From Alistipes sp. (lineage in GTDB: Bacteria > Bacillota > Clostridia > Oscillospirales > Ruminococcaceae), in NCBI GenBank assembly GCA_023667265.1, contig JAMPAJ010000006.1, positions 1 through 40,113 of the forward strand: a DNA stretch of 40,113 bases, read 5' to 3'. The notes beneath the pieces are model-generated. The model was not told where the DNA came from, made no database searches, and saw nothing but the letters and a program-made list of their open reading frames with translations. Positions 1-40,113 of the stretch are shown here, piece after piece (the stretch's first letter is position 1; every line of letters starts with the position of its first letter). The position numbers and the translations under genes were made by a program.

Positions 1-51
1 TTCTCTTTATTCTCGTGACTATTTTTGCTTTTCTTAGCTTAATGACATTAG

Positions 52-88
52 GCGGGGGCTCCCCGCTTATATCATAAATTTTGTAAAA
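52..88 (-). repeat. 37-nt hairpin repeat, copy 1 (inverted relative to copy 2 at 40019)
   Basis: On the minus strand this reads TTTTACAAA, four variable bases, ATGATATAAGCGG and a 6-bp stem with a 3-base loop (stem arms at 52-57 and 61-66). A copy with the same spacing lies in the opposite orientation at 40019-40055. The final 24 bases match at 21 positions, and two of the three differences are a compensatory pair within the stem (G-C here, A-T there). It could be a dispersed genomic repeat or part of a terminator. The rest of 1-185 shows nothing else beyond the ribosome binding site (GGAGG) of the integrase remnant. Confidence 0.6.
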
Positions 89-185
89 GTAAAGACTTTT
101 TTGAAAAAATTTGTACTGGAAATGAGATTTTGGCGTAAATTTTAAGTCGTTAAGCCGTCATATTTCAGTCGGAACGGAGGATTTT

Positions 186-1076
186 ATGGCAAAAAGAGGA
201 AGTAATATTTACAAGCGAAAGGACGGACGTTTCGAGGGGCGTGTGCCTGTTGGTTATCAGGAGAACGGAAAAATCAAGTATAGATCGGTGTATGCAAGAA
301 CTCTTTCCGAGGTTAAGGAAAAAAATGTCGGAGATGTACGCGATCAGGCAGAATCAGCCTGTTTCCTCGATAAAATTGACTGTTCGGGAAGCTGCTGAGC
401 AGTGGCTTTCATCGGCGAAACTTCGTGTAAAAGAATCAAGCTATGCCAATTATGAAAACATCGTAAGCAGACATATTCTCCCGATTTTAGGCAAGGAATT
501 TATGTATAATCTGACCACAAGCAAACTTAATAATTTCATTCACTACAAATTAAATCACGGCAGATTGAATGGAAAGGGCGGACTTTCGGCTAAGTCTGTT
601 CGTGATATAATGACGGTATACCGCAGTATTGAGGCTTATGCGGCAAGAGAATATGGAATCCGTGAGACTCATTTTACGATGCCAAAAATTGAGAAAAAGC
701 TGTTCTATATGTAAAAAGAACGGTTCAGCGTGTCAGCAAAAACGGCAGATCACAAGTTATTATCGGGACTCCAAAGAGTAAGACTTCTGTCCGCACTGTT
801 CCGATTCCTGACTTTATTTTGGATGTCCTCAGAAGCTACAGAATCTACGGTGATTTCTACATCATAACAGGAACAGGCAAGCCTACTGAACCAAGAACCA
901 TGCAGAACAGATTCAAAGCGATTCTGAAAAAGTGCGGAATCAGAAATGTCAATTTTCATCTCCTCAGACACACTTACGCTACTGTCTGCATTGAAAAAGG
1001 GTTCGATCCCAAAACTCTCAAATATCGGCTGTATTTCATTATTTCAAGACTCAATTTGCCTAATGGGCGGATTTGA
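186..1076 (+). pseudogene. Tyrosine recombinase/integrase, decayed (frameshift, internal deletion, lost C-terminus)
   Basis: Three reading-frame pieces join into one phage/ICE-type integrase. Piece 1 (from 186) has the N-terminal arm-binding start (MAKRGSNIYKRKDGRF). A run of seven A at 319-325 shifts the frame; removing one A gives the continuous reading KEKMSEMYAI into piece 2 (to 714), which holds the SAM-like core-binding domain (TVREAAEQWL through the SAKSVRDIM region). Piece 3 (from about 714) resumes at KRTVQRVSKNGR and includes the catalytic box II motif HLLRHTYAT. The segment between pieces 2 and 3, which should carry the first catalytic Arg (TGxRxxE), is deleted, and after DPKTL the reading loses the LGH box and nucleophilic Tyr. 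It cannot encode an active recombinase. It suggests that an integrated element once ended here. Confidence 0.85.
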
Positions 1077-1098
1077 CGAAAATTTTATATAATATATA

Positions 1099-1127
1099 TT
1101 GATTTATTTGTTAAATTGTGGTATTAT
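1099..1127 (+). promoter_or_regulatory. Promoter of the agr two-component genes
   Basis: A TTGATT -35 box (1099-1104) and TATTAT -10 box (1122-1127) are separated by 17 bases, followed by an AAGAGGTG ribosome binding site just before the ATG at 1148. Confidence 0.55.
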
Positions 1128-1147
1128 GTTAATTAAGAGGTGATTAT

Positions 1148-1882
1148 ATGATTCGGATTGCAGTTTGTGATGATGAAGTTGAAATATCCGAGAAATTGAC
1201 TGCTGTCATTGAGAAGGTAATGAGCGATATCAATGAAGAAGTAAAGATATGTTCGTTTACAAACGGTTATGATATGCTTGAATCACATATAAAATTCAGT
1301 CTGATCTTTTTGGATATAGAAATGCCGAAGCTAAATGGAATTGAAACAGCGCAGAAGATTCGTGAGATAGATTCACGTGTTCCGATAGTGTATGTAACCA
1401 ATTATCATGACTATATGCGAAATGCCTATCGTGTTCATGCTTTTGATTATATTGAAAAACCAATCGAATATGAAAGCATATATACAGTTATCTGTGATTA
1501 TCTGAAAACCGTTAGTTCAGCAACAAACGATGTAATAGAATTTACTACAGAAGATTCAGAGAAGATTATTTTGAACGCAAACGAAATTGTTACGATAATG
1601 TGCGGCTACAAGCGAAGAACAGTCGTAGTCATAACAACGGAGAAAGAGTATCTCTTTAATGGCATGATTACAAAAATTTACGAAACTCTTGATGAGCGAG
1701 AATTTTATATGCCTAACAGAAGCTGCATTATAAACATATCAATGGTTAAATCGTTTAAGAGAAATGAAAATATTATCATGAATGACGGACAGGATATTTC
1801 TCTTTCTAAAGGTAATACAAAGGTTTTTGAAGCAAAGCTTGCTCAGAAAATGCATGAGAAAGTAAATAGGAGAATACTATGA
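1148..1882 (+). CDS. LytTR-family response regulator (AgrA-like)
   Basis: 244 residues with a two-domain layout. The N-terminal receiver domain (about 1-120) has the acidic pair D8-D9, phosphoacceptor D56 in the FLDIEMP motif and the EKP lysine motif near 105. The C-terminal part (about 135-240) is a LytTR DNA-binding domain with the typical FYMPNRSCIIN stretch. LytTR regulators of this size downstream of peptide-sensing kinases control quorum-sensing promoters. The next gene, the sensor kinase, starts 4 bases inside this gene (ATGA overlap), so the two are translationally coupled. It presumably receives phosphate from that kinase and activates the agrDB promoter at 3252-3281, where a pair of direct repeats sits in the right place. 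The family assignment is firm; the regulated targets are inferred. Confidence 0.9.
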   Translation: MIRIAVCDDEVEISEKLTAVIEKVMSDINEEVKICSFTNGYDMLESHIKFSLIFLDIEMPKLNGIETAQKIREIDSRVPIVYVTNYHDYMRNAYRVHAFDYIEKPIEYESIYTVICDYLKTVSSATNDVIEFTTEDSEKIILNANEIVTIMCGYKRRTVVVITTEKEYLFNGMITKIYETLDEREFYMPNRSCIINISMVKSFKRNENIIMNDGQDISLSKGNTKVFEAKLAQKMHEKVNRRIL

Positions 1883-3165
1883 GCGATAATATTTTAAGAA
1901 TAATATGCAGTTTGTTTACAGCTTCAGTTTCATATTTCTGTTTTATAAGACTCTGCGATAAGATATATGAAATCCAAAAAGGTGTACTCAAAAAAACAGC
2001 GACATGTGCTGCTGTGATAGTAATTATGCAGTTTGTTCATTTGTTTCAAAATTCATATCTTAATTTTTTGTATACGATTTTATCATCACAAATACTGTGC
2101 TCATTGCTATATAAGGCATCTTTAAAGAAATCACTTCTGAAAAACATTTACTATCGTATTGCTTCGACATTCGGAGAAATCATATCCGTAGCACTTGTTG
2201 GAACTGTTACAGAAAACAAACCGTCTGAAGTTATGTCAGACTTTCGCTTAATGTTTGCATCGTGTTTGATGTATGTACTGATTGTTTTCTTCGCTTATCG
2301 GATTTTTAGCATTATCTGGTCATCAAGAGAGATCATTTCACTAAGAATGAAAGAATTGGGATTCATCATTTTTTTAACAGCCTTTGAATTTTTTGTACTA
2401 TATTGTTTTACACGTACAACTTCGTCATTAAATTGCAATGTATTGATAATAACGGTGGCAGGATTTTTGATATTAGATATATATGCTGCATGTATCGTAA
2501 ATGCTGTAGCTGCCGGTTATAAAAGTAAATACGAACTTGATGCGATAAAGATGCAAAGTGAAATACAATTTGCTCATTATGAGGAACTGAATAATAAATA
2601 TGTTGAAACTCAATGTATGGTTCACGATATCGAAAAGCATATCTCGGCTATTGAAAAGTTATCAAAAAACAGGGATTTTTCAGAGGCAGAGGAATATACG
2701 GCAAAGCTGCGTGCCGAATTGAAACGGCATAGAAACATTTTTGAATGTTCAAATAGGATCCTGAGCGCAGTAATGAGTCAGAAGATTTCTTTAGCTGAAT
2801 CAAAAGGAATAACTGTAGAAACCAAAATAGAGGATATGCTGCTTGATTTTATGGACGAAACAGACATTACTTCAATTTTTGCTAATCTTATGGATAATGC
2901 CATTGAGGCTTGTGATCAAACAGATAACCAAAAGCATATATCGGTAAAAATGTGCAGATTAAACGATTTCCTTTATATTGACATGATGAACAGCTTTTCA
3001 GGTAAAACCATCCAACAGAATGGAAAATTTAAATCAACCAAAGCCGGTCATAAGGGCTACGGAATGACCAGTATTCAAATGGCAATAGAAAAATATGACG
3101 GATATATGGTTACAGAGCAAAAAGACAATATTTTTATATCTGAAATCGTTATACCTTTGGTATGA
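1879..3165 (+). CDS. GHKL-family membrane sensor histidine kinase (AgrC-like)
   Basis: 428 residues. About 200 N-terminal residues form six or so hydrophobic membrane segments, the usual peptide-sensing module of AgrC-type kinases. A coiled region leads to the phosphoacceptor His249 in VHDIEKHISAIEKL, and the C-terminal ATPase domain shows the N box (NLMDNAIEAC) and G box (GHKGYGMTSIQMAI) of the GHKL/HATPase_c_5 class. It should autophosphorylate in response to the cyclic peptide made from the gene at 3333 and pass phosphate to the LytTR regulator encoded just upstream. The start overlaps that gene's stop. The gene order kinase, peptide, AgrB differs from the staphylococcal BDCA order. Confidence 0.9.
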   Translation: MSDNILRIICSLFTASVSYFCFIRLCDKIYEIQKGVLKKTATCAAVIVIMQFVHLFQNSYLNFLYTILSSQILCSLLYKASLKKSLLKNIYYRIASTFGEIISVALVGTVTENKPSEVMSDFRLMFASCLMYVLIVFFAYRIFSIIWSSREIISLRMKELGFIIFLTAFEFFVLYCFTRTTSSLNCNVLIITVAGFLILDIYAACIVNAVAAGYKSKYELDAIKMQSEIQFAHYEELNNKYVETQCMVHDIEKHISAIEKLSKNRDFSEAEEYTAKLRAELKRHRNIFECSNRILSAVMSQKISLAESKGITVETKIEDMLLDFMDETDITSIFANLMDNAIEACDQTDNQKHISVKMCRLNDFLYIDMMNSFSGKTIQQNGKFKSTKAGHKGYGMTSIQMAIEKYDGYMVTEQKDNIFISEIVIPLV

Positions 3166-3181
3166 CAATTGCTTTATTATG

Positions 3182-3211
3182 AAAATGCGAGTGGATATTC
3201 ACTCGCATTTT
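3182..3211 (+). terminator. Terminator between the agr kinase and agrD
   Basis: A perfect 12-bp hairpin (arms 3182-3193 and 3200-3211, 6-base loop) whose right arm ends in TTTT and is followed by GTCGTTT. It separates the regulator/kinase transcript from the agrDB transcript. Confidence 0.8.
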
Positions 3212-3215
3212 GTCG

Positions 3216-3281
3216 TTTCAAACCATTTTTTGGCATTTCAGACCAAAACGCTTGACTTTAGCCTTATAGAAATGATATAAT
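3216..3281 (+). promoter_or_regulatory. agrDB promoter with candidate LytTR direct-repeat operator
   Basis: Two near-identical 10-mers, TTTCAAACCA (3216-3225) and TTTCAGACCA (3236-3245), are spaced start-to-start by 20 bases, about two helical turns. They sit directly upstream of a -35 box TTGACT (3252-3257) and a -10 box TATAAT (3276-3281) with an 18-base spacer. LytTR regulators bind paired direct repeats of about 9 bp on one helix face near the -35 box, so this is a good candidate site for the regulator at 1148, giving positive feedback on peptide production. The repeats and promoter are seen; the binding is inferred. Confidence 0.6.
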
Positions 3282-3332
3282 AGATTTGTAAAAATATGCA
3301 GTTTTTACGAATTTAAAACGAGAGGCGTTAGT

Positions 3333-3482
3333 ATGTTAAAAAGCAAAATCAAGGAAATTGCATGCAGACTGGTGAAGTCACGTGCGGAAAAGGCGGCTGT
3401 AAAGAATGCTAATTCAACCTGCGGCTGGTGGTTTTATCAGCCTGAGCAGCCTAAGTCTGTAAAGAAGCTCAGAAAGTTTTAA
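3333..3482 (+). CDS. agrD: Cyclic lactone/thiolactone autoinducer peptide precursor (AgrD-like)
   Basis: 49-residue ORF with a GAGAGGCG ribosome binding site, ending in TAATG that overlaps the agrB start by one base. The layout is that of AgrD: a basic amphipathic N-terminal leader (MLKSKIKEIACRLVKSRAEK), a core (NSTCGWWF) and a C-terminal recognition tail with the Pro-Lys pattern (YQPEQPKSVKKLRKF). Aligned by Cys with staphylococcal AgrD, the ring would be Cys30-Gly-Trp-Trp-Phe34 joined through the Cys side chain, with AgrB cleaving after Phe34. The exact N-terminal end of the mature peptide is unknown. The family is firm from length, motif and position; the mature product is inferred. Confidence 0.9.
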   Translation: MLKSKIKEIACRLVKSRAEKAAVKNANSTCGWWFYQPEQPKSVKKLRKF

Positions 3483-4039
3483 TGGATCTAAGTAAGAAAA
3501 TTTCAGCTTTCGTCTGCGGAACAGACTGCACTGAGGAAGACGAGCGGTCGGTAATTGAATTTGGTGTGAGAATATTACTTTCAAAAATGTTGAATTTGAT
3601 CACAGAAATAATTATCGGCTGTTTGTTTTCCATGCTTTTTGAGACTGTGATCTTTCTTTTGGCATTCAGTTTTTTGAGAAGCTATGCGGGAGGATTCCAT
3701 GCGTCTTCTTCATTAAAGTGCTATATTTCATCATCAGCAATTATGGCTGCTGCTTTGCTTATTATCAGGTATACTGATATGCCGATTGTTAATATCGTTT
3801 TTGCTGTTTTCGGAATGATAATATGTCTGGTTTTAGCGCCTGTTGAAAGCAAAAACAAGTATTTGGATGAGATCGAAAGAACAGTATATCGCAAGCGGGC
3901 TTTGATTATCCTCTTTTTGATCTTGTTGGCAATGATCTGTTCGTATTTTCTGCATATTAATTCTATTTTTACAACACTTTCAGTTGTACTGCTGATCGAA
4001 GGCATAATGTTGATATTAGGCAAAATGCAATTAAAATAG
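3482..4039 (+). CDS. agrB: AgrB-like autoinducer-processing membrane endopeptidase
   Basis: 185 residues, mostly hydrophobic with four to six membrane segments. The catalytic His73 and Cys80 lie in RSYAGGFHASSSLKC; this His-x6-Cys spacing is that of staphylococcal AgrB (His77/Cys84). The enzyme cleaves the C-terminal tail of AgrD at the membrane and closes the thiolactone ring. The start codon shares a base with the stop of the peptide gene, so the two are coupled. The length is close to the family norm of about 190. It is transcribed with agrD from the promoter at 3252-3281 and ended by the hairpin at 4046. Confidence 0.93.
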   Translation: MDLSKKISAFVCGTDCTEEDERSVIEFGVRILLSKMLNLITEIIIGCLFSMLFETVIFLLAFSFLRSYAGGFHASSSLKCYISSSAIMAAALLIIRYTDMPIVNIVFAVFGMIICLVLAPVESKNKYLDEIERTVYRKRALIILFLILLAMICSYFLHINSIFTTLSVVLLIEGIMLILGKMQLK

Positions 4040-4045
4040 TAATAT

Positions 4046-4089
4046 AATATTCCCATAGACTTTATCGGAAGGCTATGGGAATATTTTTT
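4046..4089 (+). terminator. Terminator after agrB, abutting the next ribosome binding site
   Basis: A perfect 13-bp stem (4046-4058 with 4073-4085) followed by TTTT and then AGGAG, the ribosome binding site of the gene at 4106. The U-tract directly touches the Shine-Dalgarno sequence, so downstream expression would need read-through or processing. Confidence 0.8.
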
Positions 4090-4105
4090 AGGAGATGGTA
4101 TAGGT

Positions 4106-4399
4106 ATGAATAAAATTATAAAAATGAGTGTTGCGTCATTGTCTGTAACAGCGGCATTTATGACATTCATATTTGTTTCAGCTGCTATTCCAAAAAACGA
4201 AAGTAAACCCAATGCTAATCCTTGGGATTATTCTCTGCTAAGCAGCAGGGGAAATACGTCATTAAGCTGTACATTGCATTCTATCTGCGTGGATGGAGAT
4301 ATGCGTTCAAATCAAAATATAAACTTAGTGGGAACAGATTTTCATATTGAGGGCAGCGTTGTAACATCCGGTGAAATTTCAGAGGTGAAGAACAATTAA
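4106..4399 (+). CDS. Short secreted protein, probably the surviving N-terminus of the decayed Rhs-type protein
   Basis: 97 residues with a clear signal peptide (basic start, hydrophobic stretch to about residue 30), then a short beta-rich segment (SICVDGDMRSNQNINLVG and onward) of the alternating polar/hydrophobic type seen in secreted surface proteins. The ribosome binding site is AGGAG at 4090-4094. The reading stops at 4399, but in the next frame a plausible continuation starts at once (IQPIVYESSETEEVPILAY) and leads into Rhs repeats, so this is most likely the first fragment of a broken larger gene rather than an independent 97-residue protein. No function can be assigned to the fragment itself. 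Confidence 0.5.
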   Translation: MNKIIKMSVASLSVTAAFMTFIFVSAAIPKNESKPNANPWDYSLLSSRGNTSLSCTLHSICVDGDMRSNQNINLVGTDFHIEGSVVTSGEISEVKNN

Positions 4400-5039
4400 A
4401 ATTCAGCCTATTGTATATGAATCTTCGGAAACTGAAGAAGTTCCGATACTTGCATATGTGAGAACCACTCAGAATATCTCATTTATGAAGGATATGTATG
4501 CGGTTGACCTTGGAGTAATGAACAATGCTTCGCCTAAGTTTGTAATTACAAAGTTGAGAAATGAATATGACGCTGTCGGAAATGTAATCAAAAGTGTTGA
4601 TAAAAATGGTGAAATTTGCGAATATACCATGGCAGAATTATTGAATCTGTAACGGCTCTCAGAAGCAAGAATAAGTACACTTATAACGCTATGGGACTTC
4701 TTAAAGACGCTGAGAATGCAAGAGGTCAGAAAACTTCCTACGAATATTACAAAAACGGCTGGATAAAGATCTTTACAGATTAGTTAGGCACGGTTTCATA
4801 TACCTATGACGGCAACGGAAATGTATTGACTATAACTGATGAAAACGAAGTTATCACTCGTGAATACAACGAACTGAATCAGGTAACGAAGTACACTGAT
4901 TTCAGAGGAAACACCATTAAGTATTCATACGACCAGCTTGGTAATCTTGTTGCTCTTACCTATCCCGACGAAATCACCTGTCAAGGTTTATAACTTTGAG
5001 GTTCAGGACTTCTACACTTATTTTGTTGGCGTAACATAA
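4400..5039 (+). pseudogene. Rhs-repeat/Hint polymorphic toxin remnant
   Basis: Several frame pieces are recognisable. In frame 3, 4401-4652 gives a linker and a first YD-type unit (RNEYDAVGNVIKSVDKNGE). In frame 2, 4667-4993 gives more Rhs/YD repeats (KYTYNAMGLLKDAEN; then, after an in-frame TAG at 4781, SYTYDGNGNVLTITDENE, REYNELNQVTKYTDFRGN and YSYDQLGNLVALTYPDE). Finally 4983-5039 reads KVYNFEVQDFYTYFVG, the last strands of a Hint (pre-toxin autoprocessing) domain. The Rhs core shell and the toxin tip are missing, so deletions fused the repeats to the end of the Hint domain. The stop codon, frame changes and deletions make this a clear pseudogene. Confidence 0.85.
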
Positions 5040-5088
5040 GAATAGCTCAAACGAAATTAGAAATGTTAATTGCAATAGGAGAAATGAC

Positions 5089-5160
5089 ATGAATAATAAA
5101 TCAAACGCAAAGCTATACTGCGGCGAAATTTCTGTCAAATCGAATTGCGTAAGAGGTTAG
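5089..5160 (+). other. Mini-ORF after the Rhs/Hint remnant, doubtful
   Basis: A 23-codon reading frame (MNNKSNAKLYCGEIS and onward) begins 7 bases after a good AGGAG. In toxin loci this position usually carries the toxin tip or immunity gene, so it may be a truncated start of such a gene, or chance. No homology is recognised. Confidence 0.2.
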
Positions 5161-5219
5161 CAGTCCATCTGAAATAATGACGTTTTTGAACGGAAGCAAA
5201 GCTGCTTTGAGAATACGAA

Positions 5220-5300
5220 CTTGTGTTCATAGGTTAAGCACACATCTTTTCGGCAAATTATTATGCTCGAAAATCTGCACACTCACTCTATGAACACAAG
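5220..5300. repeat. 81-bp imperfect palindrome with 13-bp perfect ends
   Basis: CTTGTGTTCATAG at 5220-5232 is exactly complementary to 5288-5300. Inside, TTTTCGG and CTCGAAAA form a second imperfect arm pair. It resembles a small non-coding palindromic repeat element. The stretch 5161-5418 otherwise contains no gene or clear promoter. Confidence 0.6.
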
Positions 5301-5418
5301 CTCTAAGAGGTGTTTGCGTCCATTTTTATGACATATTGTATCGCAGAAATTTGTTGAGAAATTGCATAAGAGAGGAGCAATGCGGAAATACTATCATTAA
5401 CGAATGGAGGTAGATTCT

Positions 5419-6087
5419 ATGTTCAAACATGAAAAAATGTTATTTCATCCGGTTGCGGTCGAAAGACCTGATCCGCAATACGCCGCTCTCTTGCAGGAGC
5501 AGCTTGGCGGCGCTAACGGTGAGCTCAAAGCTGCCATGCAGTATATGTCACAGAGCTTCCGAATCAAAGACCTGGAAATCAAGGATCTGTTTCTGGATAT
5601 TGCCGCAGAGGAGCTGGGGCATATGGAAATGATTGCGCAAACTATCAATCTGCTGAACGGTCACGACGTTGATGCGCAGGCTGTTCCGGCAGGAGAAATA
5701 CAATCCCATGTGCTGCTTGGGCTGAATCCGGGATTGATCAATGCTTCCGGTTATTCATGGACCGGAGATTATGTGACGGTTACCGGAGATCTTTGTGCGG
5801 ATCTGCTTTCAAATATTGCTTCGGAGCAGAGAGCAAAGGTAGTGTACGAATACCTTTACAGGCAAATCAATGATAAAAAGGTCAAGGAAACAATTGACTT
5901 TCTGCTGAATCGTGAAGAAGCGCATAATGCAATGTTCCGAGAAGCGTTCAATAAAATTCAGGACACAGGCTCGAACCGTGATTTCGGTACGACAAAAGCA
6001 GCGAAAATGTATTTCAGTATGTCTGAACCTTCGCCTGAAAACAGCAGATTTCCGGACGCCGATGTAACGCCTCCGGCGTTTCATTAA
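5419..6087 (+). CDS. Manganese (non-haem) catalase / CotJC-like protein
   Basis: 222 residues of ferritin-like di-manganese catalase, converting hydrogen peroxide to water and oxygen. The four-helix core carries the expected ligands: Glu in GELKAAMQY, Glu and His in AEELGHMEM, Glu in ASEQRAKVVYEY, and Glu/His in NREEAHNAMF. Start choice: an ATG at 5404 overlaps the GGAGG (5406-5410), so the ATG at 5419 with a proper spacing is preferred. The C-terminal tail (PSPENSRFPDADVTPP) is typical of the family. It stands alone with no operon partners and a convergent neighbour beyond the terminator. In spore formers related proteins (CotJC) sit in the spore coat; in this oxygen-sensitive lifestyle general peroxide defence is equally likely. 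Confidence 0.93.
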   Translation: MFKHEKMLFHPVAVERPDPQYAALLQEQLGGANGELKAAMQYMSQSFRIKDLEIKDLFLDIAAEELGHMEMIAQTINLLNGHDVDAQAVPAGEIQSHVLLGLNPGLINASGYSWTGDYVTVTGDLCADLLSNIASEQRAKVVYEYLYRQINDKKVKETIDFLLNREEAHNAMFREAFNKIQDTGSNRDFGTTKAAKMYFSMSEPSPENSRFPDADVTPPAFH

Positions 6088-6116
6088 GAACCTGTATTTA
6101 TAGGAGAAGCCCGCGT

Positions 6117-6218
6117 ATTTTCGGCAAATTTTGACGGCTACTGCGTTAAAAAAGTTCGCCATACGACAGTATGCTTTTGCTTTTTTGACTTGTATTCGCC
6201 CAAATTATGTCCGAAAAT
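6117..6218. repeat. 102-bp imperfect palindromic repeat
   Basis: The ends ATTTTCGG (6117-6124) and CCGAAAAT (6211-6218) pair. Partial pairing continues inward, including AAAAAAG against CTTTTTT, to a central CATAC/GTATG hairpin (6160-6173). The structure is non-coding and shares its TTTTCGGCAAATT core with the palindrome at 5220. Next to it, 6240-6275 carries another hairpin (CAAAG..CGCC T GGCG..CTTTG) in sequence that may itself be repetitive. Apart from these and the terminator at 6321, nothing else is seen between 6088 and 6375. Confidence 0.55.
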
Positions 6219-6320
6219 CCGTACATTGATCTTAGGCAACACCGCACAAAGAGCGCCTGGCGGCTTTGCACCGAATCTGCCTGCATATTTTCCGTCATCT
6301 TGCACAAAAAATCTGACTTC

Positions 6321-6353
6321 GCATCTGCCGCATGATCTTCATGCGGCAGATGC
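6321..6353. terminator. Bidirectional terminator between catalase and the heptad-repeat gene
   Basis: A perfect 15-bp stem (6321-6335 with 6339-6353) and 3-base loop. On the minus strand it follows the stop at 6376 and is trailed by GAAGTCAGATTTTTT; on the plus strand by CTTTATG. Confidence 0.75.
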
Positions 6354-6375
6354 CTTTATGTGAACACGCTCTGAA

Positions 6376-8970
6376 TTATTTTGTTCCGTCAAACAGATAA
6401 ATAAATTTCACACTTCCGTCCATGTCGTCGGAAATTCCGGAATAGCTGCTGTACTCTCTTGCCGCATTGCGGACAGCCTTGAAGTTGTCGATCATAGCTG
6501 GAAGACTATCGTTCAATGCTCTCGTAAGAACCGAAATTCCCTCGTCATTGAACCTTATCATGCCATCGTTCAGCTCCTGTGCTCCGTCATTCAGCTGGGA
6601 TATGCCGCCGATAAGAGCTTTGCTGCCGCTTTGAATGGCGATGATACCTCCGTTAAGCTCTGATGCTCCCGAATAGAGCGAGGATGCACCGCCGCTGAGG
6701 GTCAGTATCGACTGGTACAGCGTATTCGCTCCGCTGCCGAGCTGAGAGCCGCCGCTGTAAAGCTGTGTAAGACCGCCGTCAAGAGTCAATACGCCGCTGT
6801 TAAGCCCTCCAAGTCCGAGCCCGAGAGCAGCTGCACCGTCCGAAAGCTGAAACAGACCGCTGTTGAGATCGTCAGCTCCGGAGGAAAGACGTGTAATGCC
6901 TGCGTTAAGCTCATCTGCGCCGCCGGAGAGCCGCTCCAGTCCTGCCGAGAGAGAATCAAGACCTCCGATAAGACTGCCGCTGCCGTCAGCAAAAGCTCCT
7001 ATACCCGTGTCGAGAGCAGCAGCTCCCTGGGAGAGCTGTTCCGATGAAGCAGCAAGCTGTGCAGCTCCTCCTGCAAGAGCCTTTCCGCCGGTATCGAGAA
7101 CTTCAAGTCCTTGCATAAGCAACTCAGAGCTGTTTTGCGCTGAACCCAGCCCTTCGGAAAGCTGTTCAAGTCCTCCGTTCAGCTGCTGCGAGCCGGTCTG
7201 TAGCGCTGTTGCAGCGCTATAAAGAGAACCGCCCTCGCTTATCGAGGCTGCTATCTGCTTCTGCGCCTCGATAGTCTGCTCGAAAGCGGATATGGCTGCC
7301 GCTATATCATCAGACTGCTCCTTCTCATATAATGCCTCAAGAGCTGCAAGAGCCTGTTCATTGGCTGAAATTGTAGCATTAAGGGATGCTCCGGCAGTAT
7401 CGAGACCTCCCGAAAGTACTTCCGCGCCCTGTGAAAGTTCCGACGCTCCGACTGCAAGTGAAGCTGCGCCTGCTTTTGCAGTTGAAATACCCTCTGAGAG
7501 CGAGTCAGCACCGCCTTTTACCTCCGAGATACCTGACGACAGCTGATTTGCAGAGCCGCTCAGAGCCTCCGCTCCGTCTGCGATATCGGATGAACCGTCC
7601 TTTAACTGTGAGCTTCCCGAGGTGAGAGCGCCCATGCTGTCCGTAAGCTGCGATGCTCCGTTTTTGAGAACAGCTGCACCGTCATCTACCTGTGCAAAGC
7701 CTGCAGCGAGAGCATCAGAGCCTGTCTTGGCGTCGCCGAGTCCGCTGCTGAGAGCCGATGCGCCCTCGCTTGCTGACTGAAGTCCTGCACTGAGCTCAGA
7801 TGCGCCAGAGCTTACCTGTTCCATTCCGCTGGCAACTGCAGATGAGCCGTCTTTAGCCGCTCTCAGTCCGTCAGACAGTGTGCCCGCAGAAGCTGCAAGA
7901 GTTTTTGCACCGTCGGCAAGAGCTTTTGAGCCCTTGTTCAGCTCATCTGCGCCGTTTTCCAGGCTGAGAGAGCCGTCGGCAAGCTTATCTATACCGCTCG
8001 TAAGGTCGCCCGACTTATCAGAAAGCTCGCTTATACCGTCATAAAGAGCCGCAGTGCCGTCACAAAGCTGTTGAGCGCCGTCGCTTAATTCTCTGAGCTT
8101 ATCCTGCAGATCTCCGAGATCGGATACGTTATCAATATCGAGAGCGGCGAAAGCCTCGTTTGAAACGGCAGTTACGGATGAACCGATCTCAAAATCGGTA
8201 ACATCGGCTGATATCTCGAAAGCTTCTGGGAGGGAAACGTCAAGTCCGTCTATTTCGTCAATACCGAGGCTGTCAGAAAGTCCGGGGAAGGCTATTCCGA
8301 CAACGATAAGCCTTTCGCCGTCCGAGATCACCCTGCCGTTTGCCGCCTCGACATTCAGAAATTTATCTGCGTCAAGGATCGCCGCGCTTGCCGCAAGGAA
8401 CGGCACATTTATCTCTTTCTCTGCACCGTTCACGACCTGGACTGATCTCTGATTATTCTTGTAAGTCCAGCGGATAACAAGATGACCGCTTTTTCCGACA
8501 ATACTTTCGGGAGAGACCTCCTTTCCGTCAAGGAAGTACGTCATCGTAACGTCGACAGGGAGCTGCTTGTCGGAATTGCCCTTATAGTAGATATCACTGC
8601 CCTCCGCACTCCAGCTGAGCTCCTCGCCGTTCACCGTGAAGGTCTCATCGCCCTTAACGTTTACAATATTGCTGAGAGATGAAATATCGCCGATGGAAGC
8701 CATAGCAGGAGTATTTTTGAGCCAGTCGCTCACAATTATGTCTTTGATCGAGGAATCGTTATTGCAGAGCACATATACCGTTTCTTCCTTGAAAGCAGAA
8801 TTTCCGGCAGAATTTCTTGCATTCCCGTCAGCTTCAATATATTTCTTTGCCGAAGCGTCCGGGACAGGGGATGCGTCTCCTTTGTTTCTGGCGTGTGCTA
8901 TAGAACCTGTTGCTGCGGCAGAAACTGCTACGGCAATAACTCCGGCTGTTATTTTTCTGAAATTATTCAT
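6376..8970 (-). CDS. Secreted X-X-X-Leu-X-X-Gly heptad-repeat protein, MMPL partner
   Basis: 864 residues with a signal peptide ending near SIAHA. Residues about 35-285 form a beta-rich N-terminal domain (GKSGHLVIRWTYKN). From about 290 to 790 the protein is almost entirely tandem heptads of the form LxxGxxx (for example LSDGAAAL, LSSGADEL), the TIGR03057 class also found in YhgE/Pip-type exporters; one non-repeat break (NEQALAALEALYEKEQSDD) lies in the middle. A long rod or coiled surface is expected. The upstream MMPL transporter stops 14 bases before this start, so they are one transcript; this protein may act as its extracellular partner. The start is the ATG at 8970 with AAGGAG, not the TTG six codons upstream. 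The repeats create many spurious antisense ORFs. Confidence 0.85.
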   Translation of the reverse strand: MNNFRKITAGVIAVAVSAAATGSIAHARNKGDASPVPDASAKKYIEADGNARNSAGNSAFKEETVYVLCNNDSSIKDIIVSDWLKNTPAMASIGDISSLSNIVNVKGDETFTVNGEELSWSAEGSDIYYKGNSDKQLPVDVTMTYFLDGKEVSPESIVGKSGHLVIRWTYKNNQRSVQVVNGAEKEINVPFLAASAAILDADKFLNVEAANGRVISDGERLIVVGIAFPGLSDSLGIDEIDGLDVSLPEAFEISADVTDFEIGSSVTAVSNEAFAALDIDNVSDLGDLQDKLRELSDGAQQLCDGTAALYDGISELSDKSGDLTSGIDKLADGSLSLENGADELNKGSKALADGAKTLAASAGTLSDGLRAAKDGSSAVASGMEQVSSGASELSAGLQSASEGASALSSGLGDAKTGSDALAAGFAQVDDGAAVLKNGASQLTDSMGALTSGSSQLKDGSSDIADGAEALSGSANQLSSGISEVKGGADSLSEGISTAKAGAASLAVGASELSQGAEVLSGGLDTAGASLNATISANEQALAALEALYEKEQSDDIAAAISAFEQTIEAQKQIAASISEGGSLYSAATALQTGSQQLNGGLEQLSEGLGSAQNSSELLMQGLEVLDTGGKALAGGAAQLAASSEQLSQGAAALDTGIGAFADGSGSLIGGLDSLSAGLERLSGGADELNAGITRLSSGADDLNSGLFQLSDGAAALGLGLGGLNSGVLTLDGGLTQLYSGGSQLGSGANTLYQSILTLSGGASSLYSGASELNGGIIAIQSGSKALIGGISQLNDGAQELNDGMIRFNDEGISVLTRALNDSLPAMIDNFKAVRNAAREYSSYSGISDDMDGSVKFIYLFDGTK

Positions 8971-8984
8971 AATATATCTCTCCT

Positions 8985-11093
8985 TCAATTAACATTAACG
9001 GTTTGTTTATTCGCAACTGTTTTTTCTTTTTTCGGAAGAAAGCCTGCGCTGGTCTTGCAGATCAGCTTATCGAAAACCATAAACATTGACGGAAGCACTC
9101 CGATGACTACTATCATCGAGATGATCGCTCCTCTTGCAAGCAGCATACAAAGCGATGAAATAAGTCCGATATCAGAATAAGCTGCAACGCCGATAGTTGC
9201 TGCAAAAAATCCGAGTGCGGATGTTATTATCGACTTGACAGAAGCGCTTAATGCGATGTGAACGGCGTCTTTTTTATCTTTTCCGTCTCTCCGTTCAGTC
9301 CTGTATCTTGTCGTCATAAGAATAGCATAATCGACCGTTGCCCCGAGCTGAATAGTTCCGATAACTACCGAAGCGATAAACGGCAGCTCCGTTCCTGTGA
9401 AAAATGCAATTCCGAGATTTATCATGATTGCCAGCTCGATAACTGAAACGAGTATTACCGGCAGAGTTATCGACCTGAAGGTAATTGCGATGATGAGGAA
9501 AATTACCGCAATTGAAAGCACGCTTACGACCTTGAAATCCTTGTCGGTTATTTCGATAAGATCCTTCGTTGCCGGAGCTTCGCCGATAAGCATTGCCTTG
9601 CTGTCATATTTTTCTATGATATCATTGATCCGGTCTATCTGAGCGTTTACCTCATCGGACGCGACTGTATATTCCGAACCGATAAGCATGAGCTGCCACT
9701 CATCGTTTTTCAGGATCTCCCTGACGGAATCCGGGATGACCTCTTCCGGTATCGCCGGTCCGACGAGCGAGTTAAAGCCAAGAGCCATCTGAACGCCGTC
9801 TGTGTTTTCGATCTCGCGGAGCATACTGCTTGCCTGCTTTGCGTCAAGCGACGCGTCTGCAAGAAGAATATGAGTGCTGTTCATTCCGAAATCCTCTTCA
9901 AGCTTTGAATTTGCTATCATGCTGTCGAGATCGGCAGGAAGAGTGCTGTCGAGCTTATAATAAACGTCATAGTTGTTGTTTCCGTAAGCCGCCGGGATGA
10001 GAAGAACTATAGCGGCTGTGAGAAAGATCCCGAAGTGCTTGATGATGAACGCGGATGTTCTTTTAAAGTCCGGGAGAAAATCTCTGTGCGAGGTTCTGGC
10101 AATCGCCTTTTCAAAAATAAGTATCATTGCCGGAAGTACGGTGACGCAGGCAATAACGCCGCAGACGACACCCTTTGCCATTACAATTCCGAGGTCAAGT
10201 CCGAGAGTGAAGCTCATAAAGCACATTGCGAGGAAGCCTGCAACTGTTGTGAATGAGCTGCTTACGACAGAGGTTATCGTATTTGCAATGGCATGAGCCA
10301 TAGCTTCCTGCTTGCTGTCGGGATACAGGCGGAGCTGTTCTTTGTAGCTGTGCCAGAGGAAAATAGAATAGTCCATTGTAACTCCGAGCTGCAAAACGAG
10401 TGCAAGAGCCTGAGTTAAAAATGATATCTCGCCGAATACAAAATTTGTTCCGAGATTCCATACAATAGCCGTGCCGATACTGAGCATGAAGAAAACCGGG
10501 ATAAGGAAGGAATCCATTGCTGCCATGAGGACAATGCTTGTAAGAATAACTGCGATTACCGTGTAAATAATGGTCTCGCTCTGAGAAAGCTTTTTCATAT
10601 CAAGCGTAACTGCCGACATACCGCTGATAAAGCACTGCTCTGATGTAATATTTCTCATTTTCTCAACAGCGTCAAGCGTTTCGTCAGCCGAGGTCGTATC
10701 ATCAAAAAATACCGCCATCATAGTCGTATCGTCCTTGTTGAAGAAATCGTAAATATTATCGGGAAGAATCTCTTTCGGGATATCGAGTCCCGTCATCGAC
10801 TGGTAGCAGACAACATCTGAAACGTGCTCTATCTCCGATATCTTATCGGCAGTATCTGCGACCTCTTTATCGCTCATTCCCTCCACCATTACGAAGGAAA
10901 AACCTCCCTGACCGAATTTGTCAATAAGAATTTCCTGTCCTTTCATCGTGCCGATATCCTCGGGGAGATATGAAAGAATATCGTAATTTACTCTTGTGTT
11001 AATGAAGCCTATGGCACACGGTATCATCAGCAGAATGCCGATAACAAGGATCAGAACCCTGTGCTTTGCGACCCATTCTCCGAATTTAAGCAT
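8985..11093 (-). CDS. MMPL/RND-family membrane transporter
   Basis: 702 residues in two homologous halves. Each half has one membrane segment, a large extracytoplasmic loop (about 35-170 and 390-515) and a bundle of about five more segments, giving roughly 12 in total. The typical glycine/aspartate segment around QLGVTMDYSIFLWHSY and its repeat QLGATVDYAILMTTRY is the RND proton-relay region. MMPL proteins export lipids, peptides or drugs. The start is the ATG at 11093 (MLKFGEWV) with GAAAGGAA, rather than the upstream in-frame start at 11147 that falls inside an operator. It is followed by the heptad-repeat gene and faces the TetR regulator, so export is probably induced by a ligand sensed by that repressor. 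The substrate is unknown. Confidence 0.9.
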   Translation of the reverse strand: MLKFGEWVAKHRVLILVIGILLMIPCAIGFINTRVNYDILSYLPEDIGTMKGQEILIDKFGQGGFSFVMVEGMSDKEVADTADKISEIEHVSDVVCYQSMTGLDIPKEILPDNIYDFFNKDDTTMMAVFFDDTTSADETLDAVEKMRNITSEQCFISGMSAVTLDMKKLSQSETIIYTVIAVILTSIVLMAAMDSFLIPVFFMLSIGTAIVWNLGTNFVFGEISFLTQALALVLQLGVTMDYSIFLWHSYKEQLRLYPDSKQEAMAHAIANTITSVVSSSFTTVAGFLAMCFMSFTLGLDLGIVMAKGVVCGVIACVTVLPAMILIFEKAIARTSHRDFLPDFKRTSAFIIKHFGIFLTAAIVLLIPAAYGNNNYDVYYKLDSTLPADLDSMIANSKLEEDFGMNSTHILLADASLDAKQASSMLREIENTDGVQMALGFNSLVGPAIPEEVIPDSVREILKNDEWQLMLIGSEYTVASDEVNAQIDRINDIIEKYDSKAMLIGEAPATKDLIEITDKDFKVVSVLSIAVIFLIIAITFRSITLPVILVSVIELAIMINLGIAFFTGTELPFIASVVIGTIQLGATVDYAILMTTRYRTERRDGKDKKDAVHIALSASVKSIITSALGFFAATIGVAAYSDIGLISSLCMLLARGAIISMIVVIGVLPSMFMVFDKLICKTSAGFLPKKEKTVANKQTVNVN

Positions 11094-11133
11094 AGAATCG
11101 TTCCTTTCATTTTTGCTCTTATTGCGAGATAAC

Positions 11134-11275
11134 TGACCAACAGTCATTTATCTTTATTGATAGTATATTACAAAAATGACTGTTAGTCAATAAGCGATGA
11201 AGAAAAAATGACCAAAAGTCATTAATTTTGTTTATCTGCACAGAAATGTAATTCGAATTTAATGACTATTGGTCA
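11134..11275. promoter_or_regulatory. Four TetR-type operators, TGAC-N5-GTCA
   Basis: Four 13-bp near-palindromes lie between the divergent genes: 11134-11146 (TGACCAACAGTCA), 11177-11189 (TGACTGTTAGTCA), 11209-11221 (TGACCAAAAGTCA) and 11263-11275 (TGACTATTGGTCA). Read in a common direction they give TGACYAAHAGTCA. The second overlaps the transporter -35 box, the first lies downstream of its -10 box, and the fourth abuts the regulator's -35 box. This pattern fits repression of both directions by the TetR protein at 11362. Confidence 0.85.
11162..11190 (-). promoter_or_regulatory. Promoter of the MMPL/heptad-repeat operon
   Basis: On the minus strand, TTGACT (11190-11185) and TATACT (11167-11162) are separated by 17 bases. 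The -35 box and spacer overlap the operator at 11177-11189. Confidence 0.75.
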
Positions 11276-11286
11276 TTTTATCAGAC

Positions 11287-11316
11287 TTGACAAGTCCCTC
11301 GTCTTTGGATTATAAT
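11287..11316 (+). promoter_or_regulatory. Promoter of the TetR regulator
   Basis: A consensus TTGACA (11287-11292) and TATAAT (11311-11316) have an 18-base spacer; an operator copy ends 11 bases upstream of the -35 box. Confidence 0.8.
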
Positions 11317-11361
11317 AAATACAGGCAGTGTCGCCGTATTAATTTTCAGGGAGAGTATAAA

Positions 11362-11964
11362 ATGGGAAAGATCAATTCAAACAAAAAGCAAAAGGAAAAT
11401 TCTTTGCTGAAAAATGCCTTTGAAGCGTTCACGACAAAAGGCTTCAGCAAAACCTCTATCACAGATATCGTAAACAAGGCGGGCGTAGCAAAGGGCACTT
11501 TTTATCTGTATTTCAAAGACAAATACGATATCCGCAATAAGCTTATCTCACACAAATCGAGCCAGCTTTTTCGCAATGCCACGGACGCTCTTGAGAAATG
11601 CGGCAGTTCTCTTGAATTTGAAGATCAGATCATTTTTATTATTGATAATATAATTAATCAGCTCAACGAGGATCAATCGCTTCTTACGTTCATTTCAAAA
11701 AATCTCAGCTGGGGCATATTCAAAACAGCTCTCAATTCTCCCACAACAGATGACGATATTAATTTTGCCGATGTTTATGATCTTATGCTGAGAGAAGCGC
11801 CCTATGAATTAAACGACCCTGAAATAATGCTGTTTATGATAGTTGAGCTTGTTTCATCGACCTGTTACTCATCCATTCTATACAGCGAACCATGTAGTAT
11901 TTCCGAGCTTAAACCTCATATTTTTGAAACAGTCAGACTGATTATTGAGAAGCACAAAAAGTGA
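11362..11964 (+). CDS. TetR/AcrR-family transcriptional repressor
   Basis: 200 residues. The N-terminal helix-turn-helix (about 15-60) has the family pattern FTTKGFSKTSITDIVNKAGV followed by AKGTFYLYFKDKYD. The C-terminal ligand-binding part is helical and not assignable to a specific ligand. The start is the ATG at 11362 with AGGGAGAG; upstream in-frame codons would run through the promoter. It diverges from the MMPL operon, and the four operators between them indicate autoregulation and control of export. A 3' hairpin follows at 11998. Confidence 0.92.
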   Translation: MGKINSNKKQKENSLLKNAFEAFTTKGFSKTSITDIVNKAGVAKGTFYLYFKDKYDIRNKLISHKSSQLFRNATDALEKCGSSLEFEDQIIFIIDNIINQLNEDQSLLTFISKNLSWGIFKTALNSPTTDDDINFADVYDLMLREAPYELNDPEIMLFMIVELVSSTCYSSILYSEPCSISELKPHIFETVRLIIEKHKK

Positions 11965-11997
11965 AGGCTCATCATTTGCTAATAACCGTAAAAAATG

Positions 11998-12028
11998 CCC
12001 TCTGTCGGATAGCTGTTCCGGCAGAGGG
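11998..12028 (-). terminator. Hairpin downstream of the TetR gene
   Basis: An 11-bp stem with one G-T wobble (11998-12008 with 12018-12028). The T-rich flank lies on the minus-strand side, so it may not end the TetR transcript efficiently. Confidence 0.4.
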
Positions 12029-12128
12029 AATAAAATTATGCCAAAAGACGTGAACTATATTTTTATGTGAATGCTCTCTGATAATAATGCCCAAGCATAG
12101 CCGCATAAAATAATGCGGAGGTGTTTTT

Positions 12129-12812
12129 ATGATGCTTGAAATTCTGAAAAATCTTTTATTTTTTGTACTTCACGTAGATTGCGGCAGCGTATTTCCAAAG
12201 CCGCTTTCCAAGGCGCGTGAGCTTGAATGCTTTCAGCTTATGGAGCAGGGAGACCGTGAGGCTCGTAATGAGCTGATAGAGCATAATCTGCGGCTTGTAG
12301 CGCATATTGTAAAAAAATATGCCCCTGCTGCTTCGGAGCAGGAGGAGCTTATTTCTATCGGCACGATCGGGCTTATCAAGGCTGTTTCAACTTTTGACTA
12401 CAAAAAAGGCGCGAAATTTGCTACATATGGGAGCAGGTGCATAGAAAACGAGATACTTATGACCTTTCGTGCGGCGAAGAAATCGGCTGGAGACATTTAC
12501 CTCAGCGATGTAGTCGAGGCTGACAAAAACGGCGGAGGAATGACGCTTCTGGAAACCATAGACGACGGCAAAGATATTCACGAGCAGGTCGAGCTGCTCA
12601 TAAGGTCGAAGCAGCTGTACGGCTTTCTGGAAGAATGTCTTGATGAGAGGGAGCTTGAGATAATGGTCTATCGCTACGGGCTGTATTCCGGAACGCCCCA
12701 TACTCAGAGCGAGACAGCGAAGAAGCTTGGTATATCGCGCTCATATGTATCGAGGATAGAGAAAAAGGCTCTGAATAAGCTAAAGAGCAGATACGAAAGC
12801 AGCAGTCTGTGA
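12129..12812 (+). CDS. sigK: RNA polymerase sporulation sigma factor SigK
   Basis: 227 residues. Region 2 carries the core-binding and -10 recognition stretch (NLRLVAHIVKKYA, then LISIGTIGLIKAVSTF and ATYGSRCIENEILMTFR). Region 4 at the C-terminus holds the -35 helix-turn-helix (SETAKKLGISRSYVSRIEKKA). The N-terminal hydrophobic pro-sequence-like part and the FPKPLS motif before region 2 match SigK rather than SigE. The gene is uninterrupted, without the skin element found in some relatives. The ribosome binding site GGAGGTG (12117-12123) overlaps one arm of a small CCGCAT/ATGCGG hairpin (12101-12118). SigK runs late mother-cell transcription during sporulation; whether this strain sporulates is not shown. 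Confidence 0.9.
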   Translation: MMLEILKNLLFFVLHVDCGSVFPKPLSKARELECFQLMEQGDREARNELIEHNLRLVAHIVKKYAPAASEQEELISIGTIGLIKAVSTFDYKKGAKFATYGSRCIENEILMTFRAAKKSAGDIYLSDVVEADKNGGGMTLLETIDDGKDIHEQVELLIRSKQLYGFLEECLDERELEIMVYRYGLYSGTPHTQSETAKKLGISRSYVSRIEKKALNKLKSRYESSSL

Positions 12813-12816
12813 AAAA

Positions 12817-12836
12817 GGGACTGCCGAAGCAGTCCC
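12817..12836 (-). terminator. Terminator of the DUF4874/DUF4832 dockerin gene
   Basis: An 8-bp GC-rich stem (12817-12824 with 12829-12836) with a TTCG tetraloop on the minus strand, followed there by TTTTT. It also sits just after the sigK stop and may act in both directions. Confidence 0.85.
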
Positions 12837-12856
12837 CGTAAATCACGTTTAATGGT

Positions 12857-15367
12857 TTAGCTATTCTGCAACGGCAGGTCAGCCAGAGGGATAAGTCCCG
12901 CGTCTGCCATTTGTATGGTAAGAGAGTCCATAGCTGTGATGCCCTTAGAGCCGTCGACATCAGCATTTATTTCACCCTGAGCGCTCATCGAATATTTGTC
13001 GGCATTGCCAATGCATTGCAGAACCAGAGTTGCGTCAGCGATATCGACTACTCCGTCAACATTTGCGTCGCCGGGCAGATATTTTCCTTCCGTTGGCTCG
13101 GTGCTGTCTTCCACGGAGAGCTGGAACGCAGCCACAGTCTTTCTGATTCCTCCGGCGGAGGTTATCGTGACAGTGTATTTTCCCTCGTCCTCAGCGGAAA
13201 CGTTTTCCAGAGCTAACGTATCGGAATTGTAATTATCCAGCTCCTCGCCGTCCTTGCTCCAGACGTAGGACGCGCCGTCCTCATAAAGGTCAGCCAGAGC
13301 GGTATAGGTGTAGCTTTCGCCCTTGTTCAGGCGGATATATGTCGGAGCTGAGATAACGGCGAAATCCGACGGTACAGTGCAGGTCGCCGCTCTTACGTCG
13401 CTCATAAGCTTCCAGCCGTTGCCGCTGTCCTGCATGAAAATACGCAGAGTTGAAAACTCCATTCCCGAGGTCAGTCCGAATACCTCCAGGGGCAGACGGA
13501 ATTCGACCATATCGTCGCTCCATTTGCATTGGCTGTCCATATAGCTGTCGTGATTGAAGTAGATAAAGCCGTTGGAAGCGTAATAGATCCAGTAGCTTTC
13601 GTCGTTTGACGTATTTTTGAGCTGTAAATTATAGACCGGGGCAGAAGCGCCGTCCTTGGGCACATTGCTCATGACGTAGAGATATTTTTCATCTGCCTTG
13701 ACGTAGATCTTCAGTCCGTTATCGTCCTCGCTTATGACCATATCCTCCGTCCATTCAAAGGGCGAGGACATCAGACCGTCTACAACGGTTTTATCGGAAA
13801 CCGAGTAAAATGCCGCAGGTGTCTTATCTCCAAGTCCGAGGCTGTTGTCCGTACCCTTTTTCTCGGATTCCGAAACGGTCACAGAGCCGAGGAAATTAGC
13901 GCCGATAGAGCTGTCCCACACGCCGTTGTTGGCGAAGCGTATGCTTCGGCTGCTCATAGACTTTATGTCGGCAGGAGTACCCATACTCAGTTTAAGGTAA
14001 ACGTTCCATTCGCCGGCAGGCAGGCTGTCAGGCAGCTTAAAGCTGATACTCTCGTCGGTTTTCGTGCATGATCTCCAATCGCGGCAGTCCGTGTCCACCT
14101 CTGCAAAGGTGAAAACGCCGTCCTTTTCAAGAAGCACATAGCTCTGTACCTGTGGGATAGCTCCGGCGAATCCGGTATTTTCCACAGTGAAATCGACCTG
14201 AACATTTTCGCCCTGAGCGGCATTTGCCGTCAGCTTTGAATCCCTGAGTACAAATCTGTAGCCAAGATGGTCGCGGATGAACTGATAGACAGTCTGACCG
14301 TAATATGCGGAATTATCGGCATTTTCGACGTCGCAGTCCGCGCCGAAGGTATAGTCCTTGTAGAGCTGAAAAATATTGCTGTTTATGTAGCTGAGATGAG
14401 TCTTGTACATCTCCGGAATGGCGTTTTCAGGCAGGTAGGTGTCATACTGCTTTGCAAAGTCGATATTTCCCGAAAATTCGCCGCCGAAATAGGACGTAAG
14501 CGTCTGAACGCCCAGCCAGTCTGTCTCGATTTCACGGTTGGAGTATGTGCCGAGGTCGGAATTGCTGCCCATGTAGCCGTCGTCGAAAAGACCGATCCTG
14601 TCCTTGTTTTCCTGTATCATAGTGGTGTACTGGCTCTCGGTAAGGCTGTTTATCAGCTCGCGGTCGTTAAGTTCAGAGCGTTTTATGCCAGCCCATTCCG
14701 CGAAAATATCCGGAGTACGCACAGTTACCGGTATCGGCGCAGGAACAGCCTGGAGCATAGCCTCAAGCAGCTGAGCCTTGTACTGAACGGAAGTATATTT
14801 TCCGCCGTGCTGTTCGCCCCATTTTCCTACAAAGCCGCACTCAACGTAAGCGAGAATATCGGAATACTTCTCAAAAAGACCGCTTTCCTTGAGCTGGTCG
14901 ATGTGGTGGAGCACCTGGTCAAAGGACGCAGGCTCAGGGTTGTCCTTTCCTGTGGCGTCGTAGCGGAATCGGAGAGCGACCATACTTCCGTTTTTTCGGC
15001 AGTTTTCCAGGGTGGTGTCCCAGTTCTGGAAGAAGGTCTCGTCCAGGTCGTAGTCCGTGCCCTCAGTGTAGGTGCCGTCATCGTTTTTGGTGCCGTTGAC
15101 GCCGCAGGAAAATCCGCCTATATCAATAAAAAAGAGCATGAGATTTCCTGACGGAGCGTATACAGGCGTACTTCCCGGCTTGCATACAGCCCAGACCGTA
15201 GAGCTGTAGCCTGCTCCTGGATTATTGATCGTCGCCACAGCCTCGCTGTAGTCGATGCCGCTGTCCTTCATCGGAGCTTCCTCGGCATAAGCGGGGAAAA
15301 CCGCTGCAGGTGAGAGGACCATAGCGGCTGTCAGCAGCGAAATAGATTTTTTGAAAAATGATTGCAT
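12857..15367 (-). CDS. Secreted DUF4874/DUF4832 protein with dockerin
   Basis: 836 residues with a signal peptide ending near AYAEEA. Residues about 35-230 match the DUF4874 barrel-like domain (NNPGAGY start, then YVECGFVGKWGEQHG), and about 230-500 the DUF4832 domain (YQFIRDHLGYRFVLRDSKL, then an Ig-like strand set). Next come a CBM9/DOMON-like beta-sandwich (about 520-665), an Ig-like domain (about 680-760) and a type I dockerin (about 766-836; GDANVDGVVDIADATLVLQ and a second repeat NADVDGSKGITAMDSLTIQ). The protein should bind a cohesin on a scaffoldin. The catalytic activity of the DUF4874/4832 pair is not established; context suggests polysaccharide handling. A GGAGGG ribosome binding site precedes the ATG. 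Confidence 0.82.
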   Translation of the reverse strand: MQSFFKKSISLLTAAMVLSPAAVFPAYAEEAPMKDSGIDYSEAVATINNPGAGYSSTVWAVCKPGSTPVYAPSGNLMLFFIDIGGFSCGVNGTKNDDGTYTEGTDYDLDETFFQNWDTTLENCRKNGSMVALRFRYDATGKDNPEPASFDQVLHHIDQLKESGLFEKYSDILAYVECGFVGKWGEQHGGKYTSVQYKAQLLEAMLQAVPAPIPVTVRTPDIFAEWAGIKRSELNDRELINSLTESQYTTMIQENKDRIGLFDDGYMGSNSDLGTYSNREIETDWLGVQTLTSYFGGEFSGNIDFAKQYDTYLPENAIPEMYKTHLSYINSNIFQLYKDYTFGADCDVENADNSAYYGQTVYQFIRDHLGYRFVLRDSKLTANAAQGENVQVDFTVENTGFAGAIPQVQSYVLLEKDGVFTFAEVDTDCRDWRSCTKTDESISFKLPDSLPAGEWNVYLKLSMGTPADIKSMSSRSIRFANNGVWDSSIGANFLGSVTVSESEKKGTDNSLGLGDKTPAAFYSVSDKTVVDGLMSSPFEWTEDMVISEDDNGLKIYVKADEKYLYVMSNVPKDGASAPVYNLQLKNTSNDESYWIYYASNGFIYFNHDSYMDSQCKWSDDMVEFRLPLEVFGLTSGMEFSTLRIFMQDSGNGWKLMSDVRAATCTVPSDFAVISAPTYIRLNKGESYTYTALADLYEDGASYVWSKDGEELDNYNSDTLALENVSAEDEGKYTVTITSAGGIRKTVAAFQLSVEDSTEPTEGKYLPGDANVDGVVDIADATLVLQCIGNADKYSMSAQGEINADVDGSKGITAMDSLTIQMADAGLIPLADLPLQNS

Positions 15368-15399
15368 AATATCATCCCTCCATATGTTTTGCTGAATAT

Positions 15400-15428
15400 A
15401 TTATAATATATTTCTCAACATTTGTCAA
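15400..15428 (-). promoter_or_regulatory. Promoter of the DUF4874/DUF4832 gene
   Basis: On the minus strand a consensus TTGACA (15428-15423) and TATAAT (15405-15400) are spaced by 17 bases, about 33 bases before the ATG. Confidence 0.85.
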
Positions 15429-15508
15429 GTAAAATGTCAAACAGTTACGATTTAAATTTTCACCGGGAATAATCAGAATGACGCTATTCACAAATTCACA
15501 ATAAACCG

Positions 15509-15537
15509 TTGACAAATTTATAGAAATATGGTAAAAT
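15509..15537 (+). promoter_or_regulatory. Promoter of the HExxH/beta-helix dockerin gene
   Basis: TTGACA (15509-15514) and TAAAAT (15532-15537) have a 17-base spacer. The 90-base leader to the ATG contains a short hairpin (CAAGC..GCTTG around 15572-15598) of unknown role. Confidence 0.8.
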
Positions 15538-15634
15538 AGTATAAATTGTTAATTTGCTATTGAATTATACGGCAAGCCCGGACTTTTAGGCGAGCTTGGG
15601 GCAGCCAGCAAATATATAATGGAGTGGATGATCT

Positions 15635-18337
15635 ATGAAAAAATTGAAGAAAAGGCTGGCTGTGCTTGTTACAGCTGCGGCAATGTCGATGACTGCCGTT
15701 CCCTATGTGTCCCCGGCGACCACGGTAATTGCCGCAGACGCTCTGCTGACCCGTGATCCATGGTGCGGAAACGAGGACGTCAATCGCTGGGAATCAGAGC
15801 ATTTCCAGTTTATCTGGGGTAAAAACGGCGCTGATTCAAGCAAGATAACCCAGGAATTTCTGGAGGAAAATGCCCGGCATCTGGAAGCGTGCTGGGACGT
15901 GTACATGGAGGAGCTTTCCATGGAACCGCCAACGCAGTCGGTGGAGCTGTATCTCCGGGACGGCAATCAATATAAAGTGAATTTCTACATTTCCGGCACA
16001 GGTCTGACGCCCTTTACCGACGATTGGGCTTATATGGGCTACGATAACCAGGGCTATGCCTTTATGTTCTGCTGCGTCGGCGCGATGCAGAACAGCCCCA
16101 ATCCCTCGTGGGTTCTTCCCCACGAGTTCGGACACGTAGTTACCGCTCATCAGCGGGGCTGGAATTCCAATAAGTATGTCCAGGCGTGGTGGGAGGCTAT
16201 CGGCAACTGGTATCGCGAGCAGTTCCTCTATTCGGACTACTACAGCCAGTGGATAACAACTCCCGAAAGCGGCACTGACTATTTCGAGACATACATGAAA
16301 AACCTCTGCTTTACGCCTATTCTCGGCAGAGATAATTATGCGGCATGGGCTTTTTTACAGTATCTGACAGAGAATCCCGACAACCTTGACGGCTACGGCA
16401 GCGATTTTGTGAAGGATCTGATGCAGCAGGGTCAGACTGACGAGTACCCCTACCTTGAGATCGAGCGTCTGTCCGGCGCGGATCTGAAGGACACTCTCGG
16501 ACATTATGCAAAGAGAATGGCAACTCTTGACCTGTCGCGTCAGGAAATCTACCGTGCGCGTCAGAATGAGCTTCTTGCAAGAGGCGAGTGGAACTGGAAC
16601 GAGATTTATACTGTCCTGGAAAACAGCGGAAAATCAGACAATTTCTACACTGTTCCCACCGAGAGAGCGCCTCAGCAGATGGGACTGAACATTGTGCCGC
16701 TGGAGGTAACGGGAAACAAGATCTCCGTGACTCTACATGGACTCACAGATGTTCAGGGCGCGGACTGGAGAGCATGCATCGCAGTTGAGCAGCGCGACGG
16801 AACGACCAGATATTCCGATCTGTTTAAAAGCGGTGAAAGCGCTGAAATGGACTTCGACAGCAGCAGAGACGCGGCGGCATATCTTACAGTTACGGCTACT
16901 CCGGACAGCGATACATTCATAAAGTGCGGCGTGCCATGGGCATACGGAGAGGGCGAATTTGACGAGAATAATATGCCGTTCCTGGGCAAGACACGCTATC
17001 CCTACGGCGTGACCATCGAGGGCGCAGGAATACAGCAGAGGCAGAGCAGCGGCGGAATGCAGCAGGGCAGCTATCACCCTAACGGCGGCGGATTTGTAGC
17101 ATCTACCGCCAGCGTTGACGCTTCTGTTTATGTGGGCAAAAATGCAAAAGTTCTCGGCTATGCAACAATCAGCGGAAATGCGAGGATCGACGGCTATGCA
17201 ACAGTTACAGGCAGCGCAATGGTCTCCGGAAACGCTGTTGTTACAGGTCATGCGGTAGTTGCCGAGTCTGCACAGGTAAAGGACAATGCAATTATCGGCG
17301 ACTATGCCGGAGTTATGGGACGTTCAGTTGTTTCGGACAATGCGAGAGTTATAGAAAGCGGTTTGGTTTATGACAACTATAACGTCAGCGGAAATGCAAC
17401 GGTCAAGGGCGTGGCGTTCTGCATGGTCAACGGCTCGGCGACAGGTCAGGCTATGCCCGACGGCGACTATTACGACGATTCGAGCAGAACAGTCCAGGCA
17501 GGCTCGATGTTCGGCTGGACCAGCCCTGATGCCTATGTAAACAGCCGTCCCTACAATGACGGACAGTACGCATCGCTGGAATTTTCAGCCGACAGCTCAA
17601 AAATCGCAGCCGACGAGTACACCTCGACCTACGCCGCAGTTATAGGAGAGCCGCATTGGGAGAATATCAGAACAAGCGGCAGGGGAGTGCTGACCTTCAA
17701 CGGAAAGGATCAGTATATAATCGCCGACAGCTCCTATGCAATGCTTCACGACGCGGAGTACCAGACGGCGATTCTGCTAAGAGACAGCGGCGAAAACAGC
17801 ATTTTCAGCTTCGGCAGCGGCGGGAACTCTATCTCCCTTACGGCTGATAACGGCAGCTTTATCCTCAGCGCAGGCGGACAGCAGATCACGGCTGAAAACG
17901 CCTATATTCCAGGAGAATGGGCAACTGTAAGCGTTTCCTTTACAGGCGATACGGCGTCGATAACGGTCAACGGAAATACGGCTGCCAGCGAAACTGTAAC
18001 CCTCGACCCGGTGGATGTGATTTCGGAGGACGCAAGGTACATCATTGCCGACGGAATGAACGGCTCTATGGACTTCTTTACAGTCAATTTCAAGGATGTA
18101 AACGAGCCTGAATATTACTACACTGAAAAGGAAGAGATCACAGAAGATCCGGAGGTGATCGGAGATATCAACGCAGACGGCGTATGCGATGTTGCAGATC
18201 TTGTTCTTCTGCAAAAATGGCTTCTCGGCAGCACGGAGGAAATTCCTGCAAATATTTCTGCCGGAGACCTCTGCGAGGACGGTATTATCGACGCTTACGA
18301 TATGCCTCTGATGAGAGAGCTGGTTGTTAGAAAATAG
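15635..18337 (+). CDS. Secreted DUF6055-like HExxH protein with beta-helix, LamG and dockerin domains
   Basis: 900 residues with a signal peptide ending near VIAADA. Residues about 40-320 form a metallopeptidase-like domain of the DUF6055 type with H163EFGH167 and, 20 residues later, Glu187 in WWEAIGNW, a plausible third zinc ligand as in gluzincins. About 488-615 are hexapeptide-like repeats (ASVYVGKNAKVLGYATISG and so on) expected to fold as a left-handed beta-helix. About 682-795 is a LamG/concanavalin-like domain (LTFNGKDQYI, then GEWATVSVSFTGDTASITVNG). A dockerin ends the protein (843-900; GDINADGVCDVADLVLLQK). It should be exported and docked to a cohesin. Its substrate, protein or glycan, is not evident. 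The SDR gene follows after 27 bases. Confidence 0.85.
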   Translation: MKKLKKRLAVLVTAAAMSMTAVPYVSPATTVIAADALLTRDPWCGNEDVNRWESEHFQFIWGKNGADSSKITQEFLEENARHLEACWDVYMEELSMEPPTQSVELYLRDGNQYKVNFYISGTGLTPFTDDWAYMGYDNQGYAFMFCCVGAMQNSPNPSWVLPHEFGHVVTAHQRGWNSNKYVQAWWEAIGNWYREQFLYSDYYSQWITTPESGTDYFETYMKNLCFTPILGRDNYAAWAFLQYLTENPDNLDGYGSDFVKDLMQQGQTDEYPYLEIERLSGADLKDTLGHYAKRMATLDLSRQEIYRARQNELLARGEWNWNEIYTVLENSGKSDNFYTVPTERAPQQMGLNIVPLEVTGNKISVTLHGLTDVQGADWRACIAVEQRDGTTRYSDLFKSGESAEMDFDSSRDAAAYLTVTATPDSDTFIKCGVPWAYGEGEFDENNMPFLGKTRYPYGVTIEGAGIQQRQSSGGMQQGSYHPNGGGFVASTASVDASVYVGKNAKVLGYATISGNARIDGYATVTGSAMVSGNAVVTGHAVVAESAQVKDNAIIGDYAGVMGRSVVSDNARVIESGLVYDNYNVSGNATVKGVAFCMVNGSATGQAMPDGDYYDDSSRTVQAGSMFGWTSPDAYVNSRPYNDGQYASLEFSADSSKIAADEYTSTYAAVIGEPHWENIRTSGRGVLTFNGKDQYIIADSSYAMLHDAEYQTAILLRDSGENSIFSFGSGGNSISLTADNGSFILSAGGQQITAENAYIPGEWATVSVSFTGDTASITVNGNTAASETVTLDPVDVISEDARYIIADGMNGSMDFFTVNFKDVNEPEYYYTEKEEITEDPEVIGDINADGVCDVADLVLLQKWLLGSTEEIPANISAGDLCEDGIIDAYDMPLMRELVVRK

Positions 18338-18364
18338 AAATACTTTGATGAAAAGGATGATAAT

Positions 18365-19072
18365 ATGACGGAGAATGCCATTGTTACAGGCGGCTCAGGC
18401 GGAATAGGGGAGGCTTTGTGCCGTCGTCTTGCCGGTGAGGGATACCATGTGTTCGTGTGCTATGGAAGCTCCCGGGAAAAGTCTGAGAAAATAGCCGGAG
18501 AGATCGGCGGCAGCTCGATTCGGCTTGACGTTACGGATGCCGTGTCTGTTCGGAATGCGGTGGAAACAGTTGGTTTCTGCAAGCTGCTGGTGAATAATGC
18601 CGGAGTTTCGGAGATCGGACTGTTTGACGCCATGCCTGCCGAAAAAAGCCGGCGTATAATTGATGTGAATCTGACCGGAGCTATGAACTGCGCAAGGGCG
18701 TTCCTGCCGGAGATGATACGCAGAAAAACAGGCTGTATCATCAATATTTCCTCTATGTGGGGACAGGCGGGCGCATCCTGCGAGGTCGACTATTCAGCCT
18801 CAAAAGCGGGGCTTATCGGCTTCACCAAGGCTCTTGCAAAAGAGACTGCACCGTCGGGCATCCGGGTGAACTGCGTTTCCCCAGGTTTCATTATGACCGG
18901 AATGAACAGCCGTTTTTCGGCGGAAGAGCTGGAGCTTATAAGGCAGGATATTCCTCTTGGTATTTTCGGCGAGCCTCGTCACGTTGCCGATGCAGTCGCC
19001 TTTCTCGCCTCGGAAAAGGCGGAATACATCACCGGACAGGTGCTCGCGGTAAATGGCGGAATGGTTATCTGA
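18365..19072 (+). CDS. SDR-family oxidoreductase (3-oxoacyl-ACP reductase FabG-like)
   Basis: 235 residues of classical short-chain dehydrogenase. The N-terminal NAD(P) motif is TGGSGGIGEAL, followed by NNAGVSEIG and the catalytic Ser/Tyr/Lys in INISSMWG and DYSASKAG. The end FLASEKAEYITGQVLAVNGGM is typical of FabG-like enzymes. The specific substrate cannot be read from sequence; FabG and sugar/alcohol dehydrogenases share these motifs, and there are no fatty acid genes beside it. The start lies 27 bases after the dockerin gene with AAAAGGATG as ribosome binding site, so it is probably cotranscribed, an odd pairing of a cytoplasmic enzyme with an exported protein. Confidence 0.88.
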   Translation: MTENAIVTGGSGGIGEALCRRLAGEGYHVFVCYGSSREKSEKIAGEIGGSSIRLDVTDAVSVRNAVETVGFCKLLVNNAGVSEIGLFDAMPAEKSRRIIDVNLTGAMNCARAFLPEMIRRKTGCIINISSMWGQAGASCEVDYSASKAGLIGFTKALAKETAPSGIRVNCVSPGFIMTGMNSRFSAEELELIRQDIPLGIFGEPRHVADAVAFLASEKAEYITGQVLAVNGGMVI

Positions 19073-19243
19073 CGCCGAAAATTTTTCAGAACAAGGCAGC
19101 ACAAATCCTGTGCCGAAAATAAGCGCCGCATACTCTGTATCAAGCATGATATCAAACAATGAAATAAATTATTGCCGACGAAATATACTGGTAAAAAACG
19201 ATGTATGAGCTGACAGCACCTGCAAAAAGCGTTAGCGTAAAAA

Positions 19244-19269
19244 AGCCGTTTCGAATTTTCGAGACGGCT
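19244..19269 (+). terminator. Weak terminator after the SDR gene
   Basis: AGCCGTTTCGA (19244-19254) pairs with TCGAGACGGCT (19259-19269) apart from one mismatch; only a loose T-rich tail follows. The stretch 19073-19243 shows no gene. Confidence 0.55.
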
Positions 19270-19294
19270 CAATTATTTGTTGAGTTATAAAGCA

Positions 19295-19351
19295 AAGCTT
19301 GATTTCTTATTGATATAATTGCTTGAAATCAAGCTTGAAGTGTGATATAAT
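19295..19351 (+). promoter_or_regulatory. Promoter and palindromic operator of the XRE-GH44 operon
   Basis: The -35 box TTGAAA (19323-19328) and -10 box TATAAT (19346-19351) are spaced by 17 bases. A 12-bp perfect inverted repeat, AAGCTTGATTTC (19295-19306) and GAAATCAAGCTT (19325-19336), covers the -35 box, and the right copy is itself part of the palindrome GCTTGAAATCAAGC (19321-19334). The position fits an autoregulatory operator for the XRE protein encoded downstream. Confidence 0.7.
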
Positions 19352-19384
19352 GTTTATAGTGAACAACGGAGGAGGGATAATGCA

Positions 19385-20305
19385 ATGTTCGGCGAGAATT
19401 TAGTGAAATTTCGCAAGCAGTGCGGTCTGACACAAGCCCAGCTTGCGCAGAAGCTTAATGTAACGTCGCAGGCAGTGTCGAGGTGGGAAAAAGGAGCTTA
19501 TCCCGACAGTGAGCTGCTGCCGTCCGTTGCTGCTGCACTTGGTGTTACTATAGACCAGCTTTTCGGCTATTCTGCGGTGTATGCAGATCCGGATCTGGAG
19601 CTGATGATAAACGACAAGATACACCATACTGATGAAACTGAACGAGCCGACGTCGTTATGAAGCTGCTGTACTCCGTTATCGGGGCATATACCGAATATC
19701 AGCACTCGAAAATACGTTATCCTGAAAATCTGGAGCTTGAAACATATGCGGAGCTTCGCACTGATCATGAAATGGCGCTGGCAAGACTCAACGAGGACTT
19801 GAAATATTGCTGCTTCATGAAGATCCCGGATGATGGCTTGTACTCATATATAGGCGATACGGAGCGAATGGTAAATCTGTTTGAAACTCTTGCCGATGAG
19901 GACGCATTGAAGCTGATCTGTTATCTTGGCACCGGCTGGCGGAACAGGCTGCAATCCCTGGAATTTATCTCCAGAAATACTGATATTCCGCTGAAAAAGC
20001 TGAGCAGGATAATGGTGCGACTTGACAGACTTGGAATTGTATGGCGTGTGGCGGTGGACGATAAAAGCGACAATACTGATGAATCGTCTATTGTATACGG
20101 CTATGTGAACAGTTCGCCCCTTACATTTATAATGACTCTTGCAAAGTCGCTGACCCAGTATATCCGTTTCCACGACTGCGATATTTGCAGCTGGCAGCAT
20201 GGTCCGTATCATATGCCGGAGGTCAATATTGATAAGCCCGTTCCGCAGGCTGGTCTGTGGAGCGACGAGAATAAAAATAATAATAACTCAGAGGAGGAAA
20301 ATTGA
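19385..20305 (+). CDS. XRE-family transcriptional regulator coupled to a GH44 gene
   Basis: 306 residues. The N-terminal Cro/CI-type helix-turn-helix (about 5-60) reads GLTQAQLAQKLNVTSQAVSRWEKG. A linker follows, and about 155-230 look like a second winged-helix-like region (LKKLSRIMVRLDRLGIVWRV). The remainder is unassigned, with a His/Cys/Trp-rich stretch (RFHDCDICSWQHGPYHMP) and an Asn/Glu-rich tail. The ribosome binding site GGAGGAGGG is strong. Its stop is one base before the GH44 ATG, and its last codons contain the GH44 Shine-Dalgarno, so the two genes are translationally coupled. It probably senses a signal tied to plant-fibre use and controls its own promoter through the palindrome at 19321. 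The effector is unknown. Confidence 0.88.
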   Translation: MFGENLVKFRKQCGLTQAQLAQKLNVTSQAVSRWEKGAYPDSELLPSVAAALGVTIDQLFGYSAVYADPDLELMINDKIHHTDETERADVVMKLLYSVIGAYTEYQHSKIRYPENLELETYAELRTDHEMALARLNEDLKYCCFMKIPDDGLYSYIGDTERMVNLFETLADEDALKLICYLGTGWRNRLQSLEFISRNTDIPLKKLSRIMVRLDRLGIVWRVAVDDKSDNTDESSIVYGYVNSSPLTFIMTLAKSLTQYIRFHDCDICSWQHGPYHMPEVNIDKPVPQAGLWSDENKNNNNSEEEN

Positions 20306-20306
20306 A

Positions 20307-22598
20307 ATGAAGAGAATCGGTTCAATGCTCACTGCTGCGGCTATTCTTGCGGCGTCATTAAGCGCCATGCCGTTTGGCGTAATGGCTGATGACGGAAGCT
20401 ATGCCATGAATGTGACGGTTGACCTTGGCGGTGAGACCAAGGCGATAAGCCCGTATATTTATGGTATCAACGAGTACGGAAAGCAGGGCGAATACGGCAA
20501 GATCACCACTCATTCCGTGCGCCAGGGCGGCAACAGAATGACCGCTTATAACTGGGAAAACAACGCCTCAAACGCAGGCTCAGACTGGAAATACAGTTCC
20601 GACGACAATCTTTCCAGCTCCGACAGACCTGCCGATGTGGCGCAGGTATTTTCGGCTGACTGCGAAAAATATGGATTCGACTATAAGCTGACGACTCTCC
20701 AGCTTGCCGGATATGTAGCTGCCGATAAGGACGGTCCGGTATCTGAGGCTGAGGCGGCTCCGTCAGACCGTTGGAATGAGGTGCAGCTTGTAAAGGGTGC
20801 GGAATTTGACGCCGAGCCCGACCTGACGGACGGCAAGGTCTATATGGACGAATACGTGAACTACCTTGTAAATACCCTTGGCGACTCCACCACATCAACA
20901 GGAATGCAGGCGTACAGCCTTGACAACGAGCCTTGTCTCTGGCATCATACTCACAGTCGTATCCATCCTCAGCCCGTCGGCATGGACGAACTGAGCAGCA
21001 AGTCTATTGAAATGGCTGCCGCGATCAAGAAGATCGACCCTAACGCAGAGGTTTTCGGACCTGCGCTTTACGGCTATACGGCGTATGACCACCTTGCTGA
21101 CGACGATAGCAGCAATGAATGGGAGACAATAAAGGCAGAGGGAAATTATCACTGGTATATCGACTATTATCTGGACAGAATGAAGAAGGCAGAGGAGGAA
21201 ACAGGAACACGTCTTTTGGACGTTCTCGACATCCATTATTACTCCGAATCATGCCGCGTCGGCGATGAGGACAGACTCCAGTCGGTGCGTACGCTTTATG
21301 AAGAGGGCTTTGTGGAGAACAGCTGGATAGGACAGTGGTGTCAGGAGAATATCCCGATACTTCCAACAGTTCAGGCTTCAATTGACAAGTATTATCCCGG
21401 AACGAAGCTCGCTATTACCGAGTACAATTTCGGCGGTGAAAATTCTACCGCGACTATCGCACAGGCGGAGGCGCTGGGCTGCTTTGCGGACGCTGAGGTC
21501 TATTTCGCTTCGATATGGAGCGGCAACAGCTATCAGTATGCCGGAATAAATCTGTACACAAACTACGACGGAAAAGGCGGTCATTTCGGCGATACTCTTA
21601 TTCCTGCAAAGACCGACGATGTGTCTCAGGCGAGCTCCTATGCAGCTATCAACGGCAGCGATAAGGGAACGGTTACAGCTATGCTGACAAATAAGAGCTT
21701 CACAGACAGCGAAAATGCCGTTATCACTCTTGAAAATTCAGATACGGAATATAAGGCGGCAGCAGTTTATGCAGTTTACGGCGATTCTGATGAGATACGC
21801 CTCATCGACATAATCGACGACGTAAGCGATAACAAGGTGAATGTAACTCTCCCGGCGCTGTCCGCAGCTATGGTAGTTATCAGCGACGACGCTCTCGATT
21901 TTGACGGTCTCCATATATACGACCCCGACGCATTCCGCGAGGAATCAGAAGTATACACCGATTTTGAGCTGAACGCAAACGGCTATGTTGAAGTTCCCGT
22001 TACAGACCCGGAGCACCTCTCAAAGGTCATCATCACTGCCGATGTTACTGCGAAAATGGGTTCTTCCTGGGGAAGCGCCGGATGTGCGGTCTCTATCAAT
22101 GCCGTTGACAAGGCGGGTACAAAGTTCTGGACATCCGAGGGCTACAGCCTGAGTCTGGGCAGCGGCTCAACTGCCACGGTAGATTTTGACGGCACATTCA
22201 GCAACGACGGCGAGTCTGTAGAAGCCGTTGTTGCTGACGGAAAGCTGGAGTTCCAGAAGTGGTGGGACGCCTCCGAGAAGCAGGATTCCGGCGACGAGAT
22301 CGAAGTAAAATATACGAAAATTGAAGTTGTTTACAAGTATGACAATTCCCGGCCTGCGACTGATCCGACTACCGATCCTACAGGAACTCCGGATGGAATC
22401 AGGGGCGACGCAAACGACGACGGCATAGTTGACATTGCCGATGCTACGATCATTCTCCAGAACATTGGCAATCCCGACAAATATCCGCTTTCTGCCCGTG
22501 GCGCTGCAAATGCCGACGTTGTCGAACCGGAGGGTCTTACAGCGCTTGATTCTCTGGAGATCCAGAAATTTGACGCGAAGGTCATAGATAAATTATAA
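20307..22598 (+). CDS. Glycoside hydrolase family 44 with C-terminal binding-like module and dockerin
   Basis: 763 residues with a signal peptide ending near GVMADD. About 35-550 is a GH44 catalytic domain with the family landmarks GGNRMTAYNWENNASNAGSDW, acid/base Glu208 in LDNEPCLWHHTH and nucleophile Glu372 in ITEYNFGG, plus a short beta-sandwich. GH44 enzymes are endo-beta-1,4-glucanases and xyloglucanases. About 555-680 is a beta-sandwich that may be a carbohydrate-binding module (a CBM76-like assignment is possible but unproved), then a Pro/Thr linker and a dockerin (700-763; GDANDDGIVDIADATIILQN). The start is the ATG at 20307 with GGAGGAAA; an in-frame start at 20199 lies inside the regulator gene and precedes the signal peptide. 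Confidence 0.93.
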   Translation: MKRIGSMLTAAAILAASLSAMPFGVMADDGSYAMNVTVDLGGETKAISPYIYGINEYGKQGEYGKITTHSVRQGGNRMTAYNWENNASNAGSDWKYSSDDNLSSSDRPADVAQVFSADCEKYGFDYKLTTLQLAGYVAADKDGPVSEAEAAPSDRWNEVQLVKGAEFDAEPDLTDGKVYMDEYVNYLVNTLGDSTTSTGMQAYSLDNEPCLWHHTHSRIHPQPVGMDELSSKSIEMAAAIKKIDPNAEVFGPALYGYTAYDHLADDDSSNEWETIKAEGNYHWYIDYYLDRMKKAEEETGTRLLDVLDIHYYSESCRVGDEDRLQSVRTLYEEGFVENSWIGQWCQENIPILPTVQASIDKYYPGTKLAITEYNFGGENSTATIAQAEALGCFADAEVYFASIWSGNSYQYAGINLYTNYDGKGGHFGDTLIPAKTDDVSQASSYAAINGSDKGTVTAMLTNKSFTDSENAVITLENSDTEYKAAAVYAVYGDSDEIRLIDIIDDVSDNKVNVTLPALSAAMVVISDDALDFDGLHIYDPDAFREESEVYTDFELNANGYVEVPVTDPEHLSKVIITADVTAKMGSSWGSAGCAVSINAVDKAGTKFWTSEGYSLSLGSGSTATVDFDGTFSNDGESVEAVVADGKLEFQKWWDASEKQDSGDEIEVKYTKIEVVYKYDNSRPATDPTTDPTGTPDGIRGDANDDGIVDIADATIILQNIGNPDKYPLSARGAANADVVEPEGLTALDSLEIQKFDAKVIDKL

Positions 22599-22636
22599 TT
22601 ACAGAAACATAGAGATCACAAATATTAAGGCATAAA

Positions 22637-22669
22637 AAGGACTGCTGCAATTGAATTGCGGCAGTCCTT
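22637..22669. terminator. Bidirectional terminator between GH44 and rarA
   Basis: A 15-bp stem with one wobble (22637-22651 with 22655-22669), A-rich on the left and T-rich on the right, between convergent genes. Confidence 0.85.
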
Positions 22670-22674
22670 CCTGT

Positions 22675-23946
22675 TTATTTTAATTCGTTTAAAATCTTTT
22701 TTCTGTACATCAGAGCAGCCTGTTCCTGCTTGTTTTCGCCGAATTGATAGTATACACGATCAGCTAAGGCGTCCGGCAGATACTGCTGTTTTACGTAATG
22801 GTTCGGGTAATTGTGAGGGTACAGATAATGCTGCCCCACAACCTGCGCGCCCTTTCCATCTAAGTGGACGTTCTGCAGATGTCTTGGGAAATCCAGTGCA
22901 TCGCAGCTTGCCACGTCCTCCAGAGCCGCGTCTATCGCCATAACTCCGCTGTTGGATTTAGGCGCTGTTGCCAGGAGTATAACAGCCTCGGCAATAGGCA
23001 GCTTTGCTTCCGGAAGCCCAAGCTGCAAGGCGGAATCCACGCAGGCTTTTGTTACGACAATCGCTTGCGGATAGGCGAGTCCAACATCCTCTGAGGCAAT
23101 GCAGAGCAGTCGGCGGCACAATGAAATAATATCCCCGGCAGCGATGAGCCGTGCGGCGTAATGGAGAGCCGCATTTTCGTCTGAGCCGCGGATAGATTTG
23201 TGCAGAGCCGAGAGAATGTCGTAATGCTGATCTCCGTCCCTGTCGTAGCGCATATTGCTTCGCTGCACCAGCACGGACAAGGTATCCTCAGAAACGACGA
23301 TTTTTCCGTCCGCAGCGTCTCCGCAGACAGCGCAAAGCTCAACAGTATTCATAGCCTTCCGCACATCACCGCCGCATCCGTAGGCGATAGTCCGGCAGAT
23401 ATTGTCGTCCGCCCGTATTTCTAAGCCGTTTTCCTCAGAAAGAATTGCGAATCCACGCTTTATGGCAGGCACAAGCTCATCGGCGGAGACCGGCTTGAAC
23501 TCGAAAACCGTGCTGCGGCTGATAACAGCGTTATACACTGAAAAATAAGGATTTTCCGTCGTTGAAGCAATTAACGTTATCTCGCCGTTTTCGATATATT
23601 CAAGAAGACTCTGCTGCTGTTTTTTATTGAGATACTGTATCTCGTCAAGATAAAGAAGAATACCGTTTTCCGAGCCAAATGTGCCGATTGAGGAGATAAC
23701 CTCCTTGATATCGGCAACAGAAGCATTGGTGCCATTGAGCTTGTGGAGCGTCATACCGCAGTTTTCGGCTATGATTCGGGCGACAGTGGTTTTTCCGATT
23801 CCGGACGGTCCATAGAAGATCATGTTGGGAACAGTACCGCTTTCGATGATTCTCCGCAGCGGTCGTCCCGGGGCGAGGATATGCTTCTGCCCTACAACGT
23901 CATCCAACGTTGCCGGGCGTATCTTGTCAGCTAAAGGTGCGGACAT
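22675..23946 (-). CDS. rarA: Replication-associated recombination protein A (AAA+ ATPase, MgsA/RarA)
   Basis: 423 residues of a clamp-loader-like AAA+ ATPase that acts at stalled replication forks. The Walker A is GPSGIGKTT, Walker B LLYLDEIQYLNKKQQ, sensor 1 in LIASTTENPYF and sensor 2 near CGGDVRKAMNTVE. The C-terminal half has the tetramerisation domain with YPHNYPNHYVKQQYLP. The length is normal. Start choice: the GTG three codons upstream overlaps the AGGAG, so the ATG at 23946 is preferred. An intrinsic terminator for glyA lies immediately upstream with its T-tract touching the rarA ribosome binding site, so rarA depends on read-through or on a promoter not visible to me. Confidence 0.95.
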   Translation of the reverse strand: MSAPLADKIRPATLDDVVGQKHILAPGRPLRRIIESGTVPNMIFYGPSGIGKTTVARIIAENCGMTLHKLNGTNASVADIKEVISSIGTFGSENGILLYLDEIQYLNKKQQQSLLEYIENGEITLIASTTENPYFSVYNAVISRSTVFEFKPVSADELVPAIKRGFAILSEENGLEIRADDNICRTIAYGCGGDVRKAMNTVELCAVCGDAADGKIVVSEDTLSVLVQRSNMRYDRDGDQHYDILSALHKSIRGSDENAALHYAARLIAAGDIISLCRRLLCIASEDVGLAYPQAIVVTKACVDSALQLGLPEAKLPIAEAVILLATAPKSNSGVMAIDAALEDVASCDALDFPRHLQNVHLDGKGAQVVGQHYLYPHNYPNHYVKQQYLPDALADRVYYQFGENKQEQAALMYRKKILNELK

Positions 23947-23966
23947 TATTTTCACTCCTAAAAACT

Positions 23967-23991
23967 CGGGCGGACAAAAGCCGTCCGCCCG
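23967..23991 (-). terminator. glyA terminator abutting the rarA ribosome binding site
   Basis: A perfect 9-bp GC-rich stem (23967-23975 with 23983-23991). On the minus strand it is followed by AGTTTTTAGGAG, the last part being the rarA Shine-Dalgarno. Confidence 0.85.
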
Positions 23992-24009
23992 ATAATTATT
24001 TTACCCTGA

Positions 24010-25266
24010 TTACTTATAAAGAGGGAATTTTTCGCAGATCTCAGTTACGCCGGCACGGATCTCGTCAGCCTTGTTCTCGAAATCAGTTGCGCAGAGGTAG
24101 ATGTACTCAGCGATCTTTTCCATTTCCTCAACGCCGAGACCTCTTGTTGTAACCGCAGGAGTACCGATTCTGATACCGCTTGTTACGAAGGGCTTTTCGG
24201 GATCGTTATGGATAGCGTTTTTGTTAACGGTGATGTAAACCTCGTCAAGACGGTGCTCCAGCTCTTTGCCTGTGATGTTGAAGGGACGGAGGTCAACCAG
24301 CATAAGGTGATTATCAGTTCCGCCGGAAACGAGGTTAAAGCCTCTCTTCAGAAGTCCCTGAGCGAGAGCAGCTGCATTCTCTACGATCCTCTTCTGGTAC
24401 TCCTTGAACTCAGGCTTGAGAGCCTCGCCGAAGCATACAGCCTTTGCAGCGATCGTGTGCATAAGAGGACCGCCCTGTGTACCGGGGAAAATAGCGGAAT
24501 TTATCTTCTTTGCAAGAGCCTCGTCGTTTGTGAGAATGAGACCGCCTCTGGGTCCGCGGAGGGTCTTGTGAGTTGTTGTCGTTACGATGTCAGCGTAGGG
24601 AACAGGGGACTCATGAACGCCTGCTGCAACAAGACCGGCAATATGAGCCATATCTACCATGAACAGCGCGCCAACGGATTTAGCGATCTCGGAAAGCTTC
24701 TTGAAGTCGATAGCTCTCGGATATGCGCTTGCTCCGGCAACGATAAGCTTGGGCTTGTGCTGATTTGCAAGCTCCTGAACGGTATCATAATTGATAGATT
24801 CAGTTTCGTCGTCCAGACCGTAGGAAACGAAGTTAAAATATTTACCGGAAAGGTTTACGGGTGAACCGTGAGTAAGGTGACCGCCGTCTGCAAGGCTCAT
24901 ACCCAGAACAGTGTCGCCGGGCTGGAGTGTTGCGAAGTAAACAGCAGTGTTAGCCTGAGCGCCGGAGTGAGGCTGAACATTGGCATACTTAGCTCCGAAA
25001 AGCTCGCAGGCACGCTGAATAGCGATGACCTCAACCTCGTCAACGCACTGACAGCCGCCGTAATATCTCTTTCCGGGGTAGCCCTCGGCGTACTTGTTTG
25101 TGAGAACGCTTCCCATAGCTGCCATAACAGCTGGTGAAACGATGTTTTCGCTTGCGATAAGCTCAAGATTTCTGCGCTGTCTTGCAAGCTCTTTGTCCAT
25201 AGCTGCGCCTACAGCCGGGTCATACTGTGAAACAAATCCGATAGAATCCATAAGATCGTTATACAT
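24010..25266 (-). CDS. glyA: Serine hydroxymethyltransferase
   Basis: 418 residues of a fold-type I PLP enzyme interconverting serine and glycine with tetrahydrofolate, the main source of one-carbon units. Landmarks: [28 protein letters not shown], the PLP-Lys motif [14 protein letters not shown] and [14 protein letters not shown]. The length is normal and the domain complete. A consensus promoter lies just upstream, AAGGAG precedes the ATG, and a strong terminator follows. Apparently monocistronic. Confidence 0.98.
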
Positions 25267-25309
25267 GATTTTTTCTCCTTAAATAAATTAGAATTTAAAT
25301 ACATATAAT

Positions 25310-25338
25310 ATTATACTATATTTCCATTGAAAAATCAA
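25310..25338 (-). promoter_or_regulatory. glyA promoter
   Basis: On the minus strand TTGATT (25338-25333) and TATAAT (25315-25310) have a 17-base spacer, about 44 bases before the ATG. Confidence 0.8.
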
Positions 25339-25353
25339 TAGGATTTCCAAATT

Positions 25354-26178
25354 TTATTTCCGCAAAAAGCTGTCCCAGGAAATAAACTCCTCAGACGTGG
25401 AAAGCGCGGCGTAATATTGCAGTACAAGAGAGGCGTCGGAGGCGTCGGTCTTTCCGTTTCTGTCAATGTCGCTGCGGAGCATTGTTTCCTCGTCGAAGCT
25501 CTCGCCCCTTCCGGTTGAAATATCGGCGTACATTATCAATATTCTGGAGGCATCGGACGCGTCCACCTTACCATTGCCGTCAACATCTCCAAGATCACGA
25601 AAACAGGTTATGTCATAGGCGCAGATCGCGCGGCTGCTTCCCGGAGGATATATGTAGACCGTAGCCGAGGTCCTGTCGCCGGCAAACGCCTCGTCAGCCA
25701 GGGCTGGAACGGAGGTGCATTTTGACTCGATAGGTACGACGCTGCTGGCGACGATATATTCGCCCTTGGCATTCAATTCCGGCGTCTGTCTCAGGACGGT
25801 TATCGAAACTTCAAGACCGTCGGTGACAATATCGCCAGTGTCGGTGTAGTATTCTGTCTTGGCAGGCTGGCTGTCGCAGGAAATGGTCATCTGCACGTAG
25901 AGCGCCTGCACAGTTATATCTTCGGTTATAGCATCCGGATAGATGCTCCAGGAGCTGAAACCTATCTGAGTATAGTCGTCGATGTGCTCAGTCATAGCTG
26001 AAACGTCGATACCGCTCAGATCCAGAGAATCGCCGTGACCGACCGTAATACAGGTCTCGTTTCCCTTAATGTCCCGTACCGTTACAGTGTGGGTGTCTGC
26101 GCCTGACGCGATGCAGGGCATGGCTGCGGCTACAATAGACAGTGCAGCGGCAAAGGAAATAAACCTTCCCTTATTCAT
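25354..26178 (-). CDS. Secreted dockerin protein of unknown function
   Basis: 274 residues with a signal peptide ending near IASGAD. The middle (about 30-190) is beta-rich without a domain I recognise; it includes an InlB-like start (IKGNETCITVGHGDSLDLSG, then a SWSIYPDAITEDITVQALY pattern). The C-terminus is a dockerin (197-274) with GDVDGNGKVDASDASRIL and SDIDRNGKTDASDASLVLQYY. The start is the ATG at 26178 with GAAAGGAA; it overlaps the stop of the 110-residue gene by 8 bases (ATGAATAA), tying it to the end of the aro operon. No catalytic site is visible, so it may be an adaptor or binding protein. Confidence 0.8.
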   Translation of the reverse strand: MNKGRFISFAAALSIVAAAMPCIASGADTHTVTVRDIKGNETCITVGHGDSLDLSGIDVSAMTEHIDDYTQIGFSSWSIYPDAITEDITVQALYVQMTISCDSQPAKTEYYTDTGDIVTDGLEVSITVLRQTPELNAKGEYIVASSVVPIESKCTSVPALADEAFAGDRTSATVYIYPPGSSRAICAYDITCFRDLGDVDGNGKVDASDASRILIMYADISTGRGESFDEETMLRSDIDRNGKTDASDASLVLQYYAALSTSEEFISWDSFLRK

Positions 26179-26503
26179 ATTTGTATTCCTTTCTTCCTCG
26201 CATAAAGAAAAATCTTCTTTCTCTTGGCATTTTGTCAACAAGAGCTGCGTAGTCCTCGTATTTCATAACTGCCGTCATGAAGTTAGCAGATAATATTCCC
26301 TGTGTTCTGGGCTCGTAATCCAGAACGGCGTAAAGTACAACGCTGTCCCAGGCGGCGCGTTCTGCCGCCGTTTCCGCTGAGCTCTTATATTTTCTCATCA
26401 GGCGCTCGACAGAGCAGAGGTAGGCATAGCCCAGAAATCCGGAGTTTTTATATATGCCGATCTCATGTCTGATAGGCGGCGTTTTTTTCATTATCCTGCT
26501 CAT
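26171..26503 (-). CDS. Hypothetical small soluble protein, aro operon
   Basis: 110 residues, no domain recognised. It is basic, with helix-forming stretches (SAETAAERAAWDSVV) and a charged C-terminus (RERRFFFMRGRKEYKYE); no signal peptide. Its ATG overlaps the stop of the preceding small membrane protein gene by four bases (ATGA) and its own stop overlaps the start of the dockerin gene, so it belongs to a tightly coupled run. The position suggests a role linked to its neighbours rather than to aromatic synthesis, but this is inference. Confidence 0.7.
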   Translation of the reverse strand: MSRIMKKTPPIRHEIGIYKNSGFLGYAYLCSVERLMRKYKSSAETAAERAAWDSVVLYAVLDYEPRTQGILSANFMTAVMKYEDYAALVDKMPRERRFFFMRGRKEYKYE

Positions 26504-26679
26504 TTTTTTATGGCTTCTCCGTCTTTTTTCCGGGCGTTTGAGCTTCTCATCCGCAGCTTATATGAAATAAACGCGGCAGCGGCAGCCGAGACGATGAAAA
26601 TGCCAATAAAGATCAGCACGGCTGCCCATGTGGGAAGTCCGCCTATCTGAACCGCTGCGTTAATTGTCGGAAAGATCAT
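26500..26679 (-). CDS. Small single-span membrane protein
   Basis: 59 residues from the ATG at 26679, which has a strong AAGGAGG ribosome binding site. One hydrophobic segment (about 16-40, WAAVLIFIGIFIVSAAAAAF) is followed by a basic cytoplasmic-type tail (KLRMRSSNARKKDGEAIKK). It overlaps the end of the DUF4364 gene by 20 bases and the next gene by four. No family recognised. Confidence 0.7.
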   Translation of the reverse strand: MIFPTINAAVQIGGLPTWAAVLIFIGIFIVSAAAAAFISYKLRMRSSNARKKDGEAIKK

Positions 26680-27253
26680 AGTCGTCCTCCTTGTTGGAAA
26701 GGGCAAGTTCAATGATTTTTCCATAGAATCCGGCTGGATTCAGCATTATCCGCTCCCCGATAAGCTTCGCCTGAGTCATGTCCGGAGCGAAGAGCTTCAG
26801 ATCCATAAGGTCGTTTTTAGAGTCGAGACAGCGGATATGGACATAAACTCCGCTGTCAAGGGGAATGTAGTCGATTTTTATTTCCTGCTCCATTTTAAGC
26901 CGTGCGAAATAGCGCATGGAGGTCAGCATGAACCTATCGCGGTAGGATTTCGGTGCATAATTTTTCAGCTCTCTGGCACAGGCTGCACCCTTTGGCTGGA
27001 GAACGTAGCACTCTCCGCCGTTTTCATCTGGCATTACCTTTATCTGACCGCTTTCAATAAGATAGCCGATAGACTCTTGATAGCAGAAATAATTGACGAC
27101 CTCGGTGTCGATGAGAATATCGTAGAGGTGTTCGGTATTCACGGGTTTTCCGATTTTATTCAGGAGATAGCAGATGAGGATGTTAAGGGTAGGCACGTCT
27201 CTTATTTCAACATCAGCCATTTCCGACATTTTAAAAATGTTTTCATCTTGCAT
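26660..27253 (-). CDS. DUF4364 family protein
   Basis: 197 residues matching the DUF4364 family, found in Firmicutes beside varied genes. The N-terminal half looks like a winged helix (NILICYLLNKIGKPVNTEHL, then ESIGYLIESGQIKVM), followed by a beta-rich C-terminal part. It lies 21 bases after the aroC-like gene and overlaps the next small gene. A regulatory role is plausible from the fold but not shown. Confidence 0.82.
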   Translation of the reverse strand: MQDENIFKMSEMADVEIRDVPTLNILICYLLNKIGKPVNTEHLYDILIDTEVVNYFCYQESIGYLIESGQIKVMPDENGGECYVLQPKGAACARELKNYAPKSYRDRFMLTSMRYFARLKMEQEIKIDYIPLDSGVYVHIRCLDSKNDLMDLKLFAPDMTQAKLIGERIMLNPAGFYGKIIELALSNKEDDYDLSDN

Positions 27254-27274
27254 TTTCCTTGCCTGCCTTTCCGC

Positions 27275-28297
27275 TCAGCAAAAATTTGGGTAATCAAGCA
27301 TATTTGACAGCAGCGCTATATTGACGGCAGCCTCGACGCATACGACAGCTCCCGGAACTGAGCAGACGCTGTCCGATCCGGCTTCAGACGGTTTTACCGC
27401 AGCACGTATGGTTATCGGCATACCTGACGAGATACCGCCGATTATGCCGCCGTGGCTGTTTGTTTTCGTTACGGAGCAGCCCTTGCCGTCGGCAAACGAG
27501 CCGTCGCTGTACTGGCTTCCCACCATTGCCGCGGAGGAAAAACCTGCGCCGAACTCGATACCGGCAATACCCGGGATGCCGAAAACAAGGCTTGCTATGT
27601 TATTTTCCAGACCGTCGAAAACAGGCGAGCCCACTCCGCAGGGGACGTTAACCGAGGCGCATTCCACAATGCCGCCGAGGGATTCTCCCTGATCCGCCGC
27701 CATAGAGATATCTTCAAGCATCATCCAGCCCTTTCTGTCGCTGATCACAGGGAGATCCTTGATGCGTATGCTGAGGATAGCGTCTCTCGAAATATTGACC
27801 GGGTCAAAGGGATTGTCTTTCACATTGTGTATTGCTGCGATATGCGCGCCGGTGTATATTCCGCGCCTTTCCAGGATCTGACCGCATATTCCGCCTGCAA
27901 GACACAGTGCGGAGACGAATCTCTCCGGGGCGTGAGCGGATCTTTTCACATCGTTGTAGCCCTTATAGCGCACAGCTCCGGTGTAATCGGCATTTCCGAC
28001 ACGGAGGTCCGGCGATTTCAACTGCTCAGGCTCCTCCAGAGGAATATTGTTCTGAAGAAGAGCACACAAAGGAGCGCCTGTTGTACGATCGCTGTGAATA
28101 CCGGACATTATCCGCGGAGAGGGTATGATCACGCCTGAGCCGCAGGATTTTGGTGAAATTCTTTTCATAAACGATGTCAGCGCCTCGGCGTCGATGTATT
28201 CATCTCCGGGCAAGCCGTCTATCGTCACTCCGACAACAGGGTCATGAGCCTCGCCAAAGTAGGAAACCGAAATATTATTGCTCCATATCAATGACAT
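27275..28297 (-). CDS. aroC: Chorismate synthase-like protein with altered active-site motifs
   Basis: 340 residues, clearly homologous to chorismate synthase along its whole length (GVTIDGLP, MSGIHSDRTTGAPLCALLQN, FGIPGIAGIEFGAGF, TNSHGGIIGGISSGMPI). Several signature residues are changed: the family GESHG is GEAHD; the RPGHAD motif with its catalytic His is RVGNAD; the GGGHFSGR segment is RSAHAPER; and the C-terminal RHDPC..PRAVP signature is GSDSVC..PGAVV. This may be a strongly diverged active enzyme or a paralog without the usual FMN-dependent activity. The start is the ATG at 28297; an ATG five codons upstream lies within the GGAGG. It overlaps the end of aroA by 23 bases. Confidence 0.88.
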   Translation of the reverse strand: MSLIWSNNISVSYFGEAHDPVVGVTIDGLPGDEYIDAEALTSFMKRISPKSCGSGVIIPSPRIMSGIHSDRTTGAPLCALLQNNIPLEEPEQLKSPDLRVGNADYTGAVRYKGYNDVKRSAHAPERFVSALCLAGGICGQILERRGIYTGAHIAAIHNVKDNPFDPVNISRDAILSIRIKDLPVISDRKGWMMLEDISMAADQGESLGGIVECASVNVPCGVGSPVFDGLENNIASLVFGIPGIAGIEFGAGFSSAAMVGSQYSDGSFADGKGCSVTKTNSHGGIIGGISSGMPITIRAAVKPSEAGSDSVCSVPGAVVCVEAAVNIALLSNMLDYPNFC

Positions 28298-29504
28298 CCG
28301 CCTTACCTCCAAGCATTATGTAATCTCTGAAAAAGTCCGGGTACGATTTCTCAGCAGCCTCTGCACCCTTTATTATAACGTTGCCGTCGCAGCGCAGTGC
28401 GGCTATAGCGGCAGCCATAACTATTCTGTGGTCGCCGAAGCTGTCAACGATACCGCCGTGAAGCTTTTCAACAGGTTGAATGTCGAGTCCGTCCGAGGTC
28501 ACAGTAACGTTTCCGCCAAGGTTGTTGAGCATATCCGCACAGGCTGCAAGGCGGTCGCTTTCCTTTATGCGCAGTCTTTCGGCGTTGTAAATGAGGGACG
28601 GCTTGCTTCCGTAAGCTCCCAGAACAGATAAAATAGGCACAAGATCAGGAACATCGGAGCAATCCTCGCTGTAGCCGACGATCTCGCCGTTTTTCACAGT
28701 TCTGCCGATAATATCGACGATACGCCGGTCTCCCTGTACGCTTTCCGGCAGCAGATTCTGTATATCTACCTGAGAGCCAAGGGCGTTTGCAACATAGAAA
28801 AATGCCGCCTGCGAGTAATCGCCCTCTACAGGTTCGCTGTGGGGAACATAGGTCTGTCCGCCCTTGACAGCGAAACCGTTTTCAGTCTCGTCAACAGAGA
28901 TGCCAAAGCGTTTCAGAATATCAAGAGTGATGTCCACGTAGGGACGCGATTCAAGATGAGAGGTAAGCACGATCTCCGAATCGTTTTCCGCAAGCGGAAG
29001 CGCAAAGAGAAGACCGGTTATAAACTGCGAAGAAACGTTGCCCTCGACCCGGAAGATTCCGCCGCTCAGTCTGCCGCTTATTTCATATGGCATATTCTCG
29101 CTTATAAAGGTTATGCCATGGCTGCTGAGTTCGCGTTTATATATGTCCACAGGGCGCTGGGGAAGTCTGCCCTTTCCTCTGAAAACGGTTTTTACTCCCA
29201 TAGCCGCAGCAATTGGGATGACAAAACGCAGAGTAGAGCCGCTTTCGTTGCAGTCAATGTCGGCGTAGTCGATACTGCCGTCGGTTCCGCGGACGGTCAC
29301 GGTGCTGCCGTCTACCTCAAAAGAAGCGCCAAGAGCAGTCATGGCTGATATGGTGGCTTCGATATCCTTTGACATGGTCACGCCGGTAAGCCGGGATTCA
29401 CCTTTTGCCAGAGATGCGCAGATAATGGCGCGGTGGGCACAGCTTTTTGATGCCGGAATGTGGACTGTTCCTCTGAGTGTCGAGGGGCTGATGCGAATAT
29501 CCAT
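28275..29504 (-). CDS. aroA: 3-phosphoshikimate 1-carboxyvinyltransferase (EPSP synthase)
   Basis: 409 residues, sixth step of the shikimate pathway, adding phosphoenolpyruvate to shikimate 3-phosphate. The characteristic motifs are intact: NESGSTLRFVIP, GKGRLPQRP, EGDYSQAAFF, the DVPDLVPIL catalytic Asp segment, AERLRIKESDRLAA and FGDHRIVMA. Two-domain inside-out barrel length is normal. It starts three bases after the aroB stop, and its end overlaps aroC. Confidence 0.97.
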   Translation of the reverse strand: MDIRISPSTLRGTVHIPASKSCAHRAIICASLAKGESRLTGVTMSKDIEATISAMTALGASFEVDGSTVTVRGTDGSIDYADIDCNESGSTLRFVIPIAAAMGVKTVFRGKGRLPQRPVDIYKRELSSHGITFISENMPYEISGRLSGGIFRVEGNVSSQFITGLLFALPLAENDSEIVLTSHLESRPYVDITLDILKRFGISVDETENGFAVKGGQTYVPHSEPVEGDYSQAAFFYVANALGSQVDIQNLLPESVQGDRRIVDIIGRTVKNGEIVGYSEDCSDVPDLVPILSVLGAYGSKPSLIYNAERLRIKESDRLAACADMLNNLGGNVTVTSDGLDIQPVEKLHGGIVDSFGDHRIVMAAAIAALRCDGNVIIKGAEAAEKSYPDFFRDYIMLGGKADVIDMEQ

Positions 29505-29507
29505 ATT

Positions 29508-30551
29508 TTATCCCTCCATAAGCCTGTTGAACTCGTCAACGGTGACTTTTCTTATTTCGGCGCTGCCGACTTTTTCGCATACAATAAAGTTGATGCTGCC
29601 GGACGTGCATTTTTTGTCGGTGGAGCAGAAGGGGAGAAGCTCAGCCATTGGCGCTTCCGTGGATGCAGGAAGCTCATAGGCAGCGACGCACTTTTTCAGC
29701 CGCTCTGCAATCCGGGAATCGCAGAATTTATCGGCAATAAGGCACATTCCGACTGCTACGCCCATGCCGTGGGTATAGTCGGTGTAGTGATGCCAGCCCT
29801 CGATAGCGTGACCGAGAGTATGTCCGAAATTAAGTATCATACGCTCGCCTTTGTCAAATTCGTCGTTTTCGACCACCTGCCGCTTGATGTCGATGCAGGT
29901 GTATACAACGTCGTCCATGACCTGGTCGATGCTGTCAATGGTGTGCTCCTCAAGGACTTCAAACAGCCTTTCGTCGCGTATCATACCGTATTTTATCACC
30001 TCTGCCATGCCGCAGGAAAGCTCCTGACGCGGCAGAGTTTTCAGCGTGTCGCTGTCGCAGATGACAAGAGCAGGCTGCTTGAAAGCTCCGACAAGGTTCT
30101 TGCCGCCGGGAATGTCGACAGCAGTTTTTCCGCCTACTGAGGAATCGACCTGGGCAAGGAGCGTTGTGGGGATCTGGACAAATTCTATGCCGCGAAGGAA
30201 CGAGGCTGCGGCAAATCCTGTAATATCGCCTACAACGCCGCCGCCCAGCGCTATCATAAAATCGCTGCGTGTGATCCTTTTCTCGCACAAAAAGTCGAAA
30301 ATCCTTCCGAGGACATTGAGATTCTTGGACTGCTCGCCGTGGGGGAACACAAAAACGTCCGCCTGGATGCCGCTTTGCTCCAGGGAATCAAGAAGTGTCC
30401 GGGAATATAGCTTGTCCACGTTGTCGTCGGTGACAACGACGGCTTTTTTCGATTTTATTGCGGCTGAGATAAGTTCGCCGCTGCGGCTGAGAGAACCGCG
30501 TTCTATCATAACGTTATAGGAATGACTTGTCCCTACTCTGATGCTTTTCAT
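29508..30551 (-). CDS. aroB: 3-dehydroquinate synthase
   Basis: 347 residues, second step of the shikimate pathway (DAHP to 3-dehydroquinate), NAD and zinc dependent. Motifs: FPHGEQSKN, GGGVVGDITGF, the PTTLLAQVDSSVGGKTAVD segment, and zinc ligands in GMAEVIKYG, FGHTLGHAIE and the THGMGVAVGM region. It is the first gene of a minus-strand operon with aroA and aroC; AAAGGA precedes the ATG. Confidence 0.97.
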   Translation of the reverse strand: MKSIRVGTSHSYNVMIERGSLSRSGELISAAIKSKKAVVVTDDNVDKLYSRTLLDSLEQSGIQADVFVFPHGEQSKNLNVLGRIFDFLCEKRITRSDFMIALGGGVVGDITGFAAASFLRGIEFVQIPTTLLAQVDSSVGGKTAVDIPGGKNLVGAFKQPALVICDSDTLKTLPRQELSCGMAEVIKYGMIRDERLFEVLEEHTIDSIDQVMDDVVYTCIDIKRQVVENDEFDKGERMILNFGHTLGHAIEGWHHYTDYTHGMGVAVGMCLIADKFCDSRIAERLKKCVAAYELPASTEAPMAELLPFCSTDKKCTSGSINFIVCEKVGSAEIRKVTVDEFNRLMEG

Positions 30552-30591
30552 TTGTGATCGTCCTTTCGTTTCGATACTTCATACCAATATA

Positions 30592-30620
30592 ATTATACCA
30601 TGCCGCCGGATATTTGTCAA
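30592..30620 (-). promoter_or_regulatory. Promoter of the aro operon
   Basis: On the minus strand a full-consensus TTGACA (30620-30615) and TATAAT (30597-30592) are separated by 17 bases, about 40 bases before the aroB ATG. Confidence 0.88.
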
Positions 30621-30734
30621 GGAAATTTTGTGCAAAACCACAAAAAATACGACGTCGGGAACAGTCGAAAAATGTTATTTTATCTTCTTTCCGGAAGAAA
30701 ATGTGAAAGAAATGAAAAAATTTTCTCTAAACTA

Positions 30735-30763
30735 TGGACAAAATAAAAAAAATGATGTATAAT
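30735..30763 (+). promoter_or_regulatory. Promoter of the PrsA/SurA-like lipoprotein gene
   Basis: TGGACA (30735-30740) and TATAAT (30758-30763) have a 17-base A-rich spacer. Confidence 0.7.
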
Positions 30764-30768
30764 AATAT

Positions 30769-30870
30769 GGCAGTCTCTGAGAATTTGTCTGTTTTTTGTC
30801 AGAGAGATCCTGAGAGGCTGCCGTTTGGTGAATTTCTTAGAGAGTTCCGGTGCGCCGGACAGGCTCTGCG
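30769..30870 (+). promoter_or_regulatory. Structured 5' leader
   Basis: The roughly 120-base leader folds on inspection: GGCAG (30769-30773) pairs with CTGCC (30818-30822), enclosing TCTCTGA (30774-30780) with TCAGAGA (30799-30805). A second element, TCCGG/CCGGA (30846-30859), is flanked by AGAG/CTCT. No known riboswitch class is recognised. The AGGAGG ribosome binding site (30877-30882) follows. Confidence 0.4.
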
Positions 30871-30891
30871 ATCAATAGGAGGCTTATTGAA

Positions 30892-32139
30892 ATGAGTTAT
30901 ATCAAAAAGACAATTGCGGCAGTTTCGGCTGTTGCGTTAGCGGTATCTATGGCAGGCTGCACACCCAACATAGGCGGCGGTTCAAAGACTGCTCTTACGG
31001 TTGACGGCTATGAGGTCCCGGCAGGCGTTTTCATCTACTACACTATGCAGGGCTACAATGAGGCTGTGTCCGTTTTGCAGAATAATACAGGCTCTGCCCC
31101 TACGGTGAAGGATGTCCGCAATTCCAATATTGACTCAATTGATTCAACGGACTGGATCCAGAACAAGGCTACGGATTATGTCGTTGACTATGTCAATATT
31201 CTGAAGGAGTTTGATGCTATCGGCGGAGAGCTGACTCCGGAGGAGATCGACGAGGCTGAGGCAATGGCTAACAATTTCTATGAGCAGACTCCGCTTGTTG
31301 AAGAAAACGGCGTAAGTCTTGATTCTCTGAAAGATATTTCGCTGAGCATCTATAAGGAGCAGGCGCTTTTCAAGCACTATTACGGCTTCGACGGCGAAGA
31401 GGGCTGTACGGAGGACGAGCTCAAAGCTTATTTTGACGAAAACTATGCGAGAGTCAAGTATCTTGCCATCGATCTTACGGATTCTGAGGGCAATAAGGTG
31501 TCTGCCGACGAGGAGAGAAAGCTCCGCGCGCTGGCAGAGGAGTATGTTGAGCAGATAAATTCCAAGTCTTCCGATCTGGAGAAGCTCCAGGAGGTCGAGG
31601 CTGTGAGCCAGGCTTACGACGAGTACAAGGCGGCTTCCACGACCGCTGCGGATGAGGAAGCTGTTGTTACAACAACTACTACAGCTGCGACCGATGCCAC
31701 AGAGACGACTGCGACCACCACGACCGATCCGTATGCAAACGAGCGTCTTGTGAAGAAATTCACGACAACTGCCGCTGACGCTGCATCAGACGACACTGTT
31801 GGAACTCAGGCACAGACCACTGAGGAAGAGGACGAGAGCACTAAAAATGCAAATAAGTTCAACGAGTTTGTTTTTTCTGAGCTCGAATCGGGCAAGGCAG
31901 TGGTGTACGACTACAGTGACGAGACTATCTATATCGTAATACGCGGCGACCTGAAAGAGGCTATGAACGAGGACGGATACTGGACGGATTATTACATCAC
32001 GACACTTCAGTCTGAACGCTATCAGGACGCTTTCGTGGAGAAAATGGAAGCCAAGTCCGCTATGCTGACTGCGGAAAAGAACAAAAAGGCTTATAAGCGT
32101 TACAGTCCCTTTAAGCTTGTCCTTGAAGAGGAAGAGTGA
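30892..32139 (+). CDS. Extracytoplasmic PrsA/SurA-like lipoprotein with Thr-rich insert
   Basis: 415 residues. The N-terminus is a lipoprotein signal with lipobox SMAGC (Cys23). About 35-190 resemble the helical SurA_N/PrsA N-terminal chaperone region (LTVDGYEVPAGVFIYY start and EDELKAYFDENYARVKYLAI). About 245-310 is an insert rich in Thr, Ala and Asp (TTTTAATDATETTATTTT). The end (about 320-400) has beta strands and helices where a parvulin domain would lie, but I cannot see the parvulin signature. The likely role is folding of secreted proteins, which would suit the many exported dockerin proteins nearby; isomerase activity is doubtful. The ATG at 30892 has AGGAGG; an upstream in-frame start at 30850 would precede the signal peptide. 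Confidence 0.75.
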   Translation: MSYIKKTIAAVSAVALAVSMAGCTPNIGGGSKTALTVDGYEVPAGVFIYYTMQGYNEAVSVLQNNTGSAPTVKDVRNSNIDSIDSTDWIQNKATDYVVDYVNILKEFDAIGGELTPEEIDEAEAMANNFYEQTPLVEENGVSLDSLKDISLSIYKEQALFKHYYGFDGEEGCTEDELKAYFDENYARVKYLAIDLTDSEGNKVSADEERKLRALAEEYVEQINSKSSDLEKLQEVEAVSQAYDEYKAASTTAADEEAVVTTTTTAATDATETTATTTTDPYANERLVKKFTTTAADAASDDTVGTQAQTTEEEDESTKNANKFNEFVFSELESGKAVVYDYSDETIYIVIRGDLKEAMNEDGYWTDYYITTLQSERYQDAFVEKMEAKSAMLTAEKNKKAYKRYSPFKLVLEEEE

Positions 32140-32186
32140 GAGTTTCATCCAACAGATCCTTAAGAACTTGTTCTAACTGATTTCAA

Positions 32187-32230
32187 AGCTGATGACTTCT
32201 GAATTTTACGCAGAGGCCGTCAGCTTTTTC
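32187..32230 (+). terminator. Terminator after the PrsA-like gene
   Basis: An imperfect hairpin of about 14 bp (AGCTGATG at 32187-32194 with CGTCAGCT at 32218-32225, plus inner CTTCTG/CAGAGG) followed by TTTTC. Confidence 0.75.
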
Positions 32231-32303
32231 GTTTGCGGACGATACAGATAATGTTAAAAATATCACTTCTGAAGACAGGTTATGAAATTTATTTCCGCTT
32301 TGC

Positions 32304-32332
32304 TTGCATTTTTCCAAATTATGTGTTATAAT
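32304..32332 (+). promoter_or_regulatory. Promoter of the cobalamin operon
   Basis: TTGCAT (32304-32309) and TATAAT (32327-32332) have a 17-base spacer. Transcription should start within a few bases of the riboswitch P1 stem. Confidence 0.75.
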
Positions 32333-32340
32333 AAATAAAT

Positions 32341-32534
32341 GATACGGTTTGAAAAGTTGTAAACTGAGTAGATGAAAAGGAAATCAGGTTCAAATCCTGA
32401 ACAACCGCCATTACTGTATTTGACCCGGGAATTATTCCGGGAAAGAGTATTTTGCCATTGGGACGCACCGCGTCCTGAGAAGGTTCTCTTTTTGCGGTCA
32501 GCCGCAGATCATAAGTCAGGAGACCTGCCGTATC
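32341..32534 (+). ncRNA. Cobalamin riboswitch (aptamer)
   Basis: The conserved cobalamin aptamer pieces are present in order: the P1 arm GATACGG (32341-32347), the core with AAATCAGGTTCAAATCCTGA and ACCGCCATTACTGT, a variable arm (CCCGGGAATTATTCCGGG), and AAGTCAGGAGACCTGCC closing with CCGTATC (32528-32534), which pairs with the first arm. It binds adenosylcobalamin or a related corrinoid and should lower expression of the downstream genes when the vitamin is plentiful. This directly ties the five following genes to corrinoid uptake. Confidence 0.95.
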
Positions 32535-32561
32535 TTTAGGTTTAACGCAGCTTTGGTGAGA

Positions 32562-32617
32562 AGAGTGCAGCCGATTTATCATGCCGGAAATGGCTTTGGA
32601 TCAGTGTACTCTTTTTT
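32562..32617 (+). terminator. Riboswitch terminator
   Basis: AGAGTGCA (32562-32569) pairs with TGTACTCT (32605-32612) with one mismatch, enclosing CAGCC/GGCTT-type inner pairs, and is followed by TTTTTT. It is positioned as the ligand-controlled terminator. Confidence 0.75.
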
Positions 32618-32667
32618 GTTTGTATATTGTCCACGGCTTTGTTTGCTGTGCTTGAGATAATCGACTG

Positions 32668-32696
32668 TACTCGTTCTTAGCGGACGAGTATTTTTT
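32668..32696 (+). terminator. Second terminator before the first cobalamin-operon gene
   Basis: A perfect 7-bp stem TACTCGT/ACGAGTA (32668-32674 with 32684-32690) is followed by TTTTTT and then, within two bases, by the GGAGG of the first gene. It is a second stop signal behind a single aptamer. Confidence 0.7.
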
Positions 32697-32712
32697 ATGG
32701 AGGCACACGGGT

Positions 32713-34617
32713 ATGAAAGGATATTTAAAAAAGCCGCTTAGCATTATTTTATCAGCTTTGTTATTAAGCCAGCCGGTATTTTGGGATTTTCCGGATAATC
32801 AATCAAAAAGGGAATATACAGTTAATGCCGTTGATATCGACGAGGTAGATATTGTTCTGGATAATGTACTTTATCAGATGGCAAATACTGTTACAGAGCC
32901 GAGCTTTGGAACAAATTTCGGGGAATGGAGCGTGCTTTGTCTTGCAAGAGGAAAATATTATTCAAAGGATGATAAATATTTTTCTGATTATTATGAACGA
33001 ATAGTTGAAACAGTCAATAAGACAGTGGCTTCTGTGAATAAGGACGGTGCGCTGCATAAGGCGAAATCAACGGAAAATTCACGTCTTATTCTTGCGCTAT
33101 CAGCAATAGGAAAGGACGCCGAAAGTGTTGGAGACTGGAATCTTATAACGCCGTATAACGATTTTAACTGGATAAAAAAACAGGGCATAAACGGCCCGAT
33201 ATTCACTATTATCGCTCTGGACACGCTGGATTACCAGACTTCAGATCCTACGGTCAGACAGCAGTGTATTGATTTTATTCTTGAAAAACAGCTGGACGAC
33301 GGCGGATGGGCGCTCACGGGAAGCATAGCCGATCCGGATATTACGGCTATGACCTTGCAGGCTCTTGCAGGATATGTTGACGAGCCTCAGATCGCTGACT
33401 CCATTGAAAAGGGTATAGATTGCCTGTCCCGGCTTCAAAGGGAAAACGGCGGTTACGCATCATGGGGAACGATAAATTCCGAAAGCATAGCCCAGGTCAT
33501 AACAGCCTGCACGGCGCTTGGAATAGATCCTGACACGGACGAGAGGTTTGTGAAAAACGGGAGATCTGCCGTTGATGCGATCCTTGAATTTTACGATCCG
33601 GATTCAATGACGTTCAGTCACATAATCGGCGACGGCGGAAATGCAATGGCGACCGATCAGGCTGCATATGCCCTTATTGCATACCGCCGCTTTGTTAACG
33701 GCGAAAATTCGCTTTATGATATGAATGATGTATGGGACGATGAGCAGGATGATGACAACAACGACGTTCCTGATGACGTTATTGACGATAACAACGGTAA
33801 TGGAGATGACAATTCAGATACCAAGCCTGCCCCTGATGATATAAACGTCCCGGACTCTGATGATAAAAACGATACAGAACCGGAAATCAAAGATGATACC
33901 AATTGCGATGATGAGCCGGAAGCAGAAGCTCCGCCGTCATATAACGAGGAGCAGCTCACGGAAAATAAACCTAAGACTACGACTGTAAATTCTCCTGCCG
34001 TTACGGTGAAAAGTACAGTATCCGTCCGGACTTCGACAACAGCTGCGGTAACTACAGCTAAAACCACTGCGACCAAGGCGGTTCAGACTACTGAGCCGAA
34101 GCCGGAGTTTTCTTTCAGGGCGATCTCTCTTTATGAGGGCGGAGATATTGATGTTATTCCGGCATCCAAAAGAGCTGCTGCGATCGCTGTAGACGGAACT
34201 GCTGCCGGGGCGGAGCTGAGTTTCGGCTCCGGAACGAAGAATACTTACTTTTATTACAATGAGGCAATCTCAGAAAAAATCGGAACCTCCGTCTATTTTG
34301 CACTTGTCGATTCAGATGTTGATATGAACGCTTTTGCTGATTCTGAAAATTACACTATCGGCAGTCCTGCTCCGGAAAAGCACCTGGTTTTCGGCGATAT
34401 TAACGGTGACGGTATCATAAATGCCCAGGACGCCCTGATGATACTTGATTCATGGCAGGGAAAAATCACTCTTACTGATGAGCAGATCTTAAGAAGCGAT
34501 CTGAACGGCGACGGAAGAATAAATACTCTTGACGCTATCGAAATATCTGATTTTTTTGTAAACGGCACTGATTTTTCTATAGCCGAATTAATAGCTTTAT
34601 CCCTGGAGGAGAAATAA
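32713..34617 (+). CDS. Secreted alpha/alpha-toroid (transcobalamin-like) protein with dockerin
   Basis: 634 residues with an N-terminal signal segment. About 45-335 are helical repeats of the prenyltransferase/terpene-cyclase/transcobalamin toroid class (LDDGGWALTGSIADPDITAM, RENGGYASWGTINSESIAQ, ATDQAAYALIAYRRF). No DXDD cyclase acid motif is seen, and intrinsic factor and transcobalamin use the same fold to bind cobalamin. A long Asp/Asn-rich linker and a Thr-rich linker follow, then a small beta domain (about 465-560) and a dockerin (561-634; GDINGDGIINAQDALMILDSW and SDLNGDGRINTLDAIEI). It is the first gene behind the cobalamin riboswitch. Inference: a corrinoid-binding half-protein that docks to the cohesin encoded next. 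Direct cobalamin binding is not proven by sequence. Confidence 0.8.
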   Translation: MKGYLKKPLSIILSALLLSQPVFWDFPDNQSKREYTVNAVDIDEVDIVLDNVLYQMANTVTEPSFGTNFGEWSVLCLARGKYYSKDDKYFSDYYERIVETVNKTVASVNKDGALHKAKSTENSRLILALSAIGKDAESVGDWNLITPYNDFNWIKKQGINGPIFTIIALDTLDYQTSDPTVRQQCIDFILEKQLDDGGWALTGSIADPDITAMTLQALAGYVDEPQIADSIEKGIDCLSRLQRENGGYASWGTINSESIAQVITACTALGIDPDTDERFVKNGRSAVDAILEFYDPDSMTFSHIIGDGGNAMATDQAAYALIAYRRFVNGENSLYDMNDVWDDEQDDDNNDVPDDVIDDNNGNGDDNSDTKPAPDDINVPDSDDKNDTEPEIKDDTNCDDEPEAEAPPSYNEEQLTENKPKTTTVNSPAVTVKSTVSVRTSTTAAVTTAKTTATKAVQTTEPKPEFSFRAISLYEGGDIDVIPASKRAAAIAVDGTAAGAELSFGSGTKNTYFYYNEAISEKIGTSVYFALVDSDVDMNAFADSENYTIGSPAPEKHLVFGDINGDGIINAQDALMILDSWQGKITLTDEQILRSDLNGDGRINTLDAIEISDFFVNGTDFSIAELIALSLEEK

Positions 34618-34618
34618 A

Positions 34619-35245
34619 ATGAATTTAAAAAACAGGAAAATAATAATATCTGCGCTTATTGCGATAGGCGTACTTCTGATTGCCGCTGTGATAATTTTCC
34701 TTTGCAGCAGCCGTGAGGAAAGCGTAACGGAGGAAAAATACGATCATAGCGTTCTCATTCTGGAAATGCCGGAACGGTCAGGCATTAACGGCGGCGAGGA
34801 GCTTTCGGTCTACGTCAAGCTTTCAATGCTCGGAGAGGCTTATTATCCTGCCGCAAGTATGAGCATTGAATTTGATCCGGATAATTTTGAATTTACTGGT
34901 CTGATTCAGGGAAATGTGCGTGTGACAGGCGATACGGCAGAGGGACAGGTGCCCGAGTGGAGCGTAAACGTTCAGAGAAGCAGCGAAACAGGCGTCATAA
35001 ACATAATGTATGTCGATGTAAGCGGCGGAAAATACGCTTTTTCGGATAAACTTATGAGCGAAGAGGAAAATATTCTGTTTACCCTCGATTTCCGGCTGCG
35101 CGACGGCGCCAAGGCAGGAGACAGCGAGTTTAAGATCAGAGATGCCGTATTTGCGGCTTCTGACAGCGAAGAGAGCCTTTCTATTTCGTCAGGCACACTT
35201 GAGACAAAGGACGGCAAAATAATTCTGGAGGATCAAAATGAATAA
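34619..35245 (+). CDS. Membrane-anchored cohesin-like protein
   Basis: 208 residues. One N-terminal membrane segment (about 8-29, flanked by KNRK) anchors the protein; its Cys (FLCSS) lacks the small residue expected in a lipobox, so it looks like a signal anchor. Residues about 42-200 follow the cohesin pattern: GEELSVYVKLSMLG, then SIEFDPDNFEFTGLIQG, GVINIMYVDVSGG, ILFTLDFRLRDGAKAGDSEF and ISSGTLETKDGKI. The dockerin gene immediately upstream stops one base before this start, and the lipoprotein gene overlaps its end by 8 bases (ATGAATAA). Inference: it holds the dockerin-bearing toroid protein at the cell surface. The cohesin call rests on strand pattern and motif order, not a database search. 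Confidence 0.7.
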   Translation: MNLKNRKIIISALIAIGVLLIAAVIIFLCSSREESVTEEKYDHSVLILEMPERSGINGGEELSVYVKLSMLGEAYYPAASMSIEFDPDNFEFTGLIQGNVRVTGDTAEGQVPEWSVNVQRSSETGVINIMYVDVSGGKYAFSDKLMSEEENILFTLDFRLRDGAKAGDSEFKIRDAVFAASDSEESLSISSGTLETKDGKIILEDQNE

Positions 35246-36458
35246 AAAATTGAAGATTATCTCCGCAGTTTTTTTCAGTATAATTTTCATATGTCTTGGC
35301 GGCTGTGCAAACACAAAACCAAGGTCGTTAAGCGAAAAAACAACAATTCCCGACAGCGGAATAGTTGAACAGGATATTTTTGAGCAGCTTATATCAGAAA
35401 ATGAAGTAGCTGTTTTTGCAGGAGAGTCCAATGGAATAAGATATGAGTGGACTATATTCGGAAATGATATTCCAGAATCCAAGGCGCTGAATCTTGCTGT
35501 AAATTTCAATGACAGTAAAGATGATAACAGCATATCCTTTGAGCTGTGTTCCGATGAGGATTTCGGGTTCAGACCTATGATATCAATTTATCTTAACGAG
35601 GTATGGGACGCTCAGAGCGCCTCTGTATATTCTGAACAAAACGGCGTGCTTTCGCCTGTGTGCAGCGCTTCAATAACCAAAGGAGAGGTAAATGCCGTTA
35701 ACCTTACAGTTCCGGAAACATACGGCAAATATGTTGTAATTGCTGATGAAAGCAATGGAAACGACGGGACAAACGTCGTCTATACAAAAGCCGTCACCGA
35801 GGTAAAGGAGCAGGTCACTGTAACTACAGCTGCTGTAAGCGAAAAAACGGAATCCGCTTCAAGTGAAGCTGAACAGCCTGACGATCAGGAATTTTACGAG
35901 GAAGAGTCTGAGACGGAAAATGAGGGTGGAAGAGTGTACTCCGACGGAAGCGCGACGGAGCAGGACAAGTATCTCACAGATCCTGTCCCCGAGGGCAAGC
36001 CGATGCCTGTCGAGCCGGAGGATGCAAAAGTAAATGAATCAAAGATACTGACCTGTACCTTTTCGATCGAATGTACTGCGATCCTGAATAATATATCAGA
36101 CCTTGAACCCGAAAAGCTCGATGCGCTTCCCTCTGACGGAATTATTTTTGATATGCAGACAGTTGAATTTAAGGACGGAGAATCTGTTTTTGACGTTCTT
36201 CAGAGAATTTGTAAGGAAAATAATATACACATGGAGGCTTCGTGGACGCCGATTTATAACAGCGCCTATGTGGAGGGAATACATAATCTTTATGAGTTCG
36301 ACTGCGGCAGTCTTTCCGGCTGGATGTACCGTGTAAACGGATGGTATCCGAATTACGGATGCAGCCGTTACCAGCTTGCGGAGGGCGATGTCGTCGAGTG
36401 GCGGTTTACCTGTGATTTAGGAAAGGATGTCGGCTGTGAGTGGATGTCAGGAACATAA
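35238..36458 (+). CDS. Lipoprotein with C-terminal DUF4430 (transcobalamin C-terminal-like) domain
   Basis: 406 residues. The lipobox is LGGC (Cys23). About 45-175 is a beta-rich domain (YEWTIFGNDIPESKALNLAV). An acidic linker (about 190-260) follows, and about 300-400 is a DUF4430 domain with the motifs ESVFDVLQRICKENN, GCGSLSGWMYRVNGWYPNYG-like text (here DCGSLSGWMYRVNGWYP) and EGDVVEWRFTCDLGKDVG. In intrinsic factor and transcobalamin this fold is the beta domain that closes over cobalamin bound to the toroid; here the toroid is on the gene at 32713. It overlaps the cohesin gene before it and the EcfT gene after it, so production is linked to transport. It is probably the membrane-proximal binding or delivery subunit. 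Confidence 0.82.
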   Translation: MNKKLKIISAVFFSIIFICLGGCANTKPRSLSEKTTIPDSGIVEQDIFEQLISENEVAVFAGESNGIRYEWTIFGNDIPESKALNLAVNFNDSKDDNSISFELCSDEDFGFRPMISIYLNEVWDAQSASVYSEQNGVLSPVCSASITKGEVNAVNLTVPETYGKYVVIADESNGNDGTNVVYTKAVTEVKEQVTVTTAAVSEKTESASSEAEQPDDQEFYEEESETENEGGRVYSDGSATEQDKYLTDPVPEGKPMPVEPEDAKVNESKILTCTFSIECTAILNNISDLEPEKLDALPSDGIIFDMQTVEFKDGESVFDVLQRICKENNIHMEASWTPIYNSAYVEGIHNLYEFDCGSLSGWMYRVNGWYPNYGCSRYQLAEGDVVEWRFTCDLGKDVGCEWMSGT

Positions 36459-37350
36459 GTTCAGCGATGAATTTTCAAGATTTCATCCTCTTGTGAATTT
36501 TACATATTTTTTCCTTGTGCTTGCATTTTCCATGACCATAACTCATCCGGTAAGCCAGGCAATATCCCTGATATGCGCCGTTTGCTACGGAATTTCCCTG
36601 TGCGGCTCAAAAGGAGCAGGCTTTTGTATCAAATACAGTCTGCCGCTGCTCCTGATAACGGCGATAGTCAATCCTGCCTTCAGCCATGCCGGATATACGA
36701 TCATCACATATCTTCCGACCGGAAATCCTCTTACTCTTGAAAGCATATTGTACGGCATTTCCTCCGGAGCTATGCTGGCTTCCGTCCTGATATGGTTTAT
36801 GTGCTTCAACAAGGTGATAACATCGGATAAGTTTATTTATCTTTTCGGAAGAATAATTCCGTCGCTGTCGCTGCTTCTGAGTATGACTCTGCGATTTATC
36901 CCGAAGTTCAAGGCTCAGCTGGAGAATGTTAAAGAAGCTCAGAAAAGCCTTGGACGTGATGTTAACGACGGCAATATTTTCCGCAAGATGAGAAAGGCGA
37001 TAACTGTTTTGTCTGTCGTTATTACCTGGTCGCTGGAAAATGCAATAGAAACGGCTGACAGCATGAAAAGCAGAGGCTACGGACTTAAAGGCAGAAGCTC
37101 GTTTTCTATATATCGCTTTGACGAGCGTGACAGGAACGCTTTGATATGGCTGATAGTCTGCGGAGCTTACGTACTTTGCGGAAGTCTGGCAGGAGCGTTC
37201 AGATGGCAGTATTTTCCGAGGATCTACGGAGCTTTTGGTTCGTCAGCTTACATAAGCTTTCATATTGTCTATTTTATGCTGTGTATAACGCCTGTTGTTA
37301 TTAACGGAAAGGAAAATCGTAAATGGAAAAATATTCAGTCAGAAATCTGA
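36427..37350 (+). CDS. ecfT: ECF transporter transmembrane component EcfT (CbrV-type)
   Basis: 307 residues with five to six membrane segments and the long cytoplasmic coupling helices of EcfT. The coupling motif SRGYG appears in ADSMKSRGYGLKGRS, and the earlier coupling helix contains RFIPKFKAQLENVKEAQKS. EcfT links the ATPases to the substrate-binding S component. The start overlaps the lipoprotein gene by 32 bases and the end overlaps the fused ATPase gene by 28, giving tight coupling. The ATG at 36427 has AGGAAAGG nearby; a GTG nine bases later is an alternative. The substrate is taken from the riboswitch and the fused S component, not from this protein. Confidence 0.9.
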   Translation: MSAVSGCQEHKFSDEFSRFHPLVNFTYFFLVLAFSMTITHPVSQAISLICAVCYGISLCGSKGAGFCIKYSLPLLLITAIVNPAFSHAGYTIITYLPTGNPLTLESILYGISSGAMLASVLIWFMCFNKVITSDKFIYLFGRIIPSLSLLLSMTLRFIPKFKAQLENVKEAQKSLGRDVNDGNIFRKMRKAITVLSVVITWSLENAIETADSMKSRGYGLKGRSSFSIYRFDERDRNALIWLIVCGAYVLCGSLAGAFRWQYFPRIYGAFGSSAYISFHIVYFMLCITPVVINGKENRKWKNIQSEI

Positions 37351-39968
37351 GCTTTACATATCCTGAGCAGGCGAAAAAGGCTCTTGATAATATTGAGCTT
37401 ACGGTTGAAAAAGGGGAATTTATCGTAATTTGCGGTCCTTCCGGATGCGGAAAATCAACTCTGCTGCACCATTTTAAATCAGTTCTGTCGCCCCACGGAA
37501 CAGTAAGCGGAGATATACTATTTGACGGGATACCGCTGAGTGAAACTGACCAGCGGAGACAGGCTTCTGAGATCGGATTTGTTTCCCAGTCTCCGGATAA
37601 TCAGATAGTCACCGATAAGGTATGGCACGAGCTTGCCTTCGGTCTTGAAAGTCTCGGCTGCGACACACCGTCGATACGTCGGAGAGTTGCGGAAATGGCG
37701 TCCTTTTTCGGTATGCAGGATTGGTTCTATAAAAATGTTACAGAGCTTTCCGGCGGTCAGAAGCAGCTGTTGAACCTCGGAGCTGTTATGGTAATGCAGC
37801 CCAGCGTCATAATACTCGACGAGCCTACAAGTCAGCTCGACCCGATAGCAGCTTCGGATTTTCTTGCGGTTCTTGCAAAAATAAACCGTGAGCTGGGAGT
37901 AACTGTTATTCTGACAGAACACCGCCTTGAGGAGGCTCTGCCCCTTGCGTCAAGGGCTGTCGTAATGGACGGCGGAAGGATAATATGCACTGGGGCTGTA
38001 AAGGAGATCGGAAAATTTCTTCGTGAATACGATCATTCGATGTTTCTTGCCATGCCTGCGGCTATGAGAATATGGGCTGGCGTTGAAAATGAGGAAGAAT
38101 GTCCTGTGACAGTGTGCGACGGAAGCCGATTTTTGAGCGAGTTTGCTGAAAATCACGCCATTTCAGCCGTACCTGCATCGGATGATCTTGAGTTTAAAGG
38201 CGATGTGGTGTTAAAAGCCGCGGACGTATGGTTCAGGTATGAGAAAGACGGTTCAGATATTGTGAAGGGTCTGGAAATAGCTCTTCATTCCGGAGAGCTT
38301 CTGGCTATCCTCGGCGGCAACGGAACGGGAAAAACAACATCTCTTAAAGTGCTTGCAGGGCTCAGAAAGCACTACAGAGGCGACGTGACAAGCACAGGAA
38401 AAATCGCTGTTCTTCCACAGGATCCGAAAACATTATTTGTGAAAAAAACTGTCAGAGAGGATCTGCTGGAATATTTCAAGGGGAAAAAGCTTCCGAAGGA
38501 AGAGAAGGAGTCCAGAGTAAATATTGTTTCAGAATTATGCCGCCTGGACGAGCTGCTGGAACGTCACCCATACGATATTTCCGGCGGCGAACAGCAGCGT
38601 GCCGCACTTGCGAAAGTACTTTTAAGCGAGCCGGATATATTACTGCTGGACGAGCCGACAAAAGGTCTCGATGCCGAATTTAAGGCAGAGTTTGCGGATA
38701 TTATCGGCAAGCTTCTCGGCAGCGGAAAAGCTGTTCTTATGGTAAGCCATGATATTGAATTTTGTGCGGAGTACGCGGACAGATGCGCGATGTTTTTTAA
38801 CGGAGAAATAGTTGCCCAGGGAACGCCACGGGAATTTTTCTCCGGAAGCAGCTTTTACACGACCTCCGCAAACCGCATAGCACGCCATATCCTTCCCGGC
38901 GCAGTTACAGTAAACGACGTTGTTTCAGCCTGCGGCGGCAAAACGCAAATTATGAATAAGCGCAAATACCGAAATGTGCTAAACCCTGTGAAAACGGAGC
39001 AGAAGAGTGAGCATAATAAGCCTTTGCCGCTGTGGAGAAAGCTTACAGCGGCTGTGTCCGGTATTGCGGCGCTGGGGGTTTTTATGTATGCGGCAGGAAT
39101 AACCGACCTTACTAAAATAGTAAACTCCGGAGGCATGACCGCTCTTGCGGATAAGCAGATCGGAATTTATTCTGTTCTGATAATTTCGCTTATTATTATG
39201 GCATTTTCTGTAGGGCGGCGTTCTGAACTTCCGGCAGGAACGAATCTGAAAGCGGAAAGGGGAGCGCTTGCAAAACGAACCTCCGCCGCAGCTGTTATGA
39301 TACTTATAGCGATTCCCTTGACGCTTTTCATAGGCGTATTTTATCTTGGAATAAAGAAGTATAATATCGTCGCGCTTGCCGTACTGATCGAATGTATGAT
39401 GCCATTTTTTATGATATTCGAGAGCAGGCGTCCGAAGCCACGCGAGCTGGTAGTTATTGCGTCGCTGTGCGCTATCGGAGTTGCAGGACGGGCGGCATTT
39501 TTCATGCTGCCGCAGTTCAAGCCCGTCATGGCGCTTACAATTATCGCAGGAGTTGCTTTTGGCGGAGAGACCGGCTTTCTTGTCGGCGCTGTAACAATGC
39601 TTGCGTCAAACGTATTGTTTTCACAGGGGCCATGGACGCCCTGGCAGATGTTCAGCATGGGAATAATCGGATTTATTGCAGGAGTTCTTTTCCGGAAAGG
39701 CTTCCTGAGCAGAAGCAGAGCGTCATTATGTATTTTCGGCGCATTATCGGCAATTGTAATATACGGAGGTATCATGAATCCTGCGTCGGCTCTGATATGG
39801 AGCACGGAGTCGATAAATAAAAATGTCATCATTGCCTATTACCTGACAGGATTTCCTATGGACTGTATCCATGCATTTGCAACTGTATTTTTCCTGTATT
39901 TTGCAGCCGAGCCTATGCTTGAAAAACTGGACAGGATAAAAGTGAAATATGGATTGAACGAAAATTGA
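37323..39968 (+). CDS. Fused ECF transporter: two EcfA ATPases plus CbrT-type cobalamin S component
   Basis: 881 residues in three parts. ATPase 1 (about 1-235): Walker A GPSGCGKST, signature LSGGQKQLLNLG, Walker B VIILDEPTSQLDP. ATPase 2 (about 295-525): GGNGTGKTT, ISGGEQQRAALAKVLLSEP, ILLLDEPTKGLD. The C-terminal part (about 565-870) has six or more membrane segments, an extra N-terminal pair, and the CbrT-family hallmark around RELVVIASLCAIGVAGRAAF, MLPQFKPVMALTIIAGVAFG and SQGPWTPWQMFSMG. CbrT is the cobalamin-specific S component of ECF transporters, so ATP hydrolysis would drive corrinoid import. Having both ATPases and the S component in one chain is unusual, since S components are normally separate. 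It overlaps ecfT, completing the riboswitch operon. Confidence 0.92.
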   Translation: MEKYSVRNLSFTYPEQAKKALDNIELTVEKGEFIVICGPSGCGKSTLLHHFKSVLSPHGTVSGDILFDGIPLSETDQRRQASEIGFVSQSPDNQIVTDKVWHELAFGLESLGCDTPSIRRRVAEMASFFGMQDWFYKNVTELSGGQKQLLNLGAVMVMQPSVIILDEPTSQLDPIAASDFLAVLAKINRELGVTVILTEHRLEEALPLASRAVVMDGGRIICTGAVKEIGKFLREYDHSMFLAMPAAMRIWAGVENEEECPVTVCDGSRFLSEFAENHAISAVPASDDLEFKGDVVLKAADVWFRYEKDGSDIVKGLEIALHSGELLAILGGNGTGKTTSLKVLAGLRKHYRGDVTSTGKIAVLPQDPKTLFVKKTVREDLLEYFKGKKLPKEEKESRVNIVSELCRLDELLERHPYDISGGEQQRAALAKVLLSEPDILLLDEPTKGLDAEFKAEFADIIGKLLGSGKAVLMVSHDIEFCAEYADRCAMFFNGEIVAQGTPREFFSGSSFYTTSANRIARHILPGAVTVNDVVSACGGKTQIMNKRKYRNVLNPVKTEQKSEHNKPLPLWRKLTAAVSGIAALGVFMYAAGITDLTKIVNSGGMTALADKQIGIYSVLIISLIIMAFSVGRRSELPAGTNLKAERGALAKRTSAAAVMILIAIPLTLFIGVFYLGIKKYNIVALAVLIECMMPFFMIFESRRPKPRELVVIASLCAIGVAGRAAFFMLPQFKPVMALTIIAGVAFGGETGFLVGAVTMLASNVLFSQGPWTPWQMFSMGIIGFIAGVLFRKGFLSRSRASLCIFGALSAIVIYGGIMNPASALIWSTESINKNVIIAYYLTGFPMDCIHAFATVFFLYFAAEPMLEKLDRIKVKYGLNEN

Positions 39969-40018
39969 TTTCGCGCTGCAAATATGTGCAATCCAAAAAT
40001 TTTCCGCGGTTCTTGTAA

Positions 40019-40055
40019 TTTTACAAATAACATGATATAAGCGGAGCGCCTCCGC
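40019..40055 (+). repeat. 37-nt hairpin repeat, copy 2
   Basis: TTTTACAAA, four bases, ATGATATAAGCGG and a 6-bp stem GCGGAG/CTCCGC (40041-40046 with 40050-40055). It matches copy 1 at 52-88 in inverted orientation and lies 51 bases after the ECF gene. No T-tract follows the stem, so it is not a clear terminator. Nothing else is seen between 39969 and the end. Confidence 0.6.
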
Positions 40056-40113
40056 AGGCAATTTCGCGTTATAAATATTTGTAATCAATATTTTTTCCTC
40101 GTGGGTTGCAATT

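Follow-up and report, generated by a model that had tools for sequence, protein, structure and literature searches.

The operon and its parts

The window, by which we mean the whole 40,113-nt stretch of DNA analysed here, comprises positions 1-40,113 of contig JAMPAJ010000006.1 (assembly GCA_023667265.1) from Alistipes sp., a genome placed by GTDB in the Oscillospirales; Ruminococcaceae. It holds a cobalamin riboswitch aptamer followed by five genes with stop-to-next-start spacings of +1, -8, -32 and -28 nt:

32328..32546, + strand: cobalamin riboswitch aptamer, RF00174 (cmscan, 77.8 bits, gathering score 31.5, E 1.1e-17)
32667..32691, + strand: terminator-like hairpin and T run (consensus scan), 21 nt upstream of the first start codon
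32713..34617, + strand: toroid-dockerin protein, 634 aa (open reading frame and Pfam), with a signal peptide-like start by eye
32842..33747, + strand: alpha/alpha toroid domain of this protein (AF2, Foldseek and a 17-row alignment, A3)
34393..34542, + strand: type I dockerin with an NAQDAL motif (profile score 42.6-46.3 bits)
34619..35245, + strand: membrane-anchored cohesin, 208 aa, with a hydrophobic N-terminal segment and a cohesin match at 34775-35176
35238..36458, + strand: DUF4430 lipoprotein, 406 aa (Pfam, 64.5 bits, E 1.2e-17), with an LGGC lipobox-like motif by eye
36177-36410, + strand: transcobalamin-like beta domain of the DUF4430 lipoprotein
36427..37350, + strand: EcfT, CbiQ family (Pfam CbiQ, 41.9 bits, cut-off 25, E 1.2e-10)
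37323..39968, + strand: EcfA-EcfA-S fusion, 881 aa (TIGR04520, 330.1 bits, cut-off 315)
39393-39965, + strand: CbrT-like S part of the fusion (6fnp_A, E 1.4e-6)

RF00174 is the sole Rfam match above gathering score in the whole window and one of two cobalamin riboswitches found in the window genome, which precede that genome's only two toroid proteins of this family. The hairpin is a possible expression platform of the riboswitch; as the region contains 11 terminator-like sites against 8.6 (sd 3.5) in shuffles, only the hairpin's position supports this. An earlier note on this DNA had claimed the aptamer, the tight coupling of the five genes and the family of each product. The Rfam match bears out the first claim and the open reading frames with their spacings the second, while the profile searches (Pfam and a family-level cohesin search), a predicted fold and the 6fnp_A match uphold the families.

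CbrT is the cobalamin S component of ECF transporters. The 881-aa fusion contains two ABC_tran stretches and matches ECF S-component models in Pfam, and its S part matches the 182-aa chain 6fnp_A (titled 'Membrane protein') over query residues 17-191. Entry 6FNP is ECF-CbrT according to the available text of PMC5997447, and from the match and the chain length we infer that 6fnp_A is CbrT itself. EcfT, two EcfA ATPases and a CbrT-homologous S component, the parts of an ECF cobalamin transporter of the CbrT type, are all present by sequence, in agreement with the earlier reading of an EcfT and an EcfA-EcfA-CbrT fusion, and cobalamin transport is predicted.

The architecture of intrinsic factor and transcobalamin is a toroid with a DUF4430-like beta domain. 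By Pfam, the window operon does not carry the two on one polypeptide but on separate proteins. The toroid-dockerin protein matches SQHop_cyclase_C (E 4.2e-6, 26.5 bits against a cut-off of 26.1), and the AF2 model of its toroid domain (pLDDT 91.9, pTM 0.92) retrieves in Foldseek squalene-hopene cyclase at E 9.7e-6 and, lower down, transcobalamin 2v3n at E 3.0e-4. That terpene cyclases outrank transcobalamin, the toroid fold being non-specific, counts against the interpretation proposed below. Transcobalamin is absent among the 50 rows listed for the toroid in the VIA structural list, and a PDB sequence search with the toroid returned terpene cyclases and their kin only, among the matches listed (16 rows). 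The DUF4430 domain clears its Pfam cut-off of 23.8 with 64.5 bits, and a PDB sequence search with the DUF4430 alignment, from which L030 was left out because of an internal stop, gave a single match at E 0.2. Pfam, AF2 and Foldseek agree with the earlier description of a toroid-dockerin protein and a DUF4430 lipoprotein. Compared with its relatives, whose chains also include a beta domain at the N terminus and a cohesin-like domain in the interior, the window toroid-dockerin protein is a short form.

The cohesin-dockerin pair and its recurrence

Cohesins bind dockerins. The operon dockerin matches Dockerin_1 (PF00404) at E 7e-11 and 42.6-46.3 bits, over the Pfam cut-off of 22.9, and both of its calcium loops fit the usual pattern, which confirms the dockerin claimed earlier. 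The claim of a cohesin-like protein holds at the level of the family: taken alone, the window protein scores 22.6 bits with PF00963, under the curated cut-off of 24.1, whereas 24 of the 24 operon cohesin family members have a PF00963 match with E<=0.01, the best at 1.9e-9, those from G252, G253 and G163 being among the ones above the cut-off, and the predicted fold of the relative from L050 is that of a cohesin. We therefore take the window protein as a cohesin. A PDB sequence search with the cohesin alignment gave no match at E<=0.01. A cohesin match in G076 (E 6.9e-4) belongs to a different protein, whose end looks dockerin-like by eye, and was left out of the family. In a quick tree, the 24 rows of operon cohesins form one group (SH-aLRT 99) apart from six other host cohesin domains; as the tree has long branches (and one host row, L015, has masked letters), it is this operon group alone that we rely on.

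A genome scan with the cohesin as query identified 27 further loci, mostly from uncultured hindgut Clostridia and spanning some two dozen species. In 25 of the 27, the gene immediately before the cohesin encodes the dockerin; DUF4430 lies downstream in all 27 (cut or partial in L038, L041 and L049), EcfT is present in 24, and a cobalamin riboswitch lies upstream in 16 of the 19 loci searched. Exceptions to the order are the contig ends L038, L039 and L049, of which L039 has no sequence upstream where the dockerin would lie, and the odd locus L041, which has a cohesin, a partial DUF4430 and a partial S part with no toroid and is perhaps a misassembly. Given that loci found with a cohesin query share much the same order, the grouping of these genes is non-random, and a chance neighbourhood is set aside on the dockerin-cohesin order of the 25 loci. 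The NAQDAL motif is found in 25 of 25 operon dockerins elsewhere, or 26 of 26 rows with the window's. Among the 82 dockerins of the window genome (80 fetched, the operon's and C42:22404, several of them compared over their matched part only) it occurs once, in the operon's own, and in none of the other 81.

Related loci were drawn from 17 fetched genomes of the 66 others with a toroid match, with L093, L098 and L100 left out of the architecture counts and the L101 toroid gene likewise not included. In a locus of the same genus (L091), a single fused protein unites toroid and DUF4430, next to a CbiQ-family EcfT, an arrangement also seen in L095-L097, and the window genome's second toroid protein (L084) has toroid and beta domain on one chain. 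In another genus, L094 encodes a toroid-dockerin protein (55.6 bits) followed by a protein that combines a cohesin (27.4 bits) with DUF4430-like repeats, and a cobalamin riboswitch (115.6 bits) lies one gene upstream. The Pfam cohesin of L094 was missed by the operon-cohesin profile, and the pair is apparently a second, separate case. In ten control loci, a Pfam scan largely confined to the toroid and DUF4430 proteins found neither cohesin nor dockerin in these at E<=0.01. A Pfam match confirms EcfT at L087, L090, L091, L095, L096 and L097, the EcfT candidate of L085 had no Pfam match, and the remaining importer genes of the control loci were named by eye.

A proposed split corrinoid binder and the alternatives

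By eye, one protein of the window genome resembles MetH; it has a B12-binding domain. CbiD was found in none of the 15 genomes tested, the window genome included. On these two grounds, B12 is apparently needed and not made by the host. We consider it probable, judging from sequence, that the operon serves corrinoid uptake under cobalamin control, with a cohesin-dockerin pair dedicated to joining the two halves of a split transcobalamin-like binder at the membrane. At low B12, the riboswitch would permit the operon to be read, as suggested by the riboswitch class and by the hairpin that precedes the first start codon. The secreted toroid protein would then dock via its C-terminal dockerin onto the membrane-anchored cohesin and there face the DUF4430 lipoprotein, and toroid (alpha) and DUF4430 (beta) are expected, by analogy with their family, to hold the corrinoid between them in the manner of transcobalamin before it is passed to the CbrT-like S component, with import presumably driven by the EcfT-EcfA module. 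The cohesin-dockerin coupler would thus stand in for the peptide bond by which alpha and beta are linked in the genus-mate's protein. The earlier proposal that dockerin and cohesin serve corrinoid capture gains support from their order in 25 of 27 loci, from five one-dockerin genomes (below) and the private NAQDAL motif, and from the same-genus toroid-DUF4430 fusion and the L094 pair near a riboswitch. A single-chain model of a dockerin-cohesin read-through, with a pTM of 0.52 and no confident interface, counts against it, as does the score of the window cohesin under its Pfam cut-off.

An extension of this reading, which we put forward tentatively and regard as possible at best, is that in the relatives each dockerin docks onto the cohesin inside the following toroid protein, giving a string rooted on the membrane cohesin, of which the window species would have lost the internal cohesin and kept the root alone. 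The relatives' toroid proteins do combine an internal cohesin-like domain with a dockerin; the internal domain is alignable in 15 rows and is over the cut-off in L027 (26.3 bits), and the only two cohesin matches of G247 and of G255 are the membrane and the internal one. However, the majority of the internal domains score under the Pfam cut-off or go unseen by Pfam (one of ten whole proteins is listed, at 17.9 bits), the window protein has no internal cohesin, and in the same quick tree internal cohesins group apart from membrane cohesins, so that one dockerin would have to bind both. With the same reserve, one might picture a 'corrinosome', in which the relatives' beta-toroid-cohesin-dockerin units link head to tail in a calcium-dependent manner, with the membrane cohesin as their root and delivery to the DUF4430 lipoprotein and the ECF importer. 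If true, this would be a cohesin-dockerin polymer harvesting a vitamin outside any cellulosome, and the window species would represent its shortest form, one head on a root.

Corrinoid uptake could also be real with dockerin and cohesin as inert remnants, or as mere envelope tethers with no role in transport. The ten control loci speak for this, as importer genes adjoin their toroid and DUF4430 proteins and related importer operons manage without cohesin or dockerin in these proteins, a point that counts against a coupled binder. We nevertheless judge it unlikely, since the two modules are retained together across the 25 loci, NAQDAL is invariant in all 26 rows, and a further toroid-dockerin/cohesin pair exists in another genus.

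More doubtful still is a toroid protein that travels as a cellulosome passenger, its dockerin entering scaffoldin cohesins while the operon cohesin recruits enzymes of the cellulosome to the membrane. The window genome does provide other partners, with 82 dockerin and 7 cohesin matches, and the six cohesins other than the operon's could compete for its dockerin, which weighs against a dedicated pair. Pfam finds no carbohydrate-active or carbohydrate-binding module beside the dockerin in the 634-aa protein, the operon cohesins group separately in the tree, and the operon cohesin is missing in three genus-mates that have 9 to 11 cohesin matches each. In five of the 27 genomes (G247, G255, G262, G263 and G268), moreover, the single dockerin match is the operon's, over the cut-off, and no cohesin outside the operon was matched in these drafts, absences that are not proof because the assemblies are drafts; among all nine one-dockerin genomes, a second cohesin lies elsewhere in G248, G249 and G267, and the dockerin of G261 is not the operon's. 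We set the passenger role aside on account of the genomes with a single dockerin and of the motif, private to the operon, that distinguishes its dockerin from the host's others. Finally, a ligand other than a corrinoid for the toroid and DUF4430 proteins seems highly improbable: the toroid's best structural matches are terpene cyclases and corrinoid binding by these proteins is a prediction, but cobalamin riboswitches are found at the 16 of 19 operon loci and at 8 of the 16 further toroid loci covered (three of these 8 only just above the cut-off), the S part is CbrT-like, and corrinoid methyl-transfer genes adjoin the operon in G163.

Relation to known systems

Cohesin-dockerin pairs are known above all from polysaccharide-degrading complexes, and a role in nutrient import, with ligand class, riboswitch and importer all named, would to our knowledge be the first case of its kind for them. 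Other uses of the pair have already been suggested, in the available text of PMC4300822 and PMC10553843. With the ruminococcal cellulosome and amylosome, as far as described in the available text of PMC6118326 and PMC4300822, the coupled binder proposed here shares the cohesin fold, a dockerin with two calcium loops and surface anchoring through a cohesin. Unlike in those systems, the operon dockerin bears a transcobalamin-like toroid rather than a carbohydrate enzyme, and the operon also occurs in genomes where no other cohesin or dockerin was found.

Transcobalamin-like capture in bacteria beside CbiO/CbiQ importers was predicted by Burroughs et al. 2007 (PMC1796856), the available text of which describes secreted SLBB/toroid proteins, hosts usually without key B12 synthesis enzymes, and suggested surface complexes. 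The operon proteins likewise combine a toroid and a transcobalamin-like beta-grasp (DUF4430 here), are predicted to be secreted and lie beside CbiO/CbiQ (ECF) genes, but alpha and beta are here divided between two proteins, to which a cohesin-dockerin pair comes in addition; the words cohesin and dockerin have 0 occurrences in that available text. The earlier note knew of no precedent, which stands for the assembly, as no description of cohesin-dockerin assembly of transcobalamin-like proteins was found in the open PMC literature (preprints lying outside it), and not for the capture; the novelty is therefore the assembly mode.

ECF-CbrT of Lactobacillus delbrueckii (PMC5997447) has a homologous S component with EcfT and EcfA; here the S component instead shares a chain with two EcfA domains, alongside an EcfT encoded in the same operon, and the available text of that study mentions no extracytoplasmic capture protein. 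BtuG of Bacteroides (PMC6977713) is similarly a surface protein that captures B12 for an importer, but it is a beta-propeller partnered with BtuB, with no toroid or DUF4430 mentioned in the available text.

A predicted Gram-positive capture system resembling intrinsic factor hereby gains a testable architecture, in gut bacteria that apparently need B12 and, by the CbiD marker, do not make it, and a putative new cohesin-dockerin pair outside the cellulosome set is on offer. The occurrence of fused and split forms in one genus suggests a route by which a one-chain binder could be split and then rejoined by a coupler. Human intrinsic factor and transcobalamin share with the operon the toroid alpha and DUF4430-like beta domains, but are each one polypeptide where the operon has two, apparently joined by the coupler.

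The cobalamin operon and its longer relatives

Contig C42 of the host draft genome (2.57 Mb, 45 contigs) is the entire window. The cobalamin aptamer described in the earlier note was confirmed, as was the run of five tightly coupled genes, which lie 3' of the riboswitch and a terminator-like hairpin and are separated by junctions of +1, -8, -32 and -28 nt.

Features of the operon in the window
32328-32546: cobalamin riboswitch
32667-32691: terminator-like hairpin, just 5' of the first start codon
Gene 1: toroid-dockerin protein, 634 aa
Gene 2: cohesin with a hydrophobic segment at its N-terminus, 208 aa
Gene 3: DUF4430 lipoprotein, 406 aa
Gene 4: EcfT
Gene 5: EcfA-EcfA-S fusion

The S part of the fusion, previously called a CbrT component, indeed matches chain A of 6FNP, the ECF-CbrT vitamin B12 importer (PMC5997447). 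The finding is real and the earlier reading largely right, binding itself being inferred. Four more dockerin matches, of other dockerin kinds, lie at 12914, 18161, 22404 and 25414 (12914-25593 overall).

In related operons the first protein is longer, at 889-1104 aa in complete or almost complete copies. Its signal peptide-like start leads into a beta domain at the N-terminus (DUF4430-like in loci L035, L040, L044, L045 and L046), the toroid and an internal cohesin-like domain, after which come a beta-rich module and, last, the dockerin.

Internal cohesin-like domain
L027:7871-8338: within the toroid protein of this related locus; equivalents aligned in 14 other relatives

Carrying both an internal cohesin-like domain and a dockerin, these toroid proteins could possibly self-assemble into a head-to-tail string. 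The first protein of the window has neither the N-terminal beta domain nor the internal cohesin, so that the membrane cohesin is the sole cohesin of its operon.

Recurrence of the operon and proposed pairing of dockerin with cohesin

Among 247 genomes sampled from the family, a cohesin ortholog was found in the window and in genome G163; a third match, in G076, proved to be a different protein. Across the order, 4 of 394 sampled genomes, spread over three families, carry the ortholog. A pattern scan of genome contigs yielded 27 operon loci (L027-L053, counting G163 itself as L028, on the same contig). Of these, 19 were searched for an upstream cobalamin riboswitch, and 16 have one. No riboswitch was found in the other three (L030, L044 and L049), where at most about 720 bases lie 5' of the toroid gene; the G163 contig, also searched, ends within its toroid gene. 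Judging by their titles, all 27 come from metagenome assemblies, and 21 of the titles name the rectum, colon or caecum of deer, cattle, goat or sheep. A dockerin lies directly upstream of the cohesin in 25 loci, DUF4430 lies downstream in all 27 (incomplete in L038, L041 and L049), and EcfT is present in 24; as the loci came from a cohesin query, these counts describe the company of the cohesin and not the frequency of toroid-dockerin proteins.

Two side observations concern individual loci. In L041 (about 10001-11674, forward strand), a cohesin is joined to part of DUF4430 and followed by the end of an S part, with no toroid, an arrangement that would reflect either deletion or misassembly. 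In L044, L045 and L046, a 179-180 aa gene directly follows the EcfA-EcfA-S gene; in L046 it is assigned to DUF2284 by Pfam, a family also found in the G163 neighbourhood.

Dockerins and cohesins were searched in all 27 genomes of the operon loci, of which nine have exactly one dockerin match and 18 have 2 to 97. For five of the nine (G247, G255, G262, G263 and G268), the sole dockerin match is that of the operon, because the operon dockerin scores over the cut-off, and all cohesin matches fall inside the operon. Three others (G248, G249 and G267) have one additional cohesin outside it, and in G261, whose operon is the odd L041 locus, the dockerin is on another contig. The window genome holds a cellulosome-type set of 82 dockerin and seven cohesin matches. 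There, only the operon dockerin carries the motif NAQDAL; the 81 others, several of which were compared over the matched part only, lack it. Elsewhere it is found in 25 of 25 operon dockerins. This motif covers loop positions that we take to be cohesin-contacting in type I dockerins. In a quick tree, 24 operon cohesins form one group (SH-aLRT 99), apart from the host's six other cohesin domains.

Other arrangements of toroid and DUF4430 domains

A further pairing occurs in locus L094 (genome G150, genus g51).

Features of L094
5674-9996, reverse strand: toroid-dockerin and cohesin/DUF4430-like protein pair
11363-11548, reverse strand: cobalamin riboswitch, 115.6 bits, one gene upstream of the pair

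Its toroid protein bears a dockerin unlike that of the window operon (55.6 bits). The gene immediately after it encodes a protein of 960 aa in which Pfam recognises a cohesin (27.4 bits) and two DUF4430-like repeats can be made out by eye, one of them also weakly by profile. ECF-type ATPase genes lie further upstream than the riboswitch. This cohesin falls outside the operon-cohesin group on a long branch of the quick tree. L094 appears to have reached this solution independently, its cohesin being carried by the beta-domain protein.

L094 is one of 17 contrast loci (L085-L101) that we read; a toroid match was present in 66 further genomes of the family. Six (L085-L088, L090 and L099) encode DUF4430 before the toroid in one chain, with another DUF4430 protein nearby and importer genes adjacent. 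Four (L091, L095, L096 and L097) encode a toroid-DUF4430 fusion, in intrinsic factor order, adjoining a CbiQ-family EcfT; L091 belongs to the genus of the window.

Feature of L091
2125-4113, forward strand: toroid-DUF4430 fusion, 5' of EcfT and EcfA

A 324 aa gene without clear family precedes this fusion, and similar-sized genes occur in L095-L097. In several of these six and four loci the toroid is recognised by a custom profile and weakly or not by Pfam. Across all ten, no toroid or DUF4430 protein gave a Pfam cohesin or dockerin match at E<=0.01. The comparison indicates that the same kind of importer follows both the coupled two-protein arrangement and the single-chain ones.

Link to B12 and comparison with known systems

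A search of the window genome gave two cobalamin riboswitches. The second, on contig C45 (read as L084), precedes the host's other toroid protein of this family, with DUF4430 and toroid in one chain.

Features of L084
8889-11417, reverse strand: second toroid protein (DUF4430, cadherin-like, toroid; 842 aa)
11771-11986, reverse strand: its cobalamin riboswitch

This protein has no dockerin match, and no importer genes were seen near it within the 12 kb read. The window genome also encodes a MetH-like protein (named by eye) with a B12-binding domain, a domain present in 9 of 10 genomes tested and not found in G249. CbiD had no match in any of the 15 genomes tested, the window genome included. 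The G163 operon adjoins genes for a URO-D methyltransferase, a corrinoid protein, a PocR sensor domain, DUF2284 and RACo.

Burroughs et al. 2007 (PMC1796856) predicted B12 scavenging for bacterial transcobalamin-like proteins, often toroid-fused and encoded with CbiO and CbiQ, and suggested surface complexes of such proteins as possible; the words cohesin and dockerin are absent from its text. Among the titles and abstract openings listed from the open PMC literature, none ties cohesin-dockerin to cobalamin uptake, and those papers containing both terms that were examined use them separately in the passages seen. The earlier note named no described vitamin-uptake system with cohesin-dockerin assembly; this mode of assembly is new as far as these sources extend, and the transcobalamin-like capture had already been predicted in 2007. 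The operon is a form of the predicted Gram-positive transcobalamin-like ECF capture system to which cohesin-dockerin assembly is added, in which the dockerin would bind the cohesin.
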